64,000 nucleotides of DNA. It comes from Owenia fusiformis. Taxonomy: Eukaryota; Annelida; Polychaeta; Sabellida; Oweniidae. Both the position numbers and the translations under genes were made by a program. The stretch lies in NCBI GenBank assembly GCA_903813345.2, contig CAIIXF020000003.1:6721815-6785814 (forward strand), in the 5' to 3' direction. The notes under the pieces were generated by a model, which saw only the letters and a program-made list of their open reading frames with translations, was not told where the DNA came from and did not search any database. Of this stretch, positions 1-64,000 are shown piece after piece (within the stretch, counting starts at the first letter, position 1; each line of letters begins with the position of its first letter).

Positions 1-896
1 ATCCTCTAGTTTCTGAGAAATCTGAAGAATATGTAAAGAAGTGATTACACTGCAAGTACCGACAATTTTTGCAACCAAATCATTACCTCCAGAGTCGATT
101 TCTTCCTCAAGACACGTCCACTGTTATAAATTGGTAGTTCCTAGAGTTCTTTGTTTCCTTAGGTTCATTCCCGTACGTTATTTTTACCGAAGGACAGCCT
201 ATAACGACTGCTATACGCAAAAAGATGCATGAAATTAAGTGTTTCAAAACTGAAAGTTGAAAAATGGTGACTTTCCCATGTTCTATGCGCAGGTGCGTTC
301 AATCCAGCAATTTGATTAGTTCATATTATATGAACGCATGCGCAATAACTACATATATTTTTAGATAGATGTCACTTGCGTTCATTATTTCACAGCAGTC
401 CCTTCCCATGATGCACCTAATATTGCGGAAATTTTCCTTTAGTGATAAAACTAATAACTCTCATCTTCGAAATACGTTTTCCATTCCTTGGCAATAATCT
501 TTCATTTGGTATCTAAGTATAACCGAACCAACCGCCGAAAAGTAATTCGAATCCTTCTGAATCTTGGGAATGAAGTACTTTCATTTTTGCGCATGCGCCG
601 CTCATGCGCATAGAACACCGGAAAGTCGCCATTTTTCAACTTTCAGTTTCGAAACTTTTAATTTCATGCATCTTTTTGCGTATAGCAGTCGTTATAGGCT
701 GTCCTTCGGTAAAAATAACGTACGGGAATGAACCTAAGGAAACAAAGAACTCTAGGAACTACCAATTTATAACAGTGGACCTGTCTTGGGGAAGAAATCG
801 ACTCTGGAGGTAATGATTTGGTTGCAAAAATTGTCGGTACTTGCAGTGTAATCACTTCTTTACATATTCTTCAGAAATCTCAGAAACTAGAGGATG
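1..896. repeat. Foldback (long inverted-repeat) element
   Basis: The first ~300 bases and the reverse complement of about 598-896 match almost base for base, starting with 'atcctctagtttctgag' at position 1 and ending with its complement at 896. About 290 bases of unique sequence separate the arms. This is the shape of a foldback or long-TIR non-autonomous DNA element. The left target-site duplication cannot be seen because the window starts at the arm. The small ORFs inside are mirror images of each other and are not genes. Confidence 0.85.
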
Positions 897-1132
897 GAAT
901 TCTACCATTTTGGGTAACTTTACTCTGCAGAGCTGTTTGAATCAGCATGTCGATTGTTGAAAGGATTCCTTATGTTTTTACTGGATATATCTAACAATCA
1001 TTTTCTACAAATTTCAGGAAGCATCAAAATCGAGCACCCTTAATACTCTTAATAAGCAGTAGACTCATCGGAGGGCTTGCCCGACGCCTCGAGACAAGCC
1101 CCTGTGGTTCAGAGGGACTCGCTCTCAGGGAG

Positions 1133-1580
1133 GCAATGTCGTTTGTGTGCAGCCTGTTACGCTGCATCAAAGCAACCAGTTGACTCTACAAAATAAGAAA
1201 TCTAAAGACTATTGTACAATAATACATAGGAGAATAGATTCACATTGCACACGAATGACATTTCTAATCTTGGATGGTTTGTGAATTGGCTTATAAAGTC
1301 TGTAACTACTTATATTTTGATGCTTCCCTGCCATGTTAATTCTGAAATAAAGAACATGGCGGATAGACCACAAATTACAAGAGGCCACAGGCTTATTGCA
1401 CTAAACACTAAATAATCTGAAATATACAAATGTCATTTGTACATGCACTGTGCGGTATGAATAATATGGTTTCCATATATTATTAATACATAATAATCTT
1501 TAGATTTCTTATTTTTTAGGTTCAACTGGTTTCTTTGAAGCAGTGTAACAGACTGTAGGTTATTGTCAGACAAATGACCA
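1133..1580. repeat. Second, more diverged inverted-repeat element
   Basis: Bases about 1133-1270 pair with the reverse complement of about 1425-1580. The shared core includes 'aataagaaatctaaaga' and 'ctgttac.ctgc.tcaaag.aaccagttga'. The arms are diverged, so this is an old element. No clear target duplication was found. No coding content is visible between 897 and 1737. Confidence 0.65.
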
Positions 1581-1736
1581 CATGCACTGAGTGTGACTAT
1601 TACCTATATGTACTCTACTGATTTAGATCAGATCTACATGTTTTCGAAACAAAATTGACACTGCACAGAGCTGACCAGAACAGATAGATAGTGGATTTCC
1701 TCAGGCCATTAATTGGAAAAGTAGTAGTAAGCTTAG

Positions 1737-1874
1737 CAGGCCTGTTGCCCAGAAGTAGGGGGAGGCAGAAATTCTTTCAAAATCATGCAGTTCGTTGGCT
1801 AAAGTTGTCAAATGTGAACCCCCATGGGATTTTTTTAAAAGTGAACATTTTGACAAAAGCTGGCTACAGGCCTG
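1737..1874. mobile_element. Short MITE, CAGG-type TIRs, 5-bp TSD
   Basis: A 138-bp element bounded by 'caggcctgttgcccag' and the complement of 'caggcctgtagccagc'. It is flanked on both sides by the 5-bp direct repeat 'cttag' (1732-1736 and 1875-1879). Two further members with the same terminal pattern and 5-bp duplications are at 42603-42684 and 52127-52310. The TIR resembles hAT-type ends (hAT5-like groups make 5-bp duplications), but that assignment is inference. Confidence 0.75.
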
Positions 1875-1879
1875 CTTAG

Positions 1880-4800
1880 TATACTACAGTTCTCTCAAAA
1901 ATAAGCGAAGAGTGTTGTTTTTAGCACATTTTGCTGATGAATTTTAACATAAAATACCCCAAATTCTCCCAAACTGCAGAAAACACATCCTGCAAATTAT
2001 ATTTACTAGCATATGCATGATATTTCCCACTAATTTGAGTTTCGATTGCTGAAGTATGGGCATTCTCCGTCAATTTTGGTTCGATATTTATGATAAGTGC
2101 TCAGGAGTGAATACATGTCCTTGAAATAAGAGTCCAAGGCCTCTATAGGCAAATACATAATGGAAGGAACATTTTGTTTATTTAGAAAACTTATTCTTAT
2201 TTATATTTAGACTGTACTTCTTTTCTTTAGGCCCTGGTAGAGTTGTCCTGGAAGGAAAATATGCCCTCCAGACCAAAAGCCTATGAAGGAATGTAACCAA
2301 TTGAATTGGCCAACTGACACTTATGAATTGTGAGAATGAAGCCTCTGTATTTGCCATGTTTGATTTTGAGAAAATCAGGAATTAATATGAAACAACTGAT
2401 ATTAACAAGGAATTGACATTACTGTTATGCTTGGGAGATCACAGACAGCAACATATTGACCATGTCCAAACAAATGTTATAATTTTAACAAACCCACAAA
2501 TTTTTTAAATTGTATTTCAGGAAAGTACTCTCCAGGTATAAATATCTCTGATATATGCATTTAAATGACATACTGTTTGCAAACATGGTAAAAGAAAATG
2601 GATCAATTATGCAAGCTAATTGGAGCTAATTTTTTGTTATATAGTATACTCTCTGTCTTGAATGATAGGTTCACTATTGCAGAAATCCCACAAGATCAGC
2701 ACAGTAGCAGCATTCTTTACATTTACACCAAAAAGATGACCAAGTCTGTACTATATATTCAAGAGGGATTTATCTATTGCAACCAAAAACAGTGTTTCAC
2801 ATTTTTGGATTTCTCAGGCAAACAACTGACAACAACAGGCAGAATTATTGGAAATAGCTCAAAATTTTATGAAACAACATGTTAGAAAATTGCCTGTTGC
2901 CTGTTCCTGAATATCTAAGAGGGTTTGATGTCAATCAATGTTTGTATACATTTGATTTTCACAGGATTCTTTCTCAAGTACGTGCAAATTCACAATTCAG
3001 ACCAAATTTGGTCAAAGTATGGTCATTTTTTTCATGATTTTTCCAATTTTTTAAATGGGTGCAAACAGATTCTCAAGTGGGTGCAAGACTATTATCAAAA
3101 TCTCAGGTGGGTGCTGCGCCCACTTGTTTCAATGCTAGGGAGATCATCGAGCCTAATATCAGCCTATACATAACACAAAGGATGAATCTGATAATGCAAT
3201 AAGGTTTTAATGTATCACAAGTGGTGACATATTGTTATGGTCCCCAACTTTTTTTTTTAGAGATGGTGTTTGGTCGTTGGTGTTCAGCATCTGTAACAAA
3301 TGGCAGGTGGTGACATTTTGCATGTTAATGCCTTGTTAATTTCTATAATACCCAAAGAACAGAGGTCCTTATATTTTAGAGTTTTACCTCTTTGAATATG
3401 ACTAAATAGATGACATCATTGAATCAAAAAGTTCGAGTTTTTATTCAATTAAGAATTTTGAAGTCAAATGATATACCGTTCACCACATTGTTTTTTCCTT
3501 TCATAAAGATGCACATTATTTTTGGGAATAAATCAATTGTTTTATTATTTAACTCAGGATGATATATATTGTATTTTCTTTTCAGGTGGAAGTATGAATG
3601 TGATTTGCTTCACTTTTCTGTTGCCATCTTGTTTTGAGCAAAAGTGATGATTTGGTAGAAGATTCATTCTTCTTGTCCTATCTCAACTTATTTATGAAGA
3701 AAAACTCAGTCATCATTATGTAAAGTTTGGAGCTGTTTTGATGGCATAATATCACCAATTAAGCACAACAAATGGCCAAAAGATGATCCTGTTCTTGTGA
3801 ATAATTGAAAAATTCAACTAATTCTTGATTCGTCAATTATTTTTAATTCAGTTCTCGCAATTTTTGGAATACAACATGATGAACATGCTCATTGTCATTA
3901 AATCTTTAGAATCATTAAATATTACATAAATAAACATTCTAGAATAAATTCACTATGTGATCTGAATTTTATGTTTGAACCTGATTCCCCAGAGCAGACA
4001 TATTCCGCATAGTGGAGGAAATTTTAACATCTCTTTTTGACAAAATATAAAAGGACCCTATAACTCTAGGTCTTACTAATACTTCCATGATGAGGCATGT
4101 TAATATTATATTATTAAGGGATCGGAATGTGACATCAGTTAAAGGAAACATTAACACTGTATAAGAGCTAAAGCCTTTCCAGTAGCTTCCACTTCCCTAA
4201 GTGCAATAGTGTTATAAAACTTCAAACTAAAGAAAAGTTTGTAACTCCCAAATGATATACCCATTGCATGTAGAAGGTTATATTCCTTCAATTAATCAAT
4301 CATCTTGAGTTAAAAATTCATATTTATTTCATAAAAATAGCATGACCCGATAGCGGACAAATTTTGTGATCCTTTCCCATGGATTTAATAGCCTTACTGG
4401 GCCCTAGGGGGATATGTGACAAAAAACGAAAATGGTAACCTAAAACATTTTGTCAAGCAACAATTTTGAAAAGTTAATGAATATAAAGGACAAATTGTAA
4501 TCACAGGCAATGAAAAGAAAGTTACTTAAAAATTATAAGAAGAAAATGCATTCTTAACTTTGACATTAACAACATTTTTGAATTAAGGCGACACATGTTG
4601 GGGGAATTACGACATTTGAATGAAACGCAACCACAAGAGACTTCTGTCAATTTCTTGTATAAATTGAACACCATTAAAAACAAAACAAATATTTAATTGC
4701 AAGAGAGGCTGCAACCAAAAATAAAAGACTTCGGTGCAATGAACTTAAAGATTTTGATTTTTGTATAATTAATTACATACACACAGGAAATGCCATAATT

Positions 4801-6295
4801 CAGTCATCGAGTTGACAATGGGCAAAGAAGCCACGGTGACTTGACTCCAATCTGTTGTGATGGTTAGAAACAGCAAAGATTTGGAAATACATTTTCATGC
4901 AGCTACTATCAGTATTATTTACGTGTTATAACATTCTGATACTCTGCACATCTTTCTGTTTCCCAATGCTGAGAAGAAATGAGATGTCATGATTTCTCAT
5001 GATGAAGTTTTGAATCATGTATGTCTATTTCAGGAATGATCACATTTATCATTCAAATTTGTTCAAGTTGCCCCTCTTTATTGAAAGATTTGGAAATAGG
5101 AGAGGCCAGCTGGAACCTACAAGATGCATTATTACCACACTTTTAAAATTGCAACCAAATGGTGACATTATGTCACAGATTTGCTGAGTGCAGAGAGAAT
5201 TTGCCTTTACTTACAGCTTTGTTGAATCTTGAAATTTGACCAGTTGGTGACATTTTGTCACGTAAATGCTTTGTTTATACGAATGTATATGTGTTCGTTT
5301 TATGTGCAAATTCTACAGTTATGCGAATCAATAATAAACAAGGATCTAAGACTTTTGGAGATACATGTCATTTGATTTGGAAGTTGGAGACAATGACTTG
5401 TATATACATTCCTGCTTTTCCATTTCTGCAGAAGGCAGACAGAATATCAAGGTCACAGAGATTCGAGGTCACTGGCTAGCTTAGTTCAGCCTTGCTATTC
5501 TTATTGGCTCGTGCTGAGGCAAGAGCCATATCTCACTTGGGTTAAGTAGTTAGTGATAATGACAATGGACTGAGGTTTAAACGTTTAAATGTCAACAACA
5601 CCATGAAAACTGTGCATTGATTTTCGGCAACATGATTTCCTAAATACAACAGAAATACGAGCGACTTCTTGATTTAGAATTGTGAACAATTTACAGCATT
5701 AAAAAACTCCGAACATTTAACTGTTTTATTAATATCTTCGGAGAACGAGAATTAAATTGACCCATCTTCACTTTTTGATATTTGGATGTTTTTCAAGAGG
5801 TCCAGGTACTCAGACCTTCACAATTTAAAGATCTTAATCAGTTCAAGATGTTCAGATTTTTTCTACTTTTGCCGTTCGGTAAATTACAACCGCGTTTAAA
5901 GTAAGCATCTCTGTTTATCAATACAATTCATTACAACACTGCAAACATCTCCTTCACACGAGCCTTCATTTTTTTTTTTTAAATGATCTCTTGTTTAATT
6001 TTTGTCGCATTTCTCATATTTTACTGTATCTGTATGGTTTACCTTCGGTCACTTCGCATATTAAGGTGATATACTACCTATGCTGTTACAAAGAATACCA
6101 AAGACAAAATGATTTCTTTGCTTCTCTGTTGTTTTAATTACTAGGTTAGAGGCGACTACTATGACGGGGAGATTCTGAAATATTTTTGTCATATTTGTCT
6201 CATCTTAATCTAAAATTGCTAAGAAACCCTGTGGGTTCACTAGGCCTAGTTTTGACTTGCGAAGCTTCAATTTTCAGATTTATTAATTTTCAACT
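1880..6295. other. Gene-poor stretch
   Basis: No reading frame here has recognisable domain content. The longest ORF (2598-2885, 95 codons) matches nothing I know. The stretch holds one full copy (3219-3341) and a fragment (about 5244-5275) of a dispersed repeat that also occurs near 7.2 kb and in the CLC introns. It may contain unseen 5' exons of the RBM12-type gene. Confidence 0.5.
3219..3341 (+). repeat. Dispersed repeat family, copy A
   Basis: This copy starts with 'agtggtgacatattgtta', has a T-rich centre and GGTGTT/CATC motifs, and ends with 'ttgcatgttaatgccttg'. Related copies are at 7171-7303, 55591-55677, 55903-56045 and 56600-56712, all in the same orientation. No coding content or clear TIR was seen. 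Confidence 0.7.
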
Positions 6296-6845
6296 TGCAG
6301 TATTCATCATTTGGACTTGAAGAATTCATAATTTTGTCTGGCAGAATTCATCATTCTGTCTTGCAGAATTCATCATTTTGTCTGGCAGAATTCATCATTT
6401 TGTCTGGCAGAATTCATCATTCTGTCTTGTAAAATTCCTCATTTTGTCTTGCAGAATTCATCATTTTGTCTTGCAGCATTCATCATTTTGTTTTGCAGAG
6501 TTCATCATTTGAACTTGAAGAATTCATCATTTTTTCTGGCAGAATTCATCATTCTGTCTTGCAGAATTCATCATTTTGTCTGGAAGAATTCATCATTTTG
6601 TCTGAAAGAATTCATCATTTTGTCTGGCAAAATTCATCATTTTGTCTGGCAGAATTCATTATTTTGTCTTGCAGAATTCATCATATTGTCTTGCAGCATT
6701 CATCATTTTTTCATTTTTCATTTGAACTTGAAGAATTCATCATTCAAACTTGAAACATTTATCATTTCAATTTGCAGCATTCATCATCTGGACTTGGATG
6801 CATGAAGAATTCATAATTTAACTTGCAACATTCATTATTTCAGCT
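6296..6845. repeat. 22-bp minisatellite (about 24 copies)
   Basis: Tandem copies of a 22-bp unit with the core 'agaattcatcattttgtct' run through this stretch, for example at 6321 and 6343. Most copies carry an EcoRI-type GAATTC. Because 22 is not a multiple of three and the unit has few stops, two overlapping frames stay open. They encode simple IHHF/EFII-type repeats and are artefacts. Confidence 0.9.
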
Positions 6846-7170
6846 TACATCATCATTACAATTTGTAAAAAACTTTTTATTTAAAGCTTGTGTTAATTAT
6901 TTTCTCTGAATTTTTCAGAAACTGAAAAGGTGTGACAGAATATAGAAGTAGTGAATTGAAGGATTGTTGACTGAAGCATGCATTTGCCACATTTGTATAC
7001 ATATAATACTTTTACAGGCTGATGGTCATGAAAAATGGAATGAATGATAATAATTTGGAGATCACACTGAAACCTTCTTTTGTCATTTATAGATTTGTCA
7101 TATCATTCAAAATACCAAAGTGGACTTTTTACCATGTAAAATCTTAGTATGTTATGTCACTACCATAAGA

Positions 7171-7303
7171 CACTGGTGACATATTGTTAAGTTATGCTCT
7201 GTAAACGGTGTTTAGGTGGTTACTGTTTGGCGGTTAGTGTTCAAATCGGTGTTTGGCATCTGTAGCAAATAGTAGGTGGTGACATTTGCATGTTATTGCC
7301 TTG
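7171..7303 (+). repeat. Dispersed repeat family, copy B
   Basis: Contains 'actggtgacatattgttaa', a GGTGTTTGGCATCTGTAGC-like centre and 'catgttattgccttg', matching the family seen at 3219 and in the CLC introns. It lies about 230 bp upstream of the probable splice acceptor of the RBM12-type gene. Confidence 0.65.
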
Positions 7304-7532
7304 ATTTCTATTTCAACAATCCATTTTCCATGTTGTGGATTGATTTGCAACTTAGTATTATTACTTTTTATCAATATATTAACTTATATCTCAGATACAT
7401 GCATCTATGAACTTAGTGTCAAATCCATTATTACACCAAATATGTATATATGTGACTATTGCAACTTGGCGACCATCTAATCTTATTTGTTGCTACATGT
7501 GTTAAAAGACATTTGTTGTGACTATTTCACAG

Positions 7533-7731
7533 GTGACAGCCTAGCTGCAGCATGATCAGAAAATAACAGCCAAGAAAGAGCAAAAAACATTGAAGTTGCA
7601 TTGAGCAAAAATTCTGAACAGTACAATATTGAACAAAGGAGACATTCCAGGAATCATAATACGCTGTGCAATTTATAGACAAAACGAAGAAGATTTCTCG
7701 AACTTGTTTGCATAAGAAATTACTTTGAAAA
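7533..7731 (+). other. Probable 5' UTR exon part of the RBM12-type gene
   Basis: A good splice acceptor ('actatttcacag') ends at 7532, and the sequence then runs without an in-frame ATG-initiated frame to the start codon at 7732. Vertebrate RBM12-family genes also keep the whole coding region in one exon after a 5' UTR intron, which fits. The upstream non-coding exon and the promoter were not located. Confidence 0.5.
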
Positions 7732-10700
7732 ATGTCTGTTATAATACGGCTTCAGAATCTACCATGGTCAGCAAATGCATTAGACATTCGGCGATTCTTC
7801 CAGGGATTGACAGTTCCCGATGGTGGCGTTCATATTGTTGGAGGAGAAAATGGAGATGCATTTATAGCTTTTAGTTCGGATGAGGATGCACGACAGGCAA
7901 TGTTGAGAAATAATGGCAAGATAAATGATAATTCAGTAACATTAATGTTGAGTAGTAAAACTGAGATGCAAAATGTGATTGCGGTTGCAAGGGGACAGAT
8001 GCCTGCTAAACCCCCTGTGGCGTCATCCTCTGGACCTGCCAATACTCAAGCACCACCCCTGTCATCTCAGGGATTCGGCACCAGTCGTGACCCACCAGCA
8101 ATAGATGCACCCAGGTCCATGCCCCCATTAGATTTTAACAATCTCAATCGACCCTCATATTCCCAAGATGGCCCCACATTGGAGCATCCTTTAGGACCTA
8201 ACTTTAGACCACCTGAGTTAAAACTTCCTGATCATGAACCACACAGATCCATGGCTCCCCAACAGCCATTGTATCAACAGCCCCCAATGAACCACCAAGG
8301 GATTCCAAGACAGCAGTTCAATGGCAATCAGGCCCATGTTTACAATCAACCTCCTAGACAAGAGTTCAATCAAGGCCCAAGGCCTGATTTCAACAACCAA
8401 GGGCCCCCAAGGCAGGATTTCAATCAAATACCTCCAAGGCAGGATTTCATCCAAGGACCAAGACCAGAATTCAACCAGCCAAGACTAGATTTTAATAATC
8501 AGCCAAGACCTGAATTCCACAATCAAGGCCCAAGACCTGATTTCAATCAGGTTCGTCCACAGATGGCACCGGGTATTCCAATGCAAGGTCCGCCACGGTT
8601 TGATCCCCCATTCGAACCTCCTCGTGATAACTTCAGGCCACCAGGGGGCCCAGACTTTGAACCAAGACACCAGTTGCCCCCAGCATTTAGAGGTGATCCC
8701 CAAGGCCCCCCAGTTCAGCAAGGTCCATTACTAGCAACCCCTATAATGCAAGGAGGGCCCCCTATGAGGCAGCCCCCAATACAAAGTAACCTCCCACCCC
8801 CTGGAGTAGTTGAGCCTGATCGTCTACCCCCACCTGGAAATTTCCCCCCTGCTAATTCATTTCCACCATACAGAGATGGACCTGATATGGATCGACGTTT
8901 TAACAATGATAGGAGATTCTCACAAGATCGGGATCGGGAAGGATTTCCTCCTCAAGGGCCGCCATTGTTGCCTGATGACCACGATGACAGAAGAGAAAAA
9001 GGGCCACCTCCCCATGGCATGCATGTTGAGATAATTGGTATGCCAAAGACAGTGAAATACAGCGACGTTAGGTCATTTTTTCAGGGATGTAGAATTTCCC
9101 AGGATGGCCTTAAATTGATCAACACGGCTGTGGGATTAAGGACTGGAAGAGGGTTCATAAAGTTTTATTCTGAGGAAGACTGTGAAAAAGCACTGCGGAG
9201 GAATCATCAGTTCATGGAAGAATGTATGGTTTCTGTTCGTCCCTGTGCCCCTGAGGACTTTGAAAATGCCATTGATTCATACACCCCTGGGGCACGTAGT
9301 AGAGGTGAATTGCGCTACCAGACTCCCCCTCCTCGAAGAATAAGAAATCGTTCAAGGTCAAGGTCACCTAGGCGAAGGTCAAGGTCACCTCATGGTCATA
9401 GAAGGTCACCTCATAAGAGAGGCAGATCCCCAGGTATGAGGTCAAGATCGCCAAAAAGAAGAGGAAGATCACCTGAAAGGAGAAGATCCCCAGCCAGAGG
9501 ACGTTCCCCTACTAGAGGACAAGATCAGCGCATGGGATCAAATGATCAAAGATCAACTTCAAAACGATCTAGATCCCCATTAGGTGATAAAAGAGAAGTA
9601 AATATCGTCAGAAAAATTTCATCCTCTCCACCAAGAAAATTACCAGATATTGTAAGAAGATCTTCCCCTTCAAGACATCAAAGGAGGTCCCCTCCCAGAG
9701 GCAAATCTCCACCAAGGGAGGTAAGGCAAATCAGGCATGGCCCATCATCAAATGGACCACAAAGTGAAATGAGACCACCAAATGAAAGACATGGATCTCG
9801 GTCAAATGATAGAAGAGAACTACAAGATGAAAGATCACGTGTAAAGGATGATAAACGGGCAGAATCAAATGAAAGAAGAGGTCGTTCAAATGAGACAAGA
9901 GGTCCATCAAATGAAAGAATGCCCCTCATTGAAAGGAAAGTTCAGTTTCCAAATAAGGAAAAGGGGTCATCTCCACATGTAACACAGGAATCATCACCCC
10001 AAAGACATGGAATTCCTCTGCAAGATGATAGGCGTGGTCTTCCGCAGAATGACAGACGAGGCCATCCTCAAGATGACAGACGAGGCCCTTCACAAGATGA
10101 CAGACGAGGTCATCCACAAGATGACAGACGAGGCCCACTACAAGATGACAGAAGAGGCCCTTCACAAGATGACAGACGAGGTCCTCCTCAAGATGACAGA
10201 CGAGGCCCTTCACAAGATGACAGACGAGGCCCACTACAAGATGACAGAAGAGGCCCTTCACAAGATGACAGACAAGGTCCTCCTCAAGATGACAGGAATG
10301 GGCCCTTGCAAGATGACAGACTAGGCCTTCCACAAGATGAAATCCGAGGCCCTGGTCGAAACTGGCGCGGCCCCACTCAAGTAGATCGCCGTGGTCCCTC
10401 ACCCATAGATCGCCATAGCCCTCATAGGAGACGCTCCCCTCCACCTAGGCATCAGAATGACTTGAGCGTCAAGCTCAGCAACTTACCAGAGAAAATTGAA
10501 AGATCAGAAGTGAAGGAATTCTTTAAGAATTTGTCGATTGATCCAAGAATTGGCTGTTATGTTGAGTTTGATAAAGATGGCAGAGTTGTTGATGATGGAT
10601 GTGCTTACGTAGTTTTCACTAATTATGATGATTTCAAAAAGGCACTAAGTATGAGTGAACGTGTTCCAATGCAAGGCAAATATATATCCATTCACCCTAT

Positions 10701-11601
10701 CAGTAATGCGGATCGTCAAGCAGCTGTTAATAAACACAAAACTCGGCACAGCACAAGGTACTACCCAACAAGACGATCTCCCCCTCGTACCAGGTATATT
10801 AACAATAATGAAGATAGAGATAGGCGATCAAGAGATGATCAACCAAGATCCAGAGATGATCGAGATCGAATTAGAGATGATGCAAATATAGAGGATCCTC
10901 CAAGACGCGTTGAGATTTCACGACAAGATGATGATCCTGATGGCCCTTCACGCAGAAGTGGTTCCTCCTCTCCACACTACATTTTACGAATGCATGGAGT
11001 CCCATATAATGCTAGCATTCAAGACATACGTGAATTCTTCAATGGGTGTGAAATTGTCCCAGGTGGTATCCATATCATCATTGCAAAAGATGGAAAGGCA
11101 ACTGGTGTTGGATTTGTTGACTTCGCAACAGAAGAGGATGAAAAGCGAGCGTTACTCTTGCACGGCAATTTGTTCCTCAACACAAGGCGCTATATTGAGC
11201 TATCTGGCACAACGAAAGACCAAATGTTGCAAGAACTACGAGGAGCCGACAGAAATCCCAAAATGTCCAAAACTCGAGGAGGTGGGTTTAATTCACCCAC
11301 TTTCAACAAACCGTCATCAATTGACAATATAAAAGCTGCAGGACTAGAAGGCATTAGTAAACCAGGCTGCATAATTGGGATTCAGAATTTACCATACACT
11401 GCAACCATACCAGACATTCTAGCATTATTTTCAAAGTTTAACCCTATTAAGGACTCTGTTAGAATGCATTACACAGATACAGGGAAGGCTACGGGAGATG
11501 CTCTGATTGCACTTTCATCAAAGAAGGACACAGATGATGCGCTGTATCAACTCAGGCACTCTAGCCTAGGAAAAAGGCTACTGAAGCTTTATCTTGCTTA
11601 A
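7732..11601 (+). CDS. RBM12: RBM12-type RNA-binding protein, five RRMs, intronless CDS
   Basis: An uninterrupted 1289-aa protein. RRM1 (aa 1-85) begins MSVIIRLQNLPW and contains FFQGLTVPDGGVHIVGGENG and SSKTEMQN, hallmarks of the RBM12/RBM12B (SWAN) clade. Next come a Pro/Gln/Arg-rich stretch with PRxDFNQ repeats (about 200-290), RRM2 (about 430-513), an RS-rich segment (about 536-600) of the kind found in splicing factors, and an Arg/Asp/Ser-rich region. A tandem octapeptide QDDRRGPx array follows (about 764-870), then RRM3 (about 910-1000), RRM4 (about 1082-1165) and RRM5 (1212-1289, at the very C-terminus). The family binds RNA in the nucleus through RRMs related to those of hnRNP F/H. The protein is longer than the ~930-1000 aa vertebrate members because of the repeat regions. 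The start is the first ATG, with A at -3. Whether it is orthologous to RBM12 or RBM12B is unresolved. Antisense ORFs over the repeats are shadows. Confidence 0.93.
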   Translation: MSVIIRLQNLPWSANALDIRRFFQGLTVPDGGVHIVGGENGDAFIAFSSDEDARQAMLRNNGKINDNSVTLMLSSKTEMQNVIAVARGQMPAKPPVASSSGPANTQAPPLSSQGFGTSRDPPAIDAPRSMPPLDFNNLNRPSYSQDGPTLEHPLGPNFRPPELKLPDHEPHRSMAPQQPLYQQPPMNHQGIPRQQFNGNQAHVYNQPPRQEFNQGPRPDFNNQGPPRQDFNQIPPRQDFIQGPRPEFNQPRLDFNNQPRPEFHNQGPRPDFNQVRPQMAPGIPMQGPPRFDPPFEPPRDNFRPPGGPDFEPRHQLPPAFRGDPQGPPVQQGPLLATPIMQGGPPMRQPPIQSNLPPPGVVEPDRLPPPGNFPPANSFPPYRDGPDMDRRFNNDRRFSQDRDREGFPPQGPPLLPDDHDDRREKGPPPHGMHVEIIGMPKTVKYSDVRSFFQGCRISQDGLKLINTAVGLRTGRGFIKFYSEEDCEKALRRNHQFMEECMVSVRPCAPEDFENAIDSYTPGARSRGELRYQTPPPRRIRNRSRSRSPRRRSRSPHGHRRSPHKRGRSPGMRSRSPKRRGRSPERRRSPARGRSPTRGQDQRMGSNDQRSTSKRSRSPLGDKREVNIVRKISSSPPRKLPDIVRRSSPSRHQRRSPPRGKSPPREVRQIRHGPSSNGPQSEMRPPNERHGSRSNDRRELQDERSRVKDDKRAESNERRGRSNETRGPSNERMPLIERKVQFPNKEKGSSPHVTQESSPQRHGIPLQDDRRGLPQNDRRGHPQDDRRGPSQDDRRGHPQDDRRGPLQDDRRGPSQDDRRGPPQDDRRGPSQDDRRGPLQDDRRGPSQDDRQGPPQDDRNGPLQDDRLGLPQDEIRGPGRNWRGPTQVDRRGPSPIDRHSPHRRRSPPPRHQNDLSVKLSNLPEKIERSEVKEFFKNLSIDPRIGCYVEFDKDGRVVDDGCAYVVFTNYDDFKKALSMSERVPMQGKYISIHPISNADRQAAVNKHKTRHSTRYYPTRRSPPRTRYINNNEDRDRRSRDDQPRSRDDRDRIRDDANIEDPPRRVEISRQDDDPDGPSRRSGSSSPHYILRMHGVPYNASIQDIREFFNGCEIVPGGIHIIIAKDGKATGVGFVDFATEEDEKRALLLHGNLFLNTRRYIELSGTTKDQMLQELRGADRNPKMSKTRGGGFNSPTFNKPSSIDNIKAAGLEGISKPGCIIGIQNLPYTATIPDILALFSKFNPIKDSVRMHYTDTGKATGDALIALSSKKDTDDALYQLRHSSLGKRLLKLYLA

Positions 11602-11710
11602 GGTATGGAATAATATGGAACTTTGAAGCACTAGGGTTGGGTGATTCATAAGTTCGAAGGTTATGATGGCTATGTTTTATGGCAAGAGTGGAAAGGGTTA
11701 AAATTCATGG

Positions 11711-11716
11711 AATAAA
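11711..11716 (+). promoter_or_regulatory. Candidate poly(A) signal of the RBM12-type gene
   Basis: AATAAA lies 110 bases after the stop codon and is the first such hexamer downstream. It precedes the 11811 palindrome, so the mature transcript probably does not include that element. Confidence 0.5.
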
Positions 11717-11810
11717 GAATAAGTGGTAATATGCTTTTGCTATTGCTATTCCATTATTGCAATTGAAAAGTGCCACAGTATTTCCTTGACCTTGTTATCT
11801 TTTGCTGATT

Positions 11811-12617
11811 CACCCTTGGTATACGCAGCTAACGAAAATTGACCGGTACGGGTCAAAAGCTGGACCGGTACGGGTTAACGGTTTTATTTGAATTTAAAAC
11901 AGCTATAACTTGCTCAATATTGACTTCCTCGTGTCTAATTTGAAATATATGATGCCTCCCGATGCTTTTAAGTACCCCAATTTTTTACAGATTTTTTAAC
12001 GGACCAAAACTCTCTAAATGCGCATTTATGCTCTTTTCTCTCGAGAACGACTGTCTCATTTTCACGATAACTTTTATTTAGTACTTCTAACATATAAGAT
12101 CTATTTTTCCCCATCAAGGTATGATGTAAATGACATGCTATTTACATCTTGTGAGTTTCAATGACGCGCGTTTGATGTTATAAAAAATGCCAAACTTTGT
12201 GACAAAGAATTTCATCCTGCTGAAATTCTTTGTCAAAAAGTTTTTTATAAAATCAAACGCGCGTCATTGAAACTCACAAGATGTAAATAGCATGTCATTT
12301 ACATCATACCTTGATGGGGAAAAATAGATCTTATATGTTAGAAGTACTAAATAAAAGTTATCGTGAAAATGAGACAGTCGTTCTCGAGAGAAAAGAGCAT
12401 AAATGCGCATTTAGAGAGTTTTGGTCCGTTTAAAAATCTGTAAAAAATTGGGGTACTTAAAAGCATCGGGAGGCATCATATATTTCAAATTAGACACGAG
12501 GAAGTCAATATTGAGCAAGTTATGGCTATTTTAAATTCAAATAAAACCGTTAACCCGTACCGGTCCAGCTTTTGACCTGTACCGGTCAATTTTCGTTAGC
12601 TGCGTATACCAAGGGTG
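11811..12617. mobile_element. Nearly perfect 807-bp palindromic foldback element, 5-bp TSD
   Basis: The left arm 11811-12214 (404 bp) and the right arm 12221-12617 (397 bp) are reverse complements, with only a few mismatches and small indels. One 7-nt gap lies close to the centre. The loop is just 6 nt (12215-12220). The termini are 'cacccttggtatacgcag' and its complement. Perfect 5-bp duplications 'tgatt' flank it at 11806-11810 and 12618-12622. Inside are ACCGGTACGGG motifs near the ends and no coding capacity. High arm identity suggests a young insertion or ongoing arm homogenisation. The superfamily is not assigned. Confidence 0.93.
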
Positions 12618-12622
12618 TGATT

Positions 12623-13685
12623 TAGATATTCTTTTCCATTCAATTTTACAAAATATAGTCATCAGAAAATATTATTATAAGAGGCATGAAAATCATGAAA
12701 ACTTTTAGAAATTGGAATCTTTAGGCATTGGAATCTTAACTGCATGGAATTAACATAATATGAGTGGTCTGATATGAAATCAAATGAATGTGGTCTTGTT
12801 AAAATGCAATTTTGGAACTATTACAACAAGACAATGGGACTAATAGTGAAAATCTAAAAATAAGACCATCAGGGTTAATGATGAGGAAATCTAAAAATAA
12901 GACCACTGAGGTTCTTGATAGGTAATTTCACTTATAATGTTCTATATATTCATTTCTTCTAGACATCATATACAGATTGTGATCAATTGATGTTAATTTG
13001 AACCAGAAACTTGTAGTTCAGAACCATTCACTGTGCTGTTAAATTTGAAAGTATAGAAATCATGAAAACATAAAAAAAGTAGCCATTAAATCAGTCCTTT
13101 TTTCTAAAACATATCATCAAATGTCCTGAACTTGCCCCCCCTTAAGCTTTCTTTTCTTCATAAAAGTTGGTGAAATGGAAAGTAGCTGGCAAAAGGGGGT
13201 ATATCAGTTAAAATATAATACATGAAAACTCAAGCAGATAAATAACCAAAAAGCAAAGAATTGAGTTTTTGCTCATATGTAGTTTATTCAAATGCATATT
13301 TGTATAGAAAATGAAAATGTATGCCTATTTATAGATAACTGTGTTATCAGTAATATGATATCTGCATTATACCATTACACCTGAGAGAGTAGTGTCATTA
13401 TATGTTTTCAGATGCAACCTATTTTACATTTTTGAGTGAATTTGGAATTTCAGGTCTGGTGGTTGGTCCCCTACGATACAGTACAATAATTGCTGGAATC
13501 TACAAATAAGTACATGTAGTCATACAATATAGTACATGTACAATAGACACAGGAATCTACTAGAAGACTGTAGTAGTCTTCAAATGTTGATGATGTAATA
13601 AGAAGACTTAAAAGAAATGTTTAATCAAGAGACAAAAACAGCTGAATGGTCTGATGGTGGTCTTTACAGAATGAGTAATACCAAT
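12623..13685. other. Non-coding stretch after the palindrome
   Basis: AT-rich sequence with stops in all frames. I see a near-duplicate phrase 'gaaaatctaaaaataagacca' around 12848 and 12888, and nothing that supports an exon or RNA gene. Confidence 0.5.
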
Positions 13686-13965
13686 AGTGTGTTCATCTTG
13701 AGTTCTTCACAATATGAACATGTTGAGTAAGACCTCCAATAGTGTGTTCATCTCGAGTTTTTCACAATATGAACATGTTTAGTAAGACCTCCGATAGTGT
13801 GTTCATCTCGAGTTTTTCACAATATGAACATGTTGAGTAAGAACTCCGATAGTGTGTTCATCTTGAGTTCTTCACAATATGAACATGTTGAGTAAGACGT
13901 CCGATAGTGTGTTCATCTTGAGTTCTTCACAATATGAACATGTTGAGTAAGACCTACAATAAAGT
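13686..13965. repeat. 55-bp tandem array (5 copies)
   Basis: Units beginning 'agtgtgttcatct' start at 13686, 13741, 13796, 13851 and 13906, exactly 55 bp apart. Each contains 'ttcacaatatgaacatgtt', which is itself partly palindromic. Copies differ at only a few positions, so the array is recent. Confidence 0.9.
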
Positions 13966-14589
13966 GAGCAATGGATGAAATGGCAATGGACATTTAACAT
14001 GTTGAGTACCCGAATGATGGAAATCCACAAAAGTATTAATTAAACGATGATCATGTTTTGGATTAAGTTTGTACTAATTGAGTAAATATTCATGTGTATA
14101 GTATTTCTTTTGACTGAGAAAACTCAGAAACATTTTCAGTTGAATCAAGTGGTGAATTATGATTCGAAATGTGACGACTTGAACTTTATGTTGTTGTAGA
14201 ATTTTGGAATCTTGAAACTACATTATCAGATTATATAATGTTTCAATACAAATTGAGGAATTTAGATACGACATTATACGATCCTACAATAGGATTTTGA
14301 AAACAAGGTAAAGCTTGATTCTTAAATTTTTAATAAACACGCTTAAGAAAAATATGGTGCCATAAAGTAATGGTCTATTATGCTGGAATAAGAATTTAGA
14401 AAAAAAATTGAAAATTTGTCAAATTTTCAGGTTACTCGAGGAGAAACAACAAAAAAGGCTCAAAATAATATGAACTAGAAATTTATGTGAAAATACATTA
14501 CAATATGCAAATTTCAGAAAAGGAAATATGAAAATCCTTATTAGAAAACATTAAGTATTTGTCTAGTGTAACAGAAATATGAATAATTA

Positions 14590-16275
14590 TGGACATTCAC
14601 ACTAGAAAATTGAATTTTAGTGGTCACATTTGACGAGTTGAATACTACAAAGACACATACTGGAAAGAATAGAATAAGTGTATCATGATGAGGAACCTAC
14701 TCGTCTCAACAACATTCACACTGGAGAAAAAACTTTATCACATGGAACATAAAGTTGAAGTATTTATTACTGGGAAAAAAATATTCTGAAAACAGTAAAT
14801 AGAAAACAGGTCAAACTTGAATTTTTAAGTGAAAATTGAAAGTGGAACAAGCATAATTTAAAGATATTGTCTCCATAAAAATAGTATGACATTAGCGCAA
14901 GGATTCAAATAATGTATGAATGATTGGATGGTATATTTTTGTAAAAATAAGGAAAATCCTTAGCTTGTGTATATTGCTTTTTATTACTTGAATTGTGATG
15001 AAATGTTGAGAAATCATACATATCTTATGCTTATTTAGTGTATGTGTTTGTATATACATGTAGCTTGGTGTATATGAAACAAAACAATTAACAAGAAAAG
15101 TAAGCACGTTACAGATACAGACAGGATAGTGATTTGAGTTCATTCTCTCAATTGGAATGATAGAGATGATTCACACTGGAGAAATCTAAGAAAAAGGTGA
15201 ACAATTTTGATAATGATATTGCAAAATAACATTGAGAAAAGAATTATACCTTAGTGATATTGAACATTTCAGATTATTCAACTGGAACAAAAAGAACTGA
15301 CTTAAGTCTATACTGATTCTTAGCTCAACAAAATATACATACATGTAGTACATACTGGAGAAATTGAGCCAAGATTGGAGCACTATGCTCAATGTACTAA
15401 AATGATTTGACTATAAATTTGACTACATAAATCAAGAAGCTTAATACCCTTTCTAGGATTGTGACTTAACCCAAGACCTACTAATAACAACTAAAAAACT
15501 GGGAAACCTTTTTTAATCATTGACGGAGGCAGTAGTTGTCTGATCACTCATGTACGCTTTAAGATAAGTGTCCAATGATGCCTACAAGTATAAAGTATAT
15601 TTGTTATAACAAGAAAGTTAATGGATCTTTGTAAATCAATAACTCTATCGCAAATGATCCATACTGGAGAGATTTAAGATACATGTCAAATGATGCCTAC
15701 AGCATGTTCAAGGATACAGTTTATTTGTTATGACAAGAAAGTTGATGGATCTTTGTAAAAATTGAGAAACATAGGCTATATGAAATCAATAACTCTTTCT
15801 CAAATGATCCATACTGGAGAGATTTAAGATATGTGTCAAATGATGCCTACACCATGTACAAGTATACAGATGGATCTTTGTAAGAATTGGGAACCATAGG
15901 CTATATGAAATCAATAACTCTATCTCAAATGATCCATACTGGAGAGATTTAAGATATCTGTCAAATGATGCCTACACCATGTACAAGTATACAGTATATT
16001 TGATATGACAAGAAAGTTGATGGATCTTTGTAAAAATTGGGAAACATAGGCTATATCTGTATATGAAATCAATAACTCTCAAATGATCCACTCTGGAGAG
16101 ATTAAAGATGAATGTCAAATGATGCATACACTATGTACAAGTATACAGTATATATGTTACAACAAGAAAGTTGATGGATCTTTATAATAATAAAAAGAGG
16201 TAAACCTAGGCTAAATGAAATCGATAACTCTGTCTCAAATGATCCACACTGGAGAGATATATTCTGGAATGCAGT
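14590..16275 (+). other. Stretch with recurrent zinc-finger-linker-like relics
   Basis: The motif 'catactggaga' or 'cacactggaga' recurs at about 14722, 15172, 15350, 15665, 15812, 15938, 16089 and 16245. In one frame it reads IHTGE, the classic C2H2 inter-finger linker, often preceded by LSQM and followed by a stop. From about 15640 to 16260 the copies sit in a degenerate tandem repeat of roughly 125-160 bp with 'aagaaagttgatggatctttgta'-type units. No intact finger is present. It may be a decayed zinc-finger gene or a repeat that captured the motif. Confidence 0.45.
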
Positions 16276-17103
16276 TTGAGGTATAATTGGTTGGCCTATA
16301 GTAACATCCAAAACAGACTTGCCAAACTGAAGCAAAGTGGAACCCAAAAGATTCTTAAGGGAAATATTTTAATGTCATGTAAAGACAACAATTTAGTCAA
16401 AGATTAGCCAAACATTGTAAATGAGTAATTGAATGTGAAGTTGGTATAGGTTACGTTGTAATACTGTACTTCTGCTAATGTCCTTGCTATTTACATTGTT
16501 TTTGAAATTTTTAAATATCGGTAAGGATTTAATTTGGTGTTATTTTTTGATGGCAAAAACTTTCATTTTTAGCACACGGTCAAGAACATTATCCAAGCTA
16601 ATTAATGCAGTTTATGATTATTGATTTACTTCTTGCCTGATTTGTAAAAACTACCTGGGAATAGAATAATCTGAAATTGTGATCAACTTAATTCTGAATC
16701 TAAGTAGAGGTACAGAGCTTAGCACATCAATATCATATTTGTTTTATAACAACTAGTTTATTATAAACTGGCATTTTGGTTTCATTAAAAATGAATCCAA
16801 ATTAGTGAAAGGTAAATGTAATTTTATCATAATAGTTCATGTATGTATCTTCTGTTCAGCAGGGCAGCTCCTGTAAATGTGTAAGGAGACATGCACTGAC
16901 CTCTTCTTGAATTGTTAATGCTGACTAAATTGATGTATTTTTTTAAACCCAATGCTTTAGTATAGAAATTTAGTAGTAAGTAGAGTACGTAGACCCTAGT
17001 ATTAATGGGTTATTCTGTAGTGCAAATTATTTTTGAAGTAATAATAAATAATGTCATGTAGTTAAAGCAACATTCTTTCTTCTAGTATTAAGACTGCATA
17101 GAC
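16276..17103. other. Non-coding stretch
   Basis: AT-rich, stops in all frames, no repeat or gene recognised. Confidence 0.45.
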
Positions 17104-17285
17104 ATGTCTGCCAATCGTTCATGTCAACACAGTCAGTCACTTGGATCAATAAAGTCAATTTTTATGTCATGTCATGTATGCAGTTATTATGTCATGTCAA
17201 CAAAGTCAATCACTCAACTGTCAATCACTGTGTCAGGTCAACATGGTCAGTCACTCACTCTGGCCAATATAGTCAAACATTATGT

Positions 17286-18256
17286 CGGGTCAACACATTG
17301 TATCATATCATATGGGCAACCATAGTATCATATACTATCATATGGGCAACCATTGTATCATATCATATGGGCAACCATTGTATCATATCATATGGCCAAC
17401 CATAGTATCATACCATATGGGCAACCATTGTATCATGTCATATGGGCAACTGTTGTATCATGTCATATGGGCAACCATTGTATCATATCATATGGGCAAC
17501 CATTGTATCATGTCATATGGGAAACCATTGTATCCTGTCATAGGGGCAACCATTATGTCACATGGGCAACCATTGCATCATGTCACATGGGCAACCGTTG
17601 CATCATGTCATTTGGGCAACCGTTGTATCATGTCATTTGGGCAACCATTGTATCATGTCATATGGGCAACTGTTGTATCATGTCATATGGGCAACCGTTG
17701 TATCATGTCATATGGGCAACGGTTGTATCATGTCATATGGGCAACCATTGTATCATGTCACATGGGGAACCATTGTATCATGTCATATGGGCAACCATTG
17801 TATCATATCATATGGGCAACCATTGTATCATGTCATATGGGAAACCATTGTATCCTGTCATAGGGGCAACCATTATGTCACATGGGCAACCATTGCATCA
17901 TGTCACATGGGCAACCGTTGCATCATGTCATTTGGGCAACCGTTGTATCATGTCATTTGGGCAACCGTTGTATCATGTCATATGGGCAACTGTTGTATCA
18001 TGTCATATGGGCAACCGTTGTATCATGTCATATGGGCAACGGTTGTATCATGTCATATGGGCAACCATTGTATCATGTCACATGGGGAACCATTGTATCA
18101 TGTCACATGGGGAACCATTGTATCATGTCATATGGACAACCATTGTATCATGTCATATGGACAACCATTGTATCATATCATATGGACAACCATTGTATCA
18201 TGTCACATGGGGAACCATTGTATCATGTCATATGGGCAATCATTGTATCATGTCAA
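17286..18256. repeat. 25-bp satellite with 320-bp higher-order repeat
   Basis: About 39 tandem copies of a 25-bp unit (core 'catatgggcaaccattgtatcatgt'). A distinctive block with the variants 'gaaaccattgtatcctg' and a shortened 20-bp unit occurs at 17521 and again at 17841, so a 320-bp higher-order unit has duplicated. Degenerate related sequence with GTCAACA/GTCAGTCACT words extends upstream to about 17104. Since 25 bp is not a codon multiple and the unit lacks stops, all three forward frames are open, the longest 319 codons. These are not genes. Confidence 0.95.
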
Positions 18257-18519
18257 TGCATTTAATCACTGAGCCATTGGCTGACGACAACAAATTGCAG
18301 CTGTATGTCTAGCTTCACCCAGGAGGGAGTTGGTAATTTTCCCATTTGAAATGGTAAGTTGCATTTTTAATTTTATCCGTAACATTAACATTTTTATTAC
18401 AGATACATTAAATTTTCAAACTTTGACATTGTCACACATTACAATCAGCCTGCATCCTAAAAGGACCAAGCAATATGCTAGCCTACATAAACAGGATTTT
18501 GACAATATCCCTTTTATAT

Positions 18520-20230
18520 TAGAAGGTGCCACCATTGAACTAATATTGCATTTGAAGTTGCTACACTTGAATCAACTTCGAATTGGAATGGTGTATGCTA
18601 CCTTTGGAATAGCTCAAATAGGAAGATGCTGTTGCTGTAGGTTACTTGAATCAAATTCAAGTGAAAGTTGCAAAAGTTCAATCAACTATGGAGATGTTAT
18701 ATGCTAAACCAACTTCATTGGAAGTGCTACACTGCAAATTCAAATAATATCTGGTATAACTGAGCCCTAACGTATTACATTGAACCAACTTAAACTACAT
18801 TGGAAGAGGTTACACTTGGACTTACTTCAAATACACTGGAAGATGTTACACTTGAACCTACTTCAAATACACTGGAAGATGTTACATTTGAACCTACTTC
18901 AAATACACTGGAAGATGTTACACTTGAACCTACTTCAAATACACTGGAAGATGTTACACTTGAACCTACTTCAAATACACTGGAAGATGTTACACTTGAA
19001 CCTACTTCAAATACAGTGGAAGATGTTACACTTGAACCAACTTCAAATACACTTGAAGATGTTTCACTTGAACCTACTTCAAATACACTGGAAGATGTTA
19101 CACTTGAACCTACTTCAAATACACTGGAAGATGTTATACTTGAACCAACTTCAAATTCACTGGAAGATGTTACACTTGAACCTACTTCAAATACTCTGGA
19201 AGATGTTACACTTGAACCTACTTCAAATACACTGGAAGGTGTTACATTTGAACCTACTTCAAATACTCTGGAAGATGTTACACTTGAACCTACTTCAAAT
19301 ACACTGGAAGATGTTACACTTGAACTAACTTCAAATACACTGGAAGATGTTACACTTGAACCTACTTCAAATACACTGGAAGATGTTACACTTGAACCTA
19401 CTTCAAATACACTGGAAAATGTTACACTTGAACCTACTTCAAATACACTGGAAGATGTTACACTTGAACCTACTTCAAATACACTGGAAGATGTTACACT
19501 TGAACCTACTTCAAATACACTGGAAGATGTTACATTTGAACCTACTTCAAATACACTGGAAGATGTTAGATTTGAACCTACTTCAAATACACTGGAAGAT
19601 GTTACACTAGAACCTACTTCAAATAGACTGGAAGATGTTACACTTGAACCTACTTCAAATACACTGGAAGATGTTACACTTGAACCTACTTCAAATACAC
19701 TGGAAGATGTTACACTTGAACCAACTTCAAATATACTGGAAGATGTTACACTTGAACCTACTTCAAATACACTGGAAGATGTTACACTTGAACCTACTTC
19801 AAATACACTGGAAGATGTTACACTTGAACCTTCTTCAAATACAGTGGAAGATGTTACACTTGAACCAACTTCAAATACACTGGAAGATGTTACACTTGAA
19901 CCTACTTCAAATACACTGGAATGTGTTACACTTGAACCAAATCAATAAATACACTGGAAAAAGTGCTTCAAATACACTGGAAGATGTTACACTTGAATCT
20001 TCTTCAAAAACACTGGAAGATGTTACACTTGAACCTACTTCAAATATACTGGAAGATGTTACACTTGAACCTACTTCAAATACAAGCAGAACATGTGACA
20101 ATTGAACCACAAATACAGATGTTACAAAATATTGAACCAGCTTCAAATACAGTGGAAGATGTTACAATAGAACCAACTTCAAATACAATGGAAAATGTTA
20201 TGCTTAAACCATTTCTCCAAATACATTGAG
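18520..20230 (+). repeat. 36-bp satellite (about 39 good copies), open in all three forward frames
   Basis: The unit carries 'ctggaagatgttacacttga' and 'acctacttcaaataca'. The regular part runs from about 18795 to 20210, with degenerate copies upstream to about 18520 and downstream to about 20250. As 36 is a codon multiple, the frame from 18800 to 19948 reads a 12-residue repeat SNTLEDVTLEPT about 31 times. That frame has no ATG (it opens at TTG), so it could only be coding as part of a spliced gene. The array lies 1.5 kb upstream of the zinc-finger ORF, whose N-terminus is also rich in N, T, E and P. Confidence 0.93.
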
Positions 20231-20419
20231 GAAAATGCTACACTTGAAGAACCATCATCAATTACTTGAACAATGTCTGTCATATTTTCTTGATAATGTT
20301 TGGAGTCACTGCATTTCAAATCAATTGAAAAAGTGGGAGATCATTAATGAACCAGATCATATTCACATTGCAAAAGATCATGGCTTCAAATCAAAATCAG
20401 GGGAAGATGCAATTTAGAA

Positions 20420-21363
20420 GATATTTTTTGATGATTTTAAACTTCATTCAATGCATCTCCCTATTTGATCTTTGAGCAACATAATGGGTCGATTTCAATT
20501 TGAAACACCTAAAATCATTCAGGAATTTCTTTATTAATGATCTTTAGTTTAGTAGATTGAAGTTTTAAAAATTGAATATATTGGAAGATGTTTACTTAGC
20601 TTTGTTGAGCCATATTTGGAAAGGATGCATTTGAATTATCTTTGTTTAATTATCATTAATTATCTTACTGTACATTGATAAGCTTAGCCAAAACAAAACC
20701 TAATGATGTTTTACAATATTATTGCAGATGATGCTGCTATGGGGACCTGGTGCATGATGTTGTAATGATCCATACTGATGATACTGCCAGGAACACATGG
20801 AGATCCATACTGGTGATCTGATGCATTTGAAAGCATACACACTGGAAAAAAATCATGTAGGCCTGTTTTACTCATATCTGCTCCTAGAAATATTAGTTTA
20901 ATCAGTGCTCTCTGCAGCATTAAAGCAAATTAGCAATGTACTGACTTGAGATTTTAATAAAGGCACTTACTTGCATTATTTTACACCGACTTGAAAATGA
21001 GAAAAATGTTAAGATATCAATAAATTGACTGTATTTGCTCGTCATTATGAAAATATGAATCTTGCAGACATACCATGGAAGAATATCCAAAACGTTTGAC
21101 TTACAATTTTATTTATACTATACTTTGCTCATTTTGTGACACTCAATTTTTTGTTTTTTCACAGTACATCAAAATATGTGATAAAAATTTGCATGAGATA
21201 CTATCGATCTGTTTCAGATCCAAAACTGGTTCAACACACCCTGACAATTACAAGTAGTGGGAGACTATGACAGAAGTATTCAACAATAAAGAGTGATAGC
21301 ATCAACTACTGCCTCTAGAACACTAGCAATATGAAATGAAAGCTTACAGACCATTATCCCATG
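20420..21363. other. Non-coding stretch upstream of the zinc-finger gene
   Basis: Contains three more linker-like relics (about 20770, 20811 and 20838, the last two reading IHTGD and IHTGK) and otherwise nothing recognisable. It may hold the promoter or a 5' UTR intron of the downstream gene. Confidence 0.4.
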
Positions 21364-21600
21364 AATACCCCCATAATACTTCTTGGGCTAGAAGCCTAAA
21401 GTACATGGAGTACAAGCCATTTGACACTCAAATGTGAATACCTCTATAATACTCCAGGGCTGGAATGCAGGCCCATGAACACGGAAGTGTAAATGCCCCT
21501 GTATTACTCCTGAGCTGGAATGCAAGCCATTGGACATTGAAATGTGAATACCCCTATAATACTATCCAGGGCTAGGATATGAGCCATTGAACTCTGAAAC
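21364..21600 (+). repeat. Degenerate ~55-bp repeat in the zinc-finger 5' region
   Basis: Four related units with the core 'gaatacccctataatac' begin near 21364, 21437, 21492 and 21547, spaced 73, 55 and 55 bp. They contain 'gggctggaatgcaagcca'-like halves and end 70 bp before the start codon, so they probably lie in the 5' UTR or promoter. Confidence 0.7.
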
Positions 21601-21670
21601 CTAAAACTGCACGAACAATACATCATTGAATAAATGCCTTTAAATACAGCTCATCAAGTATTATGAATGA

Positions 21671-24600
21671 ATGCATCTAAAATTCTGCAACACCAACATG
21701 GATTCCAACTCAGATATGGTGTCTGTATACATCAACATTGACAATGAAATCACTAGTGGTGCTCATACAGTATATAATGACTCTGAGGAAACTGACTTGA
21801 ACTATGTACATACAACTAATTTCAATGTTGACCTAAGTGGAGATAACATCGAGGCCATATGCAATAACATTGAACCATCATTTAGTGACATTGGACCAAC
21901 AGGAACTGATGTTGTATCATCTTACAATAATGCCAAAGTTAAAGGTGATATTGAACAGACCAAGGTTATAGTTGGCTCAACTCTCAGTAACACTGGTCCA
22001 GCTAGGAATACTACTGAACCAACATTTAATATTGTTGAACAATTGCAAAACACTGCTGATACTATCCACAAGGACCATCATGTTAGGAATTGGCCAACTA
22101 CCGAGGATACAGACAAAATACCAAGTGTTCCTAATGGTAATTCTCGTGGTGAACGTCTTGAGATTGCGATGGAAACTGATCACTCATATTTAGAACACAA
22201 TTCTCTGAACAGAAGGCTAGATGATAAAACAAAGCCAGATGATAACAAAATGACAGATGATAACCTTCCCCCAGATGATAACAGCAACCCTGGCTCGATA
22301 ACCATAATTGTTGATCCTAGTTTCAACATCCAACAACAAGATGCTGATATCGACTCAACCAATCTTTCAATACACAAAGAGAATATTCTTAACGATACTC
22401 AAAACCCTGTAAATACCATTAGTACATCTTTTGAAAATCACCCACATATAAAATTTGAGCCTATAATATCAGAATCATCAAGTTTTGACCAGCAGACATC
22501 CACATTAAACGTGGATAATGAAACTCGGGATAAAAAACTAGGTCTTGGTACGTACCATACTAAAAAACACTTCTCTGACAACAGTGACTTATTGATCACC
22601 CCTCGAACATATGATAACAATAGGACTAATAACAGTCCAACCTTTGGTAATGATCAGGCCAATAATGACCATCATGTATTTAATAAATCTGTTGATCAGG
22701 ATGGATTCAATAACAGACGAATCAAACTCGAATGTGGACATGGAAATACTACAGTTTATGCCATAAAACTCGAAAAGGATGAAATACCTCTTGGCACACC
22801 AATCTCCTTAACTAATCAACATCAGGATAAAAGGGGCACACCCACCTCATCAACCAATGAACATCATGATAAAAGGGGCACACCCACCTCATCAACCAAT
22901 GAACATCATGATAAAAGGGGCACACCCACCTCATCAACCAATGAACATAATATTGATAAGGCCATCAAAAAAGAAAATGATCTTAATCACAAGTCTTTTG
23001 AAAATGGTGATTGTACTTATGCTAATGATGTGAACCATGCAGAAGCTGTAACATGGGCTTTATATGATGAGTCAGACAAAATGGACACTCATCCAACATC
23101 TTCTGATGATTTACATTGTGCTGTTTGCGACAAAGAGTTTAGAACTTTATACTCTCTGAAGATACATCATTGTGCAAAGGATACAACATCGCAAAAACCA
23201 TTTCCTTGCAATCAGTGTGAGAAATCTTTCTTTTATTCTAGTCACTTAAAAGTTCATTTACTTAAGCATGCAAACAGGAAAATGTTCAAATGTAAAATTT
23301 GTGATAAATCCTTTCTTAGTTTGAATAAGTTGAAAATTCATAAAAACATACACACTAGTGAGAAATCAGTTGCTGAAGAATTATCTAGTAATAATGATGA
23401 ATCATATAAATGTAAATACTGTGGGAAGGAATTTGTGACTTTGAAAGGTATAAAAATCCATGAATCACATATGCACAGTGAACAGCCAATGGACAATGAC
23501 TTGAACGAAGAAGAGAAAAAATTCAAATGTAAAAATTGTGAAAAAATATTCAACCATTCAAAAGAATTGAAACAACATAAACGGATCCACACTACTAAAG
23601 TAAATGAGTTAAATGAGGTGCCTTCTGTGGAAGCAGCTGAAATGATTAAATGTCAATACTGTGAAAAAGAGTCCACAACCATAAAAGGTATGAAAATACA
23701 TGTGACACATATGCACAGTGAGGAACCAAATGAGACTAGCAATGACTTGAATGAAGATGAAAAAATAAAAATATTCAAATGTAAAATTTGTGACAAATTA
23801 TTTCACCAATCAAAAGAATTAAAACGCCATAAACGAATCCATACCACTGAGAATATAACAAGCGGACAGTCATCAAAATTGAAAGAAAAACCATTTGAAT
23901 GTGGATATTGCAAAAAATCTTTCCATACATTGAAAGGTATAAAAATACACGAAGGACATGCCCATGATCTAGATAAAAACAAAGCTGACAAAGTTATAAA
24001 CAATGATGATTGTGATGAACACAACAATGATGATATTGACAAAAAACCTTACCCATGCGACCAATGTGATCAAACATTCAAAACTCAACGACTTTTAAGA
24101 TCACATGAAAAGCAACATGCAACATTGGAGAACAATTTTAAATGTAAATGTTGCGATAAAGTCTTTAAAGATTGGAATTATGTTAAAAGACATGAAGAAG
24201 TCCACATGGGTGTGAAATCAAAGTTCCAATGTAGGTTTTGTGCGAAGACATTTAGAGCTTTGAGTTATACAGAAGAGCATGAACGGCTACACATGGAAGA
24301 AAACCCATTCAGCTGTAAAATTTGTAATAAATCATTCAGCTGTTCCGCCTATTTAAAAGAACATGAAGGAGTTCATAATGGTGACTTGACATACAAATGT
24401 AAATATTGCGACAAATCGTATAGTGCTCTAAGAACGGTTAAAGCTCATGAACAAACACACTTTCAGTCAGATAGAAAATCATTTAAATGTCAATACTGCA
24501 GTAAGATATTCAGCACAAAGAAGTATATGCAAACTCATGAAGATCAAATCCATGTTAACCCAGATGTTAAGTCACATCAATGTCAGTATTGTGAGAAGAC

Positions 24601-25339
24601 ATTTCGCTCTTCTGCATATTTGAAAATTCATGAACGTTTACATAATGAACCTAGCCTAAGAGAAGATGATAAGCACAAGTGTCAACATTGTGAAAAAATA
24701 TTCAGCTCGTTGAATTATTTAAGGGAACATGAGCGTTTGCATACAGAAGATAAACCATTTTCTTGTCAGTTTTGTCACAAATCATTCAGTTGTTCCACAT
24801 ACCTTAAAGAACATGAGCGAGCACATTCTGCCATGTCATTCAAATGTAAACACTGCGCAAAAACATTCAGTACATCATCTTATCTAAAAATCCACGAGAG
24901 AGCGCACACTGTTCCAAGTGATAAATTCAAATGCCAGTTCTGTTACAAAGTCTTTAGTTCATTACAATATGTTAAAGAACACGAACGTCTCCATGTAGAA
25001 GGAACTCCATTCAAGTGTAGAATTTGTGAAAAGTCTTTTACTAGTGCAAGATATGTTAAGGAACATGAACGATCACATGCTGATAAAAATCCATTCAATT
25101 GTCTGTTCTGCAATAAAACTTTCAGCTGCGCAAGATATGCCAAACAGCATGAAGTTACTCATACTAACCCAGATGCCTTAAAGTGTAGACACTGTGAGAA
25201 AACATTTAGTTTGGAAAGTTATGTGAAAAGGCATGAACTAACTCATGCTGTTCCCGAATCAAGTGTTCCTGAACCAAGTGTTCTTGAATCTTATTCTTCA
25301 GAATCAGTAACACCTTCTTATATTGAACAAATCTTATAA
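21671..25339 (+). CDS. C2H2 zinc-finger protein with 22 fingers, intronless CDS
   Basis: Up to 1222 aa. The N-terminal 480 residues are acidic and Asn/Ser/Thr-rich, with no BTB, KRAB, SCAN or ZAD domain that I can see. They include a 14-residue repeat (GTPTSSTNEHHDKR type, perfect 42-bp DNA repeats near 22830-22950). Fingers start near aa 483. I count 22 with CxxC-F-L-HxxxH spacing; the first is atypical (HHC in place of HxxxH) and the sixth lacks the central Phe. Several linkers are long and acidic, unlike the canonical TGEKP, so the fingers may not all bind DNA as one array. The likely role is nuclear sequence-specific binding. The first ATG (21671) has T at -3, while the in-frame ATG at 21698 has A at -3 and G at +4 and may be the real start. 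Ortholog not recognised. Confidence 0.9.
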   Translation: MHLKFCNTNMDSNSDMVSVYINIDNEITSGAHTVYNDSEETDLNYVHTTNFNVDLSGDNIEAICNNIEPSFSDIGPTGTDVVSSYNNAKVKGDIEQTKVIVGSTLSNTGPARNTTEPTFNIVEQLQNTADTIHKDHHVRNWPTTEDTDKIPSVPNGNSRGERLEIAMETDHSYLEHNSLNRRLDDKTKPDDNKMTDDNLPPDDNSNPGSITIIVDPSFNIQQQDADIDSTNLSIHKENILNDTQNPVNTISTSFENHPHIKFEPIISESSSFDQQTSTLNVDNETRDKKLGLGTYHTKKHFSDNSDLLITPRTYDNNRTNNSPTFGNDQANNDHHVFNKSVDQDGFNNRRIKLECGHGNTTVYAIKLEKDEIPLGTPISLTNQHQDKRGTPTSSTNEHHDKRGTPTSSTNEHHDKRGTPTSSTNEHNIDKAIKKENDLNHKSFENGDCTYANDVNHAEAVTWALYDESDKMDTHPTSSDDLHCAVCDKEFRTLYSLKIHHCAKDTTSQKPFPCNQCEKSFFYSSHLKVHLLKHANRKMFKCKICDKSFLSLNKLKIHKNIHTSEKSVAEELSSNNDESYKCKYCGKEFVTLKGIKIHESHMHSEQPMDNDLNEEEKKFKCKNCEKIFNHSKELKQHKRIHTTKVNELNEVPSVEAAEMIKCQYCEKESTTIKGMKIHVTHMHSEEPNETSNDLNEDEKIKIFKCKICDKLFHQSKELKRHKRIHTTENITSGQSSKLKEKPFECGYCKKSFHTLKGIKIHEGHAHDLDKNKADKVINNDDCDEHNNDDIDKKPYPCDQCDQTFKTQRLLRSHEKQHATLENNFKCKCCDKVFKDWNYVKRHEEVHMGVKSKFQCRFCAKTFRALSYTEEHERLHMEENPFSCKICNKSFSCSAYLKEHEGVHNGDLTYKCKYCDKSYSALRTVKAHEQTHFQSDRKSFKCQYCSKIFSTKKYMQTHEDQIHVNPDVKSHQCQYCEKTFRSSAYLKIHERLHNEPSLREDDKHKCQHCEKIFSSLNYLREHERLHTEDKPFSCQFCHKSFSCSTYLKEHERAHSAMSFKCKHCAKTFSTSSYLKIHERAHTVPSDKFKCQFCYKVFSSLQYVKEHERLHVEGTPFKCRICEKSFTSARYVKEHERSHADKNPFNCLFCNKTFSCARYAKQHEVTHTNPDALKCRHCEKTFSLESYVKRHELTHAVPESSVPEPSVLESYSSESVTPSYIEQIL

Positions 25340-25472
25340 CTGCCCCAGTTTATGGTTACTAGGCACAAGAATAGATTTGAGTTAAAATTGTCAGTTGTCA
25401 ATGAAGTTTATTTATGTAAGGTTATATAGAATATATGTCAGTAAAGGGTATAAGTACATGTTATCAATATTA

Positions 25473-25790
25473 GCCCATGAATTTTCAATAAACGTTGATG
25501 ATAAATACTTACATTGGCCCATGAACTGTCAGTTTGTAAGCATTTATGTAGAGGTTCGGTAGCCAAGTTTGTCCATCAATAGTCAGTCTGTAAGCTTTTA
25601 TGTAAGAGTTCGATAAGCCAAGTTTGCCCATGGATTGTCAAGTTGTAAGGTTTTATGTAAAAGTTAGTTTGGCAATTTTGCCCATAAATTGTCAGTTTGT
25701 AAGCTTTAATGCAAAACTTATATTTACCCATGAATTGCCAGTATGTAAATGTTTATGTTTAAGTTTGATAGCCATCTCAGTGTGACAATG
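25473..25790 (+). repeat. ~55-bp repeat in the zinc-finger 3' region
   Basis: Units containing CCCATGAATTGTCAGT-like and 'gtaagcttttatgta' sequence recur near 25518, 25572, 25627, 25681 and 25727 (spacing 54, 55, 54, 46). A candidate poly(A) signal AATAAA is at 25487-25492, so most of the array may lie beyond the transcript end. Confidence 0.75.
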
Positions 25791-25799
25791 TTGTCTTAT

Positions 25800-27971
25800 A
25801 TATGTAAAAATTAAAGTTAATTTGATTTATTTAATTTACATTATCTAATCATGAATCAATATTTACAGATTAATACTGACATAAGGCTACCAGATCGTGG
25901 GTCAATTATTTACAGATTAATACATGTAAACATATTTTATTTTTATGAACAACATTCTGCCCTATCAGAATAATATTGTTCCATCTCCCACTTCTGAAAA
26001 ACTCATTGTTTGAAAGTTGAATTGTTTTTAATTGATTGCCATTTTATTATAAGGCCTATTAATAATTGTTTTTTAATTTTTCTATATATTTAGCCCATCA
26101 TATAAGTCATAAAATAGAAATACAAGAATTCTGTAAATATTCAATGGGAAGCTTTTTATACTCTTCATTGCATATATAATGTTCAAATATGTATTTTAAA
26201 TGTTGACTTCTTCACGTGTCAAGTGATATTAATACTAATATTAATCTTTGCTAACTAATATTATATGTAAATAGTTAATATTAGGATTTATAGTACTTTT
26301 AAAATTTTCATATGGAGGTATTATATGATGAAGAAAAATGGATATGCTAAAAATCTTCGAAATTTATTGTTTCAATTGGCATTTGAATACATTTATCAGT
26401 AAGAGCTAGTATGTGTTAGGAAGACTCCAAGGAATCATTTCCAGTACTAGGCCCAAATGAAATATCCACCCCCGGTGGAATACATGAATACTGAATTTAT
26501 AAAATCATAACCTGAATAACGATAATGTTATACACAGATACTGTACCCTATGGATATTTTAGTTGTCCTAATAAATTATTTATAAATATAAGTATCGATT
26601 TTGTTTACTTGTTTCTTTTGATGGAACCACAATATATTAACAATGGGCATGTGCAGAATATCAGATCCTTTTGCGAGGCATCATTTTTATCGATGATTTG
26701 GTATCTACGTTATTGAATTTATCTCCTGATAAATTAAAGATCAATTACTAATCAGAACTAATTCCACAATTCTACATGTTCTTAACGTAGCAGTACCTGC
26801 TTAATGATCAGTTTGAACTAGGAAATGATGAAATGAACACCCGAATGGATGTGTGATCAATTGTGTCCACTGTACTTGAAGGCATGGCAACCAATTCTGG
26901 GACAAGTCGCACAATAAATACTGAATAAACCTTCCCAATAAACTATGCCACCTTTTGGTAGATCAAAAACGCAATGTTGTATTAGCTAGATTGATGATGT
27001 CATTGGTTGTACATTTTCAAAACTAACAATAGGTTAATCCTACTTCTATATATCTAGCGAATGTATCATAATTCTTTGATGTACCAAAATATTACAGGAT
27101 TTATATATGAAAGGTTTATATATGAAATGTATACGTCATGCAAACTAAAAGTACTTTGACTTATAATACTTGAATATCGTGGTCGAAGTAGTAAATACAA
27201 CAAATTGTAAATCGGAGTGTCTTCTATTTTAGTCCCCATCGAAATGAATCATCTAAATTATGTAATTAGAATTAGAAATCGCAAGGAACAGTTTTAACTG
27301 AATCTTTCTCAACATATGATGAAAAAATATTGTCTAATTGAAAATATTTTAAAGTTACAGATTTCCTGACAATGGTGCTAACTGTATTATGTCAACGCTA
27401 ACTAATGGTGACATGCTGTCATTGACGGGTCAATTAAGTTGCGACAATCATATGAAAAAGAACAAGAATTACTTCATTTTGCGCCCGCCCAAATGCCCAT
27501 CAGCACAAGACGACGACAATTGAGAACGTTTTCAAAGTGCGATAAAAAAAACATCATATTCTTTGTTCCGCCTCTTCTGGGTGTAAGTTTCTGAACCTCA
27601 GAGATGAAGGTTGGCAAATGACTTCATATACCTAGAAACATCGTGCAGGAGCGTTAATGTATGTTCATATAAACTGTTAGGGTCGTCTCAATTGCCCACC
27701 AGCAATAAACACAATTGTAGTAGCTACCCGTGTTAAACATCTTTCTCTTACAATCCTTTCAATTCAACTTTAAATAAGTTATCTGTTGCCTTTCATAACA
27801 CATTAAAATACTGTATTTGTACGTATCCATCAATTTGTATTCTTAATTAGAACCTTTTTATAGGAGTTCCATTATCTAATGGCGGATTTTCTAACAATGG
27901 CGAATAATATCATTAACCTTTACAGAATTATGTGACATAGTAGTAAATTAAACTTGAATGTTTTTAAAAGC
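25800..27971. other. Intergenic stretch
   Basis: Between the zinc-finger gene and the first glycosyltransferase gene. AT-rich, without supported exons. It should contain the promoter of the glycosyltransferase gene, but no TATA or Inr element could be assigned with confidence. Confidence 0.45.
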
Positions 27972-30900
27972 ATGGTTATCGGTAGATATAGATCGTCTCG
28001 AATCAGAATTATTTTTGTAGGTTTGACACTTTTTGCGATGATTAATTATACCTATAGATATAATAAAGAATTGACTGCAAAATGGGATATATCAGATATG
28101 ACATCAAAAATGGAATCATTAGATATGACACCTAAACTGAATATATCAGATACGACATCTAATCGGGATATATCACAGATTACCTCGAGATATCAACAGG
28201 AATCTAAAAGTAAAAGAAATTGTACAAAATATACCAAAGAGTTGCAAGAAAAACGGTAAGTGTGATAATTTGTAGATCAAGCCACAAATGCCGGTTGAAA
28301 GAACTAACTTTTTCAATAATTATATAATAATTTCAATAATACAATTTCCCTTGTATGCAGGGGCATATTTTGAAACATATACTATTTTTGGACATAATAT
28401 AGTCTACATGTATTTCATATCATTTTTTGTCCCCCGATGCTATCATTAGGATATCTACAGATCTAAAGGTGATTTGTCGAAATACTGCGTGTCTAACCCT
28501 ATCATGTTATTTTCAGATGGACAGCGCACTCAATCACTGTTCAATTTGGTCGAGATTGTGAAGATTTTGTTGAACAATCCAAGATAGAGCATCCAGTCCA
28601 GTGGTTCGCCAGAGACTGTGACTACGAGCTGGAAGACAAGGATGTTACAATACTTCTCCATTCTGGTATTTCAAAGTAATGTCAAAACTGCATAATCTTT
28701 CACTTTTCATTCTCCATTGTAACTCATCTGTCAATTATGCTGTATCGCTTCTGATGTTTAGGGTATACACCATTTATTAGTAAGCAAATCTCTGAAAATA
28801 CATACTGGCGAAAGTACGCACTGGTGATAATGTATTTTGATGAGGGTACGTACTGGCGAGATCATACAAGCATGACATTATACCAGCGAGACTGGTACAC
28901 AAATCATTGTAAATACCATTTTGTGGCACCTAATTGGGGGTCATAGCCACTCGACTGTAAATATGTTAGTATTACATATAAGGGTACGGACATATTTGTG
29001 AAATGCCCACTCGTCAAAATCCACTATTTGCTAGTACGAAGGGGTGCGACTTTATACACTGATACATACTGGGCATTTACTGATGGTGGTTCATTATAAT
29101 GTTTGATGTATTTGTTTTTTATTGGCGAAGGAACAATCTCAGATACATACTGGTGAGGATACATACTGTTGAGGATACATACTGGTGACAGTTCTTTCAA
29201 GAAAGAAAGCATACTACAGTTTGTCAGTTGGTGTAAAAACTAAAATACTACTCACCTAAGATTATGTGGATCTTATACACACAATACTTTGTGATTTATG
29301 CTCTAGGTTAAAGGTGCTCCTGAAAACCCTAAAACACTGGCGAGGGCCAGCAAGCGTAGCGTTATGGGGGAGCGAGGCAGACTGTCAGACAATGCTACGA
29401 GCCCTAGGCGATTCTCTGGGGGCGAGGTCAAATGTTGGAATACACTTGGTGCTCATGAAAGACAAAAATGTAAGGATTTTTGAATTTAGATATATTACAC
29501 TAATACCAAGAGACTTTCAAATGATTATTACTGTAACTTGTATTATTGTATAAACATCAGTCTCTGAATTTAGGCTTTTCGAAATATAATATAATGCCTA
29601 CAAAATGGGGTTTACACGATTTCCAGATACGTTTTCTTACATTTAAATTATTAATCCCATAACAAAGTTCTCCCGGGACAAAGAGATACATTTTCTCGTA
29701 ATATATTTTGTATTTGGGAAGCGTATATTATATGACATTTCTTTAATGTTCAAATAAGTACTTTTAATATTGGTCTCCATGTTTTTCAATGGTGTTCACT
29801 TTTCTGTACATTCAATCGACACTTATGTTTGCCCTTGGCGTTTGCACAATGATTTATTTCCTACTAGTGGATGTATGAGCTAACTTAAAGGGCAATGTTT
29901 GTGTAAATTGTGAGTTGACACAATCCTTAAAGGCAATGTTCGTCTAAACTGTGAGATACCACAAACTTAAAGGGTAATGTGCCTGTTAAACTTACTATTT
30001 AGATATCATTTTTCTCTCCTCAATAATATAACGGCCCTTTACATTTTTCGATCTTCAATCAAGTTTTTGTCTCGTTCATATATATTTTCTGGCTTTTCTC
30101 AAAAATAGTCATTTTCAAGACAAAATAAACAAAGTAAAGTGCAAATAAAGATGCCCTCTGACGCATGTTCCATTTTGTACGTCTTACGTAATAGATAAGT
30201 GAGAATGTACTGTTTGGAAGGAGGTAAAGAATGCGTCTAACGCATGCCTCTGACCCTCAGTTCATCTTAGGTAAATGATCACGTGATTGCAGAAACAAAA
30301 TGGACTATTCGACAAGGGAGAGAGTATGTGATAGAAAATCGATTGACATGTCATGTAATTTTCAGCTTTACTATCCTACAAACTACGTTAGGAATACAGC
30401 GTTCTTCGGAAGTTTCAGTAGCCATGTGTGGATGGTGGACGTGGATTTTGTCCCCATGCCCGGGTGTTATCCTCTCATCAAGCATGCAATCAGCAATACA
30501 CAACATTTTCCAAGGACAGCGAAACTAGTACGCAAATAACTGTAATTCATATACGTACACTCCCTTCAATAAGTTTGAAAACTGGAAGTACCATTTTGAA
30601 TCACTTACCAAAGCCTATTGGCGATTTTAAAAAAAATCATTGATTTCAGAACTATATAATTATCTTTATTTATATCTATTTGTTTTGATAGGCACTTGTA
30701 GTCCCAGCATTCGAATACGATGAAATACCAAAGTTGGTTCCGTTTCCGGCTAATAAGGCAGACGCAACTAAACTCTATAGAGAGCACTATATATACAGAT
30801 TCAGGTACCCATAAACTTTAAACAAACAAACAAAAATAAACAAGATATTTATCATTTAAAGTATATTTAAATCAATTATATCTCTAGAAGGCGCACGAAA

Positions 30901-32284
30901 TAGTACACAGCAAACATTTTTCAATGTTTTTTGATGAATCAACATTTAGAACTGTTTGCTGTATATGGGCATTACACGTTTTAGTTACCAAATAGAACTA
31001 GTACCCTAATTATATCTTTTGTCTCATTAGCGGAAAACGCTGTGGAAATTGTCACATTGCAACAGATTACGAGAAATGGATGGAAACCAGTACACCCTAC
31101 GAGGTAAGAATAATAATGCACTTTAATACATATTTGTTTCTAACACTGGTAGAACTAAACCATTCTGGTTACGATGGAATAAAATGCAAAAGTCATCATT
31201 ACCGGCAGGTACTAATATATTCTCATGGTGACATCCACCGAATGCAAGAATTTACTTGCCCAGAACACAAAATGGACCAAAAAGTTATTTAGTTATTTAG
31301 CACATGCTATAAATAATGCATCAATGTCTATATCTACATATTTTTGCACGTGTAGGTGGAATTTGGATGGCCTTACGAACCTTATGTAGTTATTGCTAGT
31401 GATAGAATGCCCTTATATGACGAGAGACTTCTGGCAAGACATCTAAACAAAGTCATGTTCAATATAGAAATATTTGCTAAACGGTAAGATATGGAACAAT
31501 TCTAATGGTTCATCTGATTTCAAAATGGTTATGGTGCCTTAACTTTGCACTAACTACAGTAACACGCAACCCAAGATGGCGACTGGCCAATAATTACACA
31601 TTGCCGGTAATTCCCTTGTCTATAGCTAAACTGTTAATATTTTCAATATTCATGGACGTTTAATGTGCGGCTAAGGCATACTTCATGAAAGATGTTTTAT
31701 GGTCATTTGTAAACATTCGATAGGACTCGATAGTGTGAATGTGCATCAACTTACTACAGTGTCCCATCATCCTTGGTCCAAGGGTATTTCACTTCTTTCT
31801 GAATATAAGCATGAATGAAGTTCTTTGAAGAGAGATGACGTTGATGCTCCGAAATTATTTCATTTTTAGATACAAATTCTTCGTTCTTCCCGATGTCTTC
31901 CTTGTTCATGAGTTGCACCCCAGAGTTCACACCGACGATCATAATATGAGGTACAGGTGTCGTCATTATTGTATAATCGCCATGGTCATTCGAACATTAA
32001 GGAAAAGAGATGCCAACTGTCATAGCTTCTACAGTGGGCATTTATTATCTTCGGTTAAATTACTAAATGTTACCAACGTTAAACAAATCAAGTAACCTAA
32101 ACCTAGTTTAGAAAAATATGACTAAAATGTGTTATATTGTTATTAAAGGTGCATGGATAGGATTGGTATGTTTATAAAGGACCATCTTCTAACGGAACAT
32201 AAAACATGGATACGGAGGTTCTATGAAGATATCAAAGTTCCACATAAATATCTATTAAGTCAGCCAAACGATGGCACTGAATGA
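27972..32284 (+). CDS. GT49 glycosyltransferase (B4GAT1/LARGE-like), paralogue 1, 9 exons
   Basis: Exons: 27972-28255, 28517-28675, 29307-29469, 30366-30527, 30692-30804, 31031-31103, 31356-31483, 31870-31950, 32149-32284. All phases agree, giving 432 aa. The start ATG has A at -3 and G at +4. A short cytoplasmic tail and a signal-anchor (about aa 11-27) predict a type II Golgi protein, followed by a Thr/Ser-rich stem. Catalytic-domain landmarks are HWRGPASVALWGSEADC, YYPTNYVRNTAFFGSF, the DxD motif DVD at 227-229 (metal/UDP-sugar binding), VVPAFEYDE, CGNCHIATDYEKW, WPYEPYVV, PLYDERLLARHLNK and FFVLPDVFLVHELHP. All are typical of family 49, which transfers glucuronic acid to xylose on matriglycan-type glycans. 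The exact acceptor is unknown. The exon 4 donor (GTACGC) is weak. Intron 2 holds more linker-like relics (28797-29200). Confidence 0.9.
30555..30582. repeat. Solitary end of the CACTCCC foldback family
   Basis: 'tacactcccttcaataag' followed by 'tttgaaaac' matches the terminus of the elements at 38055 and 41630. It lies in intron 4 of the first GT49 gene. No partner end was found nearby. Confidence 0.5.
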
Positions 32285-32596
32285 AACAATTGCGGCACTG
32301 AATGAAACAATTGTATATGTATGTCAGCCAAACGATGGCACTGAATGAAACAATTGTATATGCATCTCATGGAATCTGCTAGACACTCATACATTATGTG
32401 GAATTCCCCGATTTTGTCTCATTCGTATGTCTGGAGAAATCGAGCAAAGGAGATTGGGTGGAGATTACCCATCAGTGAGACAGACTTCTTCTAAATAACA
32501 TTTTCTCAATTTTTACCATGCATTGTATATTATATATTACATTATAACTTCTCAGTCCATCATTCTTAGTAACCAATGTACTATTTCTTAGATAGC

Positions 32597-32606
32597 AATA
32601 AATAAA
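32597..32606 (+). promoter_or_regulatory. Candidate poly(A) signals of GT49 gene 1
   Basis: Two overlapping AATAAA hexamers (32597 and 32601) lie about 310 bases after the stop codon and 430 bases before the second GT49 start. They support two separate transcription units. Confidence 0.5.
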
Positions 32607-33036
32607 ATGTATATATTATTGACAACTATGATAAGCGTGTACTTTTTATGTTAGTTAAGTCTCAGTGACATATGGAGAAGGAGTCATTAGGTTATGCCAG
32701 AAGCATCTTTCATGTACATTTAGCTAGTACGTCTACAGCACATAACATAAGTCATTATTGATGAATCCTTGATGCCTTTCATAAGACGCTTTCTGTTATA
32801 CAAAATGGAGAAAACTGACCAAAACAAATAAATACATGATGTCCACTCGGCCACTTGTCATAGATATGCTATTTAACAGACAGTTGCTCCATGGTTATTC
32901 AACATTCAATGAGACAGTTCATCAAACAGTGTAGTGAATCTTTATGTTGAGGTAACTAAGGGTCTCTTAGAAACATGTTGAGTTGGCATAGACGTACAAA
33001 CCTGTTTTTGATTATCCGTTTTTATAATTTCCAGTC

Positions 33037-36000
33037 ATGAATGTTCTGTTTAAAAAGACAAAACGTATTGTATTGATTATCATTTTCACTGGAACATTGA
33101 TTTTACTGATTGCAAGAAATCCTGTTTTACAAAATGATGGTGATAAGTTGAAATCTTCGATGGAGTATAGGCAAACGTCAGAACGTAGACGTTATAACTG
33201 GGATACAAATATTTCTGTTATGGCATCAAAAAGGTAGGGTACACTTCTGTGAACAATTGAATAATAATCGTCATATTATGTGAGAGAACCTTCATACTTT
33301 ATTCATGAAATTGAGGACTAATGGACTGTATGAGTGCAAATTATTCAAATGCCTTGATTCTGTTTGATACATAGATTCATGATTCAATATGGTGTTGATT
33401 TTATAGGTGGGGCACAAAGTATTTGACTCCAGGATACGAGAAGCTCTGCATATCCTTTATTAACCAATCAAAACATTTGCATCCTATCAGCTGGTTTGCC
33501 CGGAGCTGTGACTATAACATCGATCCAGTAGACGTGACACTTTTAATTCAGTCCGGGATAACAAGGTCGGTTGAGACATCTTTTAATGTTAATGTGTCAT
33601 TTGTTAAAACGTTCAATGTAAATAGAAATATGAACACTTGGATGTCAGAGTTATGAATAAAAGACGGACATTTTATTTGTTGATGTACCTAAGCTCTTGT
33701 AATACCACACAATACTAATTTGAAATTAAACTATTATGTAAATATGTAATATCTATCTATTCCTACTTATCACTTGATGGAGTGGAAGTTATGTTACTTT
33801 ATAGAACACGTTTGATAAACATGTTAAGTTATTATGTTACTTCTGAGAATATGTTTGATTAACGGGTAGTTAAGATGTTATTTATAGAATACATTTGATA
33901 AACAGGTAGTTATTATGTTACTTCTGAGAATATGTTTGATTAACGGGTAGTTAAGATGTTATTTGTAGAATACATTTGATAAACAGGTAGTTATTATATT
34001 ACTTTGTAGAATACGTGTTCTACTTAAAACACTGAGTCATTGGAGTGGGCCTGTCAGTATGTCACTGTGGGGATCTGAGGAAGAGTGTCAACTTATGCTG
34101 GACAAGATAAATGTTGCATTAAAAGACCGTTGGAATGTTGGAATACATCTGGTCATTAGACCATCAGGAGATAAAGACGTAATAGTATGTCAGATGAAAA
34201 TCAATCCTATGTTTTAGACCGATATAAAGATGGCAGCAGTTGTAGAACTGAGAAGATATGTAAAATAAATTGATTGCACTGCCATCTTTTTGAAAAATAT
34301 TTTCTATCACCCTTCGGTCTTTGAAATCACATCAATAAATAATTTAAGGAAACAATATGTTCTACAATTGCAGTATTTCCAGCCCAAAACTAGGTCCTAA
34401 TAAAACCTCATTCAAAAAGTAAAAATTGAAAACATTGACTCAGCATTTTTAGGTATGCATCTCATCCTAACAAAAATAATTTCAACAAGTAGCTGATGAA
34501 ACGTTAATATCTTTAACAATATTCTTCAAAATAGTTTACTGAGTGAAATAAAAGCTGGCGACTACTAGCCTAAATGGATTGTGAGTGTGATTCATTTAAC
34601 GCATTTTTAGTATTTTACCTCGACCGATGGTCTCTGTAAAATACTGTCATACAAGAACTCTCATTAAATCAACCAACAATTCATTATATATCTGGCTTAT
34701 GGATATTTATTGATACATGGTTGTATTTCAGTCATACTATCCAATCAACTACTTGCGGAACACTGCATTCTTTGGCAGTTTTACGAGTCACGTATTGACT
34801 ATAGACGCCGATTTTGTACCCATGTCAGGATCATACTCCCGCATCAAGGCTAGGCTATATCCATACACAGAGCCTAATAAGGTAAGCTTTGATTCAAATC
34901 CAAAACCATTTGAAGTTTTCTTGAATTGTAAACTATCCACCATTTTACCTGACGATAACTGCAGTCGTCGGTATCATATGAAGCGCTTTTTCAAAACACT
35001 GATTCAATTTAATGCCTCGTATTTTAATTTACGATATAAATCTATATATAATCATAAATTAAGAGAGGAAATGTTTTGTAAAGTAAAAGGTATATATGAT
35101 CTATTTGAGTCTTGTGATAATGAAAAGAAAACAATGTACTTATTGAATTCTAAATCACTCTGTAAATATGTTTCAAATTTTTTGCTTTTGTCTTTGGAGG
35201 CTAAAGATAGATTCAACTGACTTATCTGCTTATAATATGATTGTAATTGTGTCTCATAAGCCTTTGGAGGCTGGCCGTATAATTACGGGTGACACTGTAA
35301 TAAATAAATAAATAAATAAATAAATATATATATATATATATATTTTACATAGAGTCAGGTTGCATTTGTGATACCTGCGTTCGAGTTTGACAAGTCATCT
35401 TTAGATCTACTCCCGGCGACTAAGGAAGAAGTAAAAAGGATGTATCGAAATGGAATACTCGTCCAATTTAGGTATTTTTGATGTGATTTAACATGGCGTT
35501 AAAATCTTATTGTGAACTCAGGTCGAAGCCTGACTAGACATACAATCTATCAGACAGATATATTGGATATGGTACTTACACTAATTTAATATATTTTTGT
35601 ATACGCCAAAATGCAATTTGAATAACGATTCTAGCATTCCTCCCATGTCCCACCTTGTAACTTCCTGAAAGGTCATTTTAACTATTGGGAAGGCAAAATA
35701 GGCCTGCGATGTATTTTCTAACAAAATACTAATTTGTATGATAGAAAGACTCCATAGTGACATAATTTCTATCATATGAACCGCTTTTCAAAACACTGAT
35801 TTAACTTAATACCTTGTATTTAAATTTACGATATTAATCTATATATTTTGCTTTATAGTTTGCAGTAAACAATATTAAAGGCAGAATCTGACCTACCAAT
35901 CTATTCCTTACAATATCAAATTCAATATCTCCCAAAAGATTCACAATACATGTATGTTATTAATTGGTGAAGTTATTAATGATTCAAAGTGCAAAAATGG

Positions 36001-37274
36001 GTGAAAATGTTTAAATTCTCCCAAATAATAAGAATGGTAACCATTCATATAGAAAAATAATACATTACTGTAAACATCTTTTGTTTTCCTGGAATAAAGT
36101 GTGCACTTTTGTGATTTTTAGAAAATAGACATGACAAGGAATGACATAAGCCAAAAATATTCTAAAATTGAAACAATTTTTTGTTTAGCCTGCTCGCTAT
36201 ATCTGATTCTCTCTTTAATTTGGGCTCGGTTTCACTCCTTGGTCCATATTTTATTTTATTTTTATCTCTTTAAGTGATAGAAGATGCCCCCAGTGTCATA
36301 ATCCAACAGATTATAAGAGATTGCTCCAAACACAAGAGATGTATTCGGTAAACAATATACAATATTCAACTAAACAGGAACTCTGTGATAAGTATAGTCA
36401 ACAGTTTGAACGTGAGCATGCAAATTAATGCAGATGTTTCAAAAGTCTGAATCTTTTTGCTGCTTTTTTCATCATAATATTTTTGGACGAATTATCTGCC
36501 ATACTGTTACCAGTAATATTAGTACTTGAAGTTAATGGGACGACTTATCACATTGCATTTACTCAGATTATTCAAGATCAGGTCTGGATGTATTCCCGAT
36601 GATTTGTTCAATTGTAATCCTATTGTTTTTAGGTCAGTTGGAAATGGCCATATGAACCGTATGTAGTGTTACCAAGAGACACAATGCCTCTCTATGACGA
36701 GCGATTCCTAGCAAGACACCTTAATAAGATCATATACTCACTAGAATTATGTGGTAAAGGGTAAGTTAATGTACATGTTTTAAAGTGCGATAGAAATATT
36801 TTTAAATAATAAAGAGGGCATGGTAATCAATGTGTTTATTAATACTTCTGAGAGAATGTTATATAATTTTGTTAATGCTGCCATCTTTATATTGGTCAAA
36901 AACTTATGCTATATTTATAAATTAACTTATAATTTTGTGATATCTACGAGATATGGACATCTTCCGAAATAAAAGCAGGTCTCCAGAGATCATTCAAAGA
37001 GTAGGAAGAAACAAAGTGGATAATGTCTGGCCCTTTCGTAGGTATACAGTTAGTATGAGTAAAACCAACTATTTTCAGGTACGAGTTCGCAGTCCTGCCA
37101 GATGTGTTCATAATCCACGTCCTCCATGATAGAGTCGACACTGTCGCCCGGAATATCCGGTGTATGGATGACTTGGGTTTCATTACCACATTGAAGCTGC
37201 TAGAATTATACAAACACGTTATTGATCCAGAAATAATCCGTGAAATCAAAGACAGCAAGATAGTATATGCATAG
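33037..37274 (+). CDS. GT49 glycosyltransferase (B4GAT1/LARGE-like), paralogue 2, 8 exons
   Basis: Exons: 33037-33233, 33407-33565, 34010-34178, 34732-34881, 35353-35471, 36275-36347, 36633-36760, 37079-37274. Phases agree, giving 396 aa. Exons 2, 6 and 7 have exactly the lengths of those in the upstream gene (159, 73, 128 nt), which proves tandem duplication. A signal-anchor sits near aa 8-25 (LIIIFTGTLILLIA). Domain landmarks are LLKTLSHWSGPVSMSLWGSE, YYPINYLRNTAFFGSF, the DxD motif DAD at 200-202, VIPAFEF, CPQCHNPTDY, WPYEPYVV, PLYDERFLARHLNK and FAVLPDVFIIHVLH. The last intron of gene 1 is absent, so its exons 8 and 9 are one exon here. The exon 2 donor (GTCGGT) is weak. Exon 5 could instead start at 35359. 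Predicted Golgi enzyme; acceptor unknown. Confidence 0.88.
33796..34015 (+). repeat. 41-bp array repeating a splice-acceptor context
   Basis: Units with the core 'tag' or 'gag' followed by AAYAYRTTTGAT repeat with AG dinucleotides ending at 33804, 33845, 33887, 33928, 33968 and 34009, close to 41 bp apart. The last one is the acceptor used for exon 3 of GT49 gene 2, and the exon's first bases (AATACGTGTT) are homologous to the repeat. Confidence 0.85.
34882..35342 (+). pseudogene. 3' end of a LINE-type retrotransposon in intron 4
   Basis: Directly after the exon 4 donor, a reading frame continues for 112 codons with features of a non-LTR reverse-transcriptase C-terminus (KGIYDLFESCDNEKKTMYLL, then a hydrophobic/charged tail ending LEAKDRFN). 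A short 3' UTR follows, then an (AATA)n/(TA)n tail at 35301-35342. A homologous fragment is at 35768-35850. The 5' end is truncated. The element class is not certain. Confidence 0.6.
35768..35850 (+). repeat. Second fragment of the intron-4 retroelement
   Basis: Matches about 34972-35058 with scattered substitutions (shared words 'tcatatgaa.cgctttt' and 'atttacgatat.aatctata'). It lies in intron 5 of the second GT49 gene and is non-coding. Confidence 0.7.
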
Positions 37275-38052
37275 CAATATAAAAAAGGATTCTGTAAATG
37301 GCGAATTAGAGATGCAAGGTTTGACGTCTTTAAGTCTATTGGGGAAAGGCACTAGATCAAAAGAAATATGGAGTAGCGGTATGAGTATTTATATGATGAG
37401 ATAAGAGTGGGTAGATTTCAACCCCTCCACACACATAACAAATTCCATGCTAAAGCAACTCCCCTCGTAATGTAAAGGGTATGTTTTAATGTTTATAAAA
37501 ACACCAGGGGCGAACCTGAAAATCGAGAGGGGAAGTAGTCCAAAAATTTTAAAAATAGTGCCCAAAAAGAAAACAATTTCATGATGCCACAAATTGTTTT
37601 CCCTCCTCTTCCATGAGATATTTAAGTAGACATACCACTACTGGTCGACATTATTTATGTTGATCGAGGTACATGAGATAATCAAAGTGTCTGAGTGTAA
37701 TCTTTTGATACAAGCATCACACAATGGGTCTTGTAGCAAATATATTTTTTCAATGAAATGAGCAGTTTATTTCGGAAAGAGGAAATGGATAATACCAGTG
37801 AAGATACAGCTGGGCCACATACGTACAATTCCGGCAAAATAATAATATTGTAAACCATCGATAGGCATTCAATCATTTACATGTAGGATATACCAAATAA
37901 ATAGATACCAGTAACATATGTTATTTAATTTTAACGAAATACAATGTGTAGCAACAGAGGGGCTAATTATTTCAGAAGATTGAAATGGATCGTATTTGAG
38001 CACATAGAGTTGAATGTATATAGAAAATGTTGTAAAACATTGACAAAAATTC
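37275..38052. other. Intergenic stretch between GT49 gene 2 and the foldback
   Basis: No coding content recognised. The element-end-like word 'ccaggggcgaacctg' near 37504 resembles the CAGG-type MITE termini, but no partner was found. Poly(A) signals for GT49 gene 2 were not clearly identified. Confidence 0.4.
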
Positions 38053-38054
38053 TA

Positions 38055-38920
38055 CACTCCCCTCCATAAGTTTGGCAACCTTTTTTCTCCATTGAACTAC
38101 GTGTTAAAGCCTCTTTACGTTTGAATTTTTATTTACTTAACCGGCGATGAAATAACTTATGATATTGATGGAAACGTAACTTGACTTTATTTCCAATACC
38201 TCCAAATTTTCTCAATTTTTTTCCTCAATTACAATAGGTCGAAAATTGATGATAAATTTGATGAATTTTTGAAAATCGTCATTCTCATGTAATCCAATGG
38301 GAAATGGAGGGTTCAGGGCAAATCAGAAATCAGGATATCTTTTCAGTAAAAGATTCAGCAAAAAATATTTTCATATAGAAGATTGAATTGTCTAACTTTT
38401 TTGAACACTAAGTGTTTAGTTTATTTGATGAATATTAAAGTTACAGCGCTTCAAAGTCATTTTTGAAAATTGTTTTTCGCCTCCTGTGTTATTTCAATCG
38501 GAGGGTTTTTTTGAAAAACAATTTTGACTTTAAAGCCCTATAACTTTGTTGAACCTGAAGAAACATATCAATTTTTTGTTAAATAAAGTTAGCAAATTCA
38601 ATTACCTGCCTAACTCGTATTTTTTGCAAGGACTCGGATGGATGCATATTCTGTCATATGACTTGCGGCAAACCTACCATTTCCCATTGGTAAACATGGG
38701 AATGTCGATTTTCAAAAATTTATCATCAATTTTCGACCTATTGTAATTGAGGAAAAAAATTGAGAAAATTTGGAGGTATTGGAATTAAAGTCAAATTACG
38801 TTTCCATCAATAGTATAAGTATTTTCATCGCAGGTTAAGTAAATAAAAATTCAAAGGTAAAGAGGCTTTAACACGTAGTTCAATGGGGGAAAAAGGTTGC
38901 CAAACTTATGGAGGGGAGTG
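38055..38920. mobile_element. 866-bp palindromic element flanked by TA
   Basis: The ends 'cactcccctccataagtttg' and their complement lie inside TA dinucleotides (38053-38054, 38921-38922). The arms remain complementary almost to the centre (38480-38510), with moderate divergence. A 142-bp internally deleted relative is at 41630-41771. TA flanks suggest mobilisation by a Tc1/mariner-type transposase (inference). No coding capacity. Confidence 0.88.
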
Positions 38921-38939
38921 TATACTACACAGCCAATCT

Positions 38940-39106
38940 GCAACAGTACCGTACGATACCGTTTTGGCATTTTTACCGCGCGGTACCGTGAAATATGGTA
39001 CTGTACGGTACCGTAGACTAGAAACGGTACCGGTGAACACTGTACAGCATCATTCTCTAACGGCACCATACGGTATCATACTCTTAATGTACCGTACGGT
39101 ATCGTG
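38940..39106. other. Cluster of CGGTACCGT-type palindromes
   Basis: Within about 165 bp there are at least eight close variants of 'accgtacggtaccgt', e.g. near 38948, 38980, 39003, 39027, 39069 and 39090. The spacing is irregular. It lies 20 bp from the right end of the 38055 element. No gene is visible and the function is unknown. Confidence 0.7.
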
Positions 39107-39566
39107 ATTTTAGAGTGCGGATTGGGGGTAACTTAAGATAATCGATTCAATAAATAAAATACCAGCAATTTATCTATACATATTATATTTTTGAACGAAA
39201 TAGATCAAATGTACAGAATGCAATTAATGGGTACTGTCACAAAAGCAGCTTTCCTATCTTCAATACGATTTTATATTCCTGTTTTAAAAAGAACTTTAAA
39301 TGTCCCAGTCTTCAATTTAGCCAAAGTACTACATCTACACCATTCACGGGGGTAAAGCCACTATGATACCATGAGCACATGTTTTGAAGATCCGCGTTGT
39401 TTGAACCTACCGCCGAGCTCACTTATACATGAAGACCCGTTACACAGTCATGATACCGCCGAGCAAGCTCATTGCATCATCGGGTCTGCTTTACCCCCGT
39501 GCCATTGCTCATTTGTCTGGAATGTTTTTATGTGACGTGTAAGCGTTGAACGTAATTTTAGCAAAG

Positions 39567-42500
39567 TTAAGAAATTATTCTTGAAAAACTGTAGGCACAG
39601 CATATACTGTACGTTAACAGCTTTTTCTCCATGAAACTGCAAAACTCTGAAACAAAAATACATTTTGATTAAGTTAAATGATGAGATTCAACCAACCTTG
39701 TAGAAAATAATGATTCGCTGAGCCCTTTTCTTAAACCTCAGAATATGAACATATTAACTATACCGTATATAATAATCGTCTTTATGTTGTATAATTAAGT
39801 ACAAATTATGTAAAACTGTTTATTTCTCGAGAACATGTTTAACATGGAATTGAAAATCCTTTTTGATGTGATATCTTATGTATCTCTTCAATGTAATATA
39901 CATATGTAGTACGTAAAATTCCAAAGTTCTACCTTCGCACGAGATTAGTCCGTCTTTGTTGGTATCCATTTCTCCCAGCATGTTATGGATATCTACATTG
40001 TAGTTCCCCATCCTGTTCATGGCATACCTCAGCTCCTTGGCATCAACGGCACCACTACCATCCTTGAATTTAATGGGTAACGTTTGCTTTACCTAAGATG
40101 GCCGAATATCTAACCTTAACCGTCAAGGAATTTGATTGGTTTCTTGAAGCAAGTCTTAATGTATCTTATACAAATATTTAATCCTTACGTCTTTATCACT
40201 GTTATGAAATATGTTTACATGTGAGAGTTTGATAAAAAATCAAAATGCACTTATACCTTCATTCTTTTATACATGCCCTAATGAAGAAATAAACTGTAAG
40301 ATATTACATATACTTTTTACAACTCAACTTGACTACCTCAGGGACGTAATTTCCATTCCTGAATGGGAATACACATAAAGTTTATTACCCATTCTTTACC
40401 TGGTCAAATATACGAAAGGCGTCTTGTATTTCCTTTTGATGGTCGTGGACTGGACTTTTCACACTACACAGTCCAAGAAACGTCTGTAGGTCAATGCCAG
40501 AGGCTTTTAATTATAAATGTAAGTATTAATGTACATTATTAATAATGTGTTATTATTGAAATTGAAATATTGAAACTTGAAATTGTGAAATCTTTCTAAT
40601 TTGTAATTAAAATTACGTCATACTGCGAATTTCTGTCAGTTGCCTGAGGATTTGAACAAGACACTAGTTGCAACGAAATGAAATCATCTTATGTTTTTAT
40701 CTATATGTTATTATACAGTATGTAGATATATACACAACATACGCTCCGTGCCTTGTTTCATTTCTACTGTATAATTGCTTTACCCTGCGCGCAGGGGAAA
40801 CTCTCTTTTAAGAAGCTAAGTCGAACGAATGCATTTAGGGTACCAATTCTTATGACACTTTGAAGATGCAACCAATTATTTAGAGGATTAAGCATGGTAA
40901 CCTCATTTTGATGAATATTCGTTCTCAACAGATTTCTTATGACCGTCATTTATATATAGTTGGTTGCTTCTCTAAAGGCGTTTGACATAATTTTCTTTCT
41001 TTTTCTGGTTAAATAAATGTATAAATGTAAAAGTAGGTCACGTTGGTTAAGTTGTTCAGCTTGTGTGTTATGATATAAATATGTTTATAACATAGTGAGA
41101 TATACTCACACACAATCATGACTACATGTAGGTATTTATATCATGATGCATGTAACGTCTATTTAGGCAAAGTAAACTCGACAAACTCTATTATATAAGA
41201 CTCCAAACTTACAATCCACACTGACAGCGTCTATCATTTGTTGTAGCTCTTCATACGTTGGCGTCAGTCCGTAACTCGACAGGACTGATTTCAACTGTAG
41301 TTTGGTGAGTTTGCCATTGAATGACTGCTCGTTAAACCACTTCGTCAGCCCTAAAAAGGAATCTTTGACATAAAATTACCTTCATCCCATCTAACTTACC
41401 GTCACCCCATCTTACTTACCTTCGCCATCTAACTAATTTCACTCCAATATAATTAATTTCACCCCGTCAATCTTACCTTGACGCCATCTGACTAATTTCA
41501 CCCATCTAACTTAAATCAACCAATCTAACTTATTTCACCCCATCTAACTTGTCTGTTAAATTAAGAAGTAATTCATTTGATGAAGTTTAACGCCAATCCA
41601 CGAATTACTTGTTAAAAGTAGGCTATATACACTCCCCTCCATAAGTTTGACAACCTTAGCTCCCTCATTTCCACCAATATTATTTTCTTCACAGGTTATG
41701 TAAATAAAAATTCAAACGTAAAGAGGCTTTAACAGAGGGAGCTAACGTTGCCAAACTATTGGCGGGGAGTGTACCATTATTTTCTATTGATGTTTATTTT
41801 ATCTTTACTATATTATGCTTTCATTTTAATAAAAGATAAGTTAGGGCCTACCTGCAAATTCTTTCGGTTTTAGATTGTAGATCGGCTAAAACAGTAAAAA
41901 TATTTATTTGCACATTACCAACAAGTTTTATAAAACATCGTTGTCATGCCGTCATGATGCTATTTTGTTAAAACATCGTTGTCATTATGCTATTCTACAA
42001 TACATTGAAGATGGTGGTGGGGGTTGGAAGGTCAATACAGTGGACGTGTCGCATCATCAGTACTTCTACCTCCTCAGGTTTCGGGGCGCTCCAAAGTATA
42101 CCTGATTGGGGATGGAGGTTGCCCCTGCAGAGTTGATCAGAGTCCACAAGCGATGGTTATAATTGAACCTAGTCAGAGGGGTACTTTGTATTAGGGTGGG
42201 ACTGGGTTGGTTGCTATGTTGTAGTTGGAGTCCATTTTCTCTAATATCATTGGAGTGTGTATGTTTAATTTAAGCTGTCACTTTCAATTGAAAAGGGTAA
42301 CTTACATATCAAAATCTTTCTCTATTTCTTTGTCTAGGGGCGAGTACGCACATCAAAAGTAGACTTACAAATGTTGTTTATGGACTATATTTTATATACG
42401 AATACAAATAATATATGGATTTTAATAAGCTTAAGAATATCTCCTATACTTGTTTAAAACAGACTTTTAGTAACAATTTTATTAAAAGTGTTCAAGTCTA

Positions 42501-43318
42501 GAAAATTTACATAAGACTTATCTATAACCTCAGATTTCTCTGGCCATAAGTAAGACCTCACTCTTTTAACAGGGAAAATTGAGAATATATCATTGGACAT
42601 ATCATGGGCGTAGCCAGGGGGATCGCACCCATGCGATTGCACCCATCGCACCCCCCCCCCCAAAGAGAGCTGGCTACGCCCCTGCATATATTTTACCACT
42701 TTTTATAATAATTTATTTCATATAATACATACAATAGTTCAAATAGTCAAATTTGACAAGATTAAAAACGACATTATCGTCAAATTGGTATTCCACTATG
42801 AATCGTAGAATCTCTATCTTTATTCTTTCATAAGTTTGTCCACTTATTCGGTCACACACCTACCCTGCGTGCAGAGTCTAGTTAAGACGAAGCTCTCTTC
42901 TAAGAAGTGAAGTCAAACAAATGCGAAGGGTATCACACACCCATTACCCGCTAATTTTGAAGGGTAAAACAATCAACAAAAAATACCAATTTTAATTAGT
43001 TTTGAACGGCTGCTGGTGGCCAATTTCATCAGCCTATCACAATAAGGCTACGGACATTGCTTTCAATGTTAACAAGCTATTATAAAACAGTCGATACTAA
43101 AATTACACCCAAATTAAATACACGTAGGCTACGTCAAATTACATTCTCACCTAGTATAGCTTATTCATCACAAATCACAAAAAGTCATGAAGAATAAAAG
43201 GACAATTTAAGAAAAAACATATCGTTTCTCTACTATTTATATTATATTATCCAAAGGAAAAATGCAATACTGGTAAAGTCAAAGCAATAAAACAAAAATA
43301 TAACTTTAAACTCACCAT
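39567..43318 (-). CDS. Calmodulin-like EF-hand protein, 6 exons, 162 aa
   Basis: Exons in transcript order: 43318-43316, 41885-41852, 41350-41213, 40503-40400, 40062-39933, 39646-39567. All junctions are GT-AG, phases agree and the product is 162 aa. The first coding exon holds only the ATG, the organisation typical of calmodulin genes. Features: KPKEFAGLTKWF; EF1 and EF2 with degenerate loops (EF2 reads VSVDSSGIDLQTFL, one residue short); a linker with EIQDAFRIFD; canonical EF3 DQDGSGAVDAKE and EF4 DTNKDGLISCEE followed by FCSFMEKK; then a short Cys/Ser-rich tail. So calcium should bind only in the C-lobe, as in some troponin C and calmodulin-like proteins. Acceptors were chosen to restore EF-hand homology. 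The last exon rests on the EEFCSFM continuation. No long ORF marks this gene. Confidence 0.83.
41380..41560. repeat. Minisatellite in an EF-hand intron
   Basis: Imperfect 20-33-bp units around 'ccatctaacttaccttcacc' repeat about seven times. The array lies in the intron between the second and third coding exons of the minus-strand EF-hand gene, immediately upstream (in transcript sense) of the exon 3 acceptor. Confidence 0.7.
41630..41771. mobile_element. 142-bp deletion derivative of the CACTCCC element
   Basis: The ends 'cactcccctccataagtttg' and the complement 'cactccccgccaatagtttg' are flanked by TA (41628-41629, 41772-41773). The inside retains 'gtaaataaaaattcaaacgt' and 'aaagaggctttaaca', shared with 38055-38920. 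It is a MITE of the same family inside an EF-hand intron. Confidence 0.88.
42603..42684. mobile_element. 82-bp MITE, CAGG-type TIRs, 5-bp TSD
   Basis: Ends 'catgggcgtagccaggg' and the complement of 'caggggcgtagccagct', flanked by 'catat' on both sides (42598-42602, 42685-42689). A C-run lies inside. Same family as 1737-1874 and 52127-52310. Confidence 0.75.
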
Positions 43319-44427
43319 TTCGTCTGATCTCGTATTTTTGCTTCGTTCACCTTCACTCCGTGGTATACAGATATACGCCCAATAGGGTTATTTTAACTGT
43401 TTTTATTAAAACACATAAAGAATACCATTTTGTCAGATCTAGGCTTATAAAATACGTGAAACGTGGCACGTAATGATGAGACCGTTTTCCAGTCTGTAAT
43501 TTTGAGACAAATTATGTCAGACAGAAACATAAACTATTTTCTTTTTTATGACTTTTTTATTCATAAAAACATTTGAAATAAGTTACATTTACGACATATA
43601 ATATTGCTTCGTAGTTATATTATAGTCACACATTTTAGAATCTTATATTTTTGGCATCTATCTATTGGCATATATACAGGGTGGGCCAAAAAAAAGTTCA
43701 CCCTTTTTCATTTTAATCTAATTTTCTTATTTTTGATGCAATGCCTCTAAAAATTGATATGTATATAGCTCAGACATTTCTGTACATGTTGTTAGGATTT
43801 GAGTGAAATTTATGCAACAGTGTTGTCATGACACCTAGAATATATTCATGGTGTGTCATGAAAAAAAAACCAGAAATTTACTTCATTTACAAAATGGCGG
43901 ATTTCAAAAAAAGGAGGGAAATTTGAAAAGAAGTTATCATGGTAAATATAATTTTTATGTCAGTTAATGCAAAATATTACAAGGTAGAGTGTTAATTACT
44001 AGTCAGAGTTGATGATAAACACCTCTTTAAACAATTAAGTACTCTTATAAACACCCGATACTACCATAGATGAGTTGGTCAACAAGTTACTGAAAATCCA
44101 TGGTTTTATCCAATTTTCCTCATTTTTACGTTCACAATATTGATAATAATTTGATGGTTTTATGTAATACACTTATGATATAATTACAAATGAATAAGTT
44201 ATTAAATTCTGCATAATATAATTTGTACAAGATGCCATTTTAATTCTGTTCATGCTTTATAGTGCAGGGAAAAGGGGTACTCAGAGTTGGGAATACTAAT
44301 ACTGGTGATTTATTCCAAGCTCAGAGTCATTGGGCACCCCTTAAGAGTTGAGTTCAAACTGGGATTAATGAAAATTACTATTTAGAAATGAACTGCAATT
44401 CTTTTTCAGTAACTGTCACAGGATATC

Positions 44428-46007
44428 ATGCCTCCCCTATCAGATGAAGATAAGGCTATAATCAAAGTACTGAGAACAGAAAAGAAATATGGGGCAAAGA
44501 AAGTCTGTAAGATGTTTCCAAATAAAAATTGGAATGTTCGCACAGTTGCGAAACTCATTAGAAAAGTTGACATCACTGGCTCCACTAAGAGGAAGCTTGG
44601 AAGTGGGCGTCCCAGAACTGTTACAACAGCAGAAAACATAGAGACTGTAGCTGATTTAATATGTAGCCAAGAGGATAACCCAGGGAGTAGCATGTCTCCA
44701 AGAGAGATAGAAAAGAAAGCAGGCATATCCAGATCAACTGTTCGAAGAATTGCCAAAACTGAGTTAAAGATGAAAACATTTAAGCGCCAGCACCTTACTC
44801 TCTTAACAGACAACAATAGAAAGAAAAGACTGGATAATAGCAAGCGACTCCTGAAAACATTTTCCAAACGTATGGTAGATACATAAGGGTTATGTACTGG
44901 GAGGTTTTGGATACAGGGTTTATCCCAAGGGAAATATGTGTATCTCATGAGGGACCGCAGGGACCGAGGGAGATACACATATTTCCCGCGGGATAAACAC
45001 TGTATCCAAAACCGACCGTACATAACTGGTGTATCTCATACTTGAGTGGGTTTGGGGTAGATATAACCTTTACTACCTTTTTCAAATGACAAGATAGGCC
45101 TATACTGTAAAAGCACAAGTTATATTTAACATTTTCCTAATATTCCTTCAGTTCAATACAATAGAATTGTAACATTTAAACTTTTTGAAAAATTTTAAAC
45201 TTCTGAAATTTAAATTTTTTAAATTTTTAAACTTATTTTAACTTTTGAAAAAATTCCCGGGAGCGGGATGGATATATTATATCTGCCCGCATTTTGCCTA
45301 GAGCGGGACATATACAATATATCTTGCCCGCTCCTCAGATATGATATATATTCCCGGGTGATATCTACCCCAAACCCACTCAAGTATGAAATACAACCTG
45401 GTTCACAGACGAGAAGATGTTCACAGTTGATCCACCTAAAAATTCACAAAATGATCGGATTTACGCTGATGTTGAAACAAAGCAGCAAATACACCGAGAG
45501 CGACTTGTAAAGGAGAGGAGAAAGTTTACCTCAAAAATAATGGTATCTGCCGGCGTATCTAAATTGGGAAAAACTAGAGTAACATTTGTTCAACCTGGAG
45601 CCAAAATGAATTCTACATACTATATAGACAGAGTGCTAAAAAAGTCCTTATTAAAGGATATGAATCGCATCAATCCAAACTACATATTCCAACAAGATGC
45701 GGCTCCCTCGCACACATCTAAAGCAACAATGGAGTTCTTGCATGCCAATGCACCTGATTTTATCCCCCCTGACTTATGGCCCCCAAATAGCCCTGATCTC
45801 AATGTTATGGATTATTTTGTGTGGGGTGAACTAGAAAAACATGTTCATAGTGTTCCCATCCATTCAGTTCAAGAACTCCAACAAAGAATAACTTTATGTT
45901 GGGAACAATTATCACAACAATCAATTAACGCGGCAATAAATAAATGGCGTCATAGACTAAAACTGGTTGTGCAGGAACAAGGAGGACATATTGAACATTT
46001 ACTTTAA
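44428..46007 (+). pseudogene. Mariner-type transposase, split by an insertion
   Basis: The N-terminal part (44428-44883) has a helix-turn-helix pair (YGAKKVCKMFPNKNW; SPREIEKKAGISRSTVRR) and the GSGRPR AT-hook-like motif. The C-terminal part (from about 45395 to 46007) has the first catalytic Asp in WFTDEKMF, the second in FQQDAAPSH and the third in SPDLNVMDYF (DD37D). Both parts are intact and share a frame across the insert at 44883-45394, which adds stops. The gene is therefore inactive through one nested insertion, not general decay. Confidence 0.9.
44883..45394. mobile_element. Nested hairpin-rich insertion in the transposase
   Basis: 512 bp flanked by 'atac' (44879-44882 and 45391-45394, the second copy counted in the interval). 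It contains two inverted-repeat structures. Bases 44887-44948 pair with 44970-45027 (core 'ttttggatacagggtttatc'). A 34-bp terminal pair lies at 45031-45064 and 45361-45394 ('actcaagtatgaaatac' type), with further GAGCGGG/CCCGCTC repeats inside. It may be two nested elements. A relative of the first hairpin arm is at 49770-49850. Confidence 0.75.
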
Positions 46008-46162
46008 AAACAAAACAGCCAAAGACACACCTAATGTTATATATCGACCTTGTTTAGAAATGTCTCAGTTATCTACATATCAATTTTTTAAGGGATTGCA
46101 TCAAAAATAAAAAAATGAGATTAAAATGAAAAAGGGTGAACTTTTTTTTGGCCCACCCTGTA

Positions 46163-48770
46163 TATCAACTATTGACTAGTCAAGTCGATCTACATGTAGG
46201 CTACAACAACAATAAGTTCTATGATTTGCTTTAATTGTAATATGAAGTGTTCGCATAGAATATCTTTTGAATATACTCAACACATTTGTCATCATTTTTA
46301 CAACATATTGGTCCTATCATGATATTCTGTTTTGTACAAAGCACCGCAATACCGCAAGTAATCAGCTTTTAATTTCTTCTATCAATATTCCATTAAGCTT
46401 AGCCTACCACTTTACAAATCAGAGATGAGATCACAAATTTCCTCTGATTTTTCTTTACAAATGGCACAAAGATCAGATTCTGATAGTGTACACATATTTT
46501 CAAGTAGGCCTACAATCATTTCTACTTCAAATCGACAATCAATAAAAGTAAATGTTAGTTCGCAGTTCATAATCTCAAATCATCTTAAACCTTCAATCAA
46601 TTTATAATCAAGATTTGATCTAAACAACTTTTCAGTGAATAAAGTTCGACTCAGAAAAGAGAAACATTTGCACAGGCATTTGCATGCATTTACACTACCA
46701 TCTTTACTTGCAATGAACTCTCACAAGCTTAGTCCAACAATATTAGACCTAGCCTGGGTCCTCATTTAATTCCTATATGACATGTCTTATGGCTAGGTCT
46801 TAATCCGGTCCCAATTAATATCAGATTAAAGCCGGATTTAGTTTAACTTGTTGAACTTCAGTACAGGTGTAAAAGGGTAGGAGGTCCTATTAATTTATGG
46901 TCCTACTCTCCATTGATTTATATGGTGACCTCTTTGTGCTCTTTCCCTTATTATCTTATACACAATCAGGGCCAGTAAGGGCCTTTAAAATGGGGGACCA
47001 TAATCCCTGGGGGATCATAATTTCTTTCACACCGGGCCTACATCCTAGGCTAAGCTTGCACGGTGCCCGGGGGGTTCACTGTGTACAAAATTTGGCAGGG
47101 GTCCTAGGCTGAACCCTCATATGTATGGGTGTGGGTATTCCCATACCAAAATATCAAAGGACAATGTGCAATTATTGGCAAATATCCCTATGGTCAAAAT
47201 GAATCATTCGTAGGTGTAACATGAAGAATAAAATGTCATATAATACTTTGGAAAATATTAAAGTGCTCGGACACACATAAGCTGAGATAGGGATCATTTC
47301 GTTCAGTAAGGTTGTATTGACTTACATGGGGCTGTGCACCATTGACTTAACATGAGGATATCAGCAGATCCCAATAGAGGCCATTGGTTTCCATTGATTA
47401 TCACAGAAACACCAAAAATACACTATGACCTGAATCGATTGCAAAACTTAATAATTTCACAATACGACATAAATGGTTTATCTCATCAAATGTGCAAATA
47501 TGAAGTTTGCAATCGATTCAGGTCATACTTAAAATTAAAAGATTTTTTCATCATTTTTTTCCCTACTAAATGGCTATAGAAAAATGCTCCAAAAACAACT
47601 TTTACACTTATCAAATATCATACAAGTTTGGAAAACCAAAGATTATACTAGGCTATTATATTTCATTATGTAGTAACATATTTGGATAAGATGCAGGGAT
47701 GCGTAGGATGTAAATGGATTTTGACAGACACAAAAATACTTCCTGGTTTGGAATCTATGCCTCTACACTTCATGATTGAATTATGACCCTAATAAGTGGC
47801 CTATACATCAATACAGTGCTGAATATAGGTCAACAAGATACTAGTGTGCATATAAATGTAATAATTGAAGCAGAATACTCATTTTGAAAAATCAGATGAA
47901 TTTTTTTTTCCCATGGGGAGATCCCAATGGAGGGTGTATAAGGTCCTTTGGATGTGTTTCCATGCCATCAAATATAAAGCCCAAAAGCCATACCAAATGC
48001 CCAAATATGAGACCGTGCCATCAAATGTCAAAATATAGGACCAATGCCACCGTATCGATGGTCCAAAATAGAATATTTCCCGGGGAAAAAGGCTAATTAT
48101 TTAGAAGGTCCCAAGAAGAAGGCGATCTTTGAGGAAAACATACCAAAACAACCTCAAACTGATTAGGATATGTGTAACTAGGCCTACTAGACCAGTGATA
48201 CCACACTTTCCATGACCATTCACATACAAGAAAGTGGAAAAATCTGACCATTGCCATACCTCAAAAGTCATAATGAGGGGGCATTCTTTAACAGATCCTA
48301 AAATGTTGGTCCATTGCCATACCATGTGCGCCGAGCCGTCAATATATTAAAGCTTATAGTGAATCCTCCGGTGTGCTGATTTTTTTGAATTCACATATGC
48401 CAGTATCAATTAAACGAATGAATTTTGCAACATTAGTCAGCATTATCCATATGACATTCAGAATTCAGACCCCCGGGAATTCAGATCGGGCCAGTCAATC
48501 AAGTTGGTGTAAAATTACGAACATATGGTCGATGGCTTGAATTATATTAACGTTCGTTAATTCGACGTAATTCATTTTCTACAAACCCAGGAAGTGTCAA
48601 ACGTATGTATATTGTATATGTCTTCCTCGTTAACAAGTTATACCGTTTACTGAACTAACATTTACTTATTTCAATAGATATCTTTCATTTGAATGTATCG
48701 TCACTGAATTATTGAATTTAAATACGCAGAGATGTGTTAAAATAATCTTTCAGATTTTAGGTGGGCGATA
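46163..48770. other. Intergenic stretch with one short hairpin repeat
   Basis: No supported coding exon. At 47424-47449 and 47503-47527 there is a 25-bp inverted repeat ('tatgacctgaatcgattgca' and complement) with a ~53-nt loop, possibly a tiny MITE. The rest is repeat-like AT-rich sequence. Confidence 0.5.
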
Positions 48771-48774
48771 ATAG

Positions 48775-49290
48775 AGTGTCAACATCGTTTTGACATTTCG
48801 ATGTATTTTTTTCTTGTAAAATCGCGAACTCCCGTGCAGTGATATATCACTGCGGCGGGCAGGTGTCTCACCGTAAGTATGGTAACATCGTAATAAACAA
48901 CTGACGTGATTGGTTCTAGTCCCATGCTCAGGTCGCGTGATTGTAAAATTTAGACAATTTCATTGGTTGAATTGCGCGTATTAACTAATAAACAACACGT
49001 GCGGTAAACTTTTATCAACACAACTTTTACTTAGAATTCCTTCCGCGGGGATTTGCTCTTATATTTCATTGATTTTGGAATATTTTGACAAAATAATTAT
49101 TGGTGAACATAAAAGAACATATATTTTATAAGTTGTGTGAAAAACAAGTACATCTGTGACAAAAAGGGGGACTATCTTCCCCAAATTTTGGGGATTCCAT
49201 AATCTGCCCGCCGCAGTGTCTATACCGAGACACTGCATAGGAGTTCGGTAAAATCGTTGCGAATACGACAACATTTTTATTTGTTTTTAA
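48775..49290. repeat. Element with paired terminal palindromes
   Basis: An 18-bp palindrome 'gcagtgatatatcactgc' (48836-48853) is followed by 'ggcgggcag'. In inverted orientation, a 24-bp palindrome made of 'gcagtgtctata' and 'ccgagacactgc' (49213-49236) is preceded by the complement 'ctgcccgcc'. Flanking words (AAAATCGCGAACTCCC-like and its inverted relative) extend the inverted repeat outward. This looks like a ~500-bp non-autonomous element with hairpin ends. Confidence 0.65.
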
Positions 49291-49769
49291 TCTTAATGTA
49301 GAGTTAATTAGACTATGCATTTCAAATTGGAAATTGAAAACAGTACAACCTTTGTGAATTATGTGGCAAGTTGTGGGCGTAACTTTTATTGTGCTTCGTC
49401 CTTATTCTGAATCTCTCGGTCTCACATTGACAAGTCTACATCTACTAGGTCTACATCAAAGCCTATGGGACATTTAAAGCAAATATATCATTTATGTGAT
49501 GAAATAGATACACGGTGGTTCAGGGGAGGGGGTGTTGACCAATTGTTGACCAATTATAACCCACATCATATAAAAATCCTTATATAGGGGTGGGGGGGGG
49601 GGGGTGTAGAAGCTGAGACAAACATGAAATTATATGATGGTCTCAGGTAGAAGTGAATAAGGAAGCATGTGCGACGCAAATGTTTATGGAAATTTAGCAT
49701 AAAAGTAAAACCCCTTTTGAGAAATCCTGGTTATGGGCCTGATTTATCAATATGCATATTTCAAACAGA

Positions 49770-49850
49770 CATATTATACATGTACATGTATTTCCCTGTG
49801 GATAAACCTGTGGGACCAAACTCTGTATCCAAAAGCTCCCTGTACATGAC
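49770..49850. repeat. Relative of the 44887-45027 hairpin arm
   Basis: 'tatttccctgtggataaacc' and then 'ctctgtatccaaaagctccc' and 'tgtacatga' parallel the right arm at 44975-45027, showing the hairpin element is a dispersed family. It lies just upstream of the CLC start exon. Confidence 0.6.
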
Positions 49851-49908
49851 CCTTGTGCACATGTATGTGTATTATAATTTATGATTACAGTTTTTTCACT
49901 GTCAGATT

Positions 49909-52900
49909 ATGGCGGAAGAATCAGATGATAGGACTAGTAACTCTCCAACTGGTGTCAGACGGAGACTAGATCCAACGCGTCAAACATTCAGCAAATATGG
50001 GTCAGCTATGACGCCACCCACAGATGATGCTGTTCTCTACCCCCAGGATGACACACACTCATTCTTTGCAAAGGTTAAAGAGTTATAATTTACTAACCAA
50101 TAGGGGGTCAGGGGGGGGGGGGGGAGTGGAGGACCATTTTGGTATAAGGAGGTGTTCTTTATACATGTAGCTTGGAAATGTTGCTAATTTTCCTTCTTTT
50201 TAATGGGATATTTGAATGTATTTGAGCATTTTGCTCCTTATTTTTCAATAACAATAAACAACATATGTATGGACAGAAGAACAATTATCGATTGAAGCTA
50301 GAGAACACAAATTATTAATTTTTGCATAAATGTATCTGGGTTTCTCTTGTTTTTCTGTAAGAATACTCATGAAGGGCTGTATTTATTTCACAACTGCCTT
50401 CTATTTGCACCATCAACAGATTCAGACTAACATAGGTTTGGTGCAAGTTCTATATTGATGGTGCAATGTCCAGGCCATTCTGTATTTGTTTCAATTTTGA
50501 TGTTAAAATATATTATTTGCACCATCAACAGACTGACAAACATCGGTTTGCAAGTTCTTAATTGATGGTGCCATATCCAGGTCATTCTGTATTTATTTCA
50601 TAAATGCCTGCTATTTGCACCATCAACAGACGCAGACAAACATAGGCTTGGTACAAGTTCTATTATTGGTGCAACAGGATGAGAAATATTCATATTCATT
50701 GCGTCCCTTTAAGCATTTAAATTAATGAGAATTTCCTCAACACATCACAAGGTGGGCATTCCTCCAGTACATGGAACTTTCATCAATAAAACATTCTTCA
50801 GAATAAAAACTTACATTTTATTTTTAGGGTAGGGATTTTGAGAGCACATTTACCAATCATCAGTATACGGCCAAAGAGAGGGAGACTCTAGCCAGTTATG
50901 AGAGTTTGGACTATTTACCCTCGCACAGTGATGTATATAAGAACTGGGTAAAAAGGCAGCCTCGCAGGTATGTGCATGAATACATTTTGTCTGTCACAGT
51001 AATGTCTTTTCTACAAAGGTGAACCATGTCACAGATCGATTTCAGATTTTCAGTTTTTTTTCTTTATATTACAATCTTGAACTGATAATTTTTTAGGCAT
51101 TCTTTGTAAATGTTAAGGTGGCCATTTTGGATTTTCTGTCCTTAAATGTTCTCTGTAAATTCTTGTCAATGCATTTCCAGACGCTCTGTTTAACTAAAAA
51201 TGTTCCTTATTCAAAGAAAATATTTTTATCTTTTCAGATTAGACTGGGATCGCTGGTTAATGATGGGGCTGATTGGTTTTAGTGTTGGATTCATTGGTTT
51301 CTTGTTACATCAATTGATTGATGTTATTGCTGACTTTAAATGGGATACAGCCAGAGAGTACATAGCTGTAAGTACTGGTATATAATTAACAATGGGTAAA
51401 ACTAACCAATTTAGATATAGCTGACTTTAAATGGGATACAGCCAGAGAGTACATAGCTGTAAGTACTGGTATATAATTAACAATGGGTAAAACTAACCAA
51501 TTTAGATATAGCTGACTTTAAATGGGATACAGCCAGAGAGTACATAGCTGTAAGTACTGGTATATAATTAACAATGTGTAAAACCAACCAATTTAGATAT
51601 AGCTGACTTTAAATGGGATACAGCCAGAGAGTACATAGCTGTAAGTACTGGTTTATAATTAACAATGTGTAAAACCAACCAATTTAGATATAGCTGACTT
51701 TAAATGGGATACAGCCAGAGAGTACATAGCTGTAAGTACTGGTTTATAATTAACAATGTGTAAAACTAACCAATTTAGATTCTCCTTAACATTACTCTCG
51801 ATTTTGGGAAGTTATGGCTGCATGCTGTACGGTTGTCGTAGATCAAATATGATCGAGGCATAACATACCGGGAATACCATACCACTTTGAATTTCTATTT
51901 TAGGATTGCAAAACACACTAGTACTTGCTGCATGATTTTTCAAGATGACAAATTATTTAACTGTGAAGGAGAAAACCAAATATACTTTTTCAGGATGGTA
52001 ATGAAAGAAAGACAGAGTAGACTCAATGTTAAAGGATATGCTTATTTCCTTATCATACATTTATAAATGAGCCAAAGACATTTAAATGTATTATCAAATG
52101 GTAAACTCTACTGCATACATGTATCTCAGGCCCATAGCCAGGGCTAGGGTTCCCCCCTGGCCAAAAAATCTTTAAAAATCATACAGTTTTCACAATTCTG
52201 AGCACTTTTTAAGGGATTTTGCCAATTTTGGAACAAAATAGTCAAAAGTGAACCCCCCCTGAAATTTTTCAAAAAGTGAACCCCCTTAGCAAATCCTGAC
52301 TACCGGCCTGTATCTACATGTATTCATTGGAAACTCTACTTAAGTTTATGTTATTTTCAGGATGGTAAGCCCTTGATCAGCTGGGGCTTCGTGATGGGAT
52401 ACAGTCTCTTGTTTGTGCTCGTCAGTGCTGCCCTTGTCGTGGTAAGATTATTAAATAAGATAGTGTGGTATTACGCTTTTACGAAACAATGTGCTATCAA
52501 ATGTTTATTGAAATTTTTCATGCCAAAGACACTTTCTTTCAGTTTCAAATTTTGATCGATTTTGTTTGTTTAAAAAGATTCCCTGTAGACATCTTTAATT
52601 ATCAAATTTACAAATTATTTATTCTCTACTTAGTTTCTCCGTCCAAGTGCTGGTGGATCAGGCATGCCAGAACTAATAGGTTTTCTAAATGGGACCGTTG
52701 TGCGGCACATCTTCAATGTGAAGACAATGGTGGTGAAGTTTCTCTCATGTTGCTGTGCTGTCGGGAGTGGGATGCCCGTAGGACCAGAGGGACCAATGAT
52801 ACATTTAGGGTAAGGACAATTGGGACATTTAGGGTAGGGATTTAGGGACTAATTAGGACTATAGATACCCATGTTGAATTTAGGTAAGGGATTTGGTACC

Positions 52901-55900
52901 TATAATACATGTATGGAATAAACAAAGTGGCCTTTTGATCTTGGGTCAGAAGAATCATTTATCATCATTCTTGTTTCTAAAAGTTCACTTTGAGACCTTT
53001 TTTGGCCCCCACCCTAATCCACTTGTGCATATGAGAGTTGGCATATTTAACACACATGTTAGTTATGCAATTTATTTAAATTCTTTGTAGGAGTTTGGTG
53101 GGCGCTGGCCTTAGTCAATTTAAATCTGACACACTCAGATTCAAATTGCCATTTTTTGAGCGTTTCCGCAACTCAGAGGACAGGTAATATGCAGTTTTAT
53201 ATAGTAATCTTCAATAACTTACAGTAAAAACCAGATTTATTTATTAAACATTTATTTACCAGTTTACCAAAGGAAAATTTACATACTACATGGGTTACAT
53301 AAGAAATAAAAGGTATATGTTAGCTCATGCTTCAAACACAATTGTCTGATTCATATAAGACCCTTGTTAAATTGAAAAAAATATTGCAATTTACAGAAGG
53401 TCATCCTCCGATCACAGGGCTTCAGAATCCAGAATACATAGTATATTCTTTCTTTTTACCCCCTGCGATATGCAGTAACCATTTCTCCGATTAAGAACTC
53501 GCAATCTGATTGGCTGTCGCAACACTGCGACAAAAATCATGTATAAGCCATTGCGCATAATTAGATCACGTGATTCAGTTAAACAGGGGGAAGAAGGAGA
53601 TAAAGATTCTGGACACCTGCTTAGGAGGATGACAGAAGGTTAACCAAGCCACCTTTTTAACGCATGTACAGAATATGTACATGTTGAGAAGCCTTTTCCG
53701 ATCACAGCGCTACATTTATTAATGAACAGGTCCAAAAAGGCTCATATTAAAAGATGGCAGTACTGTTGTTCCTGTTATTCAATTATCAGCTGACATGCAC
53801 ACATTAAACAAGTTGATTATGCTGCCATTTTTTTACATGCACTCAATTTGTCTGTAATGAAACCAGTGATTCTTTTGGGGGTTTTAAAGATATCGATTAT
53901 GGGTGACCAAGATTAGCTGAAAGCAATGGATCGTATGAGCTTTCCCTATGGGAAAATAACATGGGAAATATTGTTTTTTGGCTCACACAGTAAGCCTATG
54001 GGATCGACCAGGCGTCCGTCCGACAATAACCAAAATATGTTAGATAACATTAAAAGTGTAAATTTAAGGAATCTATCCTGAAGAACTAGTGTTAAACAAG
54101 GAAAATGAGAAGGATACAGAAACAACTTTTCTGGACATACAAATGAAAATAGTAAATAAACAAATCACATCAAAACTATAAAACAAAAGAGAAAACTTCA
54201 ATTTCCAAATAGTCTCATATCCAGATTTATCCGGAAATATTCCTAGAAACCAGAGCTATGGAATATTTATATCACAAATAATAAGGATTTCAAGAATCTG
54301 CAGTTATATGGAAGATGCAACAAACAGAGTTACCAGCCTGGGAAATAAACTACAACTTCAAGGTTACAGGAGTAACGTACTAAATTCCTATACTAAGAAA
54401 GCTATAACAAGAAATAAATGGATATGTATTAAATACAATATGCAGGAGAATATCATCATGAAACACTGGAAAATAAATGAGAGGAGAGAACATTAACAAA
54501 TGTATATGAAACAGTATATTCCCCGCAAAGAGGGTAAACTAAGAAGACAGATCAACATAAGAACATCAGTAAGGGGAAGGGGAGAGTTTTCCAGCCGGAT
54601 CAAAACGTTTAACCCACTTACGCGCAGTCTCAAGTCTGTGGACCCTGAAGAAAGATAACTTAACATCACAATCAAATCAAGACAAAGAAAGAAGACAATG
54701 AATGAAGAAACCAATGCAGCAAAAACAAATGACGTCCGTTGATCCGTCCGTCCATTGGTCCGTCCGTCAAAATTGGCCGCACAAATTAAAACTGCTATTC
54801 AGATTGTGTCATATCCACATTCATTTTATGCATATCCATAATGCCTATTTGACCTATCATCGCCATTTCCCAAGTTCGTCCGGTTTCCGAGAAATTGCGG
54901 ATTTTGACGTCAAAAAGTCAAATTTTCTGTAAATACTAGACACTTTGTTGAAGTTTCTCAAGGTTTGCCTTATACTTGATCATTTCTTGCAATGAATTAC
55001 ATCGTTACTAGATTAAAGCATTCCCTACATATTGCTCAATATATGTCTGCATCAAACTTTTACCGTTTTTGAGATATTTGACGACAAAAAACAGTAAAAA
55101 TAAGTTATTTTTCAACTTGCTTCAATTTGACCAAATTTTTTTTTGAAAATCATCTACAAGTTGCCAGGAGTTCAAATCTGACATTAGTTTTGACCTTTAC
55201 TTTGTTTTAATTTGTTTTGCTGGACATATGCCACATGGGTCATGCCACAGGGTGGTCATAAAAAGGAAACCCTTCCTCATAATCTTTGTCATTTTAGAGA
55301 TTAACTCCCTGATATTTCATACATTTGTACATCATTCTATTTCCTACTAGTCTACAATATTTCATCACCATCAGACTGATAGTCACGATGTTACAGCACT
55401 CTAAGAACATGCTAATAAAATGGCCCTCATTTTTACGTTTTTTACTCAAAAAAACTTGAAAAGTAGTGGAGCGATTTTGTTCATATTTGATTTGTGAATA
55501 CTTTAAGCATGGCACACTTTCTAATGACACTTTGGGGAGTAGGCAGCCATTTTGTAAAATGGCCACCATTTTTCTGTGTGCCATTTTTTGTGGTTGGTGT
55601 TCAGCATTCGGTGTTCAGTGTCTGTAACAATTGGCAGGTGATGAAATTTTGCATGTTAATGCCTTGTTATATATACTGAACCATATATGCAGTCATCAAA
55701 TAATGATTTGTTCATATATTTCAGGCGCAACTTCATCAGTGCAGGGGCAGCGGCAGGTGTGGCTTCAGCATTTGGGGCTCCCGTAGGGGGACTCTTGTTT
55801 TCAATGGAAGAGGTCAGTAAGAATCTCATTTTTTTGTGTTGAAACATTTATTTTTTAAATCAACTAAAATTTGAAGTGTCAATTGGTATATTATTATTAC

Positions 55901-56903
55901 CAGAAGTGATGACATATTGTATTGTTTCCAACTTTTTTTGGATGACAGTCAGCATTCTGTGGTCGATGTTTGGCATTTGGTGTTCATGGTTCGATATCTG
56001 TAACAAACGTTACAGATGTTGACACTTAGCATGTCAATGCCTTGGTTATTCTTTACATTGTTCCATATTTTTCACATGTACCTTAGATGTATATTGATCT
56101 TTTCAAAGGACGATTCTCGGTTTGGAGAACAAAGTTCTTCAATCTAAATGAGCATTATCCCTGTTTCGGACAAATTTGATTTTTTTACATAATATAGATT
56201 TGAATGTCTTCTTTTGAATAGTCTTAATTTAATTTGGGTAATATTTTTAGATTTTTCGCAAAAAAATATTAGCGCAGTACACTGATGAACTTCTTTCCCC
56301 AAAATCAAGACTTGTATTTTATTGAATCAGTCTAATTGAGCATTATCCCTGCTTCAGACCAATTTGTTATTTTTACATCTTGTAGATTTAAATGTCCTTT
56401 TTTGAATATTCATAGTTTAATTTGGGTAATATTTCTATATTTTTCATGAAAAAAATTATTAGCCCAGGAGACTGTTCTCCAAACAGAGAATCGTCCTTTT
56501 CCAGGTCATCCCTGGTTTCTATTTCCATTTTTTGAGTTTAATTTTTTTTTTGATTTTCATATTTCTTGCTTCTTGGTTTTCAATATTTTTTTGATATTTT
56601 CCAACTTTTTTTGTGGATGGTGTTAGGCATTGGTGGTTTGGTGTTTGGCATTCAATGTTTGGTGTTTGGTGTTTAGCTGTAAAAATGGCAGGTAGTGACA
56701 TTCTTCATGTCTCATGCATGAACCTCTACATTTCTTTTTTCCAGGTTTCCTCATTTTGGAACATGAAGCTGTCCTGGCAGATCTTTTTCTGTGCAATGGT
56801 CTCAACTTTCACTACAGACCTCTTTAACTCAGTATGCCAGGGCTTCAAATGTACTTGGGAGGACTTTGGTACATTCAAGACAGAGCGTTATATCCTATTT
56901 CAA
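49909..56903 (+). CDS. CLC-6/7-type Cl-/H+ exchanger, first 8 coding exons (partial)
   Basis: Exons: 49909-50073, 50828-50967, 51238-51367, 52361-52441, 52634-52809, 53091-53183, 55725-55812, 56745-56903. They join in frame to 344 aa and end at a phase-0 donor. An acceptor (49905) four bases before the ATG implies upstream 5' UTR exons. The N-terminal YESLDY motif is typical of the endolysosomal CLC-6/7 branch. Membrane helices follow, then GGSGMPE (about 179-185, anion path), VGPEGPMIH with the gating Glu at 224, [18 protein letters not shown], and FSMEE ending in the proton Glu at 291, then SSFWN. Both key Glu residues are present, so exchange rather than channel activity is predicted. GPEGP is unusual, since the family has a basic residue before the Glu. 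The remaining helices and CBS domains are not in the window. Confidence 0.88.
50374..50680 (+). repeat. ~100-112-bp tandem repeat in CLC intron 1
   Basis: Three copies of a unit with 'tatttgcaccatcaacaga', 'aacataggtttg' and 'caagttctat..attgatggtgcaa' begin near 50401, 50513 and 50611. GCACCATCAA and TTGATGGTGC make each unit partly self-complementary. Confidence 0.8.
51329..51783 (+). repeat. 91-bp array copying the end of CLC exon 3 and its donor
   Basis: The unit starts 'gctgactttaaatgggatac', includes the last 39 nt of exon 3, the donor GTAAGTACTGG and about 52 nt of intron. Copies start at 51329 (the real exon), 51420, 51511, 51602 and 51693, exactly 91 bp apart and almost identical. 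Each duplicate is preceded by ACTAAC and AG, so it could act as a 38-nt cryptic exon. Confidence 0.95.
52127..52310. mobile_element. 184-bp MITE, CAGG-type TIRs, 5-bp TSD
   Basis: Ends 'caggcccatagccagg' and the complement of 'caggccggtagtcagg', flanked by 'tatct' (52122-52126, 52311-52315). The interior has GTGAACCCCC words shared with the element at 1737. It lies 50 bp before CLC exon 4. Confidence 0.78.
53395..53640. mobile_element. ~245-bp inverted-repeat element in CLC intron 6
   Basis: 'aaggtcatcctccgatcaca' and 'gaatccagaat' on the left pair imperfectly with 'agattctgg' and 'taggaggatgacagaagg' on the right; 'taccccctg' pairs with 'acagggggaa'. Probably an old MITE. No clear target duplication. 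Confidence 0.55.
54061..54497 (+). pseudogene. Degenerate reverse-transcriptase C-terminal fragment
   Basis: One frame reads [14 protein letters not shown], then after an in-frame stop [40 protein letters not shown] and [20 protein letters not shown]. This pattern (fixed FLD, SYG.fISQ.iR.aRiC, L..QGY) occurs after the catalytic core in retroelement polymerases of many invertebrates. The stop and absence of upstream domains make it a relic. The class is not assigned. Located in CLC intron 6. Confidence 0.55.
55591..55677 (+). repeat. Dispersed repeat family, copy C
   Basis: 'ggttggtgttcagcatt' through 'ttgcatgttaatgccttg' matches copies A and B. It ends 47 bp before CLC exon 7. Confidence 0.7.
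55903..56045 (+). repeat. Dispersed repeat family, copy D
   Basis: 'agtgatgacatattgt', 'ccaactttttttgga', GGTGTTCATGG and 'catgtcaatgccttgg' align with the full length of copy A. In CLC intron 7, 90 bp after exon 7. Confidence 0.7.
56105..56499. mobile_element. ~395-bp element with 27-bp TIRs and internal direct repeats
   Basis: Terminal 'aaaggacgattctcggtttg' continues to 'gagaaca' and is complementary to 56474-56499. Inside, two ~170-bp direct repeats (about 56140-56275 and 56335-56465) share 'gagcattatccctg' and 'tttaatttgggtaatattt'. A MITE in CLC intron 7. The target duplication is not clear. Confidence 0.75.
56600..56712 (+). repeat. Dispersed repeat family, copy E
   Basis: 'ccaactttttttgtgga', repeated GGTGTTTGG words and 'ggcaggtagtgacattctt' match the family. 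It ends 32 bp before CLC exon 8. Confidence 0.6.
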
Positions 56904-58860
56904 GTAAGTATAAAGAAATGTTAGGCTTATTATCCCTTTAAATGATGTTTGTAGCGATATAGAGAAGCCAGTCATTCATCCATCTTTTGTCCATTTTGTT
57001 TGTCAGAATTATAATTGAAATAAGAGTTGACCGATATGGTTCAAATTTTATAGGCTTTTGCCTCATAGGACCTCTGCTATAAATTTAAGTTTTTGATAAA
57101 CTTATATACAACTTATGGAATTTGGTCTAGCAATTTCTGTCACTCATTTCAAAATGGCCCTCATTTTCATAAAAAATGTAATACCAGTTGACAGATATGT
57201 TTCATGCTGATGCTTGAGGGATAATGAGTCTGCTCCAGAAGGAATTTCCAAGATGATCATTCTTTTCAAAATGGCCACCATTATTTGAAATTGACTGTTG
57301 AATTCCAAGTCGTTGCTTTATTAAAATATATATAAAAATATGTTCTGAGATTTGATATAATATCAATCCTTAAAGGGTTCCGATTAGCATCCCGTATAAA
57401 AACAATATGGCGGCTCCAGTCGAATCAACTGGATCAGTCCACTTTTAAGAAATAAGGTGAGTTCTGTAAAATCCAGTTTATTGAAATTGTCTTTGAGATA
57501 AAGTAATCCGTTTATAATGATTTTGAAAACGTTATCCAAAGAGTGATTGCGTTCAAAGAATACATGTACAACAGCCAATATAAATCCTTGTATTAGAAAC
57601 CGGTTTGTCTTGCTTTGTTTCATTTGTAGGATATTTCATATGCAAAGCTGTGTGCTATTACGTTATGGGGAAATTTAGATGCCAATTTTTCCTAATTGTA
57701 CACAAATAAAAGATCCTGAAACTTCACCCATAAATGTGGAATTGATTTGTCAAAATAAAAATCACCCTTTTATAAATGTGTGACGATCTAAAATATACTT
57801 ATGCTATATAACAGTTAGAGGTGTTGACACAACGACCTCAAACCTGTGAACCCTTGAGTATTATTCCGGGATCGGGCCTTTTATACTAAATGGTGAGCAA
57901 CACCAGAAACGAGCGTTCGATTTGCTAAACGATATGCGTCACCCTTTAACAGGTCACATTATTGGTGTAGATTTTGCCAAAATGAGACTATACTACTCTA
58001 CTACTTCCTGGTCATTTTTATCATGTAATGTTCAAAATGAATAGGTACAGTAAGTATTTATAAAATATGATTTGTTTTGGGATTCACTACTGGAGTTGCA
58101 GCGTTCTAGAATTATTCAAGTTAAAGGTGTTTGTGACGTTTACCTGGTTGGTGAACCAATATTGATATGCCAAGCTTAACATAAATATTGTACCAAACAT
58201 ACATCATAAAACTGAATTTGAAGGAAGTCAAAAAAATTTAGTTTGAGGATGAGGTCATTTCAGTTTCTTTAATTTTATTGAGAGTTTATGGGTTGTTGCA
58301 ACTTCCTGATTCACACTTGGCTACTGTAAATTGACACTGTAATTTTCAAAATTTATTTTTGAGCATAAACTGAATACTAACCTTTAATATGTTGATAACC
58401 TATTGTTTTTCATGAAGTAAAATTTACTGACACTAAATATGACACAAAGTTCAACAATCCTGGCTGCTAACAATTGAATCCCCTATAGTGACTGTTTCAT
58501 AACTTGGGTATGAGGGACAAATTCTTTAAAATCCATAACATTAAAAGTTCTTAATTTGGAGATAAGCAAAATAAATTTTGAAAGTAACCAAGACAAGTAC
58601 TAGTCTGTATAGGGACTCTGTTTGGATTTACAACAACCCTATTACATTGATTGATTATATTGTGTTTATGTCAAATACTTTTAGAATACACAACTCAATG
58701 AGAAAATTTGTGTTTTATGTGGTGACTCAATACAAATTTGGTATGAATAAACGTCCTGGTTGATGTATGGACATAAAAAGCATTTTAAATGTTGACTGTT
58801 TATTACATATTTGTTGGAATGATTTAGTTGATGATTAAGACACTTTAACCATCAGAAAAG
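56904..58860. other. Non-coding stretch downstream of CLC exon 8
   Basis: I searched both strands for the next CLC helices and found none, nor any other exon. If the CLC gene is complete, this is the start of a long intron reaching beyond the TLR gene. Confidence 0.5.
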
Positions 58861-59258
58861 TTCCCTACAAGTGAATAACTTACCAGCAGATAACTGATAA
58901 CAGTGAATAAGTAGTTCATACCATTGGATACCTGTGTAACTTATCAGTGGATAACTGTATTTCATACCAGAAGATAACTGTATTAGATTTCATTGGATAA
59001 CTGTAGTATGTACCAATGGATAACTACATGTAACATACCAGTGGATATATGTATAACATACCAGTGGAAAACAGCTGTATAACATACAAATAGGTAACTG
59101 TATTAGATTTCATTGGATAACTAGTATGTACCAAATGGATAAATGTATAACATACCACTGGATAACTGTACTGTAGAACATACCGGTGGATAACTGTGTA
59201 ACATACATGTACCAGTGGATAACTGTATTAGATAACATTGGATAGTCATAACTCATTC
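58861..59258 (+). repeat. ~30-bp minisatellite abutting the TLR start
   Basis: Imperfect copies of GTGGATAACTGTATAACATACCA, 25-40 bp apart, run up to a few bases before the TLR start codon. They occupy the presumed promoter and 5' UTR. The ATTGGATA word of the last unit merges into the ORF opening. Confidence 0.85.
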
Positions 59259-59261
59259 ATA

Positions 59262-61565
59262 ATGGATAGAATGACATTGATGCTGTTTTTTCTGGTAGTA
59301 AGTTTCATAAATGTGAAAGGATGGGTTGACAAATCAGGGAATGGAGATTTATATGAGGTCCAATACAATGAAACAAGTGAGGAGATCAGAAGTCAGCAGT
59401 GTCAGAAGTGCAACTGTACTTTGCAGATTGCAGACTGTAGTAATAGGAATATTGATTCGCTACCTTTGGATCTCCCAGAAAATATAACAATGCTGAATTT
59501 ATCCAGGAACCGTATAAGAAAGCTACCCGACTATTTCTTGGGTAGATATTATAAAAATTTACAGACTTTGGACATACAATACAACTCTCCAGCGTTGCAT
59601 CTCAATGAAAATGTATTTGAAGGACTTGACAAACTTCAGAAACTTTACATTACAAAAGATACAATGGTACATCCTCTTGTATTCAAACCTTTAAGGAATA
59701 TCCAAATCATTGAGGTGTATCCAGGAAATACACGTACAAGAAGTGCATCACCTATTTTGAGAGATGCTTGGCTCGATGCATTCAAAGGGCTTCAAAACTC
59801 AACCATTGAGAAATTAACTTACCAACACATCTCATCAATTCCATTTATATTAGGAGAAAAAGGTTTCACATATTTAAAAAACTGCCAACTGAAAGAATTA
59901 TATTTGTCCGATAATAAGATATCTGCAATAGAAACAGGTTTTCTAAATTATCTCCCAGAACTGGAAATACTAGATTTAACAAAAAACATGATAGGAGCAT
60001 TAATTCCTTTTTCAGGTGTTATTCAGTTTTTTAAAATGATTCATTTGAGAGTGATAAGATTAGGTTATTCAAACAGAAGGGTTTTTAAAAACCTTGATTA
60101 TCCTCGGATCCACAAATGTGTAGATACAGAATGGCCATTACCAATTGGACTTGAAGAACTTGATCTTAAGTGGGCTTCAATTGATAATCAACCTGCATCA
60201 GTTCCCTGTGAATTCAAGTTCCAACCAGAAAACAAGCTAAAGGTTCTTAATGCTGCTTATTCCAATGCTGTGATCTACTTTGGGAGTCCTTTGAAAGGAT
60301 TGGTTAATCTGCAGCAGTTTATTTACAACAACAATGATTGTAAAATTGAACCTGATTTTTTCACATGTGCAAATGGCTATTTTGAAAGTTTACAAGTTCT
60401 AAATTTAGCCTACAACAGAGTCCAGTTGTTTAAACCAAGCTCCAATTTTTCACTGTTTGAGAACTGTTCAAAGTTGCTACATTTAGACCTATCATACAAT
60501 AACTTGGCAGACATTCCTTATGATATTCTTAAGGATGTTCCTTCTGCACAGATTGTGGACCTGAGTGGAAATAAGTTAGTCAACTTTAATATACACTTAA
60601 CTACACAAATCTCCCTGAAATTGCTGAATTTATCAAATAACAATCTCCATGGTCTCAACGAACCTGCAAGAAATTATATCGCTGCTGCAAATGAGAGGTC
60701 AAATGGCAAGTTTACTGTTGACCTTAATGGCAACCCATTAATATGTGACTGTGATTCAATCCCATTCATAAATTGGATTCGGAATCACATTGACATCATC
60801 TACCAAGGTTCTCATCTAGAATGTCATTATATTAATGGATCACAGATTAAGTTCACACACTTGGATGTATCTTATATGAAAATTGAGTGCTGGAAAAGTG
60901 TTATTATTGCATCTGGGACATCAGTTGGATTTGTTTTGTTGATTGTTGGAATTGTTATATATGGATATAAGCGAAGGTATAAGATCATTTACATAGCTCT
61001 ACATTTGAGGGCATTACTGAGACGCAAGGAGTTGCTAGACATCAACTTTGATTTTGATGCATTTATAAGCTACAGTTCTTTGGACAAAACCTGGGCTATA
61101 AATAAAATTTATCGTCAGTTAGCTGGTCAGTATGGATACAACATTTGCGTGGATGACCGTAACTTCAGACCTGGATCATATTTATCTGACATTATCGTGG
61201 AGAGTATCAGCAAGAGCAACAAAATCATACTGGTTATCAGCCAGAATTTCCTTAGAAGTGGCTGGTGTAAATTTGAAATGAATCTGGCAAGGGGTGAGCT
61301 GGCAACAAGGGGACGTGATTGTCTGATCTTGATTCTCAAAGAGCCAGAAGAGTTGCTTCCCCCAGAGCTGATCACACCAACACTGCGTTCCCTACTTGAT
61401 ACAAGGGTGTACCTAGTGTGGAGTGAAGAAGAGGACAGAAAATTGCTGTTCTGGAGGAAGCTGCAGGATGCTTTAGGGGAACCTAGATTCAGAGGAGAAG
61501 ATAATAATCGATATCTGTATATGAACAATGATGGAGATGAGGAGATACTTCGAGATCTCTTATAG
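59262..61565 (+). CDS. Toll-like receptor, intronless, 767 aa
   Basis: The frame opens upstream at a TTG, but the first ATG is at 59262 with A at -3 and G at +4. A signal peptide (about aa 1-21) precedes an LRR N-cap with QKCNCTLQIADCS, then LRRs (LNLSRNRIRKLP, LKELYLSDNKISAIE, LEILDLTKNMI, LQVLNLAYNRV, LLHLDLSYNNLADIP, AQIVDLSGNKL, LKLLNLSNNNL). A single LRR C-cap follows (NPLICDCDS...LECHY...IECW), then a membrane helix (about 545-567) and a cytoplasmic TIR domain (about 594-740). The TIR has box 1 FDFDAFISYSS, BB loop DDRNFRPGSYLSD with the conserved Pro, and box 3 FW. One cysteine cluster gives the single-cluster (vertebrate-like) architecture. The role is a membrane pattern sensor signalling through TIR adaptors; ligand unknown. 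Intronless TLR genes are common in invertebrates with expanded TLR sets. Confidence 0.95.
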   Translation: MDRMTLMLFFLVVSFINVKGWVDKSGNGDLYEVQYNETSEEIRSQQCQKCNCTLQIADCSNRNIDSLPLDLPENITMLNLSRNRIRKLPDYFLGRYYKNLQTLDIQYNSPALHLNENVFEGLDKLQKLYITKDTMVHPLVFKPLRNIQIIEVYPGNTRTRSASPILRDAWLDAFKGLQNSTIEKLTYQHISSIPFILGEKGFTYLKNCQLKELYLSDNKISAIETGFLNYLPELEILDLTKNMIGALIPFSGVIQFFKMIHLRVIRLGYSNRRVFKNLDYPRIHKCVDTEWPLPIGLEELDLKWASIDNQPASVPCEFKFQPENKLKVLNAAYSNAVIYFGSPLKGLVNLQQFIYNNNDCKIEPDFFTCANGYFESLQVLNLAYNRVQLFKPSSNFSLFENCSKLLHLDLSYNNLADIPYDILKDVPSAQIVDLSGNKLVNFNIHLTTQISLKLLNLSNNNLHGLNEPARNYIAAANERSNGKFTVDLNGNPLICDCDSIPFINWIRNHIDIIYQGSHLECHYINGSQIKFTHLDVSYMKIECWKSVIIASGTSVGFVLLIVGIVIYGYKRRYKIIYIALHLRALLRRKELLDINFDFDAFISYSSLDKTWAINKIYRQLAGQYGYNICVDDRNFRPGSYLSDIIVESISKSNKIILVISQNFLRSGWCKFEMNLARGELATRGRDCLILILKEPEELLPPELITPTLRSLLDTRVYLVWSEEEDRKLLFWRKLQDALGEPRFRGEDNNRYLYMNNDGDEEILRDLL

Positions 61566-61612
61566 TTAACACGTAGGCTTCATGTATATGTTACCCTATT
61601 AGCGCCTGCTTG

Positions 61613-61618
61613 AATAAA
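61613..61618 (+). promoter_or_regulatory. Candidate poly(A) signal of the TLR gene
   Basis: AATAAA 47 bases after the stop codon, followed by T-rich sequence. A short 3' UTR is implied. Confidence 0.55.
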
Positions 61619-62069
61619 TTGTATTTTTTCTTGATTTTGTTTTTCAAGTTGCTAGTCTTTCTTGGAAAAGTTTGGTGTACGTTTATTGGAGTGTGCGCTT
61701 CTATTAAAGATAATACGATAGTTAATACATATACTTGATGTACACTGTTGCTCATAAATATGGAATATTAGATTTGGCAGCTCAGAATTCAAAGTTTAGA
61801 GTACGAGAAGTTTTATTTGGAGTTGGCTCAGACATTTATGTTCTAGGCAAATCATAACCACATATTTCACCTACAAATCAACATTATTTAGAAAAAAAAT
61901 ATTTGCATTTAAGTTTAGAAAATTACCGTTAGTTAAACAGGGGTACGCTAAGAATTTTTGCATTTTCAAAACACCCCGATCCAAATCGTCATGTAAAACA
62001 GATCAAACAAAATAAACATCTGGTCATGAAGATTGAAGTGTCCTCTATCCAATGAAAGCACTGATATGT

Positions 62070-62925
62070 GTTATGTCCTCTTTGTGCTGCAATCAGAGCA
62101 TCAACCCTACGGGACCAGCATTGAATGAAACATCGGACTTGTCAAAGTGAAATAAGGCCCCATTCCTCAATCTTGGCAGTGCGTCAACGTGTCTAAATTT
62201 TGAGGTGGGGGTCCAAGTCACGAATCTCATTACCAAGGTCATCCCACATTTGCTCTGCATTAGCCTGATTGGCTGACTTTTGTGCCCATGGTAGCTGGTC
62301 CACATTGCCTGCCCTGATGTAATCCAGCACGATGCCACTAGCATATGCAACAGCATGATCATTCTGCAGTTGAATGTTGCCCCAAAACAATCTGTTTACA
62401 TCTGGTACTTGATGGAGGTCCAAAAGGTCAATATACTCTGAAATTATGTTTGGGAATCACCAAAGGGGATGCAATTTCTGTAGTACTGCTCCAAACAACC
62501 TCTGTAATACTGCTCCAAACATAAATAGGGTTACTTTCATGGACTGCCACATCAGTAAGTGTCCTTATTGTCTCTTTCCCCTGGTCTACGACAGAAACGA
62601 ACACAATTATCAACTTTGTGGAGGACACATCTTATTTCTTCACATGCTGTCATATTACACCAAAGATTAGGTCCAACGGTTTGTTATGATCAGTTAGCTG
62701 TGGTCTCTTTAAAGGTCTCATGGCCTTGCGTCCGTTATAAAGTAATCACTGGTTGTCTTTAGCTCTGGAACACGGGTTTTGAGGTGAGACAGCCATTCAT
62801 CTCGTAGACTACTGGTTGACTTAAAGCGATTTTGATGACATAAATGCAGCAGGTGGTGGTCTTTTCTTACATTTTTCTCTCTAGGGCAACTATTGCTGTG
62901 ATCTGGAGTCATATTCCAGTGCCTT
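62070..62925 (-). pseudogene. Frameshifted Tc1-like transposase (DD34E)
   Basis: Read on the minus strand, the N-terminal part (62912-62718) has VRKDHHLLHLCHQNRFKSTS and EWLSHLKTRV, the Tc1-type DNA-binding helix-turn-helix. The C-terminal part (62423-62093) has LQNDHAVAYASG with the second catalytic Asp and, 34 residues on, AEQMWDDLG with the Glu. The middle is broken by shifts and stops, so it is an inactive relic. No matching pair of terminal repeats was found. Confidence 0.75.
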
Positions 62926-62929
62926 TGCT

Positions 62930-64000
62930 ACCACTGCAAAATTTTAGAGACTCACTGCCCTTATAAAAAATTCAACCTTGAAAGTCCGAATTTAAACCGT
63001 TGCACAATCATTGTACAATTATTGATCCGATCATTTATGCAACCATGCCAACCGTTACGATGCAACCATTACAATTTTGGTTGTAAACTCATTGAAATGT
63101 TTCAATCATATATAATCATTGTAAACGCTTGACAATTTTGGTTGCATTTCTTGCAACCGTTTCAATCGAATGCAACCCTTTAAAACTATGGCAATTTTAT
63201 CTCAATACAACATAAAATAATTATTATCTTGCTCTTTAAAAAATATATTTCTAATGTGTGTATTTCATGCATACTGTACATGTCAGAATTTAAATGGTTT
63301 GATCAAAAAGATATTTAAATTATTGAAATAGTTAAGTAAACTTGTCTTGTGAATGAAAATATATTGAACCAATTTTCATCTAACTTTGAAGGATGGTGAT
63401 TGTCCCACTCACATGTATATTATCTAGATAACAGCAATGCTTAGGCATAGCAAATCCCCCTTGCTGTCATGACTATAATTTTTACAAAATCACTTCACTA
63501 CTTTTTAAGTTATTGCAAAATCATTTGAAAAAAATTTGATTTGGTCAAGTCTTGGATTTTACACTTCACCTTGCAATCATCGCAATTATAAAGGAAGGAA
63601 GATGTGTCTGGAAGGAAGAAATCCTTCAATGGGAAAATAATCTGTTTTGATTTGATATTTTTGATTTGATAGAGAAAATGCAATCAGACATTACAGGATG
63701 TGTTTTAAATAATTAAGTCGATAAGCATAACTTAAAAAACTCTGATTACAGTTAGACTCAGTCTATCTAGTTTGATTAGAGTCTGCTTTGAAGGATGTGT
63801 CTAAAGAAACTTTATTAATCCATTAATCCATAAACAAAACAAAAATAATTCGGCAAGGCAAAACAAACCTTATTATATCAGTTTGATTAGAGTCTGCTAT
63901 AAAGGAAATTCCATACACAGAACTTGATAAATAATTTGCCAAAGAAAATCTCCCATATTTTCCTCCAGATTTTTCCAAGTTTAGAGTTTTGAAAAATAAG
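62930..64000. other. Non-coding end of the window
   Basis: Repeated GCAACC.TT and ACAATTTTGGTTG words cluster at 63045-63180. A direct repeat 'gtttgattagagtctgct' occurs near 63770 and 63881. No exon of the CLC gene or any other gene was recognised. Confidence 0.45.

Follow-up and report, generated by a model that had tools for sequence, protein, structure and literature searches.

The window analysed here, a stretch of 64,000 nucleotides, contains an animal CLC chloride-transporter gene. Its model was built from homology and open frame, and the eight predicted exons join to give 344 open codons:

49909-50073, CLC exon 1 (gene model)
50828-50967, CLC exon 2 (gene model)
51238-51367, + strand, CLC exon 3, 130 nt (open frame, CLC-7/CLC-6 homology); the first repeat unit takes its exon part from the final 39 nt (51329-51367)
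51368-52360, + strand, intron 3 as spliced from donor 1, 993 nt (gene model)
52361-52441, + strand, CLC exon 4, next after exon 3 in the open frame (gene model)
52634-52809, CLC exon 5 (gene model)
53091-53183, CLC exon 6 (gene model)
55725-55812, CLC exon 7 (gene model)
56745-56903, CLC exon 8 (gene model)

The exon product matches CLC-7 (7bxu) with an E-value of 1.1e-56 and CLC-6 (8jpj) with an E-value of 3.3e-54. Because these matches are nearly equal, the gene is called CLC-6/7-type. Together with a Pfam Voltage_CLC match of 145 bits, this homology confirms that the donor duplication described below lies within a CLC gene, as a first-pass annotation of this DNA had proposed. For the C-terminal CLC half, a tblastn search of the window with CLC-7 349-805 and a piece of CLC-6 gave chance-level matches only (best E 0.26), and no CLC exon was found after exon 8, between 56904 and 64000. 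Exon 8 ends at a GTAAGTAT donor with a score of 8.54. Downstream, positions 59232-61565 carry an open frame on the same strand as CLC; its LRR and TIR domains are of the Toll-like receptor type. Either a long CLC intron contains this frame or CLC is truncated; the gene may run past position 64000 or be incomplete.

The boundary between exon 3 and intron 3 is covered by a tandem repeat:

51325..51780, + strand, array of five 91-bp units over the exon 3/intron 3 boundary (TRF, unit comparison, repeat search)

TRF reports a period of 91, 5.0 copies and 98% matches. The units start at 51329, 51420, 51511, 51602 and 51693, with a spacing of exactly 91 bp, so that the five-copy array described in the first pass was recovered by TRF and by unit comparison. 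Its end, previously placed at 51783, had to be moved to 51780, where the periodic match stops. Each unit is made up of the final 39 nt of CLC exon 3, followed by the GTAAGT donor and intron sequence, 52 nt of the unit being intronic. All five copies read GCTGACTTT...AGCT/GTAAGTACTGG. Identity at a lag of 91 is 98.6% within the array as compared to 28% across the window. With at most one mismatch, GTAAGTACTGG occurs 6 times in the window as compared to 0.69 expected, and the five exact matches are all array copies. No 13-mer of the unit was found outside the array on either strand of the window, and three of its 12-mers recur there. Searched exactly, 37 nt of the exon part had no match in viral_contigs, which is not an animal collection; Rfam gave no match at the gathering score, and ARAGORN, in its bacterial setting, no genes.

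The 39-nt exon-like part shows no differences among the five copies. The three variable sites, at unit positions 52, 67 and 75, all lie in the intron-like part, a clustering that is not significant (P ~0.17). Unit positions 89-91 deviate in copy 5 because the array stops there. The mean pairwise difference between copies is 1.8 per 87 compared bases. Neighbouring copies differ at 0, 2, 1 and 1 sites (mean 1.0) and other pairs at 2.3 on average; that neighbours are most alike fits local copying. With three variable sites and 98.6% identity at lag 91, the earlier description of copies with few differences, recent or homogenised, holds: the copies would be either young or kept alike by exchange, and the sequence fits both.

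Comparison of the array edges bears on its origin. The repeat begins at TATTGCTG (51325) and finishes at TTTAGAT (51780). The junction ahead of copies 2-5 reads TTTAGATATAGCTG, with one or a few shared bases, and all four junctions carry an A where the native position 51328 has a T:

51415..51420, + strand, first of four unit junctions, ATATAG, repeated at +91, +182 and +273 (edge comparison; weak acceptor)

This T to A change with respect to native T51328 creates the junction AG, which the first-pass annotation had taken as a putative acceptor. The change presumably predates array growth or arose during joining. A tandem duplication would have joined a point in the intron (after TTTAGA/T, 51779-51780) to a point in the exon (before TATTGCTG, 51325). 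To judge from the edges, the joined ends probably shared one or a few bases, and unequal exchange or slippage would then have taken the copy number to five.

Tandem arrays are common at this locus. The window holds 31 of them, covering 10.8% of its length, and besides the CLC array four have a period of at least 40 and at least 90% matches. Two of the 15 CLC exon boundaries (the exon 3 and exon 5 donors) lie inside arrays as compared to 1.6 expected. Since arrays are this common, an array on a boundary needs no special cause. At exon 5, the exon end and its GTAAGG donor (9.98) recur once at a 24-bp period, there with GTAGGG (8.31), within 52790-52840. The exon 4 acceptor and the first bases of that exon (TTTTCAGGATGGTAA, 52354-52368) have an exact 15-nt twin at 51987-52001, 367 bp upstream in intron 3, possibly a decoy acceptor. 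The duplication scores of these two sites are 14.5 (exon 5 donor) and 15 (exon 4 acceptor). Among 1500 random positions, 15.0% reach 14 and 14.5% reach 15; among 3000 array-free random positions, 107 reach 14.5 and 101 reach 15. For the 15 boundaries examined, an enrichment of duplications at splice sites is not claimed.

The array contains five donors:

51368..51373, + strand, donor 1, GTAAGT, native; ends exon 3 in all 238 open routes of the wide count described below
51459..51464, + strand, donor 2, copy; adds 91 nt, with an in-frame TAA after 5 codons
51550..51555, + strand, donor 3, copy
51641..51646, + strand, donor 4, copy
51732..51737, + strand, donor 5, copy

Donors and acceptors were scored with vertebrate-like weights, so that ranks are trusted more than scores. 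The five array donors score alike, at 6.0, within the top 4.1% of + strand GTs in the window. The other CLC donors score 9.95 (exon 2), 8.12 (exon 4), 9.98 (exon 5), 6.19 (exon 6), 8.6 (exon 7) and 8.54 (exon 8); exon 1, at 1.37, has the only one of the seven compared donors that falls under the array value. The array donor has the consensus GTAAGT on its intron side and GCT on its exon side. The 'perfect donor' attributed to each copy is thus perfect on the intron side; on the exon side it is not, and its score stays beneath those of six CLC donors. As for acceptors, the seven real CLC sites rank in the top 0-15% of all AGs, that of exon 3 in the top 8.5%. The four TATAG junctions rank in the top 51-54% and the five TTTAG sites in the top 64-74%. 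An ACTAAC motif had been noted before every extra copy. It precedes copies 2 and 3 alone, copies 4 and 5 having ACCAAC. Given the lower-half ranks of the junction AGs, and with ACTAAC ahead of two of the four extra copies only, the case for reading these copies as cassette exons appears weak, though weak junction acceptors can still work.

Masking of the extra donors by RNA structure was considered and rejected, the predicted accessibility of donor 1 being not consistently above that of donors 2-5 in three window settings. The junction A gives copies 2-5 a local hairpin that pairs the donor GUA and, at -12.5 kcal/mol, is 3.3 more stable than that of copy 1 (-9.2 kcal/mol). Over its full length, the stretch shows no better folding than shuffled sequences (z 0.56; 69 of 100 shuffles at least as stable).

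The consequences of donor choice were followed in the reading frame. A narrow count covered all paths between exons 3 and 4 via the five donors and nine AGs (TATAG and TTTAG). Only one of 209 routes is open, from donor 1 directly to exon 4. The 208 closed routes stop at codon 147 (76 routes), 151 (56) or 157 (76), the final normal codon of exon 3 being 145. Extension of exon 3 to any of donors 2-5 always leads to a stop, and without inserts only donor 1 holds the frame. The distal-donor extension encodes VSTGI and then reaches TAA. As in a poison exon, inclusion of a 38-nt or a 44-nt insert brings an early stop, in the twelfth codon of the former (codon 157) and after one added codon in the latter (codon 147); a 9-nt piece would not stop. 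The 38-nt length of the frame-shifting cassette proposed earlier is thus correct, and an in-frame stop precedes any effect of the frame shift. Likewise, distal donors do add 91 nt per copy, of which translation would cross little before the stop. A set of protein variants generated by the copies does not follow, as all four distal donors and both inserts stop early.

By the usual decay rule, a stop more than 50-55 nt upstream of a junction marks an mRNA for decay. The donor 2 stop sits 73 nt ahead of the next junction, with further junctions beyond, so that decay of the corresponding mRNA is predicted. Distal donors may be used, and the array is a possible mutational load.

A wide count allowed all 33 AGs of the array and introns of more than about 20 nt. 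Here 238 of 6561 routes are open, every one from donor 1; the single open route of the narrow count thus holds for the sites proposed in the first pass, not for every AG. One of the 238 has no insert, four have a single 9-nt insert (TACATAGCT) and the remainder have at least two inserts. In all but the insert-free route the first insert is 2, 9 or 13 nt long, and the AGs concerned rank in the top 60%, 96% and 36%, respectively. Inserts this small are conceivable yet improbable. The 230 routes that use a different intron 3 AG and continue into exon 4 are all closed. Exon 3 measures 130 nt with donor 1 as compared to 221-494 nt with the distal donors, a length that would favour donor 1 if exon definition applies.

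The arrangement resembles the 'mirages' of lancelets, minisatellites that span exon/intron boundaries and reportedly leave normal splicing undisturbed (PMC3087553, PMC3902484). Like the known mirages (Adh3, BflGb6, BflGb9, TnC, PGBD5), the CLC array is a tandem minisatellite-like repeat whose unit runs across an exon/intron boundary in a protein-coding gene, here in a predicted model, and whose copies carry splice signals (five GTAAGT); in BflGb9, the 3′ boundary of an exon is duplicated as well. In the globin mirages many copies carry splice signals, not all (PMC3087553). The unit of 91 bp compares with 10-72 bp in Adh3, 60 and 108 bp in PGBD5 and 150-160 bp in the globins. Host genes differ, the present one being CLC. 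BflGb6 has 6 and 3 units in two haplotypes, and the same paper cites somatic instability at Adh3 (PMC3087553). RT-PCR suggests regular splicing of the globin mirages, whose authors saw potential cryptic sites in the copied signals and proposed them as a source of new introns (PMC3087553). A further report added TnC and PGBD5 and states that the Adh and TnC mirages make no aberrant mRNAs (PMC3902484). The hosts named in the two reports are cephalochordates (PMC3087553, PMC3902484).

Other systems share single features with the array. Intron gain by tandem genomic duplication (Rogers model; Drosophila, PMC2891723) likewise copies splice signals. There, an exonic AG/GY proto-splice site is copied and a new intron results, whereas the CLC array copies an existing donor and needs no new intron. 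A copied AG/GT or AG/GC proto-splice site is absent from the CLC unit, whose boundary is GCT/GTAAGT and which contains no AGG. Potato RdRp is reportedly a case of intron gain by this route. The [D] stwintrons of Lipomyces (PMC7138796) share the donor duplication at the intron head. Their duplications are of 4-7 nt, with an internal intron nested in or beside the donor, as compared to 91-nt units and an intact first donor here: donor 1 is uninterrupted and the next donor lies 91 nt on. Internal tandem repeats in human segmental duplications show that minisatellites can also sit on exon/intron boundaries elsewhere; these may form novel introns and come with transcript data (PMC2812944). None of the 14 titles found in a search on bivalves mentions boundary-spanning repeats, which argues only weakly for their absence. 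By its structure, the CLC array is a new case of a boundary-spanning minisatellite, most likely spliced out from donor 1.

We consider it probable that the array is a minisatellite of the lancelet mirage type, with exon 3 ending at donor 1 and the other copies mostly silent. Transcripts would take donor 1 (51368), from which we infer that the other four copies leave with the 993-nt intron. Slipping onto one of the extra donors would give an early stop and probably mRNA decay, at a cost of at most some lost mRNA. It may be held against donor 1 that it scores below six of the seven other CLC donors. With two identical strong donors, the intron-proximal one can reportedly prevail in vitro. In human cells, a reporter library showed predominant use of the first donor when both tandem sites were consensus (p = 3.3e-5), a result that in its authors' view settles earlier conflicting evidence on tandem donors (PMC6783452). 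The sites of that library lie within a 147-162-nt variable region as compared to 91-364 nt apart here, and the species differs.

Five identical donors in competition, with distal donors and 38- or 44-nt inserts that each bring an early stop, could also form a valve of non-productive splicing. Distal donors or junction cassettes would then be used at a regulated or copy-number-dependent rate, and copy number would tune CLC dosage through decay. This is rather unlikely: the junction acceptors are weak and ACTAAC is missing from two of four, selection on the copies left no sign in a comparison of little power, human cells prefer the first donor (PMC6783452), and the lancelet cases are described as free of aberrant mRNAs for Adh and TnC (PMC3902484) and as regularly spliced by RT-PCR for the globins (PMC3087553). 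A mirage outside lancelets, with five donors competing in vivo and copy number setting the loss of CLC mRNA to decay, is similarly improbable. As the C-terminal CLC half was not found in the window (best tblastn E 0.26) and an LRR-TIR gene is located downstream, the locus might instead hold the 5′ part of a broken CLC gene, in which the array would be a neutral relic free to spread. We regard this as unlikely, since 344 codons are open across eight exons, the exon 8 donor GTAAGTAT scores 8.54 and the gene may simply extend past 64000.

For one lancelet mirage, an aberrant draft assembly is described (PMC3087553), and copies could have been added or miscounted here as well. This is very unlikely. 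Ordered differences at the three sites and the junction would not be expected if a single read overlap had been entered twice, and more than one copy is therefore likely to be real. It is least credible that the extra donors serve to recruit U1 snRNP, aiding definition of exon 3 or shielding the intron from early polyadenylation. The GTAAGTA sites are intact, and a downstream donor can raise recruitment at an upstream acceptor (PMC8724738); nothing particular to the CLC locus supports such a role, and the exon 3 acceptor is already in the top 8.5% of AGs.

The array is a natural counterpart of a hand-built test, with identical donors that share their 39-nt exon context and have an almost identical intron context, so that mainly their order differs. 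Because donors 2-5 as the end of exon 3 always lead to a stop, donor choice would be readable from normal versus decay-blocked RNA. Gene prediction and assembly can also be misled by such an array. The GC content is 30-37.4% in 28 of the 32 window bins of 2 kb; that of Branchiostoma is about 41%, and the bins lie mostly below it. Such low values hint at a mollusc or some other invertebrate as host. Should the host turn out not to be a lancelet, minisatellites across exon/intron boundaries would be more widespread than the literature found indicates.

Other repeats and genes were seen in the window. A 24-bp array of 13.9 copies (10021-10353) lies in a 1290-codon frame with RRM domains (7729-11601) and encodes QDDRRGP-like repeats. 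Several frames are open across a 25-bp array of 38.8 copies (17291-18255). The region 18775-20248 carries a long 36-bp array (18775-19938: 32.4 copies, 94% matches) with open frames on both strands, for example of TLEPTSNTLEDV repeats. At 22793-22948, a 42-bp array of 3.7 copies with 93% matches is part of a C2H2 zinc-finger gene frame (21671-25339). Two open frames within 44413-46007, with HTH_32 and DDE_3 domains, resemble parts of a Tc1/mariner-type transposase.
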